Below are positions 1-64,000 of a stretch of 64,000 bases of DNA, piece by piece; the stretch's first letter is position 1, and every line of letters begins with the position of its first letter. The position numbers were made by a program, and so were the translations under genes. The notes under the pieces were generated by a model, which was given only the letters and a program-made list of their open reading frames with translations, had not been told where the DNA came from and did no database searches. Origin of the DNA: Halostagnicola sp. A56 (GTDB lineage: Archaea > Halobacteriota > Halobacteria > Halobacteriales > Natrialbaceae); assembly GCF_000691505.1 (NCBI RefSeq), contig NZ_JMIP02000025.1, positions 151,312 to 215,311 of the forward strand, written 5' to 3'.

Positions 1-494
1 CGTGGATCGAGTCCGGCCGTCGGTTCGTCCAAGAACAGGACAGCAGGGTCGTGGAGGATGGCCTGAATGAACCCCATCTTCTGTCGCATGCCTCTCGAGA
101 AGTCCGCGATTTTGGTCTGAGCGTCCTCGCGGAGATCGAGACGGTCGAGTAACGATGTGATTCGCTCGGACGCCGGGGATGCTGAAAGATCCCGTAAGCC
201 AGCCGCGAGGTCAAGTTGCTCGAACGCGGTGAGTTCAGAGTAGAGTGGCGGTACTTCCGGGAGATAACCGATCTGACGCGTTACCGCCGTTCGGTTGGCA
301 ATCGGTGTTCCATTGATAGTGGCAGTGCCACTTGTCGGTTGGGCGAGTGTCGTCAGTATTCGCATTGTCGTCGTTTTTCCGGCCCCGTTCGGTCCGAGAA
401 ACCCGTAGACGACTCCGTCTGGGACGCTGAGGTCGAGTGACTCGATAGCGACCGTCTGTCCGTAGTGTTTCGTCAAGCCAGTCGCCTCTATCAT
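1..494 (-). CDS. ABC transporter ATP-binding protein (3' end outside window)
   Basis: ATP-hydrolysing subunit of an ABC exporter. The reading frame starts with ATG at 494 (MIEATGLTKHYGQ) and runs off the left edge. Visible are Walker A GPNGAGKTTTMRIL near residue 38, a Q-loop region (IGYLPEVPPLYSEL, with Glu where Gln is usual), the signature SRGMRQKMGF and Walker B LFLDEPTAGLDP. This is the usual order of the CcmA/NatA-like family that pairs with ABC-2 permeases. The permease is not in the window on this side. About 165 of roughly 300 expected residues are present. Confidence 0.9.
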   Translation of the reverse strand, partial: MIEATGLTKHYGQTVAIESLDLSVPDGVVYGFLGPNGAGKTTTMRILTTLAQPTSGTATINGTPIANRTAVTRQIGYLPEVPPLYSELTAFEQLDLAAGLRDLSASPASERITSLLDRLDLREDAQTKIADFSRGMRQKMGFIQAILHDPAVLFLDEPTAGLDP

Positions 495-571
495 TAGTAA
501 GTAATTGTGAACGTGTTCGGTAAATCCATCGCCTATAGTGGACCAGACCAACGCGAGGAAAACAGATAATT

Positions 572-655
572 CTACTCGTCTCGAGTCGTCGCCTCGAGCA
601 ACATGACCACTCCTCCGAGCAAAGTCACGGTTCGCAGGAAGTTGAACTTGTTCGC
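572..655 (-). pseudogene. C-terminal scrap of a small membrane protein (DoxX-like?)
   Basis: The minus strand reads NKFNFLRTVTLLGGVVMLLE followed by ATTRDE and a stop at 572. This resembles the last helix of DoxX-type membrane proteins, but too little is left to be sure. It sits between the ABC ATPase promoter side and the truncated TAXI gene and is probably one more joined fragment. Confidence 0.25.
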
Positions 656-1227
656 CTGCCGTTACTCGCCTTCCATGAGCCAGCAGTCGCGGATCGACGG
701 CGTCGTCCCAGGAGTACATCTATCGCGTGTCCAATGTGACGGAGCATGGGACTTCGAATAGCGGATCCAGGGGGATTAGGAGCGACCTGCTGACCTGCTA
801 GGTCGTTTACCGTTTCGATCCCCGAATCACGTGGTGCCACTAAACCGCTTTGTACGCTATGAGCATGAAACAACCCGGCGATATCGACATCAAGGGGATT
901 CTCTTCGAATTCCCCTTCTCCGTTCACCATCTGCATCGCCATTGATGTGTGAGTGTACGCGATATCCGCATTGCCAGCGTTCAGCTGAAACATCCCCTGC
1001 TGAGCACCGTCAGCCGGTCGGGCATCAATACGAAGGCCGTCGACTTGTTCATTGACGACTGTGGCAAGGGCCTGCGACATCTGGTAGATTGTCGTTTCTT
1101 CGGCGGCAGTTACCATTCGAATCTCGGTCTGATCTCCGCCCCCGCCACCGAGACAGCCGGCTGCAAGTGCTGTTCCTGCCACTGTCATCGTCTTCAAGGC
1201 ATCTCGGCGTGTACTAACTTGCGCCAT
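625..1227 (-). pseudogene. TAXI-family TRAP transporter solute receptor, truncated
   Basis: Start ATG at 1227. Residues 1-25 form a Tat-like signal and lipobox (STRRDALK, then GTALAAGCLGGGGG), followed by a binding-protein fold typical of the TAXI family (AEETTIYQMSQALATVVNE, AYTHTSMAM, DLAGQQVAPNPPGSAIR). Homology stops after about 160 residues near position 740; the last 40 codons of the open frame (VLLGRRRRSATAGS) are unrelated sequence read through. TAXI receptors are normally about 330 residues, so the second lobe is missing. The partner TRAP membrane subunits are absent. Confidence 0.8.
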
Positions 1228-1399
1228 GGTACCATAGTATCGGGAGTAGTATAAAAACCATTGGGTAAATATAGTAACTTTGACACATATCATGGCCCAT
1301 GACAATTATTTCTATATGCTTAAAATGTAGAAATAAAGTGCGAATGCCAAGAGAAAAAGATATGAGACAATAATTTTCTCTCTTCTGTAAGAGATTGTT

Positions 1400-1920
1400 C
1401 TGAAGAGTACCCGGCCTCGAAAATCCGGTCGAAGTCTGCAGGTGGGATTCCGGGGCCATCGTCCTCGACTGCGAAGCCCGATTCTATCGGTTCGACCCAG
1501 ACGGTGACGTCCGACCCCCCGTGTTCGATCGCGTTCCCAAACAGATTCTCGAGTAGTTGCCGGAATCGGTCACCATCTGCCTCCACGGCCAGCGAGTCGC
1601 CATCATCGACGCAGATTAGTTCGCCTCCCGTTGTGGTATCACCGTCAGCGATAGCCCAGGCATCTTCGACGGTGTCCCAAAAGGAGACGAGTTCGGTTTC
1701 ACCGATGTCCCGTCCTCGCCGTGTAAGCCACAACACGTCGTCGATGAGCCGCTCCATTCGGTCGTGTGCCTCCGCAACTGCCTGGAGGTGCTCGCTGTCG
1801 CGTTCCGTTCGAGCGAGTTCGAGGTATCCGTTGGCCAACTGCAACGGGTTTCGAAGGTCGTGGGAGACGACGCTGGCGAACTCGTCGAACTTGTCACGTT
1901 CCCGCTTGAGCGTTTGCTCG
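1400..1920 (-). pseudogene. Sensor histidine kinase, central fragment
   Basis: The minus strand reads an H-box (FASVVSHDLRNPLQLANGYL near 1850), an N-box (LENLFGNAIEHG) and a G1 box (VEDDGPGIP), that is HisKA plus the start of HATPase_c. It breaks off at FEAGYSS, where the family continues with the G2 box. The sensor domain is missing upstream: at about 1920 the frame passes into lysA sequence. Both ends are broken, so this cannot be a working kinase. Confidence 0.8.
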
Positions 1921-1934
1921 CGTGCTTTCGGGAA

Positions 1935-2085
1935 ACGCGGCCGAAAACCGGCCGTAGTTCTCCTTCACGCGATCGAGATCCATCACGTAAAGCGGCGTGT
2001 CGTACTCGGCGGCGAGCGACTCGAGTCGCTCGAGATTCCAGTCTACGAGCCGGCGAACGGCCGGCGAGTCCGCGAAATCACTCAT
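1935..2085 (-). pseudogene. lysA: Diaminopimelate decarboxylase, N-terminal fragment
   Basis: ATG at 2085 begins MSDFADSPAVRRL; then LAAEYDTPLYVMDLDRVKEN and GRFSAAFPES follow, the N-terminus of haloarchaeal LysA, a PLP-dependent enzyme of lysine synthesis. Only about 50 of some 415 residues remain and the PLP lysine is lost. The fragment is joined in another frame to the histidine kinase fragment. A full copy is presumably elsewhere in the genome. Confidence 0.65.
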
Positions 2086-2374
2086 TATCAACTGGAAGTG
2101 ACCGGGAGGATTCAAGCGTTTGGGTTCGTCCGCTCGCCGAGAAGCGGGTGGACCACCTGAATCGATACCGTCTACTCCCTCAGGTTCGGTGTCGCAGGCA
2201 GATCCGATCCACTCCGTGTTGGTTCATCGTCAGCCCGCCTGTCTCCGCTTGCCAATAAGGTGAATGTGTCAGATACAAGAGTACAAGGATACAAGAATAC
2301 AAGCGTACAGCCCATATCAATAATATTTCGGATACACTCTTGATGATCCGGCTCGTTGGTTCCCGTATGTCGAT

Positions 2375-2965
2375 CGCGTCGACGACGGCCGTCTCGTTAT
2401 TAGTCACGAGATCCGTGGGAACCGACGCGAGAAGCAAGGTGAGAAACACGGCGTAGATCGTCGTCACGATGAGGACGGAGCCGATAACGGCTCGAGGAAG
2501 GTTCTTTCCGGGGTTTTTGATCTCTTCGGCAACAGACGTGATCTGAACGAAGCCAAGATAGGAGACGAAGATAACCCCGGTAACGGGCAACACTTCGCCG
2601 GTCGTTCCCGCCGGTGCAATCGGTTTCAGCGAGTCGATGTCGGCGTTAAAGATCGCGACGGCAGAGAACGCTCCCAGGATCGCCAGAAGCACCGAGACGA
2701 TGATGATCTGGAGCGTTCCGGTCTCTTTCGCGCCAGCGTAGTTGATACCGATGAACACCAGCGCACCCACGAGTCCGATTACCTGCGCGGGCATGAGAGT
2801 TATCGGGCCGACGCCGACCGCGCTCATTCCGAGGAAGTCATTGACGTACTCGCCGAGTCCGAACATGTAGAACGCGGAGGCGAATGCGAGTCCAATCCAG
2901 TTCGCCCAGCCAGCGATCGACCCGAACAGCGGGCCGAGCGCCCGGTTGACGTAAAATTCCGTACA
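2375..2965 (-). pseudogene. APC-family amino acid permease, internal fragment
   Basis: About 195 residues of an amino acid/polyamine transporter: FYVNRALGPLFGSIAGWANW, IGLVGALVFIGINYAGAKET, LPVTGVIFVSYLGFVQITS, AEEIKNPGKNLPRAVIGS. These match transmembrane segments 3-7 and the conserved E-IKNPxKNLPRAI loop of the family. Both the N-terminal helices and the C-terminal half are absent; flanking codons in the same open frame look unrelated. Confidence 0.85.
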
Positions 2966-3053
2966 CGTATCTTGATTATCACGAAGACTGAACTGAAAGG
3001 GAGGGTGCACAAGCAAGCCCAATAGCTACGGGAGAAATCGAGAAATCTGTAAC

Positions 3054-3197
3054 ATGGTCAAGATTTCGACCGTCGTAATCGTTCTCGCTATCGTCTTTGG
3101 GATCGGACTGATTCCAATCCCAATCCCCGGCATCGGACCGCTTGTCGGCCTTTCGGGGATCATCATCGGAATTATCCTTCGCGTGCTCGGCCACTAA
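3054..3197 (+). CDS. Small membrane protein, 47 aa
   Basis: ATG at 3054, TAA at 3195. The product is almost entirely hydrophobic and rich in Ile, Pro and Gly (MVKISTVVIVLAIVFGIGLI, then PIPIPGIGPLVGLSGIIIG), with two short membrane segments linked by a proline-glycine turn. Such miniature proteins occur in many haloarchaea, function unknown. It appears whole, unlike its neighbours. Confidence 0.6.
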   Translation: MVKISTVVIVLAIVFGIGLIPIPIPGIGPLVGLSGIIIGIILRVLGH

Positions 3198-3424
3198 CGA
3201 GCGTGCGTTGAGTCCGATCCAACGGGTGGACTCGTCTTCGAAACTCAGACCCGATTGAGACTCCTTGAGTGGAATCGAGGGAAAAAGGAGTTCACCAGTA
3301 ACCGTTTCGAATGGTCGTCGATCGCTGCTATCGAATTTCGAACCCACGATCAGCTAAACTCTCGAGCGTCTCGGACGAGTCGCTCTTTAAGGCTGAGAAG
3401 GACCTCTCGAGCCACGGGAGCGCC

Positions 3425-3698
3425 GTCGTATAGCCACAACAGCGTCTCCGAGGTGAAAGAGTCGGTCAACGAGCAAACCGCCGAGGTGAAGCGATCGATG
3501 AGCGAACAGACCTCGGAGGTCAAAGAGACCGTGAGCAAGCAGACCGCAGACGTCAAAGAGAGCGTCAAGAAACAGACCTCGGAGGTCAAAGAGACGGTGA
3601 GCAAACAGACCGAAAGCAGTGAAGAGCAAAACTCCACCAGCGGTGACGCTCGATCTGAGACCACCGACGGCGACGGGACGCCGGATCAGAGCGACTGA
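3425..3698 (+). pseudogene. C-terminal coiled-coil fragment with 11-residue repeats
   Basis: The plus strand reads repeats of the form EVKETVSKQTA / DVKESVKKQTS in tandem, five or six times, then an acidic tail ending DGTPDQSD. The 11-residue periodicity resembles LEA-like or apolipoprotein-like amphipathic helices. Upstream codons (before about 3430) are arginine-rich and look like out-of-frame sequence, so the N-terminus is probably lost. Confidence 0.5.
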
Positions 3699-3782
3699 TT
3701 CGCGTCGAGACTCGAAACGGGCGAATCTCGAGAAACGACGGTTTTGTACGGCATATTCCAGAACCCGTATCGACACGCGTAC

Positions 3783-4085
3783 CTACACGTAATCGAACCA
3801 CTCGTCGTACTCGTCGGTTCGGCGCTCGACGACTTCGAAGAACTTCGACTGAAGCTCTTCGGTCACCGGACCGCGAGTGCCGTCGCCGATGACGACGTTG
3901 TCGACTTTCCGAATGGGGGTCACTTCCGCAGCAGAGCCAGTAAAGAACAGTTCGTCCGCCGTGTTGAGTTCACCGCGTGAGATCGAGACGGTGTCGTGGA
4001 CGGTGTAACCGAGGTCTTCAGCGAGCGTGATGACTGTATCGCGCGTGATGCCGTCGAGAATCGATTCGGACAGACCCGGCGTGTA
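3783..4085 (-). pseudogene. ilvE: Branched-chain amino acid aminotransferase, C-terminal fragment
   Basis: About 100 residues: YTPGLSESILDGITRDTVIT, ELNTADELFFTGSAAEVTPI, RKVDNVVIGDG, ending DEYDEWFDYV. This is the C-terminal third of IlvE, a PLP aminotransferase of Ile/Leu/Val synthesis, with the conserved FFTGTAAEV-type loop. The PLP lysine lies upstream and is missing. It is fused in frame to an unrelated membrane segment (4086-4274). Confidence 0.85.
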
Positions 4086-4274
4086 GAGCAGCAGGCTGAG
4101 AACGAACGTTACCCACTCCGATCCCGGCTGGAACGGGACAGTGAGGAGACTAAACGCTGTATTCGAGAGAACCGCGGCGATACCGAGAAGCGCGACAATT
4201 ACCAACGCACGGCCTCGAGACATCTGCCCGACTGGCGACTCGAGCGTGTCAGTCTGACTTGTCGTTTCGACCAT
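4086..4274 (-). pseudogene. N-terminal fragment of a membrane protein, fused in frame to ilvE
   Basis: ATG at 4274 (MVETTSQTD; another at 4283) begins a protein with one clear membrane segment (ALVIVALLGIAAVLSNTAFS) and a second starting at WVTFVLSLLL. Exactly at the second helix the frame passes into IlvE without a stop, making a 166-residue chimeric open frame with a promoter-like AT stretch upstream (4300-4320). Family not identified. Confidence 0.5.
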
Positions 4275-4381
4275 AGACGACATGTCGAACCGTTCGTAAA
4301 TATGTATTCTCTGAACGGATTTTAAGTCTGTCGTCTGTCATATCCGGAATAGCTATCCGAATCGCGACCGATCGCAGACGC

Positions 4382-4575
4382 ATGGCCGACATGACTCGGA
4401 CCGTTCCGGACGACGCGTACGCGGCCCTCGGTGACGAAACGCGACTCGAGATTCTGTTCGAACTCGCCGACCACTACGAAGCGGCCTGGTCGGCCGGTTG
4501 GCTCTCCTTTTCGACCCTCTGCGATCGAGTCGGTGTCGACGATACGAGCCGATTCAACTACCACCTCCAGACGCT
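4382..4575 (+). pseudogene. ArsR-like winged-helix regulator, N-terminal fragment
   Basis: ATG at 4382. VPDDAYAALGDETRLEILFE and FNYHLQTLR are typical of the haloarchaeal ArsR/HTH_20 regulators. The protein breaks off right after the recognition helix (about residue 64), where the sequence passes into the tail of an opposing HTH-10 gene. A TATA-like element precedes it. Confidence 0.7.
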
Positions 4576-4576
4576 A

Positions 4577-5032
4577 CGAGTTCGAAATCCCGAGTCGCTC
4601 GGCAAGGTAGTCTTGCGAAACGGATCTGGGAATGTTATAGTAGCCGGAGAAGTACGCGATCGAGAGGATTTCGCGTTGCTGTTCGGTGAGAATGTAAGAC
4701 TCCCCGGTCGAGGCCGTCGATTCGTAGAGCTGTTTGATCCAGAAAGAGACGTTGTGCTCTCGGCAGTACTCCTGAAAGTCGGACAGCGCGGACCGTTCTG
4801 GGAGGTGAACTCGAACGATCCAGCCGGGATCGCCGCTGACGATCGAGAAGACGTAGATGCCGCGCTTGATACACGTGTCGGGTACGATATCACGGCTCGT
4901 GTCGGCCGTAACGCGATAGATTACTCGGTTTTCGAACGTGGCGATGCGATCGGACGCCCCAACCGTCCCGTCTGCGTCCATCGTCTCCTCGAGCGCGGCG
5001 TAGTCCTCGGCGAACACCGAAACGAAATAGAA
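4577..5032 (-). pseudogene. Bacterio-opsin-activator-like HTH-10 regulator, C-terminal fragment
   Basis: About 150 residues: VFAEDYAALEETMDADGTVG, RVHLPERSALSDFQEYC, then the start of the HTH_10 motif LTEQQREILSIAYFSGYYNI and LAERLGISNS. Haloarchaeal Bat-type regulators end with this helix-turn-helix; here it stops in the middle of the HTH. The N-terminal sensor part is also absent. It abuts the ArsR fragment tail to tail. Confidence 0.75.
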
Positions 5033-5035
5033 TCT

Positions 5036-5555
5036 CGAAGGTGAAGCCAGCGACGTAACCCGTAACAACCGCGCTTGCTGTGAACAGCCCGACGGCGAGC
5101 GGAACCAACAGCAAGCTTCCGGGCGAGAGAAACCCGTATCCGACGATACCAACGAGTAAGACTGTCAGCGGAGCGAGAACCAGACAGGCGGATAGAAACT
5201 CAGTGAGCAACATCCCGACGGTGGCCGTTCGGATTGAGACGGTCGTCAGGACGAACGATTTCGCTCTCGGGGTTCGCCAGTGTAAGAGCGCCCGCTGCGC
5301 GAGAAACCAGACAGCGAATATCCACAGCGCACTCACACCCACCCGAACTGAACCGGGGACAGAGAGCGGACCTGAGAGTGATCGCAAGAGGAGCGCATAG
5401 AGGATTCCCATCCCGCCAAACCAGATCGCCATTCCGACGGCGGAAATTCCAAGCAAATAGAACCGGTACCGATTCCGCCGAAGTCCACGAATCGTTCGGC
5501 GGGTTCCGACAATCCCCAACTGAACGCCATGATGCAGCCAATTCGGTTCAGTCAT
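5036..5555 (-). pseudogene. ABC-2 type permease, N-terminal fragment
   Basis: ATG at 5555 (MTEPNWLHHGV) overlaps the stop of the preceding ABC ATPase as ATGA. At least four membrane segments are readable (YLLGISAVGMAIWFGGMGIL, ALWIFAVWFLAQRA, VGMLLTEFLSACLVLAPLTV, VGLFTASAVVTGYVAG). It breaks off near 5036 after about 173 residues; permeases of this kind are normally over 400. Confidence 0.7.
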
Positions 5556-5645
5556 TTGCTGCTTGCTCTGTGTTGGGTTCCTCACTCGTTAGCTCGAGGA
5601 ATGCCGCTTCGAGTGTCTGGTGGTCTCCGGTTTCGGCGCGATGTG
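5552..5645 (-). pseudogene. ABC transporter ATPase, last ~30 residues
   Basis: The minus strand reads ETGDHQTLEAAFLELTSEEP and a tail NTEQAAND with stop at 5552-5554. The A-F-L-E-L-T pattern is the classic C-terminal end of CcmA/NatA-like ABC ATPases. Its stop overlaps the permease start, so this pair is a native operon piece broken at both distal ends. Confidence 0.65.
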
Positions 5646-6131
5646 TGAGATCGCTCGGTGTCGAGTCCCATGGTTACGTTCGCGAGGGTTCCGAAGTCCG
5701 TACCGTCGGTGCCGACGATAGATTTATCTATAAGATTTCTAGCAAGTATTTCTCCCATACCGGTTCATTTTCCGCGAAGCGTATTAAATGTAATGAGAGA
5801 GTGTCTGTCAGTTCAGCGACGTTCAGCGGCGTTCGGATCGGTTTTTTCTACACACTGATGGCGTACTGCTCCCGGCGTCGGGCGAAACCATCGAGCGTCG
5901 ATCATACCATCACTTCTCAAACGTATATGGCATAAGTTATTTTGTCGGCGGCGCTCCACTTCGTTCGATCGTACCAGTACGGTGAATTCGACAGGGGAAG
6001 CAATCGATAGTTTCCGACGGGGATTTGATGTCCAAAGCGAAATCTAGCCAGCCATTACGATCGAATACTGATGCTCGAGGGGAGAAAGTTACTGAATCGA
6101 TAATCGTCTCGGAAGGCTTTTAAATTCGAGC
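5646..6131. other. Gene-free stretch
   Basis: No convincing coding region on either strand; codon periodicity of haloarchaeal genes is absent and stop codons are frequent. A TATA-like TTTATCTATAA is seen near 5726. The stretch separates two unrelated truncated transporter genes. Confidence 0.5.
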
Positions 6132-6762
6132 CATCTGCTCATCGGCCCGATGATGCTTATCCTCTCGGCGCTGGCCTTTTACCCGTTGATTCGGACGTTC
6201 TGGCTGTCGCTCCAGAGCGACGATCTCTACGGTTCGCATCCCATCGGTGAGTTCCGGGGAATCGACGGCTACGTCCAGATACTCTCCGGCGAAATGGATA
6301 CCGTTCTCAGTGATCCGTTCATCAGCCTGAGCGATCCGTTCTCGAGCGCGCTGGTAGTGACGCTGCTTATCACGCTTATCAGCGTCTCGATTGGGACGCT
6401 CCTCGGGCTCGGGATGGCGCTCATCCTCAACAAGGAGTTCCGCGGTCGGACGTTCGCTCGGATGATAGTCATCCTCCCGTGGTCGATCCCGATCGTGATC
6501 CAGGGGATGATGTTTTATCTGTTGTTCCAGCCGAGACTGAGCCCGTTCGTCGATATCTTCCACACGATGGGGCTGTTCTCTGCGAATCCGCTGACGAGCC
6601 CCCGTGACTCGACGATAATCGTGATACTCATCGATATCTGGCGGAAGGTTCCGTTCATTGCGCTCATTATTCTGGCGGGGCTGGCGAGCGTCAACCAGAG
6701 CCTCTACGACGTGGCGAAAGTCGCCGGCGCCTCGAAGTGGCAGCAGTTCAGACTGATCTGGT
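6132..6762 (+). pseudogene. Sugar ABC transporter permease (MalF/UgpA type), truncated at both ends
   Basis: Starts abruptly near 6132 in a membrane segment (MMLILSALAFYPLIRTFWLS). Several helices follow, then the family loop that docks on the ATPase: LYDVAKVAGASKWQQFRLI (the EAA motif). It ends exactly at 6762, where an inverted repeat begins. Helix 1 and the last helices are missing. The binding protein and ATPase are not nearby. Confidence 0.85.
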
Positions 6763-6767
6763 CCCAT

Positions 6768-6790
6768 ATTGTTCTTATTGAACAATATAG
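6768..6790. repeat. Inverted repeat at a fragment junction
   Basis: ATATTGTTC TTATT GAACAATAT is a perfect 9-bp stem with a 5-base loop, sitting exactly where the sugar permease breaks off. It could be a terminator, an operator or the end of a lost mobile element. Confidence 0.6.
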
Positions 6791-6795
6791 GAACG

Positions 6796-7085
6796 TCCGG
6801 AATATTTAGATCGCTGTTCGGAAATCGTTTTCGGTTGATTTAATTGAAAACATCACCTTTCTGCTCCCAAAGCTCTCCTATGTACAATAATAAATAGTAA
6901 ATATGGTGTATATTGGATTGGTATCCTGATATATGCCTAGATATTATCCATAATGGCTAATCTCGTATACGATTGTAATATATCTCATTATATAATATTG
7001 TGCATAATATAAATTACTATGTCCTTCCTCTCTGGACCGTAAAAATCTGATCGAACCACCATCCGTTGCGCGAGCGAAACTAGTA
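6796..7085. other. AT-rich gene-free stretch
   Basis: Strongly AT-rich compared with neighbours, many stops in all frames. No RNA gene recognised. Confidence 0.5.
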
Positions 7086-7180
7086 TCAAAAGGAGGTTTT
7101 GGAATACAATATCACACATAGTTTCCTATTGGGCGGCGATATCCAAATGCATATTACATTGTAAAGGGAGCTAGTCTGAC

Positions 7181-7340
7181 TCGACTCGAGACGACGCACG
7201 TCCTCCCGGTCGAACCGCGTGAATTCCTTTCGCCACTCGATCCGCGTCGCGTCGATGCCGAGTTCGTCGGTCAACTGCGACCCGCTAACGCTTCGACGAT
7301 CCGCATCAGAGATCTTGTACTCGCTCCCATCACCGGTCAT
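7181..7340 (-). pseudogene. Haem-sensor/globin-coupled transducer, N-terminal fragment
   Basis: ATG at 7340; residues 10-53 read [20 protein letters not shown] and [14 protein letters not shown], which resemble the N-terminus of haloarchaeal HemAT/globin-coupled transducers just before the globin fold. Only about 53 residues remain. Two further pieces of the same kind of protein are at 7462-7885 and 9897-10403 and may be from one broken gene. Confidence 0.6.
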
Positions 7341-7461
7341 AATAACGATTTTTCAATTCTCTTTTGAGTATATAAATCCACTTGTTATTCCGGGCAGACG
7401 GGGTTTCTGGAGGCGGGACTGACGGCTCTGAACGGAGCGATTCAACACAAACAGATTCGCG

Positions 7462-7885
7462 TTACTGATCCTCAGTCAGTCGTTTTGCTTCCGTCTCGAG
7501 GTCGTCCATGAGGTCGAACTGCTCGTCCGCGACGTCGGCGATTTCTTCGGACTTATCAGACACTTCCTCAGTCTGACGTTTCGCCTCTTCTGTCATACTT
7601 GCGACTTCCTCGATGCTCGCCGCTTGATCGTCGGTCGCCTCCGCGACCTGATTGATTCCCTCGGAAGTGTCGCTGACCAGATCCTCGATACGCGAGAGGT
7701 TGTCGACCGTCTCCTGGACCATCTGGACGCTCTCGTCCAGTTCCTCGATCGCCGTCTCGAGACTCGTCGCGGTGTGTTCGGTGTCCTCTTGGATCTGCGT
7801 GACCGTGCGTTCGATGTTCTTCGCTTCCGTTTTGGAGTTTTCGGCCAGCGACTTCACCTCGTTCGCGACCACCGCGAACCGATCC
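7462..7885 (-). pseudogene. Methyl-accepting chemotaxis transducer, C-terminal fragment
   Basis: About 140 residues of a signalling coiled coil: FAVVANEVKSLAENSKTEAK opens in the conserved hairpin tip region (A-V-V-A-x-E-V-x-x-LAE), followed by heptads (QEDTEHTATSLETAIEELDE, TDDQAASIEEVASMTEEAKR) and the ending EAKRLTEDQ with stop at 7462. The tip itself is missing, because the break falls inside the highly conserved region. Confidence 0.85.
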
Positions 7886-7956
7886 CGCTCGACGAGGTCC
7901 TCGAGGACGGCGTAGCGATTTTGCGCGACTGTCGCTCGGATACCGACGCGGTCGTC

Positions 7957-8080
7957 GGTTTCGATCGGCGTGCCGCGGGTCCGGATCGACCAGTTGATCG
8001 AAATCGGCTGGAAGGGCCTGCTGGTCCTTTCGTTCGCGAACCTGTTGCTCACCGCGATTATCGTGGGGCTGATAGCATGA
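7957..8080 (+). pseudogene. nuoH: NADH dehydrogenase-like complex subunit H, C-terminal fragment
   Basis: RIDQLIEIGWKGLLVLSFAN then LLLTAIIVGLIA and a TGA at 8078 match the end of NuoH, the membrane subunit at the quinone site of complex I. Its stop overlaps the ATG of nuoI as in intact haloarchaeal nuo operons, so this is a real operon piece cut upstream. Confidence 0.8.
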
Positions 8081-8388
8081 TTGGGATACTCAAATCGATG
8101 GCAACGACGATGAAACACGCGCTGGATGGCTCTACGTTCACCGTGGAGTATCCCGAAACTGCGCCGGATGTCTCGCCGCGGTTTCGCGGCGTCCACAAGT
8201 TCAGTCAGGAACGCTGTATCTGGTGTCGCCAGTGTGAGAACGTCTGTCCAAACGATACGATTCAGATCGTGATGGACGACAAGCGAAACGGCGAACAGTA
8301 CAACCTCCACATCGGCCAGTGTATCTACTGTCGACTCTGCGAGGAGGTCTGTCCCGTCGACGCGATTTTGCTCACCCAGAACTTCGAG
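8077..8388 (+). pseudogene. nuoI: NADH dehydrogenase-like complex subunit I, truncated
   Basis: ATG at 8077. Two [4Fe-4S] motifs are intact: CIWCRQCENVCP (residues 47-57) and CIYCRLCEEVCP (82-92), the electron wire from the hydrophilic arm to quinone. Homology stops at LLTQNFE (residue 104); haloarchaeal NuoI has about 153 residues. The remaining open frame to 8436 is unrelated. Confidence 0.9.
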
Positions 8389-8532
8389 TACGACCGTTGT
8401 GACGAGCTGCACGATCGTTCGCTGCGTGGGAAATAGCCGCTCGAGATTCGGCCCTGTTAATCCGCTCATAGAAACCGCCTACTTTCGGTTACAAGCCGGA
8501 TAACTACAACCTATCCCGGCCGAGAGGTCGGT

Positions 8533-8748
8533 ATGATCACCTGTACGAACTGCGAGACCGCCCAGTTTCTCCAGATCACGCAGAGTCGGGTGTACTTCGA
8601 AGACGGCGAGATGATCAACGAAATCACCGAACACTACGAATGTACGCTCTGTGAATCGACGGGACAGTACATTTACGACGAGGACCACGACGAAGCGAGC
8701 GTCACAGGCGACGTCGAACTCACCAGAGAGCGACCGAAGTACGCGTAA
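8533..8748 (+). CDS. Small zinc-ribbon-like protein, 71 aa
   Basis: ATG at 8533. Two CxxC pairs (ITCTNCETAQ at residues 3-6, YECTLCESTG near residue 40) suggest a structural zinc. Acidic, no membrane segment; ends LTRERPKYA. It appears complete, with an upstream AT-rich element near 8500. Widespread uncharacterised haloarchaeal family in my judgement; function unknown. Confidence 0.75.
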   Translation: MITCTNCETAQFLQITQSRVYFEDGEMINEITEHYECTLCESTGQYIYDEDHDEASVTGDVELTRERPKYA

Positions 8749-9411
8749 AAACTCGCGCCGAGTTCGACTCGTCTCTCTCGGGGTTGGAATCGGTTCGTCT
8801 CGCTCGGTGATCTTCTGGCGTTCACCGTTTTTCGTTTCGCTCGTTCGATTCTGACGATGCGTTCCGATCGTTCGCGTTCGTCGTCGTGTCCGCGTTCGTC
8901 GTCTAAACGAAACCGGGGGACAGCAAAACGGTAGTGACGATTCGCTGACCCAGCAAATCGTCGACTGTGAATTCCACCCAATACTCCGATCGCCAGAATC
9001 AGTAACGAGACAATCTCGAGAACGGCTCGGTGCCAGTAAAAATCGAAAGAAGGTGAATTACTACGGGTTTTCGAGGAGTATCTTCGGAAAGCGATCTCGC
9101 GCCACCTCGACGGGTCGTACTTGTTCCTGAATACCCGGACAAGGGTCGTGTGAATATTATGCAATTCGAGGAGTCGATCTCAAACGCATTTATCCGGGGG
9201 AGTCGCCGGCCCGGCGAAATACGACGCGATCAAACCACCGTGACGGCGTCGACCGTGAGAATACCACCAGTTATATTATTTGCTGCAACTATTACTCAGG
9301 GCGAAAAAGCGGCGAATCGGAAGAGTGCACCCTCGAGACGCCACGCGACCCGATATAAAGGAAGGTGACAGTCGTCGCACAAACCGGAGAGACGGGGTGC
9401 GGGCACCAACC
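8749..9411. other. Gene-free stretch
   Basis: Open frames here are arginine-rich and low quality on both strands. One minus-strand hydrophobic run (AVLEIVSLLILAIGVLGGIH near 8980-9035) might be a remnant of a membrane protein, but no start or homologue could be argued. Confidence 0.45.
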
Positions 9412-9421
9412 TTTATAAACC
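9410..9421 (+). promoter_or_regulatory. TATA box of the TBP gene fragment
   Basis: CTTTATAAAC lies about 27 bases before the ATG at 9447, the spacing expected for a nearly leaderless haloarchaeal transcript. Confidence 0.55.
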
Positions 9422-9446
9422 TTAAATACGTCTTTTTAAGCGACTT

Positions 9447-9896
9447 ATGACGGATCCGAAGGACACCATCAATATCGAAAACGTGGTGGCGTCGACCGGC
9501 ATCGGACAGGAACTCGACCTCCAGAGCGTCGCGATGGACCTCGAGGGGGCCGACTACGACCCCGAGCAGTTTCCCGGTCTCGTCTACCGAACGCAAAACC
9601 CCAAGTCCGCCGCGTTGATCTTTCGCTCGGGCAAGATCGTCTGTACCGGCGCGAAAAGCACCGACGACGTCCACGAAAGCCTTCGCATCGTCTTCGATAA
9701 ACTTCGTGAACTCCAGATTCAGGTGAACGAGGATCCGGAAATCGTCGTCCAGAACATCGTTACCTCGGCCGACCTCGGGCGAAATCTCAACCTGAACGCG
9801 ATCGCGATCGGTCTCGGCCTCGAGAACATCGAGTACGAACCCGAACAGTTCCCTGGACTCGTCTACCGACTCGACGATCCGGATGTCGTGGCGCTT
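9447..9896 (+). pseudogene. tbp: TATA-binding protein, C-terminally truncated
   Basis: ATG at 9447. Both TBP half-repeats are readable: ENVVASTGIGQELDLQSVAM with FPGLVYRTQNPKSAALIFRS, and the second copy ADLGRNLNLNAIAIGLGLEN with FPGLVYRLDDPDVVAL. It stops at residue 150, before the last strand and helix (normal length about 186), and continues in frame into transducer sequence. A functional tbp must exist elsewhere. The promoter is intact, so the chimeric frame may be transcribed. Confidence 0.9.
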
Positions 9897-10403
9897 CGTG
9901 CGGCTGAGGGTGACTTGACTCAGCGCTTGGATCCTGACAGTCAAAACTCTGCGATGACTGATATTGCAGATGCCTTTAACGGGATGATGGACGATATCGA
10001 GGGGGCGTTCACTCGAATTCAATCATTCGCCGACGACGTTGCCGCTTCGAGCAAGCAAGTCACGACCGGAACGCAAGAGACAGAGAACGCGAGCCAGCAG
10101 GTGAGCGAATCCATCGAAGAAATCTCTGCAGACGCCGAGTCACAGTCGGGTAATTTACGCGAGGTCGCAAACGAGATGCAGAGCCTTTCCGGAACGGTTG
10201 AAGAGATCGCGGCCTCTGCGGACGAAGTCGCGGACAAGTCTCGGAGTTCCACCCAACTCGGTCGTGAAAGCCGAGAAGCCGCTTCGGACGCGATGGAGGA
10301 GATGCATATGATCGAATCGAAATCCGCGGAGACAATTGAGGAAATCGCGTCACTCGCGGATGAAATAGACGAGATCGGAGAGATCGTTGAACTGATCACT
10401 GAC
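9897..10403 (+). pseudogene. Transducer signalling domain, middle fragment (in-frame in TBP fusion)
   Basis: Residues 151-320 of the 393-aa open frame starting at 9447: AAEGDLTQRLDPDSQNSAMT (HAMP-like), then heptads and EIGEIVELITDV, the approach to the signalling tip. The sequence beyond the tip is missing here, but a complementary C-terminal piece lies at 7462-7885 on the other strand. Confidence 0.75.
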
Positions 10404-10405
10404 GT

Positions 10406-10551
10406 AACAACAATCTATCTTCACGACAGAGACGATTTCCGTCGAAGAATCAAGCAGTTGGAAATCACTGACGACGAATTTTTAGATGCAAGTCAGACAG
10501 ATATCCACACAGCGATAGCAGAACTAGCCCTCGACAACCCAGACCTCCTAT
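10406..10551 (+). repeat. 146-bp sequence identical to 59614-59759
   Basis: Exact direct copy by base-by-base comparison. It marks both sides of a break in one small gene; the flanks diverge abruptly (before AACAACAATC, and after GACCTCCTAT). Confidence 0.9.
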
Positions 10552-10628
10552 TACGCAAACTGAAACAGGTCCAAGAGGAACGGAACCGAGAGAAGTACTG
10601 GTCTGATGATGAGTGGCCCGGAGAATAA
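10406..10628 (+). pseudogene. C-terminal part of the small plasmid-type protein whose start is at 59603
   Basis: TTIYLHDRDDFRRRIKQLEI to the natural end EKYWSDDEWPGE. The first 146 bases are identical to 59614-59759, where the same gene has its start codon but no end. Together they give a protein of about 77 residues (MSEQTTIYLH...DEWPGE), hydrophilic and charged, function unknown. Here it forms the third segment of the TBP-transducer fusion frame. Confidence 0.8.
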
Positions 10629-10664
10629 CTATGGTTTTATTGAATGTTGTAATTTGATGGTCAT

Positions 10665-10685
10665 CTGTTTACACCCTGTAAACAG
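10665..10685. promoter_or_regulatory. Palindrome upstream of serine recombinase fragment
   Basis: CTGTTTACA CCC TGTAAACAG, a perfect 9-bp inverted repeat, about 50 bases before the recombinase start at 10735 and just upstream of a TATA-like TTATATAGG. Likely an operator or recombination-site half; part of it (TGTAAAC) recurs at 10713. Confidence 0.5.
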
Positions 10686-10734
10686 AGTGGGGTTACTTAT
10701 ATAGGGTAGTAGATGTAAACTAGAAATGGAAAAT

Positions 10735-10846
10735 ATGTCTAAAACTCTGGAAAACTTAGCAACATATATCCGAAAAAGTACCGCTGACCAAGAACAAGAA
10801 CATCAAAGGAAAGATATCAAAGAATGGCTTGACCGTCACGTGGTCA
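10735..10846 (+). pseudogene. Serine recombinase/resolvase, N-terminal fragment
   Basis: ATG at 10735 (another at 10726). MSKTLENLATYIRKSTADQE followed by QEHQRKDIKEWLDRH matches the N-terminus of serine recombinases: Y-x-R-x-S with the nucleophilic serine in IRKST, then the D-Q-x-x-x-x-Q motif. It breaks after about 37 residues. A piece that may be its C-terminus lies at 22150-22328. Confidence 0.65.
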
Positions 10847-11148
10847 GTCGTGTACGACGAGAGGACAAACACCGAGACATCTGCCTCAGCAAGCGCTGTC
10901 GCAACCGTCGCCAGGAATCCAACGAGTTCGAATGGCAGATCCATCTCGAACGTCAGGCGTTTCCACCCGGACTCGACCGCACTGGCATCGACACTGCCAA
11001 CATCATCGTGTTCGACGACCACTGTCGTCTCAGTTTCGTCCTCAACGGTTGCAAACGCAGCAGGATGGCTATGATCGGTCCGGCAGACTGCATATGTTTC
11101 CTCCGATATCCTGACTGTACTTCCCTGAAGAAATTCGGTCGGATCCAT
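10832..11148 (-). pseudogene. ACT-domain amino-acid-sensing protein, truncated at the C-terminus
   Basis: ATG at 11148. ISEETYAVCRTDHSHPAAFA, WKRLTFEMDLPFELVGFLAT and ADVSVFVLSSYTTDHVTVK are typical of the two-lobed ACT/CASTOR-like regulatory proteins of haloarchaea. The final strand and helix are lost at the junction with the recombinase fragment; the two pieces overlap by a few bases in my boundaries. Confidence 0.7.
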
Positions 11149-11262
11149 ACAGACGATAATTGCTCGGCGAGTGATAAGAGTGTGCCACCATCGGTCGACC
11201 CTTTGTTGCTAGCTTCGACCGGTCTTTCGGATCAAATAGAACTTGCTCCCTCTGAGATTTAA

Positions 11263-11925
11263 GAAAAGTTTGTCTGTCTGAAAACTCGGTTAAAATCGAT
11301 TATCTATGGAGACGGTTGCGTTCGCGGAGGTCGTCGACCGGAAGGAATATTACGAGTAATCCCGACTCGCGTCCTGTCGGTCGTACTTAGTCTATTCTAC
11401 GTTTCGAGAGGAGCTGACGGGATACCAGTTCTCCGAAGTGTTCACTCTCGCTCTCGACGATAGCACTACCGCCTCCGGTGATATTGTTATCAAAATACAA
11501 TTCTATAATCCGTCTAAGATGGAGATGGTACGTTTTCCCGCCGATTAGACGCTTAAAACTCAAAATTTGAGGCACGAGCAGAGTTGCTTCACCAAATACT
11601 GTAATAATCCACTTAATACTATTATATATTTTAATATTTTAGTAGTATGGCTATTAATGGGAAGAATATGTGCTTGATGGTCGATATTGGTGATAATCCA
11701 TATAATTTGAATGTTGTGATATTGTAATCTATCCACAATACAAAAACTGGTCGTTCGTGTGCTCTCTTTGGCTCGTCTCGAGAATCCGTCGGCCATCAGT
11801 TCGAAACCCAATGGCGGTTCGGTCGATCTATACATTCATATGCATGTAAACTATTCGGCCGTCTGTCCGTTCCAATAGGGACAGTGTCTCTCAGCAGACA
11901 CCATGCGTTCTACGATGTGGGACGA
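11263..11925. other. Mostly gene-free stretch with possible gene ends
   Basis: Short tails only: a minus-strand ending (GSAIVESESEHFGELVSRQL, stop at 11387) and a plus-strand ending (AEVVDRKEYYE, stop near 11359), neither identifiable. 11580-11740 is AT-rich with no reading frame. Confidence 0.4.
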
Positions 11926-12054
11926 TCAGGAGTGTTGAATGTTCAGTTCGATAATATTCGCGACGCCGAGTGCCTGATCGGGCAGTTCCTCCCGAAACCG
12001 CTCTCCCTGCATTCGATGCGTCGGACCGGCGACGCTAATCGCACCGAGCGACCG
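11926..12054 (-). pseudogene. IclR-family regulator, C-terminal fragment
   Basis: SLGAISVAGPTHRMQGERFR followed by EELPDQALGVANIIELNI and a stop at 11926 match the end of the IclR effector-binding domain (G-A-I-S-V-S-G-P). Only about 43 of some 255 residues remain. It continues upstream into an unrelated membrane protein fragment. Confidence 0.8.
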
Positions 12055-12059
12055 TCGAG

Positions 12060-12391
12060 GAGCGGCTGTCGGTCGTCGGTGGCGTCGCACGGTAGTCGTA
12101 GAACAGTTCGTTTTCGTCTTCATCGACGACGACGAACTCGTAGGCGGTGTTTTGTTCCTCGCTGGGGTGTGAGAATTTGTGCATTTCGACGATCGGTATG
12201 AGCGTCGATCCGAGCACGGTTACCGCGACGAGGACGAGAATAAATCCTCCAACCCAGGCCTTCCTCGCAAGTTCTCGATTCGGCAGTATTTCTCGATCCG
12301 AAAGCGCGAGCAGGACGAGCGTACCGAGGAGGAACCCGACGAAGAACACGGGGAAGATTATGTTCCGAAAGTCCGAGAGCAACTCTAACAT
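12060..12391 (-). pseudogene. Membrane protein, N-terminal fragment
   Basis: ATG at 12391. Two membrane segments (NIIFPVFFVGFLLGTLVLLA and WVGGFILVLVAVTVLGSTLI) followed by an outside part (SHPSEEQNTAYEFVVVDEDE). The outside domain breaks off near residue 110 into IclR sequence. Family not recognised; the topology resembles small haloarchaeal surface or oxidase-accessory proteins. Confidence 0.5.
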
Positions 12392-12415
12392 TGGTCTATC
12401 TCTATTGTTAATCAA

Positions 12416-13142
12416 TCCGAAATGTCCGTATAGTAGTTCCGTACGTTTATTACTCGATACCGTTCTCTCTCACCAGATCGAATATGCACACCTAGTCGCG
12501 GCCTCAAGTTCTTCTATTCCTAGATAGCACACACAATATTGTTATATTCGAAAAATGCTGCTAAGTGTTCACTCGATGATTGATCTGCGAGGCAATCAGC
12601 ACTATAGCAACCACGGTTGCGCTATGAACCAGGCCCTATCGGGCGTCATGATCCAAATAATAAGATTTCCCATAACTCACAGCCAAATTCGGACGGGGGA
12701 GATCGAATCCGCCCGTCTCACAATTAACGCTTCGATAGGAGTCAAATCCTCGAGAAAACGCACATCATAGTGCTGGTATAGCGACTTCCACCACTCGGTC
12801 CATTTCTCACTGTCAGCCGATGGGTCCGCGAGGAATCATATAAATAAAATGGTATTTTACATATTATGAGAATCCATCGAGACGGTCTGTTGTGCTTCAC
12901 CGCGAAAGCGATGAAAAGATAGGGACTGCCGCGGCCGATAATTTCGATCATCGTCCTAATACACACAATATGTCATTGTACATCGGGTAGTCGTACGAGA
13001 ATGCGCCCATATTTGGTTGTTTGTAAACAGTTAGCATTATATTGTTCACTACCATGGCTATGAATCGTACATTGAGCAATGATCCAATTGAAATCTGCTA
13101 ATTTAGAGGACGAACGGTCAGACAGTGCCGTGGTGATCGACG
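12416..13142. other. Gene-free stretch
   Basis: AT-rich; about 730 bases with frequent stops. Nothing codes convincingly. Two TATA-like stretches (near 12840 and 13035) are present. Confidence 0.5.
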
Positions 13143-13277
13143 ATGGTTCATAAAAAAGAGGAGCACAAAAAAGACTGCTACGGCGACGAAGTCCGCGAAC
13201 ACATCCTCGAGTTCGCCGACGAAGGCTTCGAGTCGATTCCGGAAGACGAGCGAGACAAGTGGTTCACCCGGTTCAAG
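13143..13277 (+). pseudogene. Ferredoxin-dependent nitrite/sulfite reductase-like, N-terminal fragment
   Basis: ATG at 13143 (MVHKKEEHKKDCYGDEVREH) then FADEGFESIPEDERDKWFTRFK, which resembles the start of haloarchaeal sirohaem reductases just before the F-W-G-L segment. The break at 13278 coincides exactly with the start of the 41-bp repeat. The assignment rests on 45 residues. Confidence 0.4.
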
Positions 13278-13318
13278 TCTAACCGAATTTCGGTGACCGA
13301 ACTATCTCCTTCTTCAGT
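13278..13318. repeat. 41-bp sequence identical to 19616-19656
   Basis: Exact match running from TCTAACCGAA to CTTCTTCAGT. On the minus strand it encodes EEGDSSVTEIRLD in both places, the shared residues at the break of one split gene. Confidence 0.9.
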
Positions 13319-13729
13319 TCCGATTTCGAAGGAGATCTCTTCTTCTTCGTCAGGATCGATAACAACGTAATTTTCACCAACGTCACTCCACTCGCCGGAA
13401 TCTCCATCGTACCACGAAAGTGTGGGTGTTCCAGTGAAGTACTGAAAACCATCGTTACTGATCGTCGCGTTGACGATCAGGTTTTCTCCTTCAGCAGGGT
13501 CATTGATGTTGGTTATTTCCGACTCGAGAACGGGTTCACCGAAATTTCGGTAGGTGATCTCCTCACCATTTTGAGCGTCAACGATGGGGATCCCTTCAGT
13601 TGCCTCCGCTGCTCTGGTCTGAAGCGTTCCAGTATTTGGATTGATTTCGATCGGCGTCGATGAATCTTCGGTGATTAAATCGGGTGACTCGCCATCTGAA
13701 TACACAATATGCTCTTCCGAATCTCTCAC
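13279..13729 (-). pseudogene. Secreted CARDB/Ig-like domain protein, first half
   Basis: The minus strand reads a beta-sandwich protein: PIEINPNTGTLQTRAAEATE, ENLIVNATISNDGFQYFTGT, SWYDGDSGEWSDVGENYVVI, DEEEEISFEIGTEEGDSSVT. The N-V-T-I-S-N and E-I-S-F motifs are typical of CARDB-like adhesion domains of haloarchaeal surface proteins. It ends in the 41-bp segment shared with 19616-19656, after which the second half continues at 19105-19615. No signal peptide is seen. Confidence 0.65.
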
Positions 13730-13936
13730 TTCAATAGGTTCGCCATTGTACTGGCGACTGCCGGCACCGAATCTCCGTTTTGATTCGCTTCGACGGCCGT
13801 TTGATTGGCGTTGGCGGTGACATCGGGAATTAGTTATGCCAGTCCCGTCGCTGTCGCGACACGGTTCTGCGGAGAAAATCGGACGGTAACGAAGCGATAC
13901 GGGTTTGTCGTGTTTCGGGGGTCGTCTCAGATCATC

Positions 13937-14130
13937 CTATGCGACGTTGAAGCCGCGATCTCGAAGGAAATCCTCGATTCGGCCCGAGTGATTCCCTTGT
14001 AGTTCAATCTGGCTGTCTTCGACTGTGCCGCCACAGGCGAATTTCGATTTGAGATCCGACGACAGACTGTCGAGGTCGACGTCTTTCGGATCGAATCCCT
14101 GGATGATCGTTACCTCCTTACCGTATCTGA
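13937..14130 (-). pseudogene. Translation initiation factor aIF1 (SUI1), N-terminally truncated
   Basis: [40 protein letters not shown], then [20 protein letters not shown] and a stop at 13937: the C-terminal two thirds of SUI1/aIF1, including the KFACGGTV loop. The N-terminal zinc segment is missing, so a complete gene should exist elsewhere. Confidence 0.9.
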
Positions 14131-14390
14131 ACCTCGGAGGATGGTTTTGATGTGTGCCTTCAGTCCAATAAGTTAGTAAAAGAAATAAAGAATGGTGTGC
14201 CAATATGCATTTTTAATATAATAAGGACGTTTCTGCAGGATGCGCGGGATATAGTTACGGCTCTTACCGACCGATGCAGGCAGTCAAGAACCGGACCCAG
14301 TTGTTGTCCAATATAATATTGAATGAATTGTGACCGACCATCTGGAGGATGAATAGCAATCTTTAATATTTTTCCCACTTAACTTACTAC

Positions 14391-14572
14391 ATGAGCGTTG
14401 TTAGCGTCTCAATGCCTGAGGAACTACTTGAACGCATCGACCAGTTCGCAGACGACCACGATTATACTGGTCGCAGTGAGGTACTCCGAGAAGCAAGTCG
14501 GGATCTACTTAACGAATTTGACGACCAGAAACTCGAAGATCGTGAATTGATGGGTGTCGTAACAGTTGTTCC
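14391..14572 (+). pseudogene. NikR/CopG ribbon-helix-helix regulator, truncated
   Basis: ATG at 14391, about 25 bases after a TATA-like [30 protein letters not shown] and [16 protein letters not shown] form a ribbon-helix-helix, followed by RELMGVVTV, the opening strand of the NikR ligand domain. Homology ends near residue 60; the frame then runs 19 codons into foreign sequence. The metal-binding His/Cys residues are lost. Confidence 0.75.
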
Positions 14573-14772
14573 CGAGAATCTCTCCGGAGGTCGGCTTGTC
14601 TGCCATGCACGGGCCTACGGCCTCGCCTGATAAGAATATTGTGTGACTGTCTCGGCTTTCGAAGAATCGTCTCCAGCGCCAGCGGTATCGTCGCCGATCG
14701 GCCGATCGAATTATCCAAGAACCAAAAGGATACCGACGATACATCTAATACACTCGAAGACAACCCATACAT

Positions 14773-14945
14773 ATGCCGATCGACATCGAGACGTTCGAAT
14801 CCTCCGGCGAGGATCGCCTCACTGCTGGTGGCGAGACGAACGCTGAACGGGTTATGCACTTTCTTGCGACGAACCCCGATAAAGCGTTCACGCAGAGTGA
14901 AATACGCGATTCGACCGGCGTCAAAGCCGGTAGCATCAGCGTCGT
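14773..14945 (+). pseudogene. Winged-helix regulator, N-terminal fragment
   Basis: ATG at 14773. [40 protein letters not shown] and [17 protein letters not shown] form a MarR/TrmB-like winged helix common in haloarchaeal toxin-antitoxin-like pairs (MPIDIETFE start). It breaks within the recognition helix, joining the opposing glnA fragment. Confidence 0.65.
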
Positions 14946-15156
14946 CAGATTCCTGAATTCGAACGAAGCCTTCGATCGAAGAACCGTCGAAGTAAATGCC
15001 GTCGGTGAACGCCTTCTCGGCCTGTCGGGCCGGAACGGAGACGTTCTTGACCGTTCCGAGAATGTCGGTAAACTGGAGTCGAAGGAAGTCGACATCCTTC
15101 TCTTCGATCTCCTCTAGTACCTCCTGTTCCGTAGATGTGATGTTTCCGCTTGTCAT
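14946..15156 (-). pseudogene. glnA: Glutamine synthetase, N-terminal fragment
   Basis: ATG at 15156. [40 protein letters not shown] and [17 protein letters not shown] are unmistakable N-terminal GlnA sequence (beta-grasp domain). Only 71 of about 450 residues remain and the active-site residues are lost. It is divergent from the lrp fragment, the natural glnA-lrp arrangement of haloarchaea. Confidence 0.95.
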
Positions 15157-15282
15157 CTTTCTCGTCGTGCTATCCGAGGATCCCTACTACTAAAACCCTA
15201 CTGTATCGAGCAAATCTTCTCCTGCTCCGAGGAAACTGGATATTCGTAAAGTTCTAATGTGATGGGCGCGTGGGTCGATGTG

Positions 15283-15420
15283 ATGACGTACGAAAATCTC
15301 GATGCAAAGTTGGTGAATGCGTTGCTCGGCGACGGCCGGGCGAGTCTTCGGAGTCTCGCCGAGGAGCTCGACGTCTCCGTAACGACCGTCTCGAATCACC
15401 TCTCGGATCTCGAAGAACAG
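15283..15420 (+). pseudogene. lrp: Lrp/AsnC regulator, N-terminal fragment
   Basis: ATG at 15283 ([20 protein letters not shown]), then [20 protein letters not shown]: the N-terminal HTH of Lrp. It ends at about residue 46 and the ligand-binding RAM domain is absent. Together with the divergent glnA start it forms a 480-bp chromosomal piece cut inside both genes. Confidence 0.85.
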
Positions 15421-15481
15421 GACGCTTTTATACCCCCATACTGTGTAAATACACAACCTAATCCAGATATGCCCTTTAAGT

Positions 15482-15880
15482 ATGAGTAAACGAAGTCCTG
15501 GCTTCCTCTGGGAGCCCGAGAGAAAACTGGTCGACGCGTATCGGGTGTCAACGACAGCTTTTGACAAACCTAATAGAACAGATTTGGATGAGGTCAGAGA
15601 CCCCTCGGAGGCAAAATCGCGTTTGAAGACCGAGATCGCATCGCCGGAGGAACTCCGCGAAATACTCGAGATAATATACCAAGATCTCGAACGAATTGAG
15701 GCATACCACTGTCGCGTTCGCGAACAGCCTGGTGGCCGCTGGACCTGGAGCGATCAAGTTCTCCCAAAAGTCCAACGTGAGGTGGAACAACTATCGCTCC
15801 TATTCAATCGGTGGGAACAGGAATCTCAACGTAAAGGCCGCAATAATGTTCGAGGAGTCGTATCGCTCGACGAACGATGA
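15482..15880 (+). CDS. Hypothetical protein, 132 aa
   Basis: ATG at 15482, 60 bases after the Lrp fragment and about 35 after a TATA-like TTTTATAC (15426). Mixed charged helical protein: [57 protein letters not shown]. No recognised domain. The last 15 residues may be out-of-family read-through. Confidence 0.5.
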
Positions 15881-15965
15881 CAGGAAATCTTATTCACCGA
15901 GATTTCGCAGGTCCTGAGCGAACGCTGTCGCCGATGCGGGAATGGCACAGAGGGTTTAGAAACAC

Positions 15966-16391
15966 ATGGTAGACGAATCCAAAAACATCGAACTCACAGA
16001 AGACGACCTCGAAAACAAATCGAAAGGCCAGCTCATCAAGATGGCCGGCCAGCTCCGAGATCGGCGAAACGATCTCAACCAGATGGCCTCCGAGCGGGCA
16101 TCCAGCCGCGACGACTTAAACGCGAAGACACGCGAGAAGGTCGACGAGGCACAGGAACACCGCGAAAAACGCGACGAGCTCAACGAGCAGGTTCAAGAGC
16201 ACAAGGAGAGCCGCAACGAGCTCAATGCAGAAGCGAACAAGCTCTTCGACCGCGTCGAGAAGCTCAAATCGGACATGGAACTCGACGAGGGAAAGGACCT
16301 CGAAGAGCTCGAAGAGCGGTCGCTGATCGACAGTAGCGACGACGGAGCAGAACAGACGGACTCGAGCGATGTGGAATCGATCGTCGAATAG
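15966..16391 (+). pseudogene. Conserved haloarchaeal coiled-coil protein, C-terminally truncated
   Basis: ATG at 15966. DDLENKSKGQLIKMAGQLRD, DDLNAKTREKVDEAQEHREK, RDELNEQVQEHKESRNELNA, MELDEGKDLEELE match the N-terminal half of a long coiled-coil protein (about 300 residues) widespread in haloarchaea and often misannotated as phosphoserine phosphatase. After residue 121 the frame goes into an unrelated acidic tail, so about 60 percent is missing. Confidence 0.65.
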
Positions 16392-16420
16392 CAAGGCGAA
16401 CATGATTGGGTTCACACTAG

Positions 16421-16750
16421 CTAAATTTCTGTTGTAGATCCCGAAATACGGATCGAATATAATTTATAGAGCATACCGATGACGCCAACGCTTCCGAAGA
16501 GCAAGAATCCGAGAATACCAATGGAAGAAAACCCCTGAGAGAGGAGTAACGCGCAGGCTGCAATCCAGACTGCCGACAAAAACAGCATAGTCCAATCAGA
16601 CAAACCAAAGACATCCGTTGACGATTGATCCATCCAGTTAGCGAGTCTCGTTCCGAAATAGAACGTCAATAGTAACATGCCAAGGACGACATCTTCAATC
16701 CAGTTTCCGGTGGGTTCGCCCTGTAGAGCGCTCTCTATCCCTGGCTGCAT
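16421..16750 (-). CDS. Small membrane protein, 109 aa
   Basis: ATG at 16750. Three to four membrane segments (EDVVLGMLLLTFYFGTRLAN, WTMLFLSAVWIAACALLLSQ, SIGILGFLLFGSVGVIGMLY), ending RISGSTTEI. No family recognised. Unlike most neighbours it has a plausible start and end. Confidence 0.6.
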   Translation of the reverse strand: MQPGIESALQGEPTGNWIEDVVLGMLLLTFYFGTRLANWMDQSSTDVFGLSDWTMLFLSAVWIAACALLLSQGFSSIGILGFLLFGSVGVIGMLYKLYSIRISGSTTEI

Positions 16751-16854
16751 TACTATCCCAGCCGTCGCTATGAGGAGAATTCCCCAAATGACGTTCTTTC
16801 GTTGATATAGAGAGTGTCCGGCTACGCGCTCGCTCTCCCGGTGCTTGTGACGGG

Positions 16855-17040
16855 TTAGTTTCCTTGAATCGGATTGAACGCGCCGTTAATATCCCACTCG
16901 TGGAGACAGTGCGGGTTTCCGACTTGTTTTTCGCCGTTTTCGGTTGCAAGCTGCCAGGCTTCAAGCGTTTCGTCCCACCGTTCACCGCGACCACACCGTT
17001 CACAGACGCGGGCGGTCGGAGTTCGAAGTTCGACGCTCAT
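16855..17040 (-). CDS. HEWD-family small zinc protein, 61 aa
   Basis: ATG at 17040. CERCGRGERWDETLEAWQLA then GNPHCLHEWDINGAFNPIQG contain the CxxC pair, a further Cys and the diagnostic HEWDINGxF motif of the haloarchaeal HEWD family (function unknown). Full length for the family. Confidence 0.85.
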   Translation of the reverse strand: MSVELRTPTARVCERCGRGERWDETLEAWQLATENGEKQVGNPHCLHEWDINGAFNPIQGN

Positions 17041-17292
17041 TGGCGGGTATGCGAACTGGACACATATAACCGTGACTGTGTTCGGCAAACGCTGCATGTA
17101 TCGGCGAAAAATCGTGAAGAATTCAGCGAGTACCATCGAGACAGAGCCACTATTGGAATATCGTAAATTCGAAGAAACCGAACAGGTTTCGAGCGCCGTC
17201 CGAGTCGCCGAACCGGATCGATCGTCAATCCCACTCCGATTCGAGCGGTCAGTAAACCTTCCCCATCAACGAAACCTAACACAATGCCAACA

Positions 17293-17390
17293 GCTTCGAC
17301 CCCACAAGGGTCCGTCTGAAACTAGAATTTAAAGCTGCCAAGTGCATTTTGGTAAGATCGGCTTCGACCCCACAAGGGTCCGTCTGAAAC
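17293..17390 (-). CRISPR. Two-repeat CRISPR remnant next to cas2
   Basis: Two exact copies of the 30-bp repeat (GCTTCGACCCCACAAGGGTC-CGTCTGAAAC as read on plus) at 17293-17322 and 17361-17390 enclose one 38-bp spacer. In the orientation of transcription the repeat reads GTTTCAGACGGACCC...GAAGC, the type I-B form, so the leader is on the right, between 17391 and the cas2 stop at 17502. Left of 17293 the array is cut. Confidence 0.9.
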
Positions 17391-17501
17391 CATGGCCGAT
17401 TAGACCACGTACACAGCTCTATAGGCTATTCACACTTCATCGTTTCCGTCGACCTGCGATAACCTCTGAACCCCCGGAGGTCGATGGAACAACTGGGGCG
17501 G
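17391..17501 (-). promoter_or_regulatory. Probable CRISPR leader
   Basis: The 111 bases between the cas2 stop and the first repeat hold no gene and lie where the leader of haloarchaeal type I-B arrays is found. Identified by position only. Confidence 0.55.
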
Positions 17502-17717
17502 TCAGAGGAACTGATCGTCAGCGGCGGGATCGTCGCCGAAAACAGTTCTTTCGACCATCTTTTCGGAGGAGACGGTATATATGATCGTTGATTCTCCGTG
17601 TTTGAGCAGTTCGTCGACGCCGGATCGGATCTTTTGGAGGTCGCCTTTGGTCACGTCCCCTTCGAGCACGGAGTTTTGCACGTGTGTGAGATACCGGCGG
17701 AGGAACTTCAGCATCAC
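17502..17717 (-). pseudogene. cas2: CRISPR adaptation protein Cas2, N-terminally truncated
   Basis: MLKFLRRYLTHVQNSVLEGD, ELLKHGESTIIYTVSSEKM and VERTVFGDDPAADDQFL match the haloarchaeal Cas2 from beta-1/alpha-1 to the end. The first 16-18 residues, with the catalytic-site aspartate of beta-1, are missing because unrelated sequence joins at about 17712. No cas1 or effector genes are in the window, so spacer uptake cannot work from this locus. Confidence 0.85.
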
Positions 17718-17962
17718 GAGATCACCGACGAGATACTGCTGCGGAGCGAACGCGACTCGCCGGCGTCGGTCTTTCTCGAGCCATCAACCGAGGGAGAGTA
17801 TTAAACACGAAAGATAATTTCGTTTTAGACCGTTCGGCAAACGGATCGTTTCGATCGATCGCGGCTGAAATCCGGAATCGGGTGTATTCGCCTTGTTTGC
17901 GAACGTTTCGTGCTCGAGTATTCCCGAGTCTTTATGACGAATCGAGCCCTGAAACCGTAGCA

Positions 17963-18095
17963 ATGGAAACAACACTTACCGACACACTCGAGACGCGGTC
18001 CGACTCGGAGCCGCTCAGTGTCAAAGTGGTTCGAAAAGTCGCTCGAATGGAAGGGGTCGATCCAACGGAACTCGACGCCCCGCTGTATGATGAGC
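17963..18095 (+). pseudogene. HalOD1 (halobacterial output domain 1) protein fragment
   Basis: ATG at 17963. SEPLSVKVVRKVARMEGVDP then TELDAPLYD is the hallmark N-terminal half of the HalOD1 domain, a small signalling output module. It breaks off right after P-L-Y-D, where the second half should follow. Confidence 0.75.
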
Positions 18096-18156
18096 GGAAG
18101 CAGAGCAGAATCGTCTTTCTCATACAGACTGGTGCCCGATTCTGATTCTGCTAATT

Positions 18157-18219
18157 GGGGACACACCACCGTTTCCGGAGGTTCCGGAGGACACACCACT
18201 ATTTCCGCAGGTTCCGCAG
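18157..18219. repeat. Tandem imperfect 32-bp repeat, possible origin recognition boxes
   Basis: GGGGACACACCACCGTTTCC-GGAGGTTCCGGA is followed at once by GGACACACCACTATTTCCGC-AGGTTCCGCAG. Two near copies with a G-rich end and an internal TTCC...TTCC pattern recall haloarchaeal origin recognition boxes; an AT-rich run (18220-18260) follows. The nearest orc gene is at 24.8 kb. Confidence 0.45.
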
Positions 18220-18265
18220 CTCCATATTATATTCTCATAGGTTATGGGTATATGCTACTATCCCA

Positions 18266-18519
18266 TTACTCGAGGTCTCGAGCATCGAGTTCGCCAGCGA
18301 AATAGTGTTCTCCCTCCCGGGTAATATCGTAGACACCGTTTCCAAGGTGAACAAGAAGTCCATATCCGACGAGTTTCTTACACCGGGTGTTGATGTGTTG
18401 CCGGGAGAAGCGCACACGGTCGCTGTCAGCCATCTCTTTGGGCGTATCAGGGCCATTACAGCGAGATGTTCGAGAATCCGATCATCGGCGCGTGACATCC
18501 AGTCAGCATCAAAGCGCAT
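18266..18519 (-). pseudogene. PhiH1-repressor-like winged helix, frameshifted
   Basis: ATG at 18519. RFDADWMSRADDRILEHLA begins the family; at about 18466 the frame shifts, and in the +1 frame the protein continues NGPDTPKEMADSDRVRFSRQ, HINTRCKKLVGYGLLVHLG and EHYFAGELDARDLE to a stop at 18266. One base seems to be missing between GCT and AATGGC. These are small repressors of haloarchaeal viruses and plasmids. Confidence 0.8.
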
Positions 18520-19104
18520 ACTCACTGCTGCTTGCGTCGACACTATCCACGATGCGCTCCGTCAGCCATAGAATCTTATCGCTTCCGCAATTAACTTCAA
18601 ACCTTTAACCATCGCAAATTCTAAGTCTAGATCGACTCAATGGAACGATCATCGGCAAGTAGAGACGAACAATCAACCGAACTAGTCGTCGAAATCGTCG
18701 GTAGAATTAGCTAGCATTGCTTCGTGAGATACTGGATTCCCTCTCTCAGTGTCATTCTCTCTTACTGTGGACTTAGTTCCTCTTCAGTTAACTATATTGA
18801 TATCTGCTTTTGTCGGTTATGACCCAGCACAACTCGCGAACTGCCACCTAAGAAGTACAAACGTCAAGCGTGCTGTGGGCTAAGTAGATCAACGTCGTAT
18901 GATGATCTACTATGGCCAATGCTCACGCACTGGAGCCACATCAGAACTACCTAGCAAAACTTATAGTGGGGAACATCGAATGATGAATTATGCTAGGTGA
19001 GCCATTTAGCGCCAGATATATTTTGTCCCGAATATATGAAGAACTTACATGGAATTGGATGAAGCTTGACTCTGATTGGAAAAGTGTAGTTTGGGGAATG
19101 GTAA
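18520..19104. other. Gene-free stretch with a hairpin
   Basis: No coding region. An 8-bp perfect inverted repeat GTAGATCA...TGATCTAC (18884-18910, 11-base loop) follows a micro-frame MTQHNSRTAT (18819). It may be the end of a lost insertion sequence or a terminator. Confidence 0.4.
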
Positions 19105-19656
19105 TTATCTGTCCGTCTCACCGTTCAGAAAGTCAGACAACGTCGTTTCGTCGCCGTTATATTCGAACTCACCAGTCACCTCGAGTTCCTCGCTGAAGTT
19201 CCCGATTTCAACGCCATCCTCGCTATCAATCTTGACGTTCATGTTCTCCTCGTGGTCGGCCTGTGAGATGATAGTTGCTTGGGTGTCCGCCGATTCGTTT
19301 ATTTCGGGAATTACAACCGACACATCGAGTTCCGGAACGTCACTGGAACTCGTTTTGTAGGTGACCTCACCCTCTTGTGTGTCACCGGGATCAACATTGA
19401 GATCATCAGTTTCGATAGTTTCGTTTCCGACGATGAACTCCACGGTCATGTCTTCTACGGGAACGTCACCTATGCGCTCGAATTCGGCCCCAATTTGCAA
19501 GTCATCTCCCGCGACTGTGGTTGGCGCCCCGATCGCACTTATCGTGACATCAGCCGCTTCGATTTCTATGTCTTGGCTGTCTCGGCTATCTCCGAATTCT
19601 CTAGAATCATCGGCATCTAACCGAATTTCGGTGACCGAACTATCTCCTTCTTCAGT
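19105..19656 (-). pseudogene. Secreted CARDB/Ig-like domain protein, second half
   Basis: After the shared DTEEGDSSVTEIRLD it reads DADDSREFGDSRDSQDIEIE, then two beta domains: ISAIGAPTTVAGDDLQIGAE and VPVEDMTVEFIVGNETIETD, EGEVTYKTSSSDVPELDVSV, ending FEYNGDETTLSDFLNGETDR. The N-terminal half is at 13279-13729. Together they would give a surface adhesin-like protein of more than 300 residues. Confidence 0.65.
19616..19656. repeat. 41-bp sequence identical to 13278-13318
   Basis: Same strand, exact copy; on its right the sequence passes directly into the TrbL-like fragment at 19666. Confidence 0.9.
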
Positions 19657-19665
19657 ATCGAAGAT

Positions 19666-20433
19666 ATGTCTGCGGGTCTTGGTGAACTTATTCAAGCAAC
19701 TCTTGGAGGGACATTTGTAATCCTCGCGATGGTTGTCATCTCAAATTTCTTCTTAGTCGTTGCTGGACTCGTTGTTGCGCTCCGCTGGATCGGCATATTC
19801 GTGCTAACGGTCACTATGCCGCTTCTAGGAGTCCTTTGGGCACTTGAAGTCTGGCCATTCACTCCAGCAGCAAACATGGCTCGTCGAGCAGCGGGGATTT
19901 ATCCTGGTCTCATCCTTGCTGGGATTCCGGCGGCGTTGCTCTTCCGAATTGGGTGGGAAGTTGGTGGGATTCAGACACTTGGCCAAAATGAGCTGTTCGC
20001 ACTATTTATTGGGTTGACGCTGATCCCTGCAGCGGTTCTCGCGATGGTGATGACCGTCTACTGGAGTAGCCCTGCCGTCCGAACGATCGCACAGAACAGC
20101 GTCACCGCTGCAAACCCGGCATCGGCCGCCGCCGGTGCTCGCAAGGCAAAAGCCGCGTCTGGAAAGACCGTGCGCGGCGCTCGAAACGTCCACCGGGGCT
20201 ACGCCAACGGGAAGTTCGGTCCAATGACCAAAGACGGGCAGACGAAACTCGGGGGCGGGAACTCGAAAGCGTACAAACTCGGCGAATCTGCGAACTCGAC
20301 GAAATCCCATGCGCGCCAGTATAACAACCTCAGGAAATCTGACACGGGCAGAATGCGCGATAAAGCCAAAGCTGATGCCAAACAGGTCACCCGCAAAACG
20401 TCGACCAAAGCCAAGCAAGATATGCGGGTTAAG
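19666..20433 (+). pseudogene. VirB6/TrbL-like conjugation membrane protein, C-terminal part
   Basis: ATG at 19666 but probably 5'-truncated. Helices: GGTFVILAMVVISNFFLVVA, LVVALRWIGIFVLTVTMPLL, PGLILAGIPAALLFRIGW, ALFIGLTLIPAAVLAMVMTV, then a basic Ala/Lys-rich tail (AAGARKAKAASGKTVRGARN, KAKADAKQVTRKTSTKAKQD). This layout is that of the polytopic VirB6/TrbL protein of haloarchaeal conjugative plasmids. A TraG/HerA-like fragment of the same type of machine is at 53850. Confidence 0.6.
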
Positions 20434-20931
20434 GTGCCTATCACGGACGAATTAGAAACTGAAGCAAAAGGCCGTATGGATAGTCCAGACTTTCGTGGCG
20501 AGCGTGATAATAATGTAGCAGCGATTGATGCATGGCGAGGGAAGATGGTTGAAATAGCTGCTGAAAGAGAGTTGTTCCCTATCTATGAGGAGTACTATGA
20601 CTGGTCTGAATATGAGGGCTATGAGTATGACTATACAATAGAAAATGAGTTCCAACAACACCGCATAGAAATCAAAGCACGGGATACGGTTCGATTATTC
20701 GCAAAAGGGATGTTCTCTGATGATGCAGACCTTCCTGTACGAATGCGTGATGGAGAACTACACGCAGACCGCTACCTTATGGCGATTATCCATGAAAGGG
20801 ATTATATTGAGTTCGTGGGTCTGGCGACGAGAGAACAGGTTGAACGTGCTGACTGGGCTAATTGGACTGAATACCCAAGCAAGGAGATTCCTCGTCATGA
20901 ATTACAGCAGCTTCCGTCTCCAGCAGCGTGA
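20434..20931 (+). CDS. Unknown domain fused in frame to the TrbL-like tail
   Basis: From about residue 257 of the open frame that starts at 19666: PITDELETEAKGRMDSPDFR, AAIDAWRGKMVEIAAERELF, IYEEYYDWSEYEGYEYDYTI, then HADRYLMAIIHERDYIEFVG, ending LQQLPSPAA at 20931. Soluble, Tyr/Glu-rich; base use becomes more AT-rich around 20440-20900 than in the TrbL part, which suggests a join. Function unknown. Confidence 0.45.
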   Translation: MPITDELETEAKGRMDSPDFRGERDNNVAAIDAWRGKMVEIAAERELFPIYEEYYDWSEYEGYEYDYTIENEFQQHRIEIKARDTVRLFAKGMFSDDADLPVRMRDGELHADRYLMAIIHERDYIEFVGLATREQVERADWANWTEYPSKEIPRHELQQLPSPAA

Positions 20932-20938
20932 GTTTTGA

Positions 20939-21330
20939 GACACTTTTCTTTGAACACTTCGAGATACGCTTCCCGACGCGTCGATCGCAGTGTGATTTTC
21001 GTCCGGCGTAACCGGACACAGACGAGAGATTCCGTCCACTTTCGGCCAATCTCTTACAGAAGTACGATCGTAAACTATTCCTCTGTGTTCGAGTAGCACG
21101 CGAGTATCTGTGGATATCCTCGGTTCTGAGAGCCCGAGATGGGCGATCACGAATGTATTCGGTAATGCCGGACAGAGTTCGCCCCAGTGATCGATTTTTC
21201 GTCGGTACAACCGTGCAACTCGGTCACAAACTGAATACTGAGAGACTGCTGCGGTCCGTCGTCCGGAGCTATCGAACACGACTCGAAAATCGACGATCGA
21301 ACGATCTACCGGCCAAACCGCACCGGAATG
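20939..21330. other. Gene-free stretch
   Basis: A minus-strand open frame (21279-20902) reads VLLEHRGIVYDRTSVRDW and might be a decayed transposase, but no catalytic pattern can be followed. Nothing else is visible. Confidence 0.4.
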
Positions 21331-21333
21331 CGT

Positions 21334-21696
21334 TCAGATCATTCGATAGACTTCGTCCATCCACTGGTCGCTTCCGTCGTCGACGGTGATCCCGCCTTCG
21401 ATTTCGGTCGCGTCTTCGATCTTCATGCCTTCGAGCTTGTCGACGATTTCGTCCATCTTGCCGTCGAGTTCGTCGACGAACTCGACCGTCCGCTCGGTCT
21501 TGATCGCGCCCTGGCTCGAGGGCTCGATGAGGTTTTCCTCCTCGAGGACTCGAAGCGAGTAGCGAACTTTGTGATGTGGATATCCGGTTTCGTTCGACAT
21601 CTTGACGATCCCGATCGGTTCGTTTTCGATAACCATCTTCAGGACCTGCAGATGTCGTTCCAGCATATCGACTTCCTTCTCAAGTCGGTCTATCAT
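21334..21696 (-). CDS. Winged-helix protein with coiled coil, 120 aa
   Basis: ATG at 21696. A leucine-rich coiled coil (MIDRLEKEVDMLERHLQVLK) leads into a winged helix (IGIVKMSNETGYPHHKVRYS, LRVLEEENLIEPSSQGAIKT) and a C-terminal acidic helix ending WMDEVYRMI. Looks complete and well conserved in style with chromosomal haloarchaeal regulators; DNA-binding role inferred. TATA-like AACTTTTAAAAGG just upstream (21720). Confidence 0.75.
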   Translation of the reverse strand: MIDRLEKEVDMLERHLQVLKMVIENEPIGIVKMSNETGYPHHKVRYSLRVLEEENLIEPSSQGAIKTERTVEFVDELDGKMDEIVDKLEGMKIEDATEIEGGITVDDGSDQWMDEVYRMI

Positions 21697-21731
21697 GGCA
21701 TTTGTTAACTTGTCTTTCCGCCTTTTAAAAG

Positions 21732-22145
21732 TTACTCTCCGAAACCGACTGAAACGTGTTCACTCGCCGATGGGTATTGGGAGACGACGAATATGTCGAT
21801 ATCACTTGTCCGATCCGCGTCACCGCGAGCGACACTTCCAAACAACATGACTGCTGCACGATCACCGATACGATCGAGAAGCCGGTTCCGAACAGCTCGC
21901 ACTGGGTCATGGAACTCGGATTGGGGAATTGTAGTAACCGGATCATCACTGCGAACGAATCTCTCCGGGTTAATCCGTACCGCATTTGACCTCCCGTCGC
22001 GATCAACGTGAACGATACCGAGGGATTCGAGAGAGAGGACAGCGGCATTTACGTTCGACATTCCTCGTTCCGTCAGTCGGTGAAGTTCCCTGTTCGAGAA
22101 GGTCATATCTGGATTCTCAGCGAGTACGTGAAGAATGTCAGCCTT
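21732..22145 (-). pseudogene. Winged helix plus MNT nucleotidyltransferase domain, broken at both ends
   Basis: The minus strand reads ADILHVLAENPD-MTFSNREL, LESLGIVHVDRDGRSNAVRI, then the nucleotidyltransferase motif MLFGSVARGDADRTSDIDIF (G-S-x-A-R-G-x(5)-S-D-x-D). Such HTH-MNT proteins are the antitoxin-side or regulatory partners of HEPN toxins. An ATG at 22106 could start it, but homology extends upstream to about 22145. The third Asp is absent because the protein ends at 21732 shortly after strand 2. Confidence 0.65.
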
Positions 22146-22149
22146 GTTG

Positions 22150-22328
22150 AAGCGTTAGAATTGATTGAGAACGGGATGAGCTACCGCCAAGCTGCCGAAA
22201 ACACCCCTCACGTCACCCGACAAACTCTCTCTAACATTGACCAGGATGAAGGAAAACGTGGGTGGTATACTGAGCAAGAAGCAGAAGACGACCGTATTCA
22301 AAATGCCCTTTGTGAGATAGATAGCTGA
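22150..22328 (+). pseudogene. HTH-containing C-terminal fragment, probably serine recombinase
   Basis: LELIENGMSYRQAAENTPHV, TRQTLSNIDQDEGKRGWYTE and EQEAEDDRIQNALCEIDS end at 22328. The segment G-M-S-Y-R-Q-A-A-x-x-T...S-R-Q-T is a Hin-type HTH, as at the end of small serine recombinases. It may be the tail of the gene whose start is at 10735; the middle is missing. Confidence 0.45.
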
Positions 22329-22343
22329 TTCAAACTGGTCAAT

Positions 22344-22574
22344 TTAGAGTAGAACCACAGTATAGTACTTCTCACCAGAGTAATCCTCCCATCCTTTGAA
22401 CTGCTCATCTAAATGTCCTTCAACATCAGGTATAGCCGTTAAATCATCTTGTTCAGAAATCCAACCGTCCAATATCTCTCTTGGCTTGTTCTCATCTGGA
22501 ACTGTGATTACCAACACCACTTCATTTATCTCTATGTCACCAATCGAAACGCCATTGTTACGTCTCCAAATCAA
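22344..22574 (-). CDS. Hypothetical protein, 76 aa
   Basis: Starts with TTG at 22574 overlapping the stop of the upstream 201-aa gene (TTGA), or with a later codon. Acidic beta-rich protein (NEVVLVITVPDENKPREILD, EDYSGEKYYTVVLL). Translationally coupled second gene of a pair; function unknown. Confidence 0.5.
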   Translation of the reverse strand: MIWRRNNGVSIGDIEINEVVLVITVPDENKPREILDGWISEQDDLTAIPDVEGHLDEQFKGWEDYSGEKYYTVVLL

Positions 22575-23176
22575 ACGTCTCGAATCGTTCTAGTGTATTC
22601 TTCAAAGTCCTCCGCCCTCTTTTCGGCGTACTTTTTGAAGATCTGATCTGTGGAGAACCTCACTTCAACATCTTGATCTGAGAGTCGTTCCAGCATATTA
22701 CTGAAGAACTCCGCTGGGGGATACTTGCTCGATGGGGGTCTATTCGTCCACTGAGAGTACGTTTTTACGGTCTTATTTACCGCGTCACTAGCTAGGAGGA
22801 CACGCTCAGGCATAGATAAATCCACGAGTTGTCCGGTTGTTTTCACATGAACCCTCCCATGCTGGGAAATATCCATCTCGATAAACTCTCCGTGGTATTC
22901 GAACTTACCACTGATTGATTGGAAGTGCTGACCGGTTAGCAGGCCGAGCAATATGGGTGGAGAGGAAGATAAATCAATACTCTCAGACACCTGCGCCGAT
23001 TTGCCAAACATATCTCTTTGCCCACTGAGCTCTGCACTCGTCAAGGAAATCGGACTCAAATCCGAGATTGACTGACCTGTGCTGTACTGCCAAAATAGCC
23101 AGAGCATGAAATCAGAGTCAAATGAGATCTCACTTAGTCTCCCACCCGCGGAAATACCCTCAATTTGTATTTTCAA
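22571..23176 (-). CDS. Hypothetical protein, 201 aa, divergent from the HamA-like gene
   Basis: First possible codon is TTG at 23176 (KIQIEGISAGGRLSEISFDS). Mixed alpha/beta protein: KFEYHGEFIEMDISQHGRVH, QLVDLSMPERVLLASDAVNK, RFSTDQIFKKYAEKRAEDFE. Codon and base use are more even (less GC-biased) than the chromosome-type fragments, like other mobile-element genes here. Domain not recognised. Its position head to head with a HamA-like fragment and coupled to a 76-aa gene suggests a defence-type locus. Confidence 0.55.
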   Translation of the reverse strand: MKIQIEGISAGGRLSEISFDSDFMLWLFWQYSTGQSISDLSPISLTSAELSGQRDMFGKSAQVSESIDLSSSPPILLGLLTGQHFQSISGKFEYHGEFIEMDISQHGRVHVKTTGQLVDLSMPERVLLASDAVNKTVKTYSQWTNRPPSSKYPPAEFFSNMLERLSDQDVEVRFSTDQIFKKYAEKRAEDFEEYTRTIRDV

Positions 23177-23193
23177 AGACAGAAATTAACGAC

Positions 23194-23537
23194 ATGTTGG
23201 ATAGTGGGAAGTGGCCTTCAAAAGAAGCTCAGAAGCGATCTGATTTTCCAGACAATCCCAGCACTGATGGGAAGCTCGGTGAGCTGATTCTCTTTCTGTT
23301 CGTTGATGCAGTTCTTGAGATACCAATGGTCAGTCACAAGCTATTCTGGACTCAGGAGCCAGTTCAAGAGGTCAAGGGGTCTGACGGATTGTTCTATGGG
23401 ATGCACGATGGCGAAGAATCGCTGGCACTGGGTGAATCAAAAATTCAGAAAAGGCGTAGTGATGCTCTACGAAATTCACTTGATAGCATCAACAGATTCC
23501 ACGATCCAACTGGTGATACGAAAACCAGGCACGAACT
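23194..23537 (+). pseudogene. HamA-like (DUF1837) Hachiman defence nuclease, N-terminal fragment
   Basis: ATG at 23194, with in-frame sequence possible from 23122. Key segments: GKLGELILFLFVDAVLEIP, VKGSDGLFYGMHDGEESLAL and GESKIQKRRSDALRNSLDSI. The G-E-L ... G-S-D-G ... L-G-E-x-K pattern with a following helix is the core of the HamA/DUF1837 PD-(D/E)XK-like fold. It is cut at 23537, where a partial CRISPR repeat begins. No HamB helicase is present. Confidence 0.6.
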
Positions 23538-24416
23538 GGTCCGTCTGAAACTTGCATCGTCTCTGGCGTCCAGCGCTTCGACTTCTTGCTTCGACCCCAC
23601 AAGGGTCCGTCTGAAACACTTTACGCTCGACTGGGTGGGATCGGACGTACAACTGCTTCGACCCCACAAGGGTCCGTCTGAAACAACGACTCGACTGGTT
23701 CCTCGAGCACATCGGCGAGTCGCTTCGACCCCACAAGGGTCCGTCTGAAACGCGTACTCGCGAGCCGTATCGGCGCGCAGGCCGTCGAGCTTCGACCCCA
23801 CAAGGGTCCGTCTGAAACCAGCGGTTCGATCCCCACGCGTCGCGACAGTCGGCGCTTCGACCCCACAAGGGTCCGTCTGAAACCCCGGACTTCTCGGCGA
23901 CGTGGGTGCTAAATCACGCTTCGACCCCACAAGGGTCCGTCTGAAACTATTTCCTCGCTCATTCGGTCGGCGAACTTGTCCGCGCTTCGACCCCACAAGG
24001 GTCCGTCTGAAACCTGCAGACATCACAATTCAGCAGGCACACTAAAATGGGCTTCGACCCCACAAGGGTCCGTCTGAAACGCGGTGACGCCGCGGGTGAT
24101 GCGCCGGCCTTCGAGGACGCTTCGACCCCACAAGGGTCCGTCTGAAACCATCTGATTCGTCACCGTCGTCTGCGCTGTAGGTCACGCTTCGACCCCACAA
24201 GGGTCCGTCTGAAACCACGCAAGCAGACAGCACCTACCTCGACTCCGTCGAGCTTCGACCCCACAAGGGTCCGTCTGAAACTCGTCAACGAGATCGAGTC
24301 GACGTCGGAGACGATCGAGCTTCGACCCCACAAGGGTCCGTCTGAAACCTGGGGAGTATCTTGCCACAATCGCATTACTCAATTGGGCTTCGACCCCACA
24401 AGGGTCCGTCTGAAAC
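23538..24416 (-). CRISPR. CRISPR array, 13 full 30-bp repeats plus one partial, leaderless
   Basis: Repeats start at 23588, 23655, 23722, 23789, 23854, 23918, 23984, 24051, 24119, 24186, 24252, 24319 and 24387 and are all identical as far as I can read. Spacers are 34-38 bp. A 14-base partial repeat (GGTCCGTCTGAAAC, 23538-23551) precedes a 36-bp spacer on the left. Repeat orientation (type I-B, haloarchaeal) places the leader on the right, but the base after the last repeat belongs to a PQQ-repeat protein fragment, so the leader is lost. Repeat identical to the cas2-linked remnant at 17293. Confidence 0.97.
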
Positions 24417-24793
24417 AATTGGGACCAGCAGACGCTTCCCGCAAACTATCAAGCCCCACAATTAACAAAGATACCGCTTTCGTGCCAACTTCAGAATATC
24501 TGAATTTTCCTGCCATAGATCTTCAATCACAACAAGAAATTCAAGAATGGGACTATGAAGGTGCAATTACAGCATGGAAACCGGTAGTTGCAGGGGATCT
24601 ATTGTATGTGTGGGGGTCAGAAAACCCACAAGATGGTTTAACATTACATGCTGTAGACCCAAAAGACGGTGACGTAGAATGGACTTTTGATACTAGTGGT
24701 GCGGAGGATCCTGGAGTCCCAGTTATTCTAGATGGCTTAATCATATTCGCAGATGATGGAGAAAAACAGATTACAGCTCTGAAGGATCAATAG
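24417..24793 (+). pseudogene. PQQ-like beta-propeller protein, C-terminal fragment
   Basis: About 125 residues ending at 24793: AITAWKPVVAGDLLYVWGSE, LTLHAVDPKDGDVEWTFDTS, GVPVILDGLIIFADDGEKQI, TALKDQ. The W-x-x-x-P-V-V-A-G-D-x-x-Y-V ... L-x-A-V-D-x-x-D-G-x-x-x-W pattern is that of PQQ-enzyme-like repeats (secreted haloarchaeal propellers). The N-terminal blades are missing; the frame begins inside the CRISPR repeat. Confidence 0.75.
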
Positions 24794-24812
24794 AAGTACA
24801 GGTACATGGGGA

Positions 24813-24957
24813 AAGTGGCAGAAGTCCTCAGATGTCGGAGACGGCGTAGGTTGTCCCGCGACTGGTCCCTGTTGACGTGATCAGGTCGTATTTGTTCTCC
24901 AGGGCACTCAGATACCGACCTCGCGTCGTATCTCCTCGTGGATTATGTGAGCGCTCT
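24813..24957. repeat. 145-bp sequence identical to 49848-49992
   Basis: Covers the last codons of the orc gene (ending SRGTTYAVSDI) and 15 bases beyond its stop. Same orientation in both copies; flanks diverge at once. Confidence 0.9.
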
Positions 24958-25850
24958 TCATATGTCGATCGCAGTTCGCTCGCGGATATCTCTCCAGTTC
25001 GTTTGATAATATCGTAGAGTAACCGCTTGTGCGTTCCCAGCGAATCGATGTGGCCTTGTCGTTTCTCTTCCATTGCTCCAGTTTCAACGGCGTCGACATC
25101 TCCGACTGTGATTTCCGACCGATCGTCGTGCATCACGCGCATGGTCGCTCGCCGAAGGAGGATGATCGCTTCGCGTGCATCCCCAGCTGCTTTGTTCGCG
25201 ATGTACTCAACGACGTAGCTGTCGATCACTCCCGGCTTCAACCCTGCATCGACTCGAGACCAGAGGATATCTTCGAGCTCATGTTGCTCGTATCGGCGAA
25301 GGGGGATCTTCTCACACGCCCGGAACCGGGATTTGACTCGCCCCTCGAATCGCGGATCGCTGAAAAAGTCGTGCTCATCGATCGTAATCATCACCAGGGT
25401 CACGTTCGGAAGCTCCGACAGTCCGATCAGCGTGGTTTCGTCATCGAGCACGTCGACCTCATCGACGATCGCGACGATGTGGTCGTCGGAGTCACGAATG
25501 CAATCGAGATACCGACTCGTCGATACACCGTCCTTCGGCAAGCGCTTTCCCAAACCTGAATCGTTGACTAAGCCGTGGAGAACATCGGTTTTCGCTGATG
25601 CAGACATGCAATTGTGGTATGCATCCTGAACGCCGAACGATTCTTCCTGGAGCTTTCGAACGACGAACTTTGCGAGCGTCGTCTTGCCTGCACCACTCGG
25701 TCCGAAGATAAACGAGTGCTCCCCCGAGAGACCGTGGACAAGTGGATTTAGCTCCCCCACGAGTTGATCGATCTGTCCTTCCCGATGCTCGAGATCCTGT
25801 GGAACGTAGGCCGTCTCGAGCGCTCGAGCGTTGTTGATCATACAAGTCAT
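24828..25850 (-). CDS. Orc1/Cdc6-type replication initiator, 340 aa
   Basis: ATG at 25850 (or 25838). AAA+ domain: Walker A FGPSGAGKTTLAKFVV near residue 50, Walker B IVAIVDEVDVLD near 130, sensor LPNVTLVMITIDEHD, arginine-finger region VKSRFRACEKI, lid KAAGDAREAIILLRRATMRV, then a winged helix (HKRLLYDIIKRTGEISASEL) for origin binding. Slightly shorter than the chromosomal Orc1 proteins, as usual for plasmid and virus initiators. Its last 145 bases with the stop and a little downstream are copied at 49848-49992. Confidence 0.93.
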   Translation of the reverse strand: MTCMINNARALETAYVPQDLEHREGQIDQLVGELNPLVHGLSGEHSFIFGPSGAGKTTLAKFVVRKLQEESFGVQDAYHNCMSASAKTDVLHGLVNDSGLGKRLPKDGVSTSRYLDCIRDSDDHIVAIVDEVDVLDDETTLIGLSELPNVTLVMITIDEHDFFSDPRFEGRVKSRFRACEKIPLRRYEQHELEDILWSRVDAGLKPGVIDSYVVEYIANKAAGDAREAIILLRRATMRVMHDDRSEITVGDVDAVETGAMEEKRQGHIDSLGTHKRLLYDIIKRTGEISASELRSTYEERSHNPRGDTTRGRYLSALENKYDLITSTGTSRGTTYAVSDI

Positions 25851-25884
25851 CTATCCGGACTATCAATAAATCGTGACCGTCCGG

Positions 25885-25908
25885 AGTGAAAGTGATTCTA
25901 CTTTCACT
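25885..25908. promoter_or_regulatory. Inverted repeat upstream of orc gene
   Basis: AGTGAAAGT GATTCT ACTTTCACT, a 9-bp perfect stem 35 bases before the orc start, within the intergenic region that also holds CCGGACTATC...GACCGTCCGG. A likely operator or part of the replication origin of this element. Confidence 0.55.
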
Positions 25909-25954
25909 GCGTTACGCGATCGCTTATTAATCTATAGACAAATCATCAGGTGCA

Positions 25955-26134
25955 ATGCCAGACGATTCCGAAAGAAGATTCAGAGAAATCGAGCGCGAGA
26001 TCTCAGACTTACAAGACGATGTGGGACGAAATGGTTCTCGAAGTTTGAGTGACCAGATCGGCCAACTGGAAGACCAAATCAACAACCTTGAACGAAGAGT
26101 GAAAGACATAGAGAGAGCATTTGACGGTCGGTAG
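25955..26134 (+). CDS. Small coiled-coil protein, 59 aa
   Basis: ATG at 25955 with AGGTG 3-7 bases upstream; TAG at 26132. Heptad-rich: RRFREIEREISDLQDDVG, SDQIGQLEDQINNLERRVKD, ending IERAFDGR. It lies between the divergent orc gene and the convergent integrase gene, with its stop touching the integrase stop. Possibly a copy-number or excision regulator (inference only). Confidence 0.65.
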   Translation: MPDDSERRFREIEREISDLQDDVGRNGSRSLSDQIGQLEDQINNLERRVKDIERAFDGR

Positions 26135-26722
26135 TCAGAGCCAGTCGACCTTTTTGCGTTCGCGCTGCTGTGCTTCGGGGCTGTAGCTGCCGCGATAGTG
26201 CTCGAGGAAGGTCTCGAGATCGTTCCACCCGCCCCAATCACAGACCAGCAGCGGATCAACGTCGTCCGACGCCAGTGCTGTCGCCCAGGTCCGTCGGAGA
26301 TCGTGATATCCAAGATGGTTCCAACCAGCGTCCCCCGTCTCATCTCGTAACTGGTCTGCAGCTGCCCGGAGCCATCGTCGCAGTGAGCGCGTCGACGTGA
26401 TCTCGACGAGTGCCTTCCCTCCTGGAGCGTCACGGTAGTCGTCAATGGTCTCGATCGTCGTTGCGAGGTCGCGCGGGACCGGTGTCTCGCGGAACTTATC
26501 GCCTTTCCCGTGCCAAACTCGGAGCATCGTTCCGGCCTCGGTATCAACGATATCGTCTGGCGCAACGTCCAAGACCTCGTGAGAGCGGAGGCCACATCGA
26601 GCCCCGAGTTCGAACGCGATCCGCTGCTGGGTTCCATCGGTCGCCTCGAGCAGTTGTTCAACTTCGGTCTGGCTGAGCCAGACTTTCATATCGTCTCGCT
26701 TCTCGTGCTGTTGTAGATTCAT
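26135..26722 (-). CDS. Tyrosine recombinase (integrase), 195 aa
   Basis: ATG at 26722. Catalytic domain only: Arg in ARCGLRSHEVLDVA, Lys in WHGKGDKFRETPVP, H-x-x-R box YHDLRRTWATAL, Trp in place of the second His (DWGGWNDLETFL), and nucleophilic Tyr in EHYRGSYS. Lacks the N-terminal SAM-like core-binding domain, as do integrases of haloarchaeal pleolipovirus and plasmid elements (e.g. SNJ2-type, from general knowledge). With the nearby orc gene it forms the maintenance module of this element. Confidence 0.88.
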   Translation of the reverse strand: MNLQQHEKRDDMKVWLSQTEVEQLLEATDGTQQRIAFELGARCGLRSHEVLDVAPDDIVDTEAGTMLRVWHGKGDKFRETPVPRDLATTIETIDDYRDAPGGKALVEITSTRSLRRWLRAAADQLRDETGDAGWNHLGYHDLRRTWATALASDDVDPLLVCDWGGWNDLETFLEHYRGSYSPEAQQRERKKVDWL

Positions 26723-26865
26723 GTCCGGAATGCCAGCTACCCGGTCAGTTTCGAGGGGAGGTGGTAGTTGTTTCGGTGGTTCACACTACGTTTCCGGTGC
26801 CGATCGAGGCGGTCGGTGTCCGACTTTGGGAAACTTCTCGGACACGAATGTATCGGCTGCTGATA

Positions 26866-27228
26866 CTACGCCATACGAGGTTCTTGCAGATCTCCCTGAC
26901 TGGGCTTCGTGTAGACGACCCACAGGGTCGACACGAGAACGATCGTAACCAGCCCGTGCTCTCCCCCTCGGAACAACCAAATAGCGACCAGCGGACCGAG
27001 AGCGAGCCCTGTAATCGTCGGAGCAATCTTCGCGGCTCGAAGCCGCCATCGCGGAACTCCCTCACTCCAGTTGACCGAGACTGCCGGCTGCATGGAATTG
27101 GCATGGAATCGAAGATCGTCGGCGACGCCTCGAGCTGCAATCCAGTGGGTCAACTCGTGGAGCACGATCGCGGGCAACAGCAAACAGACGCCGGCCAACT
27201 CGAAGAGACTCCAGAGTCTACCAAACAT
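26866..27228 (-). CDS. Membrane protein with HExxH motif, 120 aa
   Basis: ATG at 27228. First membrane helix contains a metallopeptidase motif: LLPAIVLHELTHWIAARGVA; a second pair of helices follows (AAKIAPTITGLALGPLVAIW, HGLVTIVLVSTLWVVYT). This resembles the M50/DUF3267 membrane zinc peptidases but is very short. It overlaps the upstream gene by 11 bases and is the last gene of the leftward operon. It could process small membrane proteins of the element (inference). Confidence 0.65.
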   Translation of the reverse strand: MFGRLWSLFELAGVCLLLPAIVLHELTHWIAARGVADDLRFHANSMQPAVSVNWSEGVPRWRLRAAKIAPTITGLALGPLVAIWLFRGGEHGLVTIVLVSTLWVVYTKPSQGDLQEPRMA

Positions 27229-27547
27229 ATCGTCTGAACACCTCGAAGATCGCGGCTGTAATGCCGATCACCATGATCCCGATCGCGGTCTGCTGATAGT
27301 CTCCTGGAAGCACGCCGAACAGCACACTGCTCAGTAGAATCAACACGACCGTCGGTAGCGCCATGTCGCCCGACTGAATGTACATCCCGATCATGAGTGC
27401 GGTGCCGATCAGGAGGCCGACCAACGCTTCCCCCGCAAAGCTGCCCCAGACATCGATGATAATCTCCATCCAGGCTCCGGGTCCCTCTCCGAAGCGTTCT
27501 ATGGGAATATCTGGACCAACTGTCTCGTTCATCGGATTGGCAGTCAT
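27218..27547 (-). CDS. Membrane protein, 109 aa
   Basis: ATG at 27547, overlapping the upstream stop by 4 bases (ATGA). Three membrane segments: AGEALVGLLIGTALMIGMYI, LPTVVLILLSSVLFGVLPGD, TAIGIMVIGITAAIFEVFRR. Family unknown; part of the virion- or envelope-like operon. Confidence 0.7.
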   Translation of the reverse strand: MTANPMNETVGPDIPIERFGEGPGAWMEIIIDVWGSFAGEALVGLLIGTALMIGMYIQSGDMALPTVVLILLSSVLFGVLPGDYQQTAIGIMVIGITAAIFEVFRRYVW

Positions 27548-27912
27548 AGGATTTCGAACCCCCTGACGATCTGTGCTAATCCGAGTGCAATCACGATCTG
27601 GATGACTCGACCGGCGAGCGACGCGAACCAGCCTGGAGCGCCGATACTGCTGAGCGTTGACGGCAGGAACACAACGACTCCAAGCGCCGACTGCACCATA
27701 CTCAGCGCTGCGACAGTTGATCCAAGGAGACTGTCTCCACCCTCATCTGGATCAAACTGCCCTGACTCCGCGTCTGAGGCTGTGTCGTTGAACTCTCCTT
27801 GAATGCCCGAGTCTGGGCTGTGACCCAGCTGCGGGCCAACTCCAGAGAGTGTTACCATACTAAACGCGAGCGCGAATGCCAGTCCGAGTGTGAGTAGTGG
27901 CATGAGTTTCAT
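27544..27912 (-). CDS. Exported two-helix membrane protein, 122 aa
   Basis: ATG at 27912. N-terminal signal-like segment (LLTLGLAFALAFSMVTLSGV), an acidic extracellular linker (SDAESGQFDPDEGGDSLL), then two membrane helices (VAALSMVQSALGVVVFLPST, LAGRVIQIVIALGLAQIVRG). Overlaps both neighbours by 4 bases. Unknown family; the design is like a small structural envelope protein or pilin-like subunit. Confidence 0.65.
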   Translation of the reverse strand: MKLMPLLTLGLAFALAFSMVTLSGVGPQLGHSPDSGIQGEFNDTASDAESGQFDPDEGGDSLLGSTVAALSMVQSALGVVVFLPSTLSSIGAPGWFASLAGRVIQIVIALGLAQIVRGFEIL

Positions 27913-29252
27913 ACGAAACCTCCATCGCCCTGTTCGGCGAATTTAAACAGCACTGCGACAACTCCTGCAAGCATCAACATCGGGTACGGGATCGAGAGCA
28001 CCCCAAACGCGGTCAGACCGAAGGCCAGAACTGAGACGACCAGACCGCCCGTCCGACTCATCGCCCCTCCGAATAGGGAAGCTGTGCCGACGATCGCGAA
28101 GAGGCCAAACGCCTGTAACCACTTCGGATTCAACGGCCAGTTGAAGCTTCCAATTCCACCGACAGGGATTGAATCGGAGATCGTCTCTCCATCCCGATTG
28201 ATCTCGTATTGGATCACCCAATTCGTTGAGGCGTCGTCGCCCTCGAGTGGGATTGTGTCCTGGAACTCGTTCACATCGATCTCAGAAACCCAATCCTGCA
28301 GTACGTTGCTCTCATTGTACTGCTCTACGATCCGATAATCAACTCGGTCCGTGAGATCGTCCTCATCTCGGTAGCTGACCTGAATCTCCTGAGCATCGTC
28401 CTCTCCTTGTGTGGATGCATCGAAGACGTAGCCACTGTCTCCAGGGGGACCGATATCGACTTGGCCGGTCTCGAGTGTGATGATGTCATCCGTTACTGGG
28501 GTGAACGCGCCCAGAGAGCGGCTTTGGCCATCTCTGTTCTCAACGGAAAGTCGATAGCGTTCACCATTCTCGAGCGTATCCGATTGCTCTCCGTCTGCTC
28601 CGAAGTACTCTCCAGCGATATTCCGATATTCAGTGTTCTCCTCACCGATCGGCTTTTGGACGACGAGACGGGTATCGGAATCCGGGAAAGCATCCGTGCG
28701 GTCATTTAAGCTGAAGGTGATCAATGACGAATCAGCGTCCGTTGATAGGAGATAGACGGTCTGTTGATAGAGAATCGAATCGATATAGATCGATCGAGTT
28801 TCGTATCCCTCAGTGCTGACAGTGATGACGAACTCTTCGTCGGTTGGTAACCCGGAGAAGTCCACCACACCATTGGTCGTCGTTCTGGTTTCGACCTGTT
28901 CACTGTCTCCTTCTGGGAAGAATCGAACTTCAACCTCTTCTCCATCTGCACTTTCGATAAGTTCTTCAGTCTGTTCGTCTCGGATCTCGAGCTCATCGGG
29001 AGCGTTCTGAATCGAGATCTCGTTGCTCCCTGTCTCAAGGTCATCCAGCGTGACCGATCCATCTTGGACCTCAGCGGAGTCGACAATCTCTCCTGATTCT
29101 GTGTCGACGATCTGAACGCCTGTGTCTTCCCCAAGATCGTGCAGCGTGATCTCGAAATCATACCCAGTTGCATCGTACCGGATATCCGTCGAATTGTCGC
29201 TGATATCGATATCGCGGTATTCAAACGAGTCGAGTTCACCCTCGATTGCCAC
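27909..29252 (-). CDS. Large extracellular beta-rich protein with C-terminal membrane helices, 447 aa
   Basis: Probable start GTG at 29252, just after the stop of the upstream gene. Several carboxypeptidase-regulatory or Ig-like units (GYDFEITLHDLGEDTGVQIV, TTTNGVVDFSGLPTDEEFVI, YETRSIYIDSILYQQTVYLL), then three to four membrane helices at the C-terminus (WLQAFGLFAIVGTASLFGGA, GLVVSVLAFGLTAFGVLSIP, LMLAGVVAVLFKFAEQ). Could be a spike or receptor-binding protein anchored in the envelope. It has no signal of its own, and the preceding 109-aa gene supplies one, so a frameshifted single gene is possible. Confidence 0.7.
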   Translation of the reverse strand: MAIEGELDSFEYRDIDISDNSTDIRYDATGYDFEITLHDLGEDTGVQIVDTESGEIVDSAEVQDGSVTLDDLETGSNEISIQNAPDELEIRDEQTEELIESADGEEVEVRFFPEGDSEQVETRTTTNGVVDFSGLPTDEEFVITVSTEGYETRSIYIDSILYQQTVYLLSTDADSSLITFSLNDRTDAFPDSDTRLVVQKPIGEENTEYRNIAGEYFGADGEQSDTLENGERYRLSVENRDGQSRSLGAFTPVTDDIITLETGQVDIGPPGDSGYVFDASTQGEDDAQEIQVSYRDEDDLTDRVDYRIVEQYNESNVLQDWVSEIDVNEFQDTIPLEGDDASTNWVIQYEINRDGETISDSIPVGGIGSFNWPLNPKWLQAFGLFAIVGTASLFGGAMSRTGGLVVSVLAFGLTAFGVLSIPYPMLMLAGVVAVLFKFAEQGDGGFV

Positions 29253-29253
29253 A

Positions 29254-29583
29254 TCACTTTTTCTCGTCCAGCCCGATCTCGAGCGGTGTCCCGTCAACAC
29301 TCAACTGATCGAACGACGTGAACTCTTCGTCGAGACCAGATACCGACGCCTCAGTTGATCCATCCGATGACACAGATCCATGCGGGTAGAGATCGACTGT
29401 ATTCGAATCTGGGAACGGCTGTTCGGTCGTGAGATCAACATCATCCTCGAGGGTTACTTCAGGACCGTCGCTTGCGTTCAGGTGTGTACCATCGGTCAGA
29501 ACGTATTCGCTGGTGATTCCATACGCTAGTCCTGCTACACCCAAGAAAAGGATGAGACCTAACGCTATCATGCGGCGGTTCAT
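29254..29583 (-). CDS. Secreted N-terminal module, 109 aa, coupled to the 447-aa protein
   Basis: ATG at 29583. N-terminal membrane segment or signal (IALGLILFLGVAGLAYGITS) and an acidic, serine-rich outside part ending LEIGLDEKK. The stop TGA (29254-29256) is separated by one base from the GTG of the next gene. The frame change sits in GAGAAAAAGTGATG, so either +1 shifting or one lost base would join both into a 550-residue protein. Confidence 0.65.
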   Translation of the reverse strand: MNRRMIALGLILFLGVAGLAYGITSEYVLTDGTHLNASDGPEVTLEDDVDLTTEQPFPDSNTVDLYPHGSVSSDGSTEASVSGLDEEFTSFDQLSVDGTPLEIGLDEKK

Positions 29584-29721
29584 CGACCATCAACTCCATT
29601 GTGACACATGTTTTTTGTATGGTCAATGTCGATTGCCTACATAGTCTAATTAGTTTGGTTTATTTATTATATATTACTCATTTAAGTTATTTAGTGGATG
29701 AGATATCCAAAACTCCGAGTT

Positions 29722-29738
29722 AGAGGATGAAATCCTCT
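29722..29738. terminator. Short hairpin
   Basis: AGAGGAT GAA ATCCTCT, a 7-bp perfect stem in an AT-rich intergenic stretch between 29584 and 29812. It may be a terminator for one of the flanking leftward transcripts or a relic of a mobile element end. Confidence 0.35.
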
Positions 29739-29812
29739 CAAGGAAATACAAACCGAAAACAGCGCCACCTAGGATTATTGGTATGTATACGACCGGCAAC
29801 TACAGCTCAGAA

Positions 29813-30064
29813 CTATTCGTCTGATTGAAAATCCACAACCCCGAGGCTATTGTCTGTAGCCTTCTCGTAACCAACTGTCAGAAACACAACCCCAAGCGAT
29901 GCACCGACCAAGACCGCCATGGGGTATGAGTGTGCGTTGACAACCCACTCAAAAAGTAGCCACTGCGGGATTTGGATCGCTGCAAGTAGCGCAAAGCCAG
30001 GACAATCCCTGACCCAATGGGCCGATCCGAAATCGATATTTGTATCTCCCCTACCAGAGGCCAT
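29813..30064 (-). CDS. Small membrane protein, 83 aa
   Basis: ATG at 30064. Two membrane segments (GFALLAAIQIPQWLLFEWVV, YPMAVLVGASLGVVFLTVGY) and a polar tail ending GVVDFQSDE. Unknown family. It is divergent from the O-antigen ligase-like gene with about 100 bases between the starts. Confidence 0.5.
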   Translation of the reverse strand: MASGRGDTNIDFGSAHWVRDCPGFALLAAIQIPQWLLFEWVVNAHSYPMAVLVGASLGVVFLTVGYEKATDNSLGVVDFQSDE

Positions 30065-30163
30065 GCCTACCTCAATACACTCTGGATTAATGGTTATTCC
30101 GGGGGATATCCGCGTGGAGGGGGCATCAAGAAGATTAAACTGATATTACGAGGAACAGCAGCC

Positions 30164-31336
30164 ATGGCCGAGTTGTCTGAAGCAAACTTATCTCGAGGCT
30201 CGTTCGCGTTGCTATGTTTGATTTGTGCGTCGTTTCTGATTTCGTCGATTTTCCCCCGGCCGCTCGGGTATCTTGCAGTAGCGGGCTCATTGGTGGCGGT
30301 CTGTCTCTGGCTGATCTCAGCTGACAATCTCGAAATTACCGCACCAAAACCCGCGGTGGGCCTCTATGCACTCGTCCTCGGATTGATGGGGATCGGAACA
30401 ATCCGGAATCCCTCGATGGGTGCAATTGCCCGTCTGGCTGCCTTTATGGCCGTCACAAGCCTCATACTATTCTTGCTCGTGCATGTTGTTGATTTCACCA
30501 AATTCTGGCGGTGGTTCGGTCTTGTGTCGGCGTGTCTCGTCATAATCGCGTCTCCGACATTATTTATCGAGCAAATGGCGATCGGGCCAGTGACACTCAC
30601 CGATTGGACGACGACTACCCCGATCGTGGGGACGAATAATATCACCTCAATATTTGTGAACCCAAACATGCTTGGCCTTGTTTGTGCCTTCGCGATCGTC
30701 GGTCTGGTAACGACTCAGCAATTAACGAACCTCACACTCACAATCGTTGCGGTTAACGCCATCGGGCTGATCGCATCCGGTGGCCGGGCAGCACAAGCCG
30801 CGACAGTCGCAGGCTTAGGAGTTTACGCGACCGGGTTTGTGTACAACCGATACGCAACAACGCTCGTGACGATGTCCGCACTCGGTGGCATTCTGTATGT
30901 CTTCCTGGCACTATTCGGCGCTGTCCCCGGACCGGAACTGCTCGAGACAGTCTCCCTGACCGGTCGCAGACAACTGTGGGTAGCGGCGGCAGACGCGATC
31001 GCCAAACAGCCCCTGCTCGGCTATGGTGCAACGGATACAACTGCTGTCTTAAACCAATACCTCGGCGAATCACGATTCGCGGGCTACACCTCACACAACT
31101 CGTTCTTCCGAATGGCTTTGTCCGGGGGCGTGTTCGCGGCCGTCGCGTATCTCGGGTTGCATATCTATTCGCTATTTCAGAGCGGCTCGAGCAGCGACGG
31201 ACTCGCGAGTCACGCAGTCCTGTGGGTTGCAGTTATTGCCCAATTGTTCAACGGCTCGAGTATTTTCGGTCTATCGCCGAGCTCGATCCTCTTTGCGGTT
31301 GCGTTAGGATGGGCGCTTAGAACAGTAGTTGAGTAA
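30164..31336 (+). CDS. O-antigen ligase/polymerase-like membrane protein, 390 aa
   Basis: ATG at 30164. About ten to twelve membrane helices (FALLCLICASFLISSIFPRP, LGYLAVAGSLVAVCLWLISA, MLGLVCAFAIVGLVTTQQLT) and the Wzy_C/WaaL loop near the C-terminus: RRQLWVAAADAIAKQPLLGY-GATD and the catalytic-type SHNSFFRMALSGG. Such proteins move or join lipid-linked glycans at the cell surface. It is the only rightward gene inside the leftward operon, convergent with the beta-helix gene (8-base gap), so it is probably cargo that changes the host surface. Confidence 0.8.
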   Translation: MAELSEANLSRGSFALLCLICASFLISSIFPRPLGYLAVAGSLVAVCLWLISADNLEITAPKPAVGLYALVLGLMGIGTIRNPSMGAIARLAAFMAVTSLILFLLVHVVDFTKFWRWFGLVSACLVIIASPTLFIEQMAIGPVTLTDWTTTTPIVGTNNITSIFVNPNMLGLVCAFAIVGLVTTQQLTNLTLTIVAVNAIGLIASGGRAAQAATVAGLGVYATGFVYNRYATTLVTMSALGGILYVFLALFGAVPGPELLETVSLTGRRQLWVAAADAIAKQPLLGYGATDTTAVLNQYLGESRFAGYTSHNSFFRMALSGGVFAAVAYLGLHIYSLFQSGSSSDGLASHAVLWVAVIAQLFNGSSIFGLSPSSILFAVALGWALRTVVE

Positions 31337-31343
31337 CCGCGCG

Positions 31344-32615
31344 CTATCCGTTTCCGGTTCCTGCGGACGCTAAGGCACGGAGATAGTCCGTTCCACTCGA
31401 TCCAAACGCATCGATATCTGAACTGTCGCCGAAATACCAACAAGGCTCCACAAGCGTGTCTGAAACTTGGATACTGTTTTGCACTCTGCTATAGCTATCC
31501 GTCACTGACTGTACAATAATGTTCCCTGGCCCACTATCTAACCGCACACCGTTTGTATTTCCAATATCTTGGATATTTTGCACATTTCCGATATATGTTG
31601 GACTAGTCCCGTTAACCCAGACAATATAACTCGGAGCTGTCCCCTCGGTAATCTCGTAGCTAACTGAGTAGACATTCACCCGTGTATCTGTGTAAAGGGC
31701 TTGCTGCGCCTCGCCGCCGACGTTTACTTGTCCGATTTCCCAAATCCCTTCTTCGAGATAGACTGGAATATCATTAGATGATAGATAGCTCTCTATAACA
31801 CCAACTCGAGTGAGTGGGTTGCCCGTTCCGGTGACGTTCAGACCCCGTCCGGTGCAGTTGGCCCCAAACCGGATATAGTCCCAATTTGACACCCACGGTC
31901 CTCCTGTGGTGCATTCGATAATGCCGGGACCGTTTGAATAGTCGCGGATGAATAGTGATCCAATGTTAAAATGGCCAACAGAGGCGTCGAACCTGATTGC
32001 TGGGGTATCTCCTGATGGACCAGCCAATTCAAGATTATCAAGCTTGCAGTATTGGCACGCGTCATCGGCTATGAATAGCGGTTGCGAACTATCGGTATGA
32101 TTGACATGGCTTCGGGGATGGTATCCACGAATTTCGCATCGGCCGTAGTCTGTTAGCCCACCAGGAGATGAGATGCCATGGGGTAGCAAGATCAAACCCG
32201 ACCCATTCCCCGTATTATTGATGGCGTCGATTGCGTCTTGTATCGGGGTTGCAGTACTTGACGGGTCGATAGCTGCGACAACGCTTCCGCTCGATATTGC
32301 CCGAACCTCAGACGGATACCCGCCATCTAAGCTATCTGTACTGAGCGACGCTAACTCGAGATGGTCATCGGTCTGATACAGATCGTCGACGTAGATTGCA
32401 CTCAGGGGACTATCTGGTGTCCCGATCGTCCCACTTCCCTGCTGGGCTGCTGCCCGCTGTGTCGCTCCGTACGCTCCTGCCCCAGCGCCGAGTGTTGCAA
32501 CTCCGAGTGCACTAAGGACGCCCCGTCTCGAGACGTGAGTGTTCTGCTGCGCTTCGAGTTCGTTGACTCGGTTTTCGAGTTGTTCTATTCGTTCCGCCGG
32601 TGAGCTCTCTGTCAT
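31344..32615 (-). CDS. Surface or fibre-like protein with coiled coil, Tat-like signal and beta-helix, 423 aa
   Basis: ATG at 32615. Residues 8-25 are a coiled coil (AERIEQLENRVNELEAQQ), followed by a twin-arginine type hydrophobic segment VSRRGVLSALGVATLGAGAG. The rest has the Gly/Asn/Ile turns of a right-handed parallel beta-helix (AIRFDASVGHFNIGSLFIRD, GIIECTTGGPWVSNWDYIRF, GVRLDSGPGNIIVQSVTDSY), as in pectate-lyase-fold and viral tailspike proteins. Start lies 2 bases after the stop of the 34-aa gene. Host-glycan binding or cleavage is inferred; no catalytic residues could be fixed. Confidence 0.7.
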   Translation of the reverse strand: MTESSPAERIEQLENRVNELEAQQNTHVSRRGVLSALGVATLGAGAGAYGATQRAAAQQGSGTIGTPDSPLSAIYVDDLYQTDDHLELASLSTDSLDGGYPSEVRAISSGSVVAAIDPSSTATPIQDAIDAINNTGNGSGLILLPHGISSPGGLTDYGRCEIRGYHPRSHVNHTDSSQPLFIADDACQYCKLDNLELAGPSGDTPAIRFDASVGHFNIGSLFIRDYSNGPGIIECTTGGPWVSNWDYIRFGANCTGRGLNVTGTGNPLTRVGVIESYLSSNDIPVYLEEGIWEIGQVNVGGEAQQALYTDTRVNVYSVSYEITEGTAPSYIVWVNGTSPTYIGNVQNIQDIGNTNGVRLDSGPGNIIVQSVTDSYSRVQNSIQVSDTLVEPCWYFGDSSDIDAFGSSGTDYLRALASAGTGNG

Positions 32616-32617
32616 GA

Positions 32618-32722
32618 TTATGAAATTGTAACTCGTGCTGCTGCCGGGACTCGTTCGTCCTCGAGGCCCGGCCGATCGATACACGCTTCCTCCTGCAATC
32701 GCTTGAGATCGTCTGTTGTCAT
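32618..32722 (-). CDS. Micro-protein, 34 aa
   Basis: ATG at 32722 overlaps the upstream stop (ATGA); TAA at 32618-32620 is 2 bases before the next ATG. MTTDDLKRLQEEACIDRPGL then EDERVPAAARVTIS. Its exact fit in the chain of overlapping genes is the main argument that it is translated. Confidence 0.5.
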   Translation of the reverse strand: MTTDDLKRLQEEACIDRPGLEDERVPAAARVTIS

Positions 32723-32991
32723 CGTATCCTCCGTTGTTCCTGTTCGCGTCGCGTTCGCTGGATCGGTCCGACAAGCACCCAGATCAGGATGCCAACCAGG
32801 AAGATCGGGACGATCCACCACATCAGTGAGCCGACCAACTCGTGGATCGACGAGAAGGGTCCATCACGGAATCCCGACTCCCCTCCGAATTCGTAGATCG
32901 GGTAGACGACCGCGTCGATCACGATCGCCAAGATCGCGACGCCGATGATCATGCTGAGTGCTGCAGCAATCCGTCTGAGATGGGAGAACAT
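32719..32991 (-). CDS. Two-helix membrane protein, 90 aa
   Basis: ATG at 32991. Helix 1 (ALSMIIGVAILAIVIDAVVY), a loop with the motif DGPFSSI, helix 2 (LMWWIVPIFLVGILIWVLVG) and a basic tail (RTRREQEQRR). The plan (helix, loop with GPFSS, helix) is the same as in the 109- and 128-aa proteins at 38830-39547, so all may be related coat or envelope subunits. Confidence 0.7.
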   Translation of the reverse strand: MFSHLRRIAAALSMIIGVAILAIVIDAVVYPIYEFGGESGFRDGPFSSIHELVGSLMWWIVPIFLVGILIWVLVGPIQRTRREQEQRRIR

Positions 32992-32994
32992 CTG

Positions 32995-33237
32995 TTAGAA
33001 TCCCCCCGTTTGTGAGCGCTGATAGACGGCTGCCGCGACGATCCAGATCACCAGCGAGAGGAGTACGATAAACGGAAACCAGATGGCAGTCATCGTCAGC
33101 TGGCCAGCATGTGACGATGGCCCGACACCGAAGCTCTTGATGATCCCGGTTATCGGTCCCATCACCCGCCAAAAGACGAGGATGAGGATTGGAGCGACGA
33201 GGAACGTGATCGCCGCGCGTAGCCAGACTGAGAACAT
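32995..33237 (-). CDS. Two-helix membrane protein, 80 aa
   Basis: ATG at 33237 overlaps the stop of the 1053-aa gene (TAATG). Helices AAITFLVAPILILVFWRVMG and IWFPFIVLLSLVIWIVAAAV flank a loop with GVGPSSHAGQ. Similar plan to the neighbouring 90-aa protein. Unknown family. Confidence 0.7.
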   Translation of the reverse strand: MFSVWLRAAITFLVAPILILVFWRVMGPITGIIKSFGVGPSSHAGQLTMTAIWFPFIVLLSLVIWIVAAAVYQRSQTGGF

Positions 33238-36200
33238 TAGGACCACCACTCGCTGTTGTCTGAGTCCGAACCCCAGAAATCGTAGTCGTAAGCGCTATCG
33301 AAGTCGAATCCGAGATCCTCTGCCTCTGCGATACCAGTTTCCCACGCGGCGTCCTCCGTCTCGAAGTCGAAGAACCCGTCGCCGGGATCCTCTGGGTCCC
33401 ACTCTGGGAACGGGACTCGTGGGCGTGTGGGTCGCCCTGATCGAGTTATCGTCTGCTGCATCATCTGCGAGGGTTGTCCCATCGACATATCCATCGCAGT
33501 TGGTTGCTCGAGGACACTCGCCGTCGCCGTTGGCTGCGACATCGCGGTCATCGTTGGTTCGTAGACCGCGGTATCGGCTGCCGTAGCAGACGACACTCCG
33601 GCGATCATCGAGTCTCCGTACTGCTGATCCATCCCGAGCATTTGCTCGGTCGTAACGTCCGAGGACAGATCTCCAAAGACCTGAGACAGATCCTGTGACC
33701 TCGTTGCTGCTGTGGAACCAGCTTCGAGAACTGTTCCGCTGTCGTTCGGTGACGCGAAAACAGTCTGCCTATCTTGCGAGCCAGAGTCTGCACCGACGTC
33801 GTCAACGGCAGTTGCCGTCTCCATCTGGTTCGGGGATCCAAATGTTTCCGTAGCCGTTGGATCTCCGAAAACACCTGTCGAAGAGTCTTGCCGTTGTGTC
33901 TGCTGCATTTGCTCACGGGCGCGCTGGAGTTCACGCTGATACTCCGCTTGCGAGCTGAACATGTCTTGACTCGCGCGCACTCGCTCAACGGGAGTGGCAT
34001 CTGGTCCAGGTCCAGCTGGTTCCGAGTCAACCAGTTCCTGGACCATCTGCTCTTCGCGACGACGGAGTGCCTGCTGGTACGCTTCGTCGGACTCGAAGGC
34101 TTCTCGTGGCGCTGTCCGTCCTTCTGGAGTTGTGGCTTCTGGATCGGCTGGTCGTTCGCTGTCCGGGAGATCAGATGTTGGTCGCTGTCGCTGGATCGTC
34201 AGATCCATCTGGCCGCGATCGGGACCGCGACTGATCATATCTCCTCGAGGCTCGAAATCTAAGCGCCGAATCTGAGAGACGCCTCGAGAGACAGCCGCTG
34301 GCGCCGCATATGCTACGAGACCTCCGCCAGCTACACGGGCCGATGAAACAACAGGCTCTTCGGCGAATGCTTCTCCAGCTGCCTGTCCAGTTTCGACAGT
34401 CGCTGCTCCTGCATCTTGAGCGCGGCCGCTCCAGTATCCAGCTCCGAATCCAGTATCGAGGACTGTCGATGTGTAATCGAGAGGCTCGCTTTGGAAGTCC
34501 TCAAAACCCATCGTCGCAAGCTCGTCGGCTGACTCTTCCTGAAACTCTGCAGCGGCTTTTAACTCGTCTCGAGCAGCGACAAGAGTGTCTCCAGTAGTCA
34601 ATGCTGCTCCTGCTGGATCAACGGTTGAGGTTCCTGTCTCAACAAACGCTCCGACAGTCTCATCGATATCAGCATCAGTTTCTATCGATCGACCGCTGGT
34701 GGTTGAGAGATAAACTGGCTCACTTGGGAGATACTCTTCGACAGTTCCACTGATGGTCTCTGCGCCGGACTGCCACCAATCACTCGCTGATTCGAGCGCT
34801 CTTCCGAGGCGTCTCTCTCTTTCCTCATCGATCCGTACACCAAGCTCGCCACTGTCGGTTTCGACAACATTGACCTCGGATCGCTCGACGCCCTCCTCTT
34901 CTACCACTTGATCAATAAGGAGATCCTCTTCGGCATCGCGATCGAGGTCTGGAACGAACTGTCCGTCCTGCTCTACGACATCGAATTGGCTCTCATCGAT
35001 GCTCAGTTCTTCCGCGAACTGGTCGCGTGCAGACTCTCTTTGGAACTCTGTTTCGGCCGCCTCACTGAGCTGGTAATCAACCTCCTCGCCACTAATATCG
35101 ACGTTTTGGATATCTTCAGGATCGACTGTTCCAGGCTGTTCCTGTGAGTACTGTTCTGCAATATTGGCCCGTGTCTGTTCCTTCTGGTACTCTTCAGTAA
35201 ACTGGATTTGCGCTTGTCCATCAGACAAGTCAACACCCGCGACATCCTCATATTCGACACCGCTCAATGGATCTTCAGGAGGACCTTCGACGAACGGAAT
35301 GGCACTTCTCACCCTCCCCGTTATTCTGCTTAATGGGTTTTCGTCCTGCTGAGTGGGGTCGTCGAGTTCCGACTCGAGATCTTCGAGAAATTTCTCTTCT
35401 CGAGCCTCTTCGGAGAGGAAGAATTCTAACTCCTCTTCGTCGAGCTCGGAGTAGTCGTAGTCTTCGTAATCCCCCTCCAATTGGACATCGGACCTGTCGA
35501 CGCCTTGTTCGTCGGCGATCTGTTGGCGCTGCCGATCGATGGCAGCGTCTCGAGCGACATTAGGATCGACATCTGTCTGGATACTTCCAGAGTCAACTGA
35601 GACATCGACCGCTCCAGGATCAATCAAGTCGTTGAACTGGTCTTGGGCAACTCGCTGTTGGATTTGTTCGCGACCGCTATCCGAGATTCCCGTTACTTCG
35701 AGCTGTCCATACTGTGTGTCGGTCTCGAGGTCATCAACCGAGACGCCAAGATTCTCAGCAATGTCACGTTTGGCTTGATACTCTTGATTTGTCTCACTTA
35801 CATTTCTTTGAAACTGCTCTTCGGCCTGGACGGTTCGATCGATGATATGGCTATCATTCTGACGGAGTTCTTCGACGTAGGCTTCTGGATTCTCCTCCGC
35901 ACGCTGATATTCATCCTTGAAGATCTCCTGAGCCTGTCGGATCTCATCTGGCTCAGGGATGGTCATATCGTCCTCGTAATACCTCGCGTATTCGTCAGGG
36001 TTGATATTCATCAACTCCTCTGTTGGGTGTTCAGAGGTACCTCCTCCTGACGTGATGATCGGGCGGAACTCGTCCATTTCACTGGGACGAGTAAAATCCC
36101 AGATGATGTTAGTAGCCTCAAGATCGCTCATCAGGTAATCCGTTCCAATCTCGTCACGGATTATCTCGAGTTCGCGTTCAGGGATCGGTCGCGCCTGAAT

Positions 36201-36398
36201 CTGATCGCCGGACTCGTCGAGTACGACTTCGTCCTCGCTAATATCGTACTCGTTGGCAACCTGCTCAACCAAGTCTTCCCTCGCTCGCTGAGCGTCGATT
36301 TGCGCCGCCTGAGCCTCTGCCCGTTGGCGCTGTTGCATCCGTTGGGATGGTTGCTCTCCGCGTGCACGCTGCCGGGCTCGTTGTTCGTCTGTCGGCAT
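33237..36398 (-). CDS. Giant repeat-containing structural-type protein, 1053 aa
   Basis: ATG at 36398. Very hydrophilic and acidic. Residues 45-550 hold at least five degenerate copies of a module of about 60-70 residues with the pattern A-x-(E/Q)-x-x-(V/I)-(D/S)-x-S-x-V-x-V-x-x-x-x-G-Q-x-x (VANEYDISEDEVVLDESGDQ, IADEQGVDRSDVQLEGDYED, FAEELSIDESQFDVVEQDGQ, VVEEEGVERSEVNVVETDSG). A middle part has one weak membrane segment (SSARVAGGGLVAYAAPAAVS), then Gln/Ser/Thr-rich low complexity and an aromatic-acidic end (DYDFWGSDSDNSEWWS). It could be a tape-measure, tail or internal scaffold protein. No family recognised. Confidence 0.8.
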   Translation of the reverse strand: MPTDEQRARQRARGEQPSQRMQQRQRAEAQAAQIDAQRAREDLVEQVANEYDISEDEVVLDESGDQIQARPIPERELEIIRDEIGTDYLMSDLEATNIIWDFTRPSEMDEFRPIITSGGGTSEHPTEELMNINPDEYARYYEDDMTIPEPDEIRQAQEIFKDEYQRAEENPEAYVEELRQNDSHIIDRTVQAEEQFQRNVSETNQEYQAKRDIAENLGVSVDDLETDTQYGQLEVTGISDSGREQIQQRVAQDQFNDLIDPGAVDVSVDSGSIQTDVDPNVARDAAIDRQRQQIADEQGVDRSDVQLEGDYEDYDYSELDEEELEFFLSEEAREEKFLEDLESELDDPTQQDENPLSRITGRVRSAIPFVEGPPEDPLSGVEYEDVAGVDLSDGQAQIQFTEEYQKEQTRANIAEQYSQEQPGTVDPEDIQNVDISGEEVDYQLSEAAETEFQRESARDQFAEELSIDESQFDVVEQDGQFVPDLDRDAEEDLLIDQVVEEEGVERSEVNVVETDSGELGVRIDEERERRLGRALESASDWWQSGAETISGTVEEYLPSEPVYLSTTSGRSIETDADIDETVGAFVETGTSTVDPAGAALTTGDTLVAARDELKAAAEFQEESADELATMGFEDFQSEPLDYTSTVLDTGFGAGYWSGRAQDAGAATVETGQAAGEAFAEEPVVSSARVAGGGLVAYAAPAAVSRGVSQIRRLDFEPRGDMISRGPDRGQMDLTIQRQRPTSDLPDSERPADPEATTPEGRTAPREAFESDEAYQQALRRREEQMVQELVDSEPAGPGPDATPVERVRASQDMFSSQAEYQRELQRAREQMQQTQRQDSSTGVFGDPTATETFGSPNQMETATAVDDVGADSGSQDRQTVFASPNDSGTVLEAGSTAATRSQDLSQVFGDLSSDVTTEQMLGMDQQYGDSMIAGVSSATAADTAVYEPTMTAMSQPTATASVLEQPTAMDMSMGQPSQMMQQTITRSGRPTRPRVPFPEWDPEDPGDGFFDFETEDAAWETGIAEAEDLGFDFDSAYDYDFWGSDSDNSEWWS

Positions 36399-36401
36399 GG
36401 C

Positions 36402-37442
36402 TTACACCCCCAGCAGTGGTTGCATCATCAGCGAGATGGATGTCCCAGCCTCCCCACCGCCACCGAGAGAGGATGCGACACTCGGGCCGAACATACCCAG
36501 CACGATCCCACCGACCAGCAGTGCGACGTAGATCAGCGCAGTCCGTTTGTCGCCGTCGAAACGCTCTGCGAGGCGTCCCCGGTCCTCCTGTTTCTTCATC
36601 TCCTCGGTCGCGCCCTGCGAGTGATACATCTCGTAGTGTTTCTCGAGGCTGACGACCATCCCGTCAGCATCGGGATTCGTATTCGCCCAGTTGACGTAGA
36701 CGTCTTCGAACGGTTCTCCGTTCCACCGGCCAAGGGATTTTGCAGCTAATCCGGTCACGGAGTGGACGCCACCGTCAGCGCGAACTTGTGGCGTCGGTCC
36801 TTGCGCTGTCGGTGTTGGTCCCTGTTGTTTCGACTGCTTCTGTCGATTCAGTCGCTGGACGTAGACTGCGTCCTCGAGGTCAAGTTTCTCGGCAGTTCGA
36901 GCACCGACTGGATCAACCAGCGCGTGGTCGTCTGCAACGCCCCACATTACGCGAGACTGCCCAATGTGGTACGTCTGGAAGCCATCGGGAAGCGTCCACT
37001 CTTCACCGTTGTTGGTCTTGACCTTCCCTTCCTCCTTGTCGATCTCGGCTGGCCGGGGGATGACCTCTCGATCGCCGTAGATCGTGTTGACGATGACGTG
37101 GGCGTCAGTTTTCTTGAAGAGCGCCTGGAACCCCATCCGAATCATCTTCTGGTAGACTGAGGTCCGCCGCGGCATCTTCGAGAGCGGAACGAAGATGAGA
37201 GCGGTCAGGACCGAGCCGAGTGACGAGAGCACAAGCGACCAGGCCGTGTCGGCAACGCTTCCAACGTCGTCGGACTCATCGGTCGGTTCCGAATTCTGGT
37301 CGCGATTGCTTTTACTCTCGCTCCTGGACGGCTGGTTGCTCGAGGTCGTGCTTGAGTTCTCGAGTTGTTCGTCGACTTCATCAACAAGTGCTCGAGTCTC
37401 TTCGTCGAGATCTTCTCGGTTATGCGTATTTTTATCAGTCAT
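36402..37442 (-). CDS. Membrane-anchored protein, 346 aa
   Basis: ATG at 37442. Disordered Ser/Asn/Glu-rich N-terminus, a membrane segment (WSLVLSSLGSVLTALIFVPL), a soluble domain (AHVIVNTIYGDREVIPRPAE, WTLPDGFQTYHIGQSRVMWG, DDHALVDPVGARTAEKLDLE) and a C-terminal helix (TALIYVALLVGGIVLGMFGP) with a Gly-rich stretch. 3 bases separate it from the 1053-aa gene. Unknown; likely a partner of that protein in one complex. Confidence 0.75.
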   Translation of the reverse strand: MTDKNTHNREDLDEETRALVDEVDEQLENSSTTSSNQPSRSESKSNRDQNSEPTDESDDVGSVADTAWSLVLSSLGSVLTALIFVPLSKMPRRTSVYQKMIRMGFQALFKKTDAHVIVNTIYGDREVIPRPAEIDKEEGKVKTNNGEEWTLPDGFQTYHIGQSRVMWGVADDHALVDPVGARTAEKLDLEDAVYVQRLNRQKQSKQQGPTPTAQGPTPQVRADGGVHSVTGLAAKSLGRWNGEPFEDVYVNWANTNPDADGMVVSLEKHYEMYHSQGATEEMKKQEDRGRLAERFDGDKRTALIYVALLVGGIVLGMFGPSVASSLGGGGEAGTSISLMMQPLLGV

Positions 37443-37444
37443 CG

Positions 37445-38011
37445 TTATCCAAACACCCGTTTGTAGAACCGCTTGCCACTGCTCGAATCGCCTTCGTCAC
37501 CGTGTTCGTGCTTTGTGACAGCCGTTGCCTCAGTCAGGCTCCGAAGCCCACGGTTTCCTTTCGCAAGGCTCTGCATACCGGATTTGACCGAGAGCGCTTC
37601 CCAGACCATCCGTTTTTGCTGTTCTGTGAATCCGGTTTTCACGTTCTCGTCGGTATTGTGAACGCCTTGTGCGATCGCGGCAACCGGACCCTTACAGAGT
37701 CGGCCGGGGTTGTGTTCGGCGATTATTTGCTCCGCTCGATTCTCGTTCAGCCAAAAATGCCGATGATGCTCTTCTTCTCCCTCGTTGGCGAGCATGTGGA
37801 TTCGAGAGAGTTCCGGGCCGAGGATGTCCTCGATTTCCTCGAAGAACTCACTCGAGACTTCCGAATCACTCAGCTTATCGATGAACTCGGCTCGCTGCAG
37901 ATGCTCGAATGAAGTCTTTGAGGCGGCTTGGCTGGCGTGCCGGCTCGCTGCTTGGTGAGCCTGCATCTCTTCCCGCCGTTTCTGTTCTTGTTCTGGATCG
38001 GGTTCGCTCAT
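37445..38011 (-). CDS. Soluble helical protein, 188 aa
   Basis: ATG at 38011. Charged helical protein: EEMQAHQAASRHASQAASKT, RAEFIDKLSDSEVSSEFFEE, HRHFWLNENRAEQIIAEHNP, with no membrane segment, ending GKRFYKRVFG. Overlaps the upstream gene by 4 bases. Unknown family. Confidence 0.7.
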   Translation of the reverse strand: MSEPDPEQEQKRREEMQAHQAASRHASQAASKTSFEHLQRAEFIDKLSDSEVSSEFFEEIEDILGPELSRIHMLANEGEEEHHRHFWLNENRAEQIIAEHNPGRLCKGPVAAIAQGVHNTDENVKTGFTEQQKRMVWEALSVKSGMQSLAKGNRGLRSLTEATAVTKHEHGDEGDSSSGKRFYKRVFG

Positions 38012-38316
38012 GGTGTGTATTCGTTGTCGTTAATCTCTGGATCAGTCGGGTAGAAACCGATAACCGCGCCTATTAGGGCAGCTATCGAGAGGATGGCCAG
38101 TCCGGCCATCACATATTGTGCCGCTCCAGCAGAGACGATGGTCGTAGGATCGGATCCTTCAGAGACAACCGCGATTGTGTCTCCAGAGACGGCCAAGAGC
38201 CCCCAGCAGCTCGAGGCGATCGCACTCGTGAATTCGATCGACTCCTCTTCGATGACGTAGAAGTACGTTGATCCACACGCAAGTGCGAACAAAGCGAGGT
38301 AGGCACCAGACCACAT
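38008..38316 (-). CDS. Membrane protein, 102 aa
   Basis: ATG at 38316 overlaps the upstream stop as ATGA, which decides this start over longer possibilities. Three membrane segments (WSGAYLALFALACGSTYFYV, TSAIASSCWGLLAVSGDTIA, YVMAGLAILSIAALIGAVIG), ending DPEINDNEYTP. Confidence 0.7.
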   Translation of the reverse strand: MWSGAYLALFALACGSTYFYVIEEESIEFTSAIASSCWGLLAVSGDTIAVVSEGSDPTTIVSAGAAQYVMAGLAILSIAALIGAVIGFYPTDPEINDNEYTP

Positions 38317-38762
38317 CAGTACCCACCTCCGCGACTGATCGATGTCATCGCCCAGATCGCTCCAACGACGACGAAGAGCGTGAGTCCGACAATCCAACTG
38401 TCAAAGATGGATAGGAGTTGCCCAACGTCCTGGGTGTCTTCAGTCTGGGTTTCGATGACGTAATCGACAGTAACGCCCTCTCCATCGAGGCCTTCGGTGA
38501 GGGTCACGATCCCCTCGCCGTCGAACTCGTAATCCTCTCCGTTGACCAACTCGGTCCCGCTGGAATCCGTGACGGTAATGGATTGGTTGTCGGTCACGTC
38601 CTCAGCATGCTCGAGGGGAACCGTCTCGTTGACCGCGAGCGTAATCGACTCGCCCTCGATCTGCTGTTCCTGCGCTGCATCCTCAAATCCGATACCGACG
38701 GCTGGGAGAAGCAATGCTAACGTCACGAATACGATCAGTATGGTCCAGGGGGATCCCTTCAT
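38316..38762 (-). CDS. Exported protein with C-terminal anchor, 148 aa
   Basis: ATG at 38762. Signal peptide (WTILIVFVTLALLLPAVGIG), an extracellular Ig-like beta domain (ITLAVNETVPLEHAEDVTDN, SIT-VTDSSGTELVNGEDYEF, GVTVDYVIETQTEDTQDV) and a C-terminal anchor (WIVGLTLFVVVGAIWAMTSI). Candidate envelope glycoprotein or pilus-associated protein. Confidence 0.7.
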   Translation of the reverse strand: MKGSPWTILIVFVTLALLLPAVGIGFEDAAQEQQIEGESITLAVNETVPLEHAEDVTDNQSITVTDSSGTELVNGEDYEFDGEGIVTLTEGLDGEGVTVDYVIETQTEDTQDVGQLLSIFDSWIVGLTLFVVVGAIWAMTSISRGGGY

Positions 38763-38829
38763 GGTTTATATAGGTCTGCTGGCTGGTGAGCACACGAAAA
38801 ACACGGACAAGGTGTGGCCTATCTTGGTA

Positions 38830-39159
38830 TCACCGCCCTCCTCCGAAGCCACTGGAGCCGAAGAACCGCATGATCGCCTGCGCGGCGATCACCAGCAAGG
38901 CGAGCACGAGAAGTCCGAGGGCTGCGACACCAATCGTCTCGAGATCCGTGACGACCGAACTAAATGGCCCATCCGAAACAGTGATCGAGCCATAGATCTC
39001 GTTGAGGATGTAGACGATAAGCAGGATCATGACCAGTGCGCCGCCGATCATTCGCACTTCGGCCATGATGGGCATCGTATCGGCTAATTTTTCCTGTGCG
39101 TTCGAAGCACTGGCCTTTGCATCATCGTACCGTTCGTTGAACGTTTGTGTATCAATCAT
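38830..39159 (-). CDS. Small two-helix membrane protein, paralogue A, 109 aa
   Basis: ATG at 39159, one base after the stop of paralogue B. Soluble helical N-terminus, then PIMAEVRMIGGALVMILLIV-YILNE, loop DGPFSSVVTDLET, helix IGVAALGLLVLALLVIAAQA and the end RFFGSSGFGGGR. The second half is nearly identical to that of paralogue B. Small abundant two-helix proteins of this type are the coat proteins of spindle-shaped archaeal viruses and also resemble VirB2-type pilins (family knowledge; no homology shown here). Confidence 0.75.
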   Translation of the reverse strand: MIDTQTFNERYDDAKASASNAQEKLADTMPIMAEVRMIGGALVMILLIVYILNEIYGSITVSDGPFSSVVTDLETIGVAALGLLVLALLVIAAQAIMRFFGSSGFGGGR

Positions 39160-39160
39160 G

Positions 39161-39547
39161 TTACCGTCCTCCGCCGAATCCGCTTGACCCAAAGAAGCGC
39201 ATAATCGCTTGCGCGGCGATCACCAGCAGTGCGAGCACGAGAAGCCCAAGGGCTGCAACACCGATCGTCTCGAGGTCGCCTACGATTGAGCCGAATGGGC
39301 CGGTATAATTCCCATCTGTATCGGTCTCGAACTGAATCGAGTTGTAGACCTCGTTGAGAATGTAGACGATGAGCAGGATCATGACCAGCGCGCCGCCGAT
39401 CATTCGCACCTCGGCCATGATTGGCATCCGATCTGTTAGGCGATCGGCTTCACGTTCTGCAGCGCCAACTCTGACCGTGGCACGGTCTCGTGACCGCGCA
39501 AGTTTGGTTTGGATTCGGTTAGTGAACTGTTGTATGCCGAAGGGCAT
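39161..39547 (-). CDS. Small two-helix membrane protein, paralogue B, 128 aa
   Basis: ATG at 39547; first gene of the leftward operon, 43 bases from the TGGCCAC array. Basic N-terminus (FTNRIQTKLARSRDRATVRV), then PIMAEVRMIGGALVMILLIV, a loop longer than in A (FETDTDGNYTGPFGSIVGDL), the helix IGVAALGLLVLALLVIAAQA and the same Gly-rich end. Promoter-proximal position suits a highly expressed structural protein. Confidence 0.75.
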   Translation of the reverse strand: MPFGIQQFTNRIQTKLARSRDRATVRVGAAEREADRLTDRMPIMAEVRMIGGALVMILLIVYILNEVYNSIQFETDTDGNYTGPFGSIVGDLETIGVAALGLLVLALLVIAAQAIMRFFGSSGFGGGR

Positions 39548-39672
39548 GCGATCCGCTATATGAGCCGGTTATATCATATTTCGCACCAGTGGCCACTAAT
39601 CTGGCCACTCAACTGGCCACAAGCGTGGCCACTTAAGCCGCTGTATATGTACGGTTGCACTAGATATCGACA
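39548..39672. promoter_or_regulatory. Divergent promoter region with four TGGCCAC boxes at 12-bp period
   Basis: TGGCCAC starts at 39590, 39602, 39614 and 39626, exactly 12 bp apart; the core TGGCCA is itself a palindrome. TATA-like elements lie outside the boxes on each side: TATATGTAC (39643) about 25 bases before the rightward start at 39673, and on the minus strand ATGATATAAC (about 39568-39577) before the leftward start at 39547. The geometry fits a common repressor or activator binding cooperatively and controlling both operons. Confidence 0.8.
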
Positions 39673-39909
39673 ATGAGTGTGACCGAAACTGAACAAATAC
39701 TGGAGGCCGCGCAAAACTTCGAGCAACGAGAAGTGATCGGTCTGGGCGAGTACACGGTCAATTCGAACGGGCGTGGGTCCGAGACTAAGAAAATGGTCTT
39801 AGCGCAGACCTATGTCAGTTGGCACGGCCTCTCATCGGAATCGAAAGTCAGGACGTGGATTGACAGCAAAACCGGCGCGCTAATCGTTCTCCCAAAAGAC
39901 AATGACTGA
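39673..39909 (+). CDS. Small protein next to operator array, 78 aa
   Basis: ATG at 39673. EVIGLGEYTVNSNGRGSETK, SWHGLSSESKVRTWIDSKTG and ALIVLPKDND; the beta-rich C-terminal end is AbrB-like in feel. As first gene of the rightward operon directly beside the TGGCCAC boxes it is a candidate for the regulator. Stop overlaps the next start by 8 bases. Confidence 0.6.
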   Translation: MSVTETEQILEAAQNFEQREVIGLGEYTVNSNGRGSETKKMVLAQTYVSWHGLSSESKVRTWIDSKTGALIVLPKDND

Positions 39910-40426
39910 GGAAGACTTTGAGCCACGGGCGTACTCGCAGACGCTCAACGAATCGATCGAGCGGATGCATCGGGCGAGGTCGGAACTGAATCAGGCACGT
40001 CTCACGAACGGGACTGTCCCGCTCGAGGCGCACGTCCGCTTCGAGGAGACCGTGCTAACTCTCTATTACGAACTGCGGCCGTATGCTCGCCAAGATAATC
40101 GGACAAAATCCGACTGGGAGGAGAACAAACTCGATCAACTCCCAGAGATCTGTGGGCGACTCGACCGAAGTGAGAGCGTGAAAACCTCTGGTGGGATGAT
40201 CCGTGCATCGTCATCTGTCTCGGTCTCTCACGCAGATGTCGATAATCTTCTCAGTGTTAGTGAGACGATGGACGAGATCTCTCACGAACTCGGATTCACA
40301 GCTGCAGTCGAGACGGAGACTCCAACCAACGAAGCGACTATGTCCGATCTGAGAGGGCTACTTACCGAGCGAGGACAGTACGAAGCGCTCGAGAACCTTC
40401 CAGAAGCCCCGGAGGGGGATGAATAA
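39902..40426 (+). CDS. Hypothetical helical protein, 174 aa
   Basis: ATG at 39902. Helical and polar: YSQTLNESIERMHRARSELN, LTLYYELRPYARQDNRTKSD, ADVDNLLSVSETMDEISHEL, ending ALENLPEAPEGDE. Stop overlaps the ATPase start. Its central 270 bases (40055-40324) are duplicated in inverted orientation at 49992-50261. Unknown; probably works with the ATPase. Confidence 0.7.
   Translation: MTEEDFEPRAYSQTLNESIERMHRARSELNQARLTNGTVPLEAHVRFEETVLTLYYELRPYARQDNRTKSDWEENKLDQLPEICGRLDRSESVKTSGGMIRASSSVSVSHADVDNLLSVSETMDEISHELGFTAAVETETPTNEATMSDLRGLLTERGQYEALENLPEAPEGDE
40055..40324. repeat. 270-bp sequence, inverted copy at 49992-50261
   Basis: Base-by-base identical over the whole length as far as I can compare; boundaries are CTAACTCTCT and GGAGACTCCA. 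Confidence 0.85.
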
Positions 40427-41313
40427 TGTCGTCTGCTGCAGTCCAACACGCGTTCTGGGAAACCGGGATCGATGTCGAGAACGTTTCGACGAGTCCCGAG
40501 GGCGAGCGGCCTATCACGACCGATCCCGATCACGAGATCCCCGTTGACAAATCTTTCTCTGGTCCGTTCTTCCAGGAGATCGGTAAACGGAAACTCGAGG
40601 GTCGGGACGCGAAGACACTTGTCACGGCTGATCACGCCCAGACCGGCGTTGGCAAATCGAACTGTTGTGACTGTCTGGGCTATATCTGTGACACGACCGA
40701 CAGTGGCTTTTCGAAAGAGAAGATCGCGATCGACCCGCCTGAATTCTTTGGGCTCTACGGAAAGGTCCCCGCCGAGTCCGCTGTTGTTCTCGAGGAGGGC
40801 GAACAACTCGATCCGCGACGGGCGATGAAGAACGAGAACGTCGATGCATCCCACACCTGGGCAAAGGAGCGAGTCCGGGAACTCATTGCATTCGTGAACC
40901 TGCCGAGTCCAGAGATGATCGATGGGCGGCTCGAGCTCCTGGCTGACTTCTGGATCAATATCGAGATCCGAGGCCGGGCTCGCATCTATCAGAAGAAGGT
41001 CCATCGGACCAAAGGCTACGTCTACTACGAGACGATGCAGGTCTTCGAGTGGCCAAATATGGACAAGTCTGAGACCTTCAAGATGATGGGTCGGCAGAAG
41101 CAGGACCACATCGACGATAAGGAGGAAGGAAGCAACTGGATACGAAAATCGAAGGTTGATGAGATGCTCGAGAAGCAACGCAAGGAGATCGAACGCGAAG
41201 AACGCGATACCTACATCAGGGCCTTAGTGAACGAGTGTGGCCTGCAGAAGAAGGATATCGCCCCAGCGTTCGACCTCTCTCCGCAACGAGTTGGCCAAAT
41301 CGCACGAGAATAA
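40426..41313 (+). CDS. P-loop ATPase with C-terminal HTH, 295 aa
   Basis: ATG at 40426. Walker A TADHAQTGVGKSNCCDCLGY near residue 68, Walker B-like hydrophobic strand with two Glu (SAVVLEEGEQLDPRRAM), a third conserved part (ELLADFWINIEIRGRARIYQ) and a C-terminal HTH (LQKKDIAPAFDLSPQRVGQI). The fold is RecA/FtsK-like with Zot-type traits; a DNA-packaging or transfer ATPase, or a regulator, are possible. It is the only energy-providing enzyme of the element. Confidence 0.7.
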   Translation: MSSAAVQHAFWETGIDVENVSTSPEGERPITTDPDHEIPVDKSFSGPFFQEIGKRKLEGRDAKTLVTADHAQTGVGKSNCCDCLGYICDTTDSGFSKEKIAIDPPEFFGLYGKVPAESAVVLEEGEQLDPRRAMKNENVDASHTWAKERVRELIAFVNLPSPEMIDGRLELLADFWINIEIRGRARIYQKKVHRTKGYVYYETMQVFEWPNMDKSETFKMMGRQKQDHIDDKEEGSNWIRKSKVDEMLEKQRKEIEREERDTYIRALVNECGLQKKDIAPAFDLSPQRVGQIARE

Positions 41314-41551
41314 TGATTTTCGTGCTCACTCACAAAATCGCAGGAAGGGGTCGGGATTCGGCCGCGAAAATAATCAAAAGAGCACTATATGTATTAGTAT
41401 ACACGCATAGCAGTTTGAGAGGGTTGATTGGTTCCGCCACGGGGGTCGCGTGCGGGATCGATTCTGTTCTCTGTTCTGTTTTTGACTCTCGATCAGGGTC
41501 GTCGACGTCGAGATCGCGTCGACGATCGAGGCCAATTGAGGTGTCCTCGAG

Positions 41552-41857
41552 ATGAGCCTGCTACACGAGCAGTATGAAGCAGACGGCGACCTCGTTCTCT
41601 TCCGCTGTTTGGAGTGTGGATACACGTCCCTCTCCCTCGGTGATACCCACGGCCATATCGAGAAACACCGCGGCTATACACGGTTTAAGATCCAGATTCC
41701 GTTCACAGAGACGGCGATGGCAAACGTTGATCAGCTGATGGAGTATACTGAAATCGTCCGAGTGACCGATACGGAGAAGGTCGCGCTCGATCAGCTCGAG
41801 GAGGCTGAGCCAAGTTCGAAAGGCGTGTTTGTTCGTCTAATAGACTATGTCCGATAG
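41552..41857 (+). CDS. Zinc-finger protein, 101 aa
   Basis: ATG at 41552. C2H2-like finger: VLFRCLECGYTSLSLGDTHG then HIEKHRGYTRF (Cys-x2-Cys, His-x3-4-His). The rest is a small acidic domain ending VRLIDYVR. Overlaps the next gene by 11 bases. DNA-binding regulator by analogy with archaeal virus proteins. Confidence 0.65.
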   Translation: MSLLHEQYEADGDLVLFRCLECGYTSLSLGDTHGHIEKHRGYTRFKIQIPFTETAMANVDQLMEYTEIVRVTDTEKVALDQLEEAEPSSKGVFVRLIDYVR

Positions 41858-42131
41858 AGGGGTCAACGTGTACCTTCTCGGGTTTCTCGGCATTCCAGTG
41901 ATACTCGTCGTCCCTGGTGTCGTCCGAAACTCGGGAACCATCGAACAGGATCCTAACCTTATCTCGATGGTTTGGTATCAACTCGAGGTCATCGGTAGTG
42001 CTGTCCCAGAGACGATAGCGTTCTATTACTCGATCGGCGGGTACGCCGCCGTCGTGATCGTTGTGATTCTGTTCTTTGTTTGGTCGTTCTTCTTTGCGCT
42101 GCCTATGCTTGATGGACCCAGGTTCAGGTAG
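41847..42131 (+). CDS. Membrane protein, 94 aa
   Basis: ATG at 41847. Two membrane segments: NVYLLGFLGIPVILVVPGVV and GYAAVVIVVILFFVWSFFFA, ending MLDGPRFR. Unknown family. Confidence 0.65.
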   Translation: MSDRGVNVYLLGFLGIPVILVVPGVVRNSGTIEQDPNLISMVWYQLEVIGSAVPETIAFYYSIGGYAAVVIVVILFFVWSFFFALPMLDGPRFR

Positions 42132-42186
42132 CAGGAGTACATCGGCCTCCAACTTTTGAAGTAGTTGTAAGATAGAGAGAAATTCA

Positions 42187-42438
42187 ATGACGGTAAATGC
42201 CCCTGAATTTGATCAAGAACTTTCGCACCACTCCGCGATCGAATTAGAGGGCTCTGACTCCGCAGTTTGTCATGCAATCATTTCGGCATATGATGAAGAT
42301 CCAGATGGGGCGGTGCTAATGACAGAATGCGGGATTGGTCCTTTCGATCAATATGAGACCACTACTCGAATGGAATCGAATGCACGCATGTGCATGGATT
42401 GCTGGCCGAAAACAGTTCTTGATTCTCAAACAGAGTAG
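42187..42438 (+). CDS. Hypothetical protein, 83 aa
   Basis: ATG at 42187. Soluble acidic protein with Cys residues (VCHAIISAYDEDPDG, MTECGIGPF, ARMCMDCWPK) that may bind a metal; last gene of the rightward set. TATA-like element about 42165. Confidence 0.55.
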   Translation: MTVNAPEFDQELSHHSAIELEGSDSAVCHAIISAYDEDPDGAVLMTECGIGPFDQYETTTRMESNARMCMDCWPKTVLDSQTE

Positions 42439-42472
42439 GACTCCACGTCCGAAATGGTGCCGGCAAGGGGGC

Positions 42473-42491
42473 TTTCGCGCGTAGCGCGAAA
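42473..42491. terminator. GC-rich perfect hairpin at the border of two elements
   Basis: TTTCGCGC GTA GCGCGAAA, 8-bp stem, followed by a second small stem (CCGCA TATGG TGCGG, 42500-42514). It lies between the last rightward gene and the convergent 539-aa gene; it could be a bidirectional terminator or attachment region. Confidence 0.5.
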
Positions 42492-42638
42492 CGACCCCGC
42501 ATATGGTGCGGCGCGATCGGCCCGCGGACCCCGCCCTCGAGGGCTCGAGTCCAACCAGATTTGTCTAAGAAGTCGTGTTACTCAAGCTGGCTTGTAGAAA
42601 ACGGCACCCAAAATAGTGTTACCACTACGGAGACTGAC

Positions 42639-44258
42639 TCACCGATCCGCAACAGCGCCGACGAATCCGCTTTCGCTCCCGCCGCCGGGAGTCTTCCAGG
42701 ACAATTGCGCACCGCGGAGCACGGTCGGATCGTTGCCCGACTTCGACCACTTCTCGAGAGCTTCCGCCGCGATCGTCGCGACGTGCTCGAAGCTGTCGGA
42801 CTTCAACTGGGAGAGAATCGTATCGATCCGCATTCGCTTTGGATCCCCGCTATCGTCGAACTCAAGGTCAGCACCGTTCTCGGCAAGCCACTGTTGGAAC
42901 GGCGACGACTCGGCGACGTGATCGGCGAGTCCCATCAAGTGCTGCATTCGATCGGCGTAGCTCCCGATCGCGTACTCAGCGCTCTCGACAAGCGCGCGCA
43001 ATTCCTCGCGGTATTTTCGCGCGCGGAACGAGATATCGCCCTGATCCAGCTCGAGGATGTCGTCGAGATCTTCGATCGCGCGGTAGATCGTCGCGGGGTG
43101 CTTGCCCAGCTGGTCGACCAGGGCATCGATCGTCGAGCCGCCATCAGTCGCGACGGTCTCTGTGACCTCCCGCGAAGTCTCACCCATATCGCGCAGCGTC
43201 GTTAGCAACAGATGGTCCGACTTCGCCTCGAGGCGCGGCGTCGGATCCTCGTACAGTTCGACCGACTCGTCTCGCGCAACGGCGTCGAAATGGTCGTCCG
43301 CAATGTAGACGGCGTTTCCGTCGGGATTGAGCGGAATATCTTCCCAGTGGAGCGCGTTCAGTAGGTTTTCCTCGATTTGCTCGGTCACTTTGTGACGATC
43401 GTCCCACGCCCACGCCTCACCGTCGTTCATCGATTTGTTCACCAGCACCTCGACTTTCGGATGGTAGGATGGGTGATCCTTTGAGACTGCGTCCGGATCT
43501 TTCAGCTGATAGATCTCGAGTTTGCGCCCGAAGGTGTGGCCAGGAAGCAGTTTACTCGCCGACGTGGGATACAGAAAGAGCCGGTTCTGGTGGTTGATGA
43601 CTTCCTCGTTGTCGATGTGCAACTCAGCTTTCACGCCCTTGAGATCGGATAGGTAGTGCGCGACTTTCTGGAGCACACCGGCTGACGAGAGTTTTTCCGC
43701 CCACTCGCGACGGATTCGAACGTAGCGTTCGTACGCCCACATTCGACTGGCTGAGTGCGGCTGTTCGCGGAAATAACTCGAGTGGATTCGTTCACCTGCA
43801 TGTTCGAATATAGCAGCGTAGAACTCTGGCAGGAGCTCGAGGCCGCGCTCTGGCTCGATGTTACTTGTGTGGAATTCAACATCGACACCATCGACTTCGC
43901 CCACCTGATTCTCCCAGGGAAGATTTACCGGATCGCCGGTCTCCCAATGGCGCATATTCGGAAACCGCGGCGAGATATTGAACGATGCCTTCCGCTCACC
44001 GCGACCGCTGCCAATGATATCCCACTCATACAGCCTCTCGGCGTTGATTCCATCCGAGAGTCGTGGAGCAAAACCCGATTTCTGGTATTTGATGACCAGG
44101 TGCCAGGGCTCGCCGTCGATCTCGACATCCAGTTCGAGGTGACCCTCAAATGGCGGACCGAGCATAATCGACGAAAGCGCGTCGTAGGGGCCACGGCCCC
44201 AATCGGGCCACTTCCATCGCCCCTCCACTTCGTGAGGCGTCGTTTCGACCTGCGCCAT
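42639..44258 (-). CDS. Large conserved mobile-element protein with HTH, 539 aa
   Basis: ATG at 44258. Starts VETTPHEVEGRWKWPDWGRG; contains LYEWDIIGSGRGERKASFNI, RLFLYPTSASKLLPGHTFGR, IPLNPDGNAVYIADDHFDAV and a winged helix (TIDALVDQLGKHPATIYRAI) near residue 400. I recognise the style of a large uncharacterised protein common in haloarchaeal plasmids and proviruses (DUF7845-like from memory, not verified). Last gene of the leftward cassette 42.6-48.9 kb; replication or partition role conceivable. Confidence 0.65.
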   Translation of the reverse strand: MAQVETTPHEVEGRWKWPDWGRGPYDALSSIMLGPPFEGHLELDVEIDGEPWHLVIKYQKSGFAPRLSDGINAERLYEWDIIGSGRGERKASFNISPRFPNMRHWETGDPVNLPWENQVGEVDGVDVEFHTSNIEPERGLELLPEFYAAIFEHAGERIHSSYFREQPHSASRMWAYERYVRIRREWAEKLSSAGVLQKVAHYLSDLKGVKAELHIDNEEVINHQNRLFLYPTSASKLLPGHTFGRKLEIYQLKDPDAVSKDHPSYHPKVEVLVNKSMNDGEAWAWDDRHKVTEQIEENLLNALHWEDIPLNPDGNAVYIADDHFDAVARDESVELYEDPTPRLEAKSDHLLLTTLRDMGETSREVTETVATDGGSTIDALVDQLGKHPATIYRAIEDLDDILELDQGDISFRARKYREELRALVESAEYAIGSYADRMQHLMGLADHVAESSPFQQWLAENGADLEFDDSGDPKRMRIDTILSQLKSDSFEHVATIAAEALEKWSKSGNDPTVLRGAQLSWKTPGGGSESGFVGAVADR

Positions 44259-44776
44259 CAGGCATCACCGGCGAAATCCGCCAGCGTCGCGTCGGCGTCG
44301 TCCTCCTGGTCGTCGACCTCGAGCGGGATCGTGGTCGGATCTGGATGGTGAACCAACTCGACGTCCTCCAGGTCGGCGACGATCGTCTCGGCGAGCAACC
44401 GTCGGTGACACCAGCGCGGATCCTTCTCCCAACACACGAGCCAGATATCACGCTCGCGAGCGCGATCGCGTAGTTCATCCACGACCACGGCCGGCCCCGT
44501 CCGTGCGATATGCGCGCGGTAGCGTTGCTCGTAGTCGACGGAATCCCAGGCGACAGCCGCCGGAATCGACTCGTCGTTCAGCTTCGCGGCCTTCTCGACG
44601 GTCTTGAACGCCTCGAGTAGCGGTTCGGGGGGTGCGACAGCCGGGATATTCCGGTCGACCAGCTGGTCGATAAAGTCTCGAGGGCGTCGAACGACACCGA
44701 ATACATCGTCGTCGGCCGCTGGTTCGATCGACGACGACGGTGAGAGTCCGGTGAAGTACGTCGTTCGAACGGTCAC
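44258..44776 (-). CDS. DUF488-family protein, 172 aa
   Basis: GTG at 44776 overlaps the upstream stop (GTGA), deciding the start: MTVRTTYFTGLSPSSSIEPA. The family motif is clear: LVCWEKDPRWCHRRLLAETI (C-x-E-K-x-P-x-x-C-H-R). DUF488 proteins are found beside restriction and mobile genes; biochemical role unknown. Confidence 0.8.
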   Translation of the reverse strand: MTVRTTYFTGLSPSSSIEPAADDDVFGVVRRPRDFIDQLVDRNIPAVAPPEPLLEAFKTVEKAAKLNDESIPAAVAWDSVDYEQRYRAHIARTGPAVVVDELRDRARERDIWLVCWEKDPRWCHRRLLAETIVADLEDVELVHHPDPTTIPLEVDDQEDDADATLADFAGDA

Positions 44777-45291
44777 GCCGGCGCACCTCCCTTCCGCTGA
44801 ACGCTGTCTGGATCGAAGATTCGAGACCAACTGAACTGGACGTACTCTTCGCTTCGATCTGTTCCAGCGGAGCGCCAGCCGTCCGTTACTACATCGATGA
44901 GGTGATCGATCTGGGTCGCCGGAACGACCTTCATCGCGATCAACTCTCGATCGTGGGGTGCGCAAACTGCGAAGAGATAGACCCCCCCAGATTCGAGGAG
45001 CTTCTCGTGTTGCCCGCGACGTGGCTGAAACCGGCCCCGTCGCTGTCCCTTCCCGTAGACGACTGACACGCTCTTGATCTCGACTGGAGTGCCCGATTCG
45101 AGGACGACGATTCCGACGAATGGAAGACGCTCGCTGGGACCGATCACGCTCTCGCAAATAGCGTCGTAGTATTGAGACTCCGAGTCAGGAACGTAGCGGA
45201 GATCGTCGACGTGCTCGAGGACGACCGTCTCGGATCGATCACCTGCTTGCCTCGAAGCAGCGAGCCGGGACTGCTGTCCTGCTCGGCTCAT
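44773..45291 (-). CDS. PD-(D/E)XK nuclease-like protein, 172 aa
   Basis: ATG at 45291 overlapping the zinc-ribbon stop. YYDAICESVIGPSERLPFVG then GTPVEIKSVSVVYGKGQRR supplies the E-x-K catalytic-type motif after a beta strand; HEKLLESGGVYLFAVCAPHD completes a restriction-endonuclease-like core. Could be a Holliday-junction resolvase or repair nuclease of the element. Activity inferred from the motif only. Confidence 0.7.
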   Translation of the reverse strand: MSRAGQQSRLAASRQAGDRSETVVLEHVDDLRYVPDSESQYYDAICESVIGPSERLPFVGIVVLESGTPVEIKSVSVVYGKGQRRGRFQPRRGQHEKLLESGGVYLFAVCAPHDRELIAMKVVPATQIDHLIDVVTDGWRSAGTDRSEEYVQFSWSRIFDPDSVQRKGGAPA

Positions 45292-45419
45292 TCTGAGTCA
45301 CCCGCTACAGCTCGTGTTGAGCTTTCAGAGAGGTGGACTCGCTGTCCACAGAACGGACAAAATCGAGCGGCCGCCGTGAACGACTTCGAACAGGAGTCGC
45401 AGGTCTGCGAGTAGCTCAC
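45288..45419 (-). CDS. Zinc-ribbon micro-protein, 43 aa
   Basis: GTG at 45419 overlaps the upstream stop (GTGA); TGA at 45288-45290 overlaps the next ATG. SYSQTCDSCSKSFTAAARFC then PFCGQRVHLSESSTRA hold two CxxC pairs. Too short for most gene finders, but its overlap on both sides argues that it is real. Confidence 0.65.
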   Translation of the reverse strand: MSYSQTCDSCSKSFTAAARFCPFCGQRVHLSESSTRAVAGDSE

Positions 45420-45832
45420 TGCGAACCACCGTCCTCCGACCGATCAGTATCCGTGTCTTGTGTGCAGTAGTTTCCAAGGATCTTCTCGCCGAATCTACCC
45501 TCCGCCTCTCGTTTGACCAAGACGAAGGCACCACCATTCTCCTCAATCTCCCACCGATCCTTGTCGAAAGTCAGGACGGGAGACGACGAGAGGTCGATTA
45601 CGTCAGGAGAGTTGGAAGCCGAGAGATGGGCCAGGAACCGACGGCAGTAGCCGTCTTTGCTGAGGTTCGTCAGGTCTTCCGTGCGCCCCGTGACGGGATT
45701 CTCTATCCGCTTCGGCGTCTCGACTACAGTTGTTCCGATGTCCGTCAGGACGCGGTCCTTCATCACCCCGTGGCGGTTCTCTCTTCGGACTACATCATCG
45801 CGTTCAGTACCGTCTGCACAGTGATCGCTCAC
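45416..45832 (-). CDS. Hypothetical protein, 138 aa
   Basis: ATG at 45832 overlapping the upstream stop. VVETPKRIENPVTGRTEDLT, DGYCRRFLAHLSASNSPDVI, LVKREAEGRFGEKILGNYC. Small alpha/beta protein, no family identified; member of the tightly overlapped cassette. Confidence 0.65.
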   Translation of the reverse strand: MSDHCADGTERDDVVRRENRHGVMKDRVLTDIGTTVVETPKRIENPVTGRTEDLTNLSKDGYCRRFLAHLSASNSPDVIDLSSSPVLTFDKDRWEIEENGGAFVLVKREAEGRFGEKILGNYCTQDTDTDRSEDGGSQ

Positions 45833-46122
45833 CGTTCTTCACCCCCGTCGGTCGCGACTGCTCGAGACTGTATCGCGGATCGGACCTGAGACGGCAGATC
45901 CTCAAGAGTTGAATTGAACCGACCTGGGTCGTTCAACGGATCTGGAAGTGGTACGTGCTTCCCGGTTGCACTGCCGTCACTGAGCCGTTTGTTGGTGTCG
46001 CAGGTTGTGCAGCGATGCGCGCGATCGTCTTCGTCTCCGTAGACGCGACCGAACTGTGGGGTAACGTGGGAACCGCACTCGAGACAGCGCTGGTCGTTTC
46101 GTTGGGTATCCCAGCGCTGCAT
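45829..46122 (-). CDS. Zinc-finger protein, 97 aa
   Basis: ATG at 46122 (earlier one at 46131). RCLECGSHVTPQFGRVYGDE and HRCTTCDTNKRLSDG give a four-Cys zinc binding site as in the DUF7563-like haloarchaeal mobile-element proteins (from memory). Leads the sub-operon 46.1 to 42.6 kb. Confidence 0.7.
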   Translation of the reverse strand: MQRWDTQRNDQRCLECGSHVTPQFGRVYGDEDDRAHRCTTCDTNKRLSDGSATGKHVPLPDPLNDPGRFNSTLEDLPSQVRSAIQSRAVATDGGEER

Positions 46123-46279
46123 TATGTCCACCTCCGAGGGACAGAAACCTCTTTACGGAGAGTTAATATCTTGGTTTTTAGAGTAAGTTTAACGGAGGAA
46201 TGGGGTCGGAGGGCCCGCAGTCCTGCATTTATCGATAACACCCTTCCTAAATGTAACTCATGAACAATTGAATACATGA

Positions 46280-47314
46280 TTAGTCCTCGTCGTCGTTTTT
46301 GATGTCGAGTTTCTCCGTGATCGGGCGACGCCGATCGAGATCCTGTTCGTGATCCGGCTTATCGTAATAACGTCGGATGGTCTCAGGCGAAGCCGCAACT
46401 CGCCGAGCGACCTTCACGTAACTCAGACCATTATTCAACTGCCAAGTGATCGAACCCGTTCGCACCGCGTGGGGAGAACGGCTCGAGGGACACTTACTAA
46501 CGTCAGACCGCTCCGTGAACTCGCAAGTCGGTCGACGGTTTCCATGTGGACACTCAACATCGAGACACGGAATCGTCGCGAGATAACTCCACCCGCGAAT
46601 AGTCGCCTCCGAAGCACGTCCCTGAAGGGTCGTAAACAACGGCTTGCGCCCGTTCTCATCACGGATCTCCGTTCTCTCACGCGCGATATACAGGTCAAGA
46701 ACCTCAGCTACGTCCTCCGAAACAACGACATTCCGCTCGTGTTCCGTTCCGTCTTTCAAGCGCGTTGGTGGCCGGTTCCGGAACTTCAGCGTCCTATCCG
46801 CCGGATTCCAGTCGTCGAGATCCAACGCACGAACACAGCTGATACGTGGCCCAACGTGCCACAGCACCTCCAGAAGGGCGTGCCTCGAAACCCCACAGTG
46901 ACGGCGGGAATTCCGATAGAACTCGAGAAGCGAGCGCGCGTCTTGAGCTTCGAGGAGATCGTCGCTCGTTTCTTCATCCTTCGAGAGTTCCGGGATGTTG
47001 ACCTTCTTCGGGAGCTCGTCGTCGTCGACGACGTCTATCGACACACAGAAATCGAGCAACTGCTTGAGTGCGACCAGCTGCCCTTTCAGCGTCGTCGGTG
47101 CGACATCGACATCCTCTCGATGTGCCCGGTATTCGTCCAGGAGCCAGCCATCAAGCTCTGCCATCGACTCAATCTCGTTCTGCTCAGCCCACTCGACAAA
47201 CCGAGTCAGTCGGTTTCGATAACTTCGAACGGTGTTCTCCGTGTTCTCCGATTTTCGTCGGAGAAGAAACCGGTCGCGTGCCTCTCGCGGAGTGAGATCT
47301 CGATCTTTACTCAT
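46280..47314 (-). CDS. Tyrosine recombinase (XerC/D-like integrase), 344 aa
   Basis: ATG at 47314. N-terminal SAM-like domain (NTVRSYRNRLTRFVEWAEQN), then the catalytic core: Arg in LWHVGPRISCVRALDLDDW, H-x-x-R box SPHAVRTGSITWQLNNG, Tyr in TIRRYYDKPDHEQDLDRRR. Contains a four-Cys insertion (CLDVECPHGNRRPTCEF) before the H-x-x-R box, a trait of haloarchaeal proviral integrases. It ends at 46280, so the attachment site is expected in the gene-poor DNA left of it or at the cassette ends. Confidence 0.9.
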   Translation of the reverse strand: MSKDRDLTPREARDRFLLRRKSENTENTVRSYRNRLTRFVEWAEQNEIESMAELDGWLLDEYRAHREDVDVAPTTLKGQLVALKQLLDFCVSIDVVDDDELPKKVNIPELSKDEETSDDLLEAQDARSLLEFYRNSRRHCGVSRHALLEVLWHVGPRISCVRALDLDDWNPADRTLKFRNRPPTRLKDGTEHERNVVVSEDVAEVLDLYIARERTEIRDENGRKPLFTTLQGRASEATIRGWSYLATIPCLDVECPHGNRRPTCEFTERSDVSKCPSSRSPHAVRTGSITWQLNNGLSYVKVARRVAASPETIRRYYDKPDHEQDLDRRRPITEKLDIKNDDED

Positions 47315-47925
47315 CGAGACCCCCCGGTTTGATCATTACCCGGCTCGCATTGCCGGTCGGCCTCAGCCTTCGAGAGCCGATCAACGATTTGGTGGAGCGT
47401 TCCAAACTTCTCGTCGTCGGAAAGATTTGTCCAGTCCTCAATTGTTCGCATCGCCATTCGACGCGCTTCGGTGACGTGCTCAGTATCGACATCAGACATA
47501 GACCACGCCTCAGGTAACCGACCAGGCAGGTCAACGTAGGACCCAATGGGCGTGCCGTCGGAGCGTTCGCATTTGCATTCGACACCGTAGTCAACGCCGC
47601 CATCCAGCGACACAAGGATCGGCGATTCACCACAATCCTCGCAGATCAACTGCGGGTTAGTACCGCTCGAGGACTTACCGCTCATCGTCACCGCGTCGAT
47701 CTCGAGGGTCTCTTCGAGCGTGTCGATCACGCTCTGAATGTCCTCATCAGTGAACAGCGGGATACCGTCCACGAGCTCGCCGTTCTCGTTGAACTCGACA
47801 ATCTCGACACCTTCAGTCTTATTCCAGACGCCGACGCCCCAGCCGTCGTGCTCTTCGTCGACGATGGTTACGAACTCGTTACCGTGCGCCCAGCCCTCAG
47901 CCCCATCGGAGGACTCGCCGTTCAT
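47311..47925 (-). CDS. Hypothetical protein with CxxC, 204 aa
   Basis: ATG at 47925, overlapping its upstream neighbour. EFVTIVDEEHDGWGVGVWNK, CEDCGESPILVSLDGGVDYG and DTEHVTEARRMAMRTIEDWT; an uncharacterised haloarchaeal mobile-element family. Its stop overlaps the integrase start by 4 bases, so both are co-translated. Confidence 0.65.
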   Translation of the reverse strand: MNGESSDGAEGWAHGNEFVTIVDEEHDGWGVGVWNKTEGVEIVEFNENGELVDGIPLFTDEDIQSVIDTLEETLEIDAVTMSGKSSSGTNPQLICEDCGESPILVSLDGGVDYGVECKCERSDGTPIGSYVDLPGRLPEAWSMSDVDTEHVTEARRMAMRTIEDWTNLSDDEKFGTLHQIVDRLSKAEADRQCEPGNDQTGGSR

Positions 47926-48200
47926 TTCGAACCACCATCTGCGACCGCTTTTTGCGAATCTCGAGGATCCAACTGAACCCACTTGAGAGAGTTCCCACCG
48001 ATCTCCGGCCGCGCCTGCGCAAGATTCGCGTCTCTGAGATCTTGCAAAGAGCGCTGCACGGTATGAGTGGACCAGCCCGTCTGAACCACGATCTCGTCGA
48101 CGAACAGAGGATTCGATTCGGAGAGCGCCATCCAGATCTCCGCCCGACTGTTCGGGAACTGCAGGAGGGAAATCGGGACTTGTCCTGGCTCGCCGCTCAT
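47922..48200 (-). CDS. Winged-helix regulator, 92 aa
   Basis: ATG at 48200. SRAEIWMALSESNPLFVDEI then QTGWSTHTVQRSLQDLRDAN form a winged HTH; ending KAVADGGSK. Overlaps both neighbours. Likely regulator of the integrase operon. Confidence 0.7.
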   Translation of the reverse strand: MSGEPGQVPISLLQFPNSRAEIWMALSESNPLFVDEIVVQTGWSTHTVQRSLQDLRDANLAQARPEIGGNSLKWVQLDPRDSQKAVADGGSK

Positions 48201-48514
48201 CGTTCATCACCGTCGTCGACGTAGAGGTCTTCGAGATCGCCCTGGTCCGCACCGTTTTCCTCGTCAGCGAGGCCCTCGGTGAACGTCTCCACTTCGTCAC
48301 GGAACAGTCGAAAGAACTCGCGCGTGCTGTCTTCCGAACGCACCTGCGAATGCTGTTTCGTGATCGACGAGACCATCGACTCGAAAATCTGGTCTTCATC
48401 CTCGAGCACTTCGATCCCATCGGAGAGCCGCCGGTAGGCGAGCATCTTCTGGAAGCCGCGCGTGTTGACGACGCGCTCGATCTCCTCCTGGGAGAGTTCG
48501 TCGACGCCGATCAT
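48197..48514 (-). CDS. Hypothetical helical protein, 105 aa
   Basis: ATG at 48514. ELSQEEIERVVNTRGFQKML, FFRLFRDEVETFTEGLADEE; soluble, acidic, with overlaps of 4 bases on both sides. Unknown. Confidence 0.6.
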   Translation of the reverse strand: MIGVDELSQEEIERVVNTRGFQKMLAYRRLSDGIEVLEDEDQIFESMVSSITKQHSQVRSEDSTREFFRLFRDEVETFTEGLADEENGADQGDLEDLYVDDGDER

Positions 48515-48927
48515 GCCCGCTCACCCACATTGTCGGCGACAGCGGTCGTCATCTCGCACGCGGCCGCCAAGCGCTCAACGCGCTGGATTAAGAGTCCACG
48601 ACCGTCGTCGGACAGCGCATACTCGTTCGTGCGCTTGTCGAGTTCGGACTTCTCGACGAGTCCGAGTTCCACGAGCGTATCGAGGTTCGGGTAGAGACGC
48701 CCGTGAAGAACGTCGCCGTGCTGTGGCTCGAGCAGTTCCTTGATCGCAAGTCCGTACGGTGTCTCGTCGTCACGCTCGAGCCGGGCGATCGACTCGAGGC
48801 AATCACGCTGGAACCCGGTGAGGTTCCCCCACGTGGTGCCACCGTCGCAGAGAACGCGCTGATTAGTCGTAGCCGATTCCGCTGGTCGTTCGGGGCATTC
48901 AATACCCCGTGTGTCGTCGTCGTACAT
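48511..48927 (-). CDS. PadR-like winged-helix regulator, 138 aa
   Basis: ATG at 48927. WGNLTGFQRDCLESIARLER, GLAIKELLEPQHGDVLHGRL, YPNLDTLVELGLVEKSELDK, RTNEYALSDDGRGLLIQRVE: full PadR-type winged helix with wing and C-terminal helix. First gene of the leftward integrase cassette, so probably the master regulator, divergent from the PhiH1-like repressor. Confidence 0.8.
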   Translation of the reverse strand: MYDDDTRGIECPERPAESATTNQRVLCDGGTTWGNLTGFQRDCLESIARLERDDETPYGLAIKELLEPQHGDVLHGRLYPNLDTLVELGLVEKSELDKRTNEYALSDDGRGLLIQRVERLAAACEMTTAVADNVGERA

Positions 48928-49158
48928 GGCTTGCGTACCATCTCTACGCGAGCCGCGCGGACCCGGTGTCCTTAGCACCGGACCGCATTTTCGGAGCGGA
49001 CCTAACGGACAGTCAGGTCCACGTGGAACTCGCGCTGACCCATAGTCTACACTCAAGTGATATAAATGTACGGCTAACGTACCTCCAGAGAGTTTCAAAA
49101 TCCGGAAAGGTATTAATAACATCCCTAATAGTACTTGACGACTCAGTTTCAAGAATCT

Positions 49159-49434
49159 ATGTTGAGCATAGTTATAGGGATGAGAAAGCGTGCTGATTGG
49201 ATGACAAGGTCGGACGATGAAATTCTCGAATTTCTTGCTAAGGAGGGCGCAGGCACCCCCAAGATGATCGGTGACGCAATTGGGAGTAATAGCAACTACA
49301 TCGGGAGACGATGCCGAACCCTCGAATCGTATGGCCTCGTTAACCGTCCTTCGAGAGGATTCTACACACTTTCCGAGGAAGGAGAACAGTATCTCGAGGG
49401 AGAACTGGATGCGGCTCTTCTTAGCAGCGAGTAA
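49159..49434 (+). CDS. PhiH1-repressor-like winged helix, 91 aa
   Basis: ATG at 49159, or at 49180 (MRKRADWMT), the latter matching the usual family start. RADWMTRSDDEILEFLAKEG, SNSNYIGRRCRTLESYGLVN, GFYTLSEEGEQYLEGELDAA are the family hallmarks. An intact relative of the frameshifted copy at 18266-18519. Divergent from the PadR-like gene, a typical lysogeny-type switch layout. Confidence 0.8.
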   Translation: MLSIVIGMRKRADWMTRSDDEILEFLAKEGAGTPKMIGDAIGSNSNYIGRRCRTLESYGLVNRPSRGFYTLSEEGEQYLEGELDAALLSSE

Positions 49435-49439
49435 TCCAT

Positions 49440-49721
49440 TCATGCTTCGATCCCCTCGAGCCCCAACCGCTGGAGCATTGGCTCGAGCCAGCTGGGAACC
49501 TCGTTGTCGATTCGCTTCCCGATCTCGTTGAGCGTGAGCACGAGTCCGGCAGTTTCCTCCTGGACTGCGAACACCCAGTGCCGCCCCTGATCGACACGCA
49601 CATCGATCCGGCGTTTGTTTTTGACTCTCCCCTGTATCTCGATCTCGACTTCGCGGCCGTCCTCGAGTTCGGTTTTCAGCCGCGGTTCGTCGGGATTCGA
49701 GTTGCCAATCCTGACTGACAT
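49440..49721 (-). CDS. Hypothetical protein, 93 aa
   Basis: ATG at 49721. KTELEDGREVEIEIQGRVKN, VRVDQGRHWVFAVQEETAGL, VLTLNEIGKRIDNEVPSWLE. Beta-rich then helical; common style in haloarchaeal plasmids; unknown. Convergent with the PhiH1-like gene. Confidence 0.6.
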   Translation of the reverse strand: MSVRIGNSNPDEPRLKTELEDGREVEIEIQGRVKNKRRIDVRVDQGRHWVFAVQEETAGLVLTLNEIGKRIDNEVPSWLEPMLQRLGLEGIEA

Positions 49722-49847
49722 GGATCGACGAAGGAACGAGGACTGATTAAGAGTACACCGGCGATGGGCAGAAAGAGATCAAAACATCTCTACTGCCAAA
49801 ATTCATACTCGAGAAAGGCTGTACTCCGATGGGCAAAAGATGGGCAG

Positions 49848-50261
49848 AAGTGGCAGAAGTCCTCAGATGTCGGAGACGGCGTAGGTTGTCCCGCGACTGG
49901 TCCCTGTTGACGTGATCAGGTCGTATTTGTTCTCCAGGGCACTCAGATACCGACCTCGCGTCGTATCTCCTCGTGGATTATGTGAGCGCTCTGGAGTCTC
50001 CGTCTCGACTGCAGCTGTGAATCCGAGTTCGTGAGAGATCTCGTCCATCGTCTCACTAACACTGAGAAGATTATCGACATCTGCGTGAGAGACCGAGACA
50101 GATGACGATGCACGGATCATCCCACCAGAGGTTTTCACGCTCTCACTTCGGTCGAGTCGCCCACAGATCTCTGGGAGTTGATCGAGTTTGTTCTCCTCCC
50201 AGTCGGATTTTGTCCGATTATCTTGGCGAGCATACGGCCGCAGTTCGTAATAGAGAGTTAG
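49848..50261 (-). repeat. Chimera of orc gene end and inverted piece of the 174-aa gene
   Basis: 49848-49992 equals 24813-24957 in direct orientation; 49992-50261 equals 40055-40324 inverted. The join keeps an open minus-strand frame in which ELRPYARQDNRTKSDW...VETETP runs into ERSHNPRGDTTRGRYLSALE. It has no start of its own family, so it is a recombinant scar rather than a gene. Confidence 0.85.
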
Positions 50262-50298
50262 ATACGAGAAAACTTGTACATGCAGCCAGTGGTTGACC

Positions 50299-51249
50299 GT
50301 GTCCAAGAGATATAACTTATCGTCTTTGATTTCACTGATTCAGAATCCGTCACGGATTTCAGAAGCTGCAGGTCTCCTGGTCGAAGATATTCGAAACGCG
50401 CCCTTATTGATCAACAAAAAGTACTACCAGCGAAAACACAGCTTCCCCGAGACTGATTTTCTGCAGGAAGACTGGGACAATTTAATTCTCCTCGATGCGT
50501 GCAGATACGATATTTTTCGTGAAGAAGCCAGTTTTGAGGACACTGAAATCGAGTCGCGGAGATCTCCGGCAAGTGCTAGCCTTGGTTTCATGAATCACCA
50601 TTATATTGGGAAAGAACATCACGATACAGTATACGTGACCTCCAATCCTCATGTTGAAAGTATTCCTTCGGGAACCTTCCACCATATAGTTAATTTGCTT
50701 GGTTCTGACTGGGACGAAGACTCAGAAACCGTTTTGCCAAGTGTGGTAGTTGACAAGGCAATCGAAACAGCAGAACGATTCCCAAATAAACGACTCATAA
50801 TACATTTTATGCAACCTCATTTCCCTTTTATTGGAGAGACTGGCGAAAAAATATCCTCTGGTTTTGGCCAAACACTAAGTGAAAGAGAGTCACCTCATCC
50901 ATGGAAAGAGCAGATGTTGAACAGTAGATATAATAGAGAAACGCTGATTCAAGCATACCGAGAAAATCATCGTCTCGTAGTACCGCATGTGCGAAATCTC
51001 CTCCAGAGTATAGATGGGAAAAGTGTAATTACATCAGATCATGCCAATTTGATTGGCGAAAAAGGGTACCCTATTCCAATCCAGATGTATGGCCATCCAA
51101 CCAGATTCCCACATCCAAATCTATTGACGGTTCCTTGGGTAGAAATAGAAGGTAATCGGCGAACAATACAATCTGAGCCCCCGATTCAGTATGAGCAGCT
51201 CGACGAAGGTACTGTTCAATCTCGATTGGAATCGCTCGGATACAGGTAA
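50299..51249 (+). CDS. Sulfatase/alkaline-phosphatase-like protein of surface glycan type, 316 aa
   Basis: GTG at 50299 or TTG at 50293; the promoter side is altered by the chimera ending at 50261. WDNLILLDACRYDIFREEAS (metal-binding D with D-A-C-R-Y-D), RLIIHFMQPHFPFIGETGEK and KSVITSDHANLIGEKG (metal-binding D-H) are the alkaline-phosphatase-superfamily strands found in haloarchaeal polysaccharide clusters. It shares base use (AT-richer) and context with the following glycosyltransferases. Confidence 0.75.
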   Translation: MSKRYNLSSLISLIQNPSRISEAAGLLVEDIRNAPLLINKKYYQRKHSFPETDFLQEDWDNLILLDACRYDIFREEASFEDTEIESRRSPASASLGFMNHHYIGKEHHDTVYVTSNPHVESIPSGTFHHIVNLLGSDWDEDSETVLPSVVVDKAIETAERFPNKRLIIHFMQPHFPFIGETGEKISSGFGQTLSERESPHPWKEQMLNSRYNRETLIQAYRENHRLVVPHVRNLLQSIDGKSVITSDHANLIGEKGYPIPIQMYGHPTRFPHPNLLTVPWVEIEGNRRTIQSEPPIQYEQLDEGTVQSRLESLGYR

Positions 51250-51304
51250 CTCACTCATATCCAAAATCACTACTGATAAACTGCAGAACAAGTCAACTAG
51301 TTCT

Positions 51305-52484
51305 ATGGAAGTCCTAGTTCTATCGAACCTATATCCAGATGAGGTCCGTCCTGCGTGTGGTGTGTTTGTTCAATATCAAGTCTCAAAACTTTCTCAACGA
51401 GGGCATGAGATAACTGTACTTTCTCCGCATCCGTATGTGCCACCAATACCGGGACTACCTGAGCAGTATCGCCGGTTGCATTCTCAAGTCCAATATGAAA
51501 GAAAGGAATCCGGCGTTCATGTGAAATATCCAAGGACACTATCTCTTCCTAATCCATGGACGCAACCGGTCACTGCACTTGTTTCTCGATTCCGTTCGAA
51601 GAATTGGGTACAGCAATTGGAGTCAAGCAACTGTGATCCAGATATAATCAATGTCCATGTTGCCCAACCCAATGGCTATGCTGCGTTAGCTATGCGCGAA
51701 TATTTCGATGTACCTCTTGTAACGACTATCCATGGAGCAGACGTGAATCTACTTTATGATCAAGTAGTAAATCGCTATTTTATAAAAAAAAGTGCTTGAA
51801 CAATCGGATGCGGTGGTTGTAAACAGCCAAACTCTGAAGAGTTCTATGCTGAAAAAATACGGAAATATAGAAAGAGTTCACGTAGTACCAAATGGAATTC
51901 CAATAGATGTTATAGATCGAAAGCAAAGTTCTCATTCCCCTCCTGAAATAGCAGATGATAAACAAACCATTATCGCAGTTGGAGACCTGATTGAAACAAA
52001 AGGGCACTGGGTAACAATTGAAGCTCTTCAACACGTTTCTGAAGATTTCCAATTTCTAGTCATTGGAAGTGGACAACAACAGTCAAAACTCGAGGCCAAA
52101 GCTGAGGATTTGGGTGTTACTGATATACAATTCCTTGGTGAGATTCCCAACAAAGAAGTGTTCAGGTATTTATGGAACTCCCAATTGTTTGTGCTACCTA
52201 GCTATAGGGAAGCATTTGGAATTGCCTACTTAGAAGCCATGGCTTGTGAGATTCCAGTCATTGCCTGTCAAGGAGAAGGACCTGCAGAATACATTGAACA
52301 TGGAGAAAATGGTTTTTTAGCACAACAACAAGACCCATCAGATGTTAGAAGATATGTCAATAAATCACTTGAGTCTCCAGAATTACGGGATCGAATTGGA
52401 TCTGCTGCACGTGCAACAGCGGTCAACTATACTTGGGATGAAAATGCAAAGCAAGTCGAACAGATTTACAAGTCAATAACATAA
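51305..52484 (+). pseudogene. Glycosyltransferase family 4-like, frameshifted in an A8 tract
   Basis: ATG at 51305. N-terminal half: MEVLVLSNLYPDEVRPACGV and VTTIHGADVNLLYDQVVNRY. At 51784-51791 there are eight As; with seven the protein continues FIKKVLEQSDAVVVNSQTLK, HVVPNGIPIDVI, IIAVGDLIETKGHWVTIEAL, LPSYREAFGIAYLEAMACEI (E-x7-E motif) to 52484. As written the first half stops at 51799. Transfers a sugar from a nucleotide donor onto lipid- or protein-linked glycan. Phase variation, a mutation or a sequencing slip are all possible. Confidence 0.85.
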
Positions 52485-52510
52485 CCGAATGGATTTGATC
52501 AATGCTGAAT

Positions 52511-53674
52511 TCATCCATCACGACTCTCAGTATCCCATGTTACGATGTTGTCTCTCGACAGGAATTTAAATAATCCCAATAGCATTCCATAGTTTGAGTA
52601 AAGAAAGTAGTAGGGAACGTGTGTGATCAAACTCTCCTGAATATCAAATCTGTCTGTCAGTGCACCAATCGTAGCTAATACATAGAAAATGAACTGTGTA
52701 GCGAGGGTTATTTGATAAAAAATAGAGGAGGTGATGATGACCAATACCACGTTTCCGAATAAGATCACGAATAGGAATATTGGAGAAAGCCAACGGAGTA
52801 TTTTATGGGATAATAGTTGGTACGAAATTAAATTATTATGAGCCGGGTTTAACAAATCAACGAAATCTATCATCGTGTTCCAACTACGAGTTATAATCCG
52901 TATACGGCGAGAGAGTTCGGAACTTGTGGATTCTGCCGTTTTCTCATATGCAACTGCTTCAGGTGCGTATTTAACTACCTCACCATTCCGAATGATTTCG
53001 AGTAATTCAGCAAAATCACTAATAGAATCACGTGTGAGTGGGACGTACGAAGAACTCTTCACTGCATAAATTGAGCCATTACCAGACACTAGTGAGTGAA
53101 TTTGTGACTCTATTCGCTTGATAAATGATTCGTACCGCCAATAGAATGACTCTCCCTCTACCTCACTGGATTCTTGATACCGTAGTTCTCCAACGACACA
53201 ACCTGTTTCTGGAGAAAATTTTTGAATCAGATTTTTAATCGCTGTAGGTTCATACATGCTATTTGCATCAGAAAACACCAAGATTTCATCATCAACCATC
53301 TTAGCAACTTCATTCTGGCATTGTGTTTTGCCAACTCTCCCTTCAATGCGAACTAAATCAACACCTCTATCGTAATACTCATTCACTATCTCATCTGTAC
53401 GATCACTTGAAGCATCAGAGAATACGATGATGTTGAGTTTTTCCTTCGGATACTCTAACTCGAGACTATTCTCTATCTTCTTTGAGATTATCTCTTCTTC
53501 GTTATATGCGGCAATAATCAAAGCAACAGACGGATATTCCGGGAATCGCTTCTGCTGATTTCTATCCTGAATGTAGGAGATTACCCATATAGAAATAGGG
53601 TAGGTGAAATACGTATGAAGAACAGCAACGAGCGATCCCCAAAAAATCGCCTGCACCACGATTTCTAACATCAT
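52511..53674 (-). CDS. Glycosyltransferase family 2, membrane-bound, 387 aa
   Basis: ATG at 53674. N-terminal helix, then the GT-A fold: YPSVALIIAAYNEEEIISKK, KLNIIVFSDASSDRTDEIVN, EILVFSDANSMYEPTAIKNL (D-x-D type), ELSRRIRIITRSWNTMIDFV (Q/R-x-x-R-W-like) and C-terminal membrane helices (ILRWLSPIFLFVILFGNVVL). Hyaluronan/cellulose-synthase-like processive or dolichol-phosphate-sugar type. Convergent with the frameshifted glycosyltransferase. Confidence 0.85.
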   Translation of the reverse strand: MMLEIVVQAIFWGSLVAVLHTYFTYPISIWVISYIQDRNQQKRFPEYPSVALIIAAYNEEEIISKKIENSLELEYPKEKLNIIVFSDASSDRTDEIVNEYYDRGVDLVRIEGRVGKTQCQNEVAKMVDDEILVFSDANSMYEPTAIKNLIQKFSPETGCVVGELRYQESSEVEGESFYWRYESFIKRIESQIHSLVSGNGSIYAVKSSSYVPLTRDSISDFAELLEIIRNGEVVKYAPEAVAYEKTAESTSSELSRRIRIITRSWNTMIDFVDLLNPAHNNLISYQLLSHKILRWLSPIFLFVILFGNVVLVIITSSIFYQITLATQFIFYVLATIGALTDRFDIQESLITHVPYYFLYSNYGMLLGLFKFLSRDNIVTWDTESRDG

Positions 53675-53849
53675 GTCTTAATCCGTGTTTTCCACACTGT
53701 GGATTGGAGTCCTGTGTATACTTCGGCCATTTGATGGCCTTCAAGTCCTAATAATAACATTCTCATTTGTCATCCATTATCATGTAAGCTTCGTATCTTC
53801 TTTTGTATGCACTTTTATTTAGATCGCATCTCCCCAATAAATCAACGAT

Positions 53850-55427
53850 GGTCGAGTCGAGAATCTGAAAGCGGTCTTCGATACGTCCGACTACTGGGGC
53901 ATCAACATGGAGGCGATCACCGAGTCGATGGCTCGAGCGATGATGAAGTCCGAAAAGCCGTTTTCGATCATTGATATGTACTTCATCCTGCTCAACGCCG
54001 ATCGTCGCGAAGATTTCGCGCTCGACGTCGAAGATCCCTATATCCGTGAGTTCTGCCTCGAAATCGCGGAGATGGAAGAGGAGACGGTTCGGCCGCTTTT
54101 GAAACGGATCAAATCCTGGGTCGAGAACTCGGTGATCCGGCGGATCATCGCCCATCGAGAGAGTACGATCAATTTCCGTGATATCATCGACAACGACCGG
54201 ATCGTTATCGTCCGAACCCCTGTCGAGAATACGGATATCAAGAAGATGGTTACATTGGGTGTGATGCGGAACCTGTGGAGTGCTATCCAGCGGCGGTCCT
54301 ACGAACTCGATACTGAACCGGATCCCTACTTCGTCCTCTGTGACGAGTTCGACGACATCGCCAGCGATAATCTCGATATTGAGTCGATGTTAGCCCGTGC
54401 TCGGTCGATGCGTCTCTCCGTGACTCTGGCCTCGCAGTATCCCTCTCAGTTCGAGGAGGACACGCTGAAAGCGATGCAGAATAACTGTGATAACCTCCTC
54501 ACGTTCTCAGTCAACGACAGTGATGATGCTGAGTTGTTGATGAAACGGTTCCGTGATTATACGGCAGAGGACCTCATTACGACCGACCAGTTCAAAGTCT
54601 GGACGCGGATCCCCCTCTCAGGTGGGCGGTACTCTGAACCCGTCTTGATCCGAACGTTTCCGCCGTATCCTCCTCTCAGAGGGTCAGATGCTGTCGATCA
54701 GATCATCGAGCAGAGTCTCGATCGGTATGGAACTGACCCACTGACGGATAACGAAATCCTTCGCAATCTCATCTATCGCGAGTACAATGCGGCGGCAAGT
54801 CCCGCTGCGCTTACTGTCGACCGGGTGATGGCGGAAGCGATTCGAACTGTCCAATTGCGGGAGGACGTTCGCGAGCAGAACGGCTGGGTTCCCGTGACCG
54901 ACATCGACGCAGAAGTGATCGAGCGACTGGAGAGTGAGGACGGTGATACCGCTGAAGGCCTCACTACAGAGACTCCACTCGAGGAATTCCCTGATGTGCG
55001 TCGGGAGTCGCCCCTGATCGATGTCGATCTCAGTGCACACGATGATACGGTCGTCGCTCGATTAACTGACGAGGGTGAAGATGTTGCGACACCCGAAACT
55101 GGGGATGTGCGCTCTGCGGGTGGCTCGGAACATGATTCTCTCCTATTCGATCTCGAGGCCGCCTTGACGAAGTGTGGCTTCTCTGTTGAGATCCTCGAAC
55201 AAGATGGGAGCGAACAACCCGATGGGACGGCCACCCATCCCAACTACGATAGTGAGTTTGCTCTCGAAGCCGAAACAACGACGCCGAATCGGCCAGCGAA
55301 AGTTCTGCAGAACCTCAAACGAGCGCAAGCGGATGACCGGACCCCACTATTCGTCGTGCGACCGGGAGAAGAGAGTCTCGCTCACTCAGCGCGTCGGCTC
55401 GAGAGGATGCTTGAGGCACCAGGTTAG
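53850..55427 (+). pseudogene. TraG/HerA-type conjugation ATPase, 5'-truncated
   Basis: The family reading begins near 53850, without Walker A. EAITESMARAMMKSEKPFSI, STINFRDIIDNDRIVIVRTP, then Walker B DPYFVLCDEFDDIASDNLDI, and the Q-motif region VTLASQYPSQFEEDTLKAMQ (A-S-Q-Y-P), LTFSVNDSDDAELLMKRFRD. C-terminal linker and helices end LERMLEAPG at 55427. Haloarchaeal conjugative plasmids and ICEs carry this kind of VirD4/TraG or VirB4-like motor. The missing front half carries the P-loop, so it is inactive. Confidence 0.75.
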
Positions 55428-55517
55428 CGCAGCGACGAGTACCATCGCTACGAATAGGATCAGCGTCCCAATGCCTGCTTGTGCGCGTCTATCTCCGTCA
55501 GAGGCCGTCTCGTACAT
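55428..55517 (-). pseudogene. Archaellin N-terminal fragment (fourth copy)
   Basis: ATG at 55517. ASDGDRRAQAGIGTLILFVA and MVLVAAL match the class III signal and helix of archaellins (R-A-Q-A-G-I-G-T-L-I). It is cut after about 30 residues by the TraG fragment, so the archaellin operon was interrupted downstream of the third gene. Confidence 0.8.
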
Positions 55518-55543
55518 TAAATAATGAAAACGTAGATGCCGTT

Positions 55544-56482
55544 TTAGAGCATCAACGCTTCGTCGGTCAGCGTCGATGGCGCCATCAGCACTTCCGTCGT
55601 CTGGGAGTTGTCCGCAGTGTTGATAGTAAACGTCGCCTCGTCGCCTGCCGCGATCGCATCGGCGTTCGCATTAACATTATCGTGGAGCAGCAACTCGATC
55701 TGAAGCGTATCTCCAGACTCGAGAATGGTGCTATCAGCGCTTGTACCATCTAGGTCCTGGATCGAGAGCCCGTCGAATCCGTCTGCATCGCCACGAATCG
55801 TGTTTCCGCCAACGTACTCGAACGTAGCAGCATTGAGGTCAACCGCATCGGCACCCGGGCCGAGCGAAACCATCATCTCAACGGAATCGATGGCTTTCTC
55901 ATCGACTACGTCTTCACTGCTTGGATTTGCGGCCAGAGCATCACTAGTTTCAGTGAGGCCAACTACGACGGTGTCACCACCACTGAGAGACGGAACGGAT
56001 ATTGCTCCACTCTGCGTGGGTGAGCCAGTGCCAGAAGCAAGAACATTACTTGCAGCCTCTCCATCAATTTCATGCACAGTGATGTGGAAGGAGTCACTAT
56101 CAGTGAGATCCTCGTCTTCGAGCGCTTGTTCTGCTGCAGCAAGATCGACATTACCAGCGATCTCTGACCCTCCAGCACTGGTTCCTACTGACAGATCAGT
56201 TATGCTTCCTGCAACAATGTTGTCATTGATTCGGTAGTTCGCATCCTCAATAGCGGTTGCATCCGCAGCAACAGACCCAGTCGACGAGTCAATACTGACG
56301 ACGTTCGAGACCTGATCCGTGCTCTCTTGGCCCGTTGCTTCTGCCTGGGACTGGAGCAGTCCAGCCGTATTCATTAGCACGCCTGCTGCAATCGCTGCAA
56401 CAAGCACCATCGCGATGAACACGATGAGTGTACCGATACCAACCTGTCCGCGTTCGTCTTCGTCTGTAATTTTCTCAAACAT
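55544..56482 (-). CDS. Archaellin (archaeal flagellin), 312 aa
   Basis: ATG at 56482. Class III signal peptide with cleavage expected after Gly in [15 protein letters not shown], then the hydrophobic assembly helix [20 protein letters not shown]. Variable middle with Ser/Thr/Asp-rich surface loops, and the shared end [40 protein letters not shown]. Third gene of the operon, 6 bases after its neighbour. Confidence 0.95.
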
Positions 56483-56488
56483 TAGATA

Positions 56489-57406
56489 TCACAACCGCAC
56501 GTCAGATGACGTCGAGAGCGTCGACGGTGCCATCAGCACCTTCGTCGTCTGGGAGTTGTCCGCAGTATTGATCGTGAACGTCGCGTCGTCGCCGCGCGAA
56601 ATCGTATTGGCTTTTGTGGTATCACTATCATCCAGATCTAATCCAATCTGAAGACTCTCTCCAGCCTCGATAATAGTGTCACCAGCGGCGTTTCCATCCA
56701 GATCTTCAATAGTGAGACCGTTGAATCCGTCCTCATCACCACGGATCGTGTTTCCACCAACGTATTCGAACGTTGCAGCACCGAGGTCAACCGCATCGGC
56801 ACCCGGGCCGAGCGAAACCATCATCTCGACCGAGTTAATCGAGCTTGTAGCCGTCGCAGATTGCGCAATGGCAAGAGAACCACTAGACTCGGATAGATCG
56901 GCAACTACAGTGTTGTCCTCACTCGAATCATATGTGAGAGCATCAAGGTCAATATCAGCGGAGGTACTCGTTCCAAGGACACTGGAAACAGTTGTATCAC
57001 CATCGTCAAGTTCAGTAACTGTAACCGTGACAGTTCCCGAACTGAGTGATGCTGTTTCAAGTTGATCCGCTGCCTCCGCCAAGGTTACACCTGTTGCCGA
57101 AGTACCTCCACTGAGATCAACTGCTGTGATTTCGGCATCCATCTCATCATTTAGTTGGTAGCTAGCCGAACCGAGGGCGACGCCACCACTCTGAACGGTA
57201 CCAGTCGCCGAGTCAATACTGACGACGTTCGAAACCTGATCCGTACTTTCCTGGCCCGTTGCTTCTGCCTGGGACTGGAGCAATCCAGCCGTATTCATCA
57301 GCACGCCTGCTGCAATCGCTGCAACAAGCACCATCGCGATGAACACGATGAGCGTCCCGATACCCACCTGCCCGCGTTCGTCTTCGTCTGTAATTTTCTC
57401 AAACAT
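56489..57406 (-). CDS. Archaellin (archaeal flagellin), 305 aa
   Basis: ATG at 57406. The N-terminal 60 residues are practically identical to those of the 312-aa copy ([20 protein letters not shown]) while the middle differs ([20 protein letters not shown]). C-terminal beta region as in the others, ending [14 protein letters not shown]. Second gene of the operon; 6 bases from each neighbour. Confidence 0.95.
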
Positions 57407-57412
57407 GAATTA

Positions 57413-58006
57413 TCACAACCGCACGTCAGATGACGTCGAAAGGGTCGATGGTGCCATCAGCACCTTCGTCGTCTGGGAGTTGTCTGCAGTACTGATAGTG
57501 AACGTCGCGTCATCACCTGCGTCGATGGCGCTAAGTCCACTGGCGGAATCCACATCCAGCACACCGGCCTCAGAAAGCCCGATTGCTATCTGACGAGATT
57601 CGCCAGACTCGATGATCGTGTCATCAGTTGCAGTGCCATCGAGAGTCTGGATCTCGAGTCCCTCGAACTCATCCACAGTTCCTCGAGCCGTGGTTGAGCC
57701 CACGTACTCGAATGTGGCAGCATCAAGGTCAACCGCATCGGCACCAGGGCCGAGCGAAACCATCATTTCAACACCAACAACCTGATCGTCAGAGACCTCA
57801 CCAGTTGCTGAGTCGATGGTCACGACGTTCGAGACCTGATCTGTACTTTCTTGGCCCGTTGCCTCCGCCTGAGACTGCAGAAGACCGGCGGTGTTCATCA
57901 GGACACCCGCCGCAATCGCTGCGACGAGCACCATCGCGATGAACACGATGAGCGTACCGATACCCACCTGACCGCGCTCTTCTTCGTCCGTAACTTGTTC
58001 GAACAT
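57413..58006 (-). CDS. Archaellin (archaeal flagellin), short, 197 aa
   Basis: ATG at 58006 ([18 protein letters not shown]). Same signal and assembly helix, but the variable outer domain is almost absent: after [20 protein letters not shown] it goes directly to [20 protein letters not shown]. First gene of the operon. Length suits a minor or core archaellin. Confidence 0.95.
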
Positions 58007-58099
58007 AGTTTTCTGTGTTTGCTCCAGCACCACCCCCTCGAAATGCATCAACATCTCTGCTGGGAACTGCCGGAACGTATCACTCGCTTTTGACTATCA

Positions 58100-58160
58100 T
58101 TGCTTAAATCTACTCGCCGATCTTGACATGTTGTATTTAACTCTACTTGCCGATACGTGT
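58100..58160 (-). promoter_or_regulatory. Archaellin operon promoter with direct repeat
   Basis: On the minus strand ATCGGCAAGTAGAGTTAAAT and, 32 bases on, ATCGGCGAGTAGATTTAAGC, near-copies each with a TATA-like TTTAA. One could be the promoter and the other an upstream activator or second promoter. The start codon is about 100 bases downstream. Confidence 0.45.
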
Positions 58161-58178
58161 GTGACCACTGCGCACAAA

Positions 58179-58751
58179 TTAGATTACCATTGCTTTCACC
58201 CCTAAATACAAGCGTGTATTCAATACTACTGTAGAATATGATTTCACTCCTAACGCGGTTGTCATTGTAACTGCTGTCGAATGAAAAGAAAGCGGAATTA
58301 ATAGAACACGTATATAAAAAAAAGCGGATTGGCGAAGAAGAGTGAGTTCGAGGTTATCATTCTCAAACCCTCTTTTTGAAAACTGTATCTCTGAACGGAG
58401 CATTGGTAGATACGGCCCATCAACAATATTAGTTTCTTCACCGAGTATTTTGAAAACAACATACTCAAATGTAGAGAACATTTCAATGAGGGAATCATCA
58501 GAGAGCTTTGGTGGGTATTTCGCTATTTTTATTCTATTATATGATTGTGTGTCTTCGTCACCAAAAACGAGGGTTAGGAGCATGGAGCCCGAATCATTTC
58601 TCTCTTGCTTAGTGACTTTCCTGATTCCGACTGCAATTTCAAAGTAATCTTCTGCCAAGTCGAGTACTTCTTCAAGATTATCTTCACTATCCATCAACAG
58701 GTCGTATACATCAGATGTTGTGAGGTCTGAATACGAGTCCCAGAGATGCAT
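58179..58751 (-). CDS. Hypothetical protein, 190 aa
   Basis: ATG at 58751. MHLWDSYSDLTTSDVYDLLM, LAEDYFEIAVGIRKVTKQER, LIEMFSTFEYVVFKILGEET. Soluble, acidic, AT-richer than the archaellins. After about residue 150 the quality drops (hydrophobic FFYIRVLLIPLSFHS), so the end may be altered. Unknown. Confidence 0.5.
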   Translation of the reverse strand: MHLWDSYSDLTTSDVYDLLMDSEDNLEEVLDLAEDYFEIAVGIRKVTKQERNDSGSMLLTLVFGDEDTQSYNRIKIAKYPPKLSDDSLIEMFSTFEYVVFKILGEETNIVDGPYLPMLRSEIQFSKRGFENDNLELTLLRQSAFFYIRVLLIPLSFHSTAVTMTTALGVKSYSTVVLNTRLYLGVKAMVI

Positions 58752-58958
58752 AGTGGTTCATGGTGAGCACATAATAAATATCCTCAATAGTAATCCCGAG
58801 GAATTCACATAGGGATTCTCCTAACAGAAGCCACAACTCAGACCTCTTTTTGAACCTATAACCCCTCTATTTCCACTCCAAAAACCACTATTTTGCAAAC
58901 TCTCAAAGTGACATAATATATTAGTTCTTCCAAATACACATATTATATGTGTTGTGAG

Positions 58959-59120
58959 ATGAGTAGAAAAGAATATTTAAAAACACACATCGAAGTACTA
59001 GATGAAATAATAGCACAGAAAAGGCAATCAGACAACGAACAGCAACTGGAGACGGTGATATCGCATCGTGACGACCTCCAAGATATCCTCAAAGAAGAGG
59101 TGAACAACGATGAGTGGTGA
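58959..59120 (+). CDS. Small helical protein, 53 aa
   Basis: ATG at 58959. MSRKEYLKTHIEVLDEIIAQ then RQSDNEQQLETVISHRDDLQ, ending EVNNDEW; a helical hairpin. Overlaps the next start by 11 bases. First gene of a mini-operon of plasmid-type genes. Confidence 0.6.
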   Translation: MSRKEYLKTHIEVLDEIIAQKRQSDNEQQLETVISHRDDLQDILKEEVNNDEW

Positions 59121-59487
59121 TATCAAACACATATCTGGAAAGATTGTCCAGACTATCGATGTCGATGAGTTAAACGACTACTCTGTAGGAAGCATCAGAG
59201 GTTTCCAACAACCAATACTGGTAGTGGAAACTGATGAAGACCCAGCGAGATTCGATGCCCTCAGAACGCTGTCACCCTTCCATATGCCGTCAAACAGTTA
59301 CGATATCGTTTATGAATGTGGTATAGACACAAACACAACTCCATACGAAGTCGGAGATAACATTGAATTAGTTGGTGTGAAACTCAGAAAGCAAACCTAC
59401 AGAGCTATTCCGAAGTCAATGTTTGAATTTCTCCAGAATCCGCCGAGTAAAGAAGAACTTGGTATCACAGAGGTGAGCGAGCGATGA
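59110..59487 (+). CDS. Hypothetical protein, 125 aa
   Basis: ATG at 59110. ISGKIVQTIDVDELNDYSVG, PSNSYDIVYECGIDTNTTPY, VGDNIELVGVKLRKQTYRAI: OB-like small beta domain. Stop overlaps the next ATG. Unknown function. Confidence 0.6.
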   Translation: MSGDIKHISGKIVQTIDVDELNDYSVGSIRGFQQPILVVETDEDPARFDALRTLSPFHMPSNSYDIVYECGIDTNTTPYEVGDNIELVGVKLRKQTYRAIPKSMFEFLQNPPSKEELGITEVSER

Positions 59488-59606
59488 TGCCCTGTCCAGA
59501 TTGCGGGGAGACCCCGAGCACAGAGAGAGGTTATCCGCTAGTTCGATGCACAAATGACGAGTGCTGGGTACTCGAGTACGACGCACACACGGGTGATGTA
59601 CTATGA
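59484..59606 (+). CDS. Zinc-ribbon micro-protein, 40 aa
   Basis: ATG at 59484 (ATGATG). MMPCPDCGETPSTERGYPLV and RCTNDECWVLEYDAHTG contain CPxC and C-x4-C. Four-base overlaps on both sides support translation. Confidence 0.65.
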   Translation: MMPCPDCGETPSTERGYPLVRCTNDECWVLEYDAHTGDVL

Positions 59607-59761
59607 GTGAACAAACAACAATCTATCTTCACGACAGAGACGATTTCCGTCGAAGAATCAAGCAGTTGGAAATCACTGACGACGAATTTTTAGATGCAAG
59701 TCAGACAGATATCCACACAGCGATAGCAGAACTAGCCCTCGACAACCCAGACCTCCTATAG
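59603..59761 (+). pseudogene. N-terminal part of the ~77-aa protein completed at 10406-10628
   Basis: ATG at 59603, overlapping the upstream TGA. MSEQTTIYLHDRDDFRRRIK to LALDNPDLL, then TAG formed by the join at 59760. In the other copy the frame goes on LLRKLKQVQEERNREKYWSD. So this is the start of a split gene, not a complete one. Confidence 0.75.
59614..59759 (+). repeat. 146-bp sequence identical to 10406-10551
   Basis: Exact direct copy. Left side here is the native gene start; right side is foreign. Confidence 0.9.
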
Positions 59762-59874
59762 CGGCCTGTGAAGACGGTTGGTATCTCACACAGTCGGCCA
59801 TCGCGGAGGCTGCAAACGTCTCAGCAGCTACGGTACGGGCCCACCGGGATGTGCTTAACGAATCGGGTGTATAA
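59760..59874 (+). pseudogene. Short C-terminal fragment, possibly TFB-like
   Basis: ACEDGWYLTQSAIAEAANVS then AATVRAHRDVLNESGV and TAA at 59872. The pattern (S-x-x-x-I-A-x-x-A-x-V-S-x-x-T-V-R-x-x-x) is like the last helices of transcription factor B cyclin repeats. Only 37 residues, so uncertain. Confidence 0.35.
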
Positions 59875-60015
59875 CAGCCAAGCTGTGGACTCTCCAGTTC
59901 TGTTGCAATCCGTAGAAGATGATTAGTTTGATACCCTCTGTGGCAGGCACATACCAATCAATGTATGGCGTATTCTGTTATACTGAGCTTAGTTTTGTTC
60001 CATCATATCCTCTAC

Positions 60016-61734
60016 CTACTTATTTCGCTTGGCAGCAGGATTTGTTACAGCACCATTGGCAGCAGAGCCGAACATGTCGGCATACTTTCGAAGGAAGCCA
60101 CCTTCGTACTCGGGTTCAGGTGGTTCCCAGTCTTCAAGACGTGCATTGAGTGCTTCCTCAGAGAGATCTACAGACAGTTCGCGCTCACGGACATCAACGG
60201 TGACCGTGTCTCCATCCTCAAGAGCTGCTATGGGACCGCCGGTAGCAGCTTCTGGAGCGATATGGCCAATCATCGGGCCACGGGTTGCACCGGAGAAGCG
60301 GCCATCAGTAAGGAGCGCAACATCGTCCTCGTAACCCTGCCCAACGACAGCAGCGGTCACTCCGAGCATCTCACGCATCCCAGGACCACCTTGTGGTCCT
60401 TCATTACGAATAACTAATATCTCACCGGATTCAATCTCACCCTCCTGAACGTACGCCATCGCCTCCTCTTCTCCATCAAAGACACGTGCAGGGCCAGTTA
60501 GATTGAAACCTTCGTTGCCAGTAACCTTGAGAACGCCGCCGTGGGGTGATAGATTTCCTGTGAGTATTTTGATTGCCCCCTCCTTATGGAACGGGTCATC
60601 AACTGTAGCAAGAAAGTCTACGTCGATTTCTTCATCAGATGGCAGATTCAGAGTCTCCAATTCCTCTGCGATAGTGTTTCCGGTGATGGTCATAGCGTCG
60701 CCGTGGAGATATCCACCCGCAAGAAGTCGTCGGATAACAACAGGAACCCCACCAATTTCGTGGAGATCTTTCATAACATGCGAGCCACCCGGCTGGAGAT
60801 TTGCTATCTTTGGGGTCTGACTACTGATCTCGTCAAACTCCTCAATGGAGAGATCGATATCTGCCTCAGCAGCCATTGCAAGGACATGTAGAACACCATT
60901 CGTCGATCCACCCATTGCAGCCTGTAGTGTAATAGCGTTCTCGAATGATTCCTTTGTGAGAATATCACTTGGACGGCGGTCACTCTCAACAGCATCAAGA
61001 ACGATCTTGCCGGTCTCATGGGCGACTTCATAGCGTTCATCGCTCTCTGCAGGCGGCGAAGCGGCACCGAGTGGAGCAAGACCAATGACCTCACTAATTG
61101 ACGACATAGTATTCGCAGTGAACATCCCACCGCATGCACCCGCCCCCGGGCAGGCGTTACGCTCCATCTCATCCAGTTCTTCCTCAGTCATCTCGCCAGA
61201 AGCCACGGTGCCGACCCCTTCGAAGAGACTCTGCACTGTAATCTCGCGGCCTTCATGCTCTCCAGGCATGATGGACCCTCCATAAAGGAAAACACTCGGA
61301 AGGTCAGTACGGATTGCAGCCATCATCATGCCGGGGAGATTTTTGTCACATCCTGCGACGGTGACGAGCGCGTCCATACGCTCAGCAAATGAGACCAGTT
61401 CGACAGAGTCAGCAATGACTTCGCGGGAGATGAGTGAAGCCTTCATCCCCTCAGTTCCCATAGAGATTGCATCACTGACTGTGATCGTACCGAATTCAAT
61501 AGGCATACCGCCAGATTCGTCGATGCCATCGTAGGCAGTCTGAGCGACATCGTCCAGATGAACATTACAAGGGGTGATGTCTGCAGCTGGGTTGGCGATA
61601 CCAACTAATGGAGAAGATAGATCTTTATCATCATACCCCATTGCACGAAACATTGCGCGGTGTGGGGCGCGCTCTACCCCCTCTGTAACTTCGGTACTCC
61701 GTAACTTCGTTCGCTTTTTCGACTCACCCTGCAT
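60016..61734 (-). CDS. ilvD: Dihydroxy-acid dehydratase, about 572 aa
   Basis: Start ATG at 61734 ([13 protein letters not shown]) preferred; ATG at 61761 would add nine residues. Iron-sulfur Cys and active-site motifs are intact: [93 protein letters not shown]. Fe-S enzyme of Ile/Val/pantothenate synthesis. Full length. Upstream base use and the lack of other ilv genes suggest a stand-alone, possibly acquired copy. Confidence 0.95.
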
Positions 61735-61761
61735 AGCCAAGGCACTTCTTTCGAATGACAA

Positions 61762-62107
61762 AGCAACTTCGAAACGCAGTTCTACTCACTGCTATGTCTT
61801 AGATCACTCTCAAAATGTGCGTATAGTGACTATGTATTCCACGGTAAAACATATCTGAGGAATAGGGCTCAATAGCGAGTAATAAGTGTTGTAGTGTTGT
61901 TGTAGTTTTTTCGGAGTCGGATAGAGCCGTTTCCAACACAGCCCAATTCTATAGTGGCGGTAGGAGTCCTAACGCAGTGTTTTCACATTCTAAGCAATAG
62001 TCCTTTAGAGCCGTTCGGAGAAAAACAATCGAGAAAAAATAATAATCTTGGTCTTGTATTGGCACTTTCTATGTTATTAGTGTTTCAACATCATTTCTAT
62101 GTTCTTT
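61762..62107. other. Gene-free stretch
   Basis: AT-rich, 346 bases; contains the ilvD promoter side and nothing else that I can support. Confidence 0.5.
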
Positions 62108-62281
62108 TTAGGAGTGATGCTCTGTCCATATTGGTTCGTAATGGAGTCTAACAAGCAGCCCACAGCTTTGACAGACTAAGTGTATTAAGCTGTCTTCTCC
62201 TGCTTTTGGTTCCATCTTTCCATTGCAGTAGTCGTCTAAGCAGTCTTGTTCGACCTCGTTCCAATCTCGTATCTCGCACAT
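62108..62281 (-). CDS. Small zinc protein, 57 aa
   Basis: ATG at 62281. QDCLDDYCNGKMEPKAGEDS then LVCQSCGLLVRLHYEPIW give two Cys pairs. Plasmid-type micro-protein, unknown. Confidence 0.5.
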   Translation of the reverse strand: MCEIRDWNEVEQDCLDDYCNGKMEPKAGEDSLIHLVCQSCGLLVRLHYEPIWTEHHS

Positions 62282-62379
62282 AGTGTTGGTAACTTGGTGG
62301 AGAATAATATACAGGCGAATATATTTCAACTATAGTTCTGTGCATTAAACCATTGTTCTTGTAGCTACAATCCCATAAT

Positions 62380-62562
62380 ATGGATTATGGGAACGAACTT
62401 GAGGAAAAGGTTGAATCGATTCTTGAAACACACTATATTCACCGTAGAGGGAACGAATACGAATGCAAGAAGTGTGGGACGAGAGTGTATTGTGGAAATA
62501 CACGGGCGTCACGGCAGGAGTTTTACGAACATCAGGCACGACACAACATGGATATTATTTAA
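62380..62562 (+). CDS. C2H2 zinc-finger protein, 60 aa
   Basis: ATG at 62380. NEYECKKCGTRVYCGNTRAS, EFYEHQARHNMDII: C-x2-C ... H-x3-H single finger with an N-terminal helix. Such one-finger proteins are common in archaeal viruses and plasmids. Confidence 0.65.
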   Translation: MDYGNELEEKVESILETHYIHRRGNEYECKKCGTRVYCGNTRASRQEFYEHQARHNMDII

Positions 62563-62580
62563 ACACGGTTGAAATATATC

Positions 62581-62793
62581 TTAATTCACCACTTCTACTT
62601 CGTCGTCAGGAAGTTTGTTGATTGATGTGTTATCATCAGGGTCAGAAGTGTTCTCCAAGAGTATTGAGATTGTTGTACGTGGCTCTTCACCACCTTTCAC
62701 TGTCATCTCTAGCACTTGTATAACATCCCACTCATTGTCTCTAAATTTGATTGTGTCTCCAATATCTATGTCTTGAGCATCTTTTTGTACCAT
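62581..62793 (-). CDS. Hypothetical protein, 70 aa
   Basis: ATG at 62793. IDIGDTIKFRDNEWDVIQVL, RTTISILLENTSDPDDNTSI; a small beta-barrel-like protein. Convergent with the zinc-finger gene. Unknown. Confidence 0.55.
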   Translation of the reverse strand: MVQKDAQDIDIGDTIKFRDNEWDVIQVLEMTVKGGEEPRTTISILLENTSDPDDNTSINKLPDDEVEVVN

Positions 62794-63051
62794 GAAAGGT
62801 GTGAAAACACAATCATTGATAGCTAATTAGAGACTACAGAATTAGATATTGTTCACCCCGTCATTGCTGACGGTCTCGGCTATGTCACTACGGAGAGTGC
62901 GTGGTGGAACCACGCCTAAAGACGTTGGCAGCAACCGAACTCGAGCAGACTTTGTTGAATCCAAGATGTAGTCTTGCTACTGATTGCTGTAAACTTCTTG
63001 GAATCATAATTCGCAGGATATTACTGTAGAAGGAATAAGAAATACTAATTG

Positions 63052-63873
63052 ATGATTTTCGGCTACAATTGGGAGTGGTGGCTTACTGAAGCTGCGCCCG
63101 GGCTTGGAGCATTTGCTTCATTGATTCTCGTTCTCTATTACGCTCGCTTATACCGAGAAACAAGGGAACAGACCAAGGCAACACAGGCTAGCTATGCCCC
63201 CAGTTTGGATACGAAGTTCGAGATAGAAGATAATGAGTTATTCTTGACTATAGCAAATCGTGGTGAAGGTAGTGCAAAAAACATTAGTCTGGAAGTGGAG
63301 GTCACAGCTAATAAAGAAACAACTGGGTATCTAGCAGACTTCCAGACTACTTTACAGCCGGGAATGGCCTTAGCAACAGATGACGACGCTATTGTCCGTC
63401 TCAAACCGATTGTGTATGACGTAACTGATGAAGATTTACCAGACACATATTTAATTTCTTATATTTCGGGCCTTTCTGGTGCGTTCGTAACCGTCAATCT
63501 TCGATATACAGATGTTATTGAACAACAGGAATTCAAGGACCATCTCGCTAATTCCAGTTTCAGAGTATATGGTGATTCTCTTGAAGAAATACTTCCTTTC
63601 CCTAGCCCATCGTATTTTTGGGCTACAGGGCCTGATATTGGGCTTTTTGGGCCAAAGCACATCGAGTTTCAGGAGCGTGTGGATTTAATTTGGAACGAAT
63701 GGAAGCGTGGGTTTCGGACCCGTCTACGAAACCTTCGGAGGGAAGGCTCTTTCAAAGAAACGTATATGGGGCCAGTCTTCCGTGAGGAAATTTACGCACA
63801 GTCAATTGATGTGAGTGATATAGACCTTTCACGTGAATTTCCTGAGCCCGATTCTGAAGAGTCAGAAGAGTAG
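63052..63873 (+). CDS. Membrane-anchored protein, 273 aa
   Basis: ATG at 63052. One N-terminal membrane segment (AAPGLGAFASLILVLYYARL) followed by a coiled segment and a soluble beta domain (IEDNELFLTIANRGEGSAKN, LRYTDVIEQQEFKDHLANSS). The layout (TM, Y-x-R-x-T-x-x-x-x-x, Ig-like domain) resembles many short anchored proteins of unknown role in archaea and bacteria. No catalytic motif. Confidence 0.65.
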   Translation: MIFGYNWEWWLTEAAPGLGAFASLILVLYYARLYRETREQTKATQASYAPSLDTKFEIEDNELFLTIANRGEGSAKNISLEVEVTANKETTGYLADFQTTLQPGMALATDDDAIVRLKPIVYDVTDEDLPDTYLISYISGLSGAFVTVNLRYTDVIEQQEFKDHLANSSFRVYGDSLEEILPFPSPSYFWATGPDIGLFGPKHIEFQERVDLIWNEWKRGFRTRLRNLRREGSFKETYMGPVFREEIYAQSIDVSDIDLSREFPEPDSEESEE

Positions 63874-63888
63874 AGATATGGATATACG

Positions 63889-64000
63889 TTAGATGTTATT
63901 GAGGTAATCTCTTCGCTGCTCCATTTTTTCTTCTGCTGAACGTTTATCGTAGTGCTTTTCGAGAACGTCTTCAGACACATCTGCTCTATCTGAGACCATC
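63889..64000 (-). CDS. Tyrosine recombinase, C-terminal end (continues beyond window)
   Basis: The minus strand reads VSDRADVSEDVLEKHYDKRS then AEEKMEQRRDYLNNI and a stop at 63889. The S-x-x-V-L-x-x-H-Y-D-K-R segment is the active-site Tyr region of XerC/D-like haloarchaeal recombinases. It suggests that another integrative element, or the outer end of this island, begins here. Confidence 0.7.
   Translation of the reverse strand, partial: MVSDRADVSEDVLEKHYDKRSAEEKMEQRRDYLNNI

Follow-up and report, generated by a model that had tools for sequence, protein, structure and literature searches.

Why do the two parts of a single 77-aa gene stand far apart in the window (the whole 64,000-nucleotide stretch of Halostagnicola sp. 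A56 DNA analyzed here), with the same 146 bp kept at both broken ends and the two copies 49,208 bp apart from start to start? Our comparisons of this sequence with the rest of the assembly and with related genomes point to an assembly artefact, in which contigs with unmerged overlapping ends were misjoined, rather than to biology, and we assign this reading a probability of about 0.96. The A56 assembly comprises 3,178,490 bp in 26 contigs, designated by C-numbers (C2, C6, C7, C10, C13, C14, C18, C19, and so on), of which the largest is C6 (712,144 bp). The window lies on C18, the N50 contig (262,614 bp), and a second repeat-rich contig is C19 (81,981 bp). For continuity tests and as a repeat control we used a congener genome, G004 (340,000 bp of it for the repeat control), which is very probably that of H. 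larsenii XH-48. An intact homologue of the 77-aa gene was available from a genome of the same family, G022. The coordinates of the features discussed are collected in Table 1.

Table 1. Features of the window and of contigs C18 and C19 (window positions unless a contig is named; joints are called false under the proposed reading).
Feature	Coordinates	Strand	Remarks
77-aa gene, 5' part (residues 1-52)	59603..59759	+	stops at contig end 59759
Overlap copy 1, putative right end of contig ending 59759	59614..59759	+	100% = 10406-10551
Overlap copy 2, putative left end of small contig beginning 10406	10406..10551	+	100% = 59614-59759
77-aa gene, 3' part	10552..10628	+	homologue L003 runs on through this part
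Small contig, ~432 bp, between putative false joints 10405/10406 and ~10837/10838	10406..10837	+	probably a separate contig
Chimeric ORF	9447..10628	+	TBP 9447-9905 (= C13) + transducer 9897-10405 (= C10) + 3' end of 77-aa gene
36-bp overlap, right end of small contig	10805..10840	+	probable true continuation C18:124933-124968, minus strand
ORF beginning as serine recombinase	10726..11262	+	broken at joint near 10838
String of small pieces	1..17257	.	66% covered by 23 blocks (376-714 bp) with copies of >=99% identity on other contigs
Putative false joint 49992	49840..50261	.	49840-49992 (= 24806-24957) meets 49992-50261 (= 40055-40324 reversed)
Further putative false joint	49992..50407	.	49992-50261 meets 50262-50407 (= C18:21478-21623)
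Putative false joint 58317	58166..58484	.	58166-58317 (= C11:213709-213860) meets 58317-58484 (= C18:59903-60070)
Pieces of dehydratase-like gene (L027-L029)	C19:54191-54696, 75150-75727, 78940-79497, 81494-81981
Diverged repeats (L015, L016, L019, L020, L021)	C18:38230-45366, 110809-113342, 126860-131874, 138432-141223

The initial annotation had described one small gene split into two halves with 146 bp retained by both, and this description holds. The two copies are identical at every position (a looser alignment extends to 157 bp at 97%), and an ATG at 59603 opens a frame that runs to 59759 and resumes at 10552-10628. In the related genome G022, the homologue is intact across the break (55% identity over 74 aa) and has the same upstream neighbors as the window copy, namely two genes encoding proteins of 125 aa (77%) and 40 aa (70%). 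A whole-genome search found homologues in 4 of 60 other genomes, all four of which extend past LALDNPDLL, where the copy at 59.7 kb in the window stops. The intact version that had been anticipated in related plasmids was absent from plasmids searched by tblastn, as it was from genome_contigs and viral_contigs, but the homologues in the four genomes run through the break. The gene is thus split, and the true continuation of the contig that stops at 59759 is the 432-bp contig beginning at 10406. The 77-aa protein has at most a sub-threshold Pfam match to DUF4332. It is also the last member of a conserved trio (125 aa, a 40-aa CxxC protein, 77 aa) common to window positions 59110-59759 and to L078:8324-9023 in G022.

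Beyond what could be seen when the locus was first annotated, the 146-bp pair has hundreds of counterparts in the assembly. Contigs C18 and C19 together (344,595 bp) hold 211 repeat pairs of at least 98.5% identity, 162 of which measure 130-180 bp (mean, 154.5; SD, 6.9), and 141 of these 162 are exactly identical. No pair falls between 181 and 199 bp. Overlap length does vary, with 40 pairs of 35-128 bp and nine of more than 200 bp. As the same search returned no such pair in 340,000 bp of the congener G004, the 146-bp identity is not due to chance. Repeat intervals also abut one another within 2 bp (72 cases in C18, 23 in C19, and 12 on six of the other sampled contigs). Such back-to-back joints are expected where a false joint is flanked by overlaps on both sides, and random independent breakage would not give them. 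Ns occur at eight places in C18 and C19, of which five directly touch the end of an overlap and three lie away from any overlap found. One of the overlap-touching sites, C18:151310-151311, immediately precedes the first base of the window. The differences within near-identical copies include 6 interior indels and 17 interior substitutions and are therefore not mainly homopolymer errors. A distinct set of repeats on C18 (0.5-3 kb, ~87-94% identity) shares recurring end points and is unlike the 100% overlaps; it may be a genuine repeat family that these joins have likewise interrupted.

The window itself is a mosaic. In its first 20,000 bp, a search against the A56 genome gave blocks near-identical to other contigs, in both orientations and many of them abutting. 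Among the pieces strung along the first 17,257 bp, 12 of the 22 steps between successive blocks measure -9 to 0 bp, and the others leave stretches for which no copy was found. In an ORF-spanning test of the 376-714-bp blocks, ORFs crossed a similar share of block ends in the source contigs (19 of 34) and in C18 (16 of 34). Gene density is lower in the mosaic contigs: ORFs of at least 150 aa cover 59% of C18 and 40% of C19; coverage was 83-94% in 7 of 13 other sampled stretches and 49-74% in the remaining six (the end of C10, C2, C3, C17, C15, and one stretch of C14). The contig with its right end at 59759 likely starts at the joint at 58317.

Some parts of the window are of separate interest. 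Two long minus-strand ORFs, at 33237-36398 (1,053 aa) and 36402-37442 (346 aa), lie where the window resembles ordinary sequence and have no Pfam match at E 0.001. A CRISPR array with an RF01337-type repeat lies in two parts ~6 kb apart, at 17293-17390 (2 repeats) and 23588-24416 (13 repeats). It may also have been split by misjoining, as the smaller part begins just past the joint at 17257. A gene that we take, from reading its sequence, to be dihydroxyacid-dehydratase-like is whole at 60016-61761, and most of it is also present on C19 in four scattered, slightly overlapping pieces of 97-99% identity, the pattern to be expected if only fragments of a second, diverged copy had been assembled.

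The small contig that carries the 3' part of the 77-aa gene can be followed at both of its ends. Across the 10405/10406 joint on the left it adjoins a block with an identical copy at C10:79419-79927, and across the joint at ~10837/10838 on the right one with an identical copy at C14:34916-35385. The ORF that ends at 10628, which the initial annotation had not recognized as composite, is a three-part chimera, in which the TATA-binding protein part is identical to C13 and the middle part to C10. The latter is presumably a chemotaxis-type transducer, a name given from reading the sequence; Pfam gave just a weak HAMP match. As assembled, the frame at the right end of this contig has no Pfam match. 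Following the 36-bp overlap there restores a serine recombinase/resolvase (PF00239, E 2.1e-29), which an intact homologue from Halovivax sp. KZCA124 matches at 71% identity over 221 aa. At the protein level, overlaps resolve the small contig at both ends, through the 77-aa gene on the left and the recombinase on the right.

The same signature is found in a housekeeping gene. The gene for RNA polymerase subunit A', rpoA1, is whole in all four congeners but divided in A56, with profile positions 2-613 on C7 and 546-864 on C6, and the two halves have 165 identical bp in common. A living cell with rpoA1 divided in this way is very unlikely. The G004 sequence passes from C7 to C6 across the 165-bp overlap, and likewise from C13 to C10 by way of a short piece of C19, across overlaps of 175 and 154 bp. 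The congener loci compared contained or bordered on eight overlaps; G004 follows three and contradicts none, and homology is lacking on at least one side of the other five (C14:97220-97372, C14:97373-97526, C13:110466-110622, C10:40258-40411, and C6:488379-488485). Pieces that are neighbors in A56 contigs lie far apart in G004, by ~0.5 Mb (C13) and ~2 Mb (C14). A supposed truncation of uvrB at C14:97373 proved to be wrong, the gene being complete at C14:97614-99554.

The most probable course of events is as follows. With ~200-bp Ion Torrent reads as the sole data, assembled with MIRA, the overlaps of many contigs with their true neighbors would have fallen a little short of the read length (mean, 155 bp), and these contigs would have been left unmerged. 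These unmerged contigs would then have been set end to end with unrelated ones, giving 26 long "contigs" in which each false joint keeps its overlap twice, at the end of one piece and at the start of its true neighbor elsewhere. The 77-aa gene would lie on one such pair, from the end at 59759 to the start at 10406. The overlaps and their length distribution, the Ns at joints, the true continuation in G004 and in homologues, and the divided rpoA1 are observed; the step that made the joins, whether software or manual, is a part of the explanation that we infer. The 376-714-bp blocks call for an extra assumption, namely that redundant small contigs were strung together as well, because these blocks are contained in other contigs and not dovetailed with them.

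The published account of A56 describes Ion Torrent PGM sequencing with 200-bp chemistry, assembly with MIRA 4.0.5, and filtering of plasmid sequences via Mauve alignment against the plasmids of H. larsenii XH-48 (PMC4972784). A step capable of joining contigs wrongly is absent from that description (PMC4972784), which counts against the artefact reading. The passages on A56 in two further publications that name the strain do not mention misassembly, and a literature search for this kind of MIRA/Ion Torrent error found no paper.

Alternatively, the duplications might have arisen in the cell. The cause favored in the initial annotation was a staggered break or template switching, and in its broadest form this would mean shattering and rejoining of the extrachromosomal DNA of A56, or its rebuilding by template switching, with breakpoint duplications of ~155 bp left behind. 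The hundreds of breakpoints, the near-blunt joins in both orientations, and the genome-wide sources are all compatible with such scrambling. Yet rpoA1 is split between two chromosomal contigs with the same signature, the duplication lengths cluster just below the read length, Ns stand at joints, and both the congener and the homologues track the overlaps and not the joints. We thus find the favored cause unsupported and consider scrambling in vivo very improbable. It is just as hard to believe that A56 truly carries large replicons built of blunt-joined ~155-bp and ~500-bp genome fragments, as an archaeal counterpart of chromothripsis. Among the papers listed by literature searches on archaeal chromothripsis and haloarchaeal gene-fragment mosaics, none was relevant.

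Two other explanations are less probable still. Our first idea was an integrated 49-kb plasmid or provirus with the 146 bp as its left and right attachment sites, as direct repeats bound the 49-kb stretch, its circularization would restore the 77-aa gene, and an integrase-like SAM domain is present at 46280-47314. We dropped it on finding that flanks and interior are unrelated pieces: the left outer flank matches C10:79419-79927 exactly, but C10 continues beyond that match differently from the window at 59760, there is no tRNA, and the interior has more joints (10837, 49992, and 58317) and matches pieces of many contigs. A recent partial gene duplication, by homologous recombination or a transposon, would also yield two identical copies, but is about as improbable as integration: the true left flank belongs to one copy and the true right flank to the other, in a dovetail that recurs in the other pairs open to judgment, and the pair is one of 162 similar in length. 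The repeats, the 146-bp pair among them, behave as overlapping contig ends that were misjoined instead of merged. An overlap left by an assembler had been offered as a second choice in the initial annotation; its overlap origin agrees with the present reading, while its placement at a genomic repeat gives way to misjoined contig ends.

Misjoining of this kind would matter because the A56 genome is the representative of its species in the genome collection searched. Anyone mining it would be misled by its gene order, by chimeric ORFs such as the TBP-transducer fusion, by genes that seem to be lost, and by a CRISPR array that is possibly split, and the contig order in this region is unfit for use. 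The locus is ordinary as biology but serves as a useful warning on a reference genome, and a peak in repeat length at 130-180 bp provides a cheap test for such assemblies.

Taken together, these features can be set against three known systems. Integration with duplication of an attachment site likewise places a direct repeat at each end of a stretch, but here no empty site results from the outer flanks of the two copies, and the stretch has internal joins. In chromothripsis-like rearrangement, as in A56, numerous short fragments are joined in either orientation; in A56, however, a housekeeping gene is broken in the same way, the overlaps approximate the read length, and relatives follow the overlaps. 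Short-read misassembly with unmerged contig ends resembles A56 in having overlaps near the read length, Ns at joints, broken genes of which both parts survive, redundant small contigs, and low completeness, and A56 differs from it in being unusually dense, with hundreds of overlaps on two contigs (262 and 82 kb).

Follow-up and report, generated by a model that had tools for sequence, protein, structure and literature searches.

A 12-bp-phased array of TGGCCAC boxes between divergent operons of a haloarchaeal element, a putative operator of an AbrB-like regulator

The window, i.e., the whole 64,000-nucleotide stretch of Halostagnicola sp. A56 DNA that was analysed, carries two divergent operons separated by an array of short repeats, and these belong to an integrated, probably spindle-virus-like element. 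The boxes and core promoters listed here were read directly from the sequence.

33237..38762, minus strand: remainder of the leftward operon, presumably structural from its synteny in relatives (148, 129, 188, 346 and 1053 aa)
38830..39192, minus strand: paralogue of the protein encoded at 39161..39547, 81% identical over the core
39161..39547, minus strand: first gene of the leftward operon, capsid-like membrane protein with two transmembrane (TM) helices (predicted three-helix model)
39569..39584, minus strand: BRE/TATA-like core promoter of the leftward operon, GCGAAATATGATATAA
39590..39596, plus strand: box 1, TGGCCAC, with the preceding base GTGGCCAC
39602..39608, plus strand: box 2, TGGCCAC
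39614..39620, plus strand: box 3, TGGCCAC
39626..39632, plus strand: box 4, TGGCCAC, with the preceding base GTGGCCAC
39642..39649, plus strand: TATA-like element of the rightward operon, TGTATATG
39673..39909, plus strand: 78-aa ORF, AbrB/MazE-like by profile matches of its group and homologues, proposed to bind the boxes
39902..40426, plus strand: 174-aa ORF, second gene of the rightward operon, conserved in relatives by tblastn
40426..41313, plus strand: 295-aa P-loop ATPase with a C-terminal HTH-like region
46280..47314, minus strand: tyrosine integrase that probably belongs to the same element; a related provirus has a homologue with 51% identity

The term spindle-virus-like is suggested by the ATPase and the gene layout and is used here with no claim of membership. 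Relatives of the element were gathered by searching genomes. ATPase homologues occur in 30 of 392 Halobacteria genomes and also on the Natronomonas pharaonis plasmid PL23 (57%) and on a plasmid of Natrinema sp. DC36 (71%), and many of the ATPase-bearing relatives keep the divergent gene layout. Relatives of the ATPase match the DnaA-like PHROG 5484, and the ATPase itself aligns with ORF1 of the Halorubrum spindle-shaped virus BLv25 (32% identity over 83%, E 3e-18). PAV1 is a spindle-shaped virus too. A protein of PL23 was earlier recorded as resembling its ORF528 (PMC3543421). The capsid-like protein has a general two-TM-helix layout in common with the BLv25 major capsid protein (MCP), and this is the extent of the likeness: no similarity was detected to that MCP, to the PDB in profile searches or to the phage collection. 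Queries with the ATPase, capsid and small-ORF sequences returned nothing from IMG/VR, nor did the ATPase query from the genome contig collection, and a search of the window for a tRNA attachment site found none. The claim of the sequence-only reading that the array lies between structural and replication genes is plausible, given the capsid-like membrane proteins on one side and, on the other, an ATPase related to proteins that match a DnaA-like PHROG.

Several further rearrangements and repeats were observed in the window. The integrase opposes the ATPase in direction, whereas the integrases of the related loci L041 and L052 point with the ATPase, which suggests an inversion in this element. 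Positions 49992-50261 are a 100% identical inverted copy of 40055-40324, the middle of the 174-aa gene, and form part of a chimeric segment (49840-50261) in which this copy is fused to a 98.7% copy of 24806-24957, the end of an orc1/cdc6-like gene. The segment yields a hybrid ORF (49863-50306) and represents either recent recombination or an assembly artefact. A CRISPR-like array with a conserved repeat of ~30 bp (GTTTCAGACGGACCCTTGTGGGGTCGAAGC-type) and a period of ~66 bp spans 23588-24420, and a second, small one lies at 17288-17393. A 146-bp perfect direct repeat occurs at 10406-10551 and 59614-59759, 49 kb apart, and several tandem diverged copies (71-84% identical, unit ~200-570 bp), probably paralogous genes, occupy 55569-58006.

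Exact matching confirmed four evenly spaced TGGCCAC boxes, starting at 39590, 39602, 39614 and 39626 and thus separated by a step of exactly 12 bp, as first noticed from the sequence alone; the first and the last each lengthen to a perfect 8-bp palindrome. A two-box pattern with up to two mismatches matched seven times against 0.16 expected, and six of the seven matches fall within the array. The absence of a second such array from the window, also claimed at that stage, held true: this is the sole site in the 64 kb at which four copies of any 7-mer follow one another at a constant step between 8 and 30 bp, and the array is a single match in the whole 3.18-Mb host genome (G000). Its 5-bp linkers are all unlike (TAATC, TCAAC, AAGCG and TTAAG), and the Tandem Repeats Finder score is only 51. 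Because the linkers differ, the array is not a fresh tandem duplication, and with identical boxes set between four unlike linkers, selection on the boxes is a more natural reading than recent duplication. TGGCCA triplets at 12 bp are found in public contigs (33 viral stretches and at least 116 genome stretches), but these are background: no relative was detectable beside them among the stretches that were fetched, and inspection of the four longest arrays revealed simple minisatellites.

Two back-to-back promoters flank the array, which sits midway between them. Measured from the start codon of each operon, the minus-strand TATA-like element (39569-39575) occupies -28 to -22 (ATG at 39547) and the plus-strand element (39642-39649) -31 to -24 (ATG at 39673), its TATA-like stretch 39644-39648 falling at -29 to -25; taking the leaderless -27 rule as a yardstick (PMC5974055), both stand at leaderless distance from their start codons. 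Opposite TATA-like elements therefore do bracket the boxes, as the sequence-only reading had it. The array ends ~4-5 bp short of both BREs and covers neither TATA.

In each of the 16 regions examined, syntenic or similar, the first rightward ORF encodes an AbrB-like protein of 71-99 aa, and these small ORFs have often diverged beyond BLAST detection. The 78-aa protein alone had no match in Pfam or NCBIfam. When a group profile of the small ORFs was compared with the PDB, 13 of 16 matches were of the AbrB/MazE/SpoVT type or annotated as 'addiction module antidote' (best E 0.0016); the 10-row profile A5 matched AbrB less strongly (E 0.4). With a profile built from the 78-aa subfamily, 12 of the 125 host-family genomes searched yielded homologues, some of them in haloarchaeal chromosomes. 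Homologues found in this way match PF04014 (Pfam MazE_antitoxin) with values just under the cut-off (5e-5 and 2.4e-4); one of them matches MazE_antitoxin at 5e-5 and the AbrB model TIGR01439 at 0.005, and some are longer with an AbrB-like start. The single-sequence AlphaFold model, weak at a pLDDT of 66, comprises a single helix plus four strands, includes a long hairpin and returned no significant Foldseek match. Judging from the profiles of its relatives, the 78-aa protein probably belongs to the AbrB/MazE swapped-hairpin group. Two other identities were considered for this locus and rejected or given less weight. For a ribbon-helix-helix (RHH) regulator like F55 there was no RHH match, and the prediction, from a weak model, is mainly beta; a MazEF-type toxin-antitoxin module was dismissed on the lack of a Pfam toxin match in the two genes after the 78-aa ORF, those of the 174-aa protein and the ATPase.

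No TGGCCAC array was found in relatives of the element, and this box is private to that of Halostagnicola sp. A56. Upstream of the small first ORF, relatives often have an 11-12 bp period with other boxes (GTTTAAAC, CTAGGGT or GGTTGTAA). Examples are L036 (GTACAAAC/GTTTAAAC/GTTTAAAC, z 5.3), L049 (GTATGAAT/GTTTGAGT/GTTTAAAC/GTTTAGAT, z 5.5) and L044 (CTATGGCT/CTAGGGTA/ACAGGGTT/CTAGGATA, z 4.3); the upstream region of L052 is also periodic at 11 or 12 bp. Arrays at 11 bp occur in L042, L037, L041 and L079, the last three of which share one small-protein subtype that favours 11 bp in three of three cases. No significant array was detected at L088 or at L047, which encodes the closest syntenic homologue of the 78-aa protein, nor any periodic signal at DC36, and PL23 has a weak 12/24-bp signal only. 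Outside such elements, the non-syntenic homologues L285 and L288 are preceded by chromosomal arrays of GTTCACAC (three copies at 12 bp before its own gene, z 7.5) and of CCCCAGT-type boxes (three at 12 bp, z 5.1), respectively, and L287, a relative of L285, likewise has an array before its own gene; all three come from genomes without the ATPase. Since several relatives without TGGCCAC have different boxes at 11-12 bp, it is the ruler that is shared and not the box, and each element or lineage appears to have its own box sequence while retaining the spacing. Both box and exact period vary between elements whose ATPases are 50-70% identical. A scan of haloarchaeal homologues for the motif, suggested at the outset, thus recovered the spacing and not TGGCCAC. 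Conserved operons lacking the boxes, which had been named as evidence against a function, were indeed found as far as TGGCCAC itself is concerned, but several of these relatives have 11-12 bp boxes of their own.

Simple exact 6-mer periodicity misses the arrays of relatives, and a tolerant statistic with natural controls was used. When the best of 13 periods was scored per region, it was 11 or 12 bp in 15 of 24 non-redundant regions (3.7 expected, p 2e-7), in 14 of 23 if the window's own region is left out, and in 7 of the 11 held-out regions fetched after the hypothesis had been formed (p 3.8e-4); the elements are partly related, so that tests over loci are not fully independent. Half of the 24 regions reached p<0.05 at 11 or 12 bp against a rate of 0.10 in a background of 552 GC-matched natural upstream regions, and about half of the related regions have no significant array. 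The control set may include copies of the real arrays, which would enter it as upstream regions of the divergent genes, and the test would in that case be conservative. With natural segments of the loci themselves as controls, the values were milder than with shuffles. Averaged across loci, z peaks at lags of 11, 12, 22 and 24, and a coding-sequence control had no peak at those lags.

A homologue of the 78-aa protein is also present in SNJ1 (L294, AY048850), an icosahedral temperate virus of the Simuloviridae, and in its relative HJIV1 (BK013338). The SNJ1 homologue is a 74-aa ORF on the minus strand (7851-8075, ATG at 8075), where the annotation lists gp16 as a truncated hypothetical protein (7851-8000) with a probably mis-annotated start; the HJIV1 homologue carries no annotated gene. 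In SNJ1 the ORF is divergent to a structural operon that opens with gp17 (ATG 8189), and between the two, at 8107-8150, lies a degenerate 12-bp array of four units (GAATTGGA/GAATAGGT/GAATATCA/GAACACGT in SNJ1 and HJIV1, z 4.3-4.8), placing it at ~ -32 to -75 relative to the regulator and ~ -39 to -82 relative to the structural gene. This geometry resembles that of the Halostagnicola window. NVIV1 has a different homologue and different boxes, again at 12 bp. In the literature searched we found no study of the SNJ1 ORF at 7851-8075.

Taken together, we propose that the boxes are the cooperative operator of an autoregulating AbrB-like repressor governing both operons, a reading to which we assign a probability of about 0.68. 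The 78-aa AbrB/MazE-type swapped-hairpin protein would bind each TGGCCA palindrome as a symmetric dimer, and dimers 12 bp (~1.14 turns) apart would touch and form a short filament. Once filled, the array would approach both BREs to within ~4-5 bp and repress the rightward and leftward operons together, i.e., the regulator, the 174-aa protein, the DnaA-like ATPase and the leftward structural operon, and the provirus would stay quiet until the level of the regulator drops. The box sequence would set immunity specificity, because the box is element-specific and the 11-12 bp ruler is kept. That the 78-aa product might act on the boxes as a small cooperative dimer had been suggested from the letters alone; this prediction is well supported by the profile assignment, and the 12-bp arrays that precede homologues in unrelated contexts likewise point to this protein as the probable binder. 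The zinc-finger protein encoded at 41552, put forward as a second candidate binder, gained no support: homologues exist in relatives, and none is tied to arrays.

The array could instead be an upstream activating sequence, at which an AbrB-like or other factor beside the BREs recruits TFB/TBP and turns on one or both operons, for example late genes that are switched on after induction. Activators of haloarchaea, GvpE for instance, have their sites immediately upstream of the BRE, and the window boxes, which stop short of both BREs and leave the TATA elements free, occupy such a position. Nevertheless, repression is preferred because the corresponding units of L036, L044, L049, L285 and SNJ1 extend into the BRE/TATA region of the regulator gene, and we regard activation as unlikely. 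A characterised regulator points the same way: SNJ1 ORF4, of the MazE superfamily, controls the lysis-lysogeny switch (Chen et al. 2020, as cited in PMC12642351).

Direct repeats with helical spacing are typical of replication-origin iterons, and the operon's ATPase, with its relatives in a DnaA-like PHROG, or another initiator might read them as such. We consider this very improbable: arrays precede 78-aa homologues in genomes and contexts without the ATPase, SNJ1 has an array with its replication protein RepA encoded elsewhere in the genome, and box and period change while the ATPases stay similar. There is equally little to recommend a host AbrB-type or other cellular regulator, rather than a viral protein, as the reader of the boxes. 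Homologues of the 78-aa protein do exist in haloarchaeal chromosomes, but a host regulon is at odds with an array that occurs only once in the host genome, and among relatives the box varies with the element. Least credible is a chance or decaying minisatellite without function since, although 12-bp TGGCCA triplets do occur as bacterial minisatellites, here identical boxes with unlike linkers are centred between two promoters and in relatives the period is found again at the equivalent place with other boxes.

Beyond the proposed repressor operator at this locus, the arrays might follow one operator grammar, in which an AbrB-like family, a fixed 11-12 bp ruler and freely varying boxes are combined between divergent regulator and structural operons. 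Such a grammar would then operate in host chromosomes and in no fewer than two unrelated types of haloarchaeal virus, namely the icosahedral viruses of the SNJ1 group and the spindle-virus-like proviruses, with the box serving as an exchangeable immunity specificity like that of lambdoid operators; we put this forward tentatively, at somewhat under even odds. If true, operators and immunity groups would be predictable from sequence, in a field where very few systems of lysis-lysogeny or provirus control in haloarchaeal viruses are understood. The grammar points to the SNJ1 ORF at 7851-8075 beside the structural operon, within an existing genetic system, and may inform how AbrB-type proteins read DNA, the rules of which have been elusive (PMC4022651).

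Small MazE-type or AbrB-like regulators of archaeal viruses are already known, as are tandem-site repressors with another fold; an 11-12 bp phased, box-changing operator for AbrB-like viral regulators was not described in the open literature searched. Among the relatives, PL23 and DC36 share with the window the ATPase homologue and a divergent layout with an AbrB-like first gene, and BLv25 shares an ATPase homologue (32%); unlike the window, all three are without TGGCCAC boxes. SNJ1 ORF4 is, according to PMC12642351, a small MazE/AbrB-type protein of a haloarchaeal temperate virus that controls the provirus state, the role also proposed for the 78-aa protein. It is, however, a different protein from the SNJ1 family member at 7851-8075, and its divergent region (SNJ1 2245-2401) held no 11-12 bp array at the sensitivity used. 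C68 of the Sulfolobus plasmid-virus pSSVx is, like the proposed regulator, a viral or plasmid AbrB-like swapped-hairpin transcription factor, but its motif, TATG(C/GG)TTTTC, comes without a reported 12-bp phased array and its host is not haloarchaeal (PMC5569661). AvtR of AFV6 oligomerises over ~100 nt between two promoters and represses its own gene, and thus resembles the proposal in spreading and autorepression; it differs in its RHH fold, its degenerate sites and the absence of an exact 12-bp box array (PMC5569661). F55, a small repressor of the spindle-shaped temperate archaeal virus SSV1, binds tandem repeats at the promoter of its own gene and at further promoters, with an RHH fold and two ATAGATAG repeats per site at several promoters (PMC5569661), whereas the window has an AbrB-like candidate and one four-box array between two operons.
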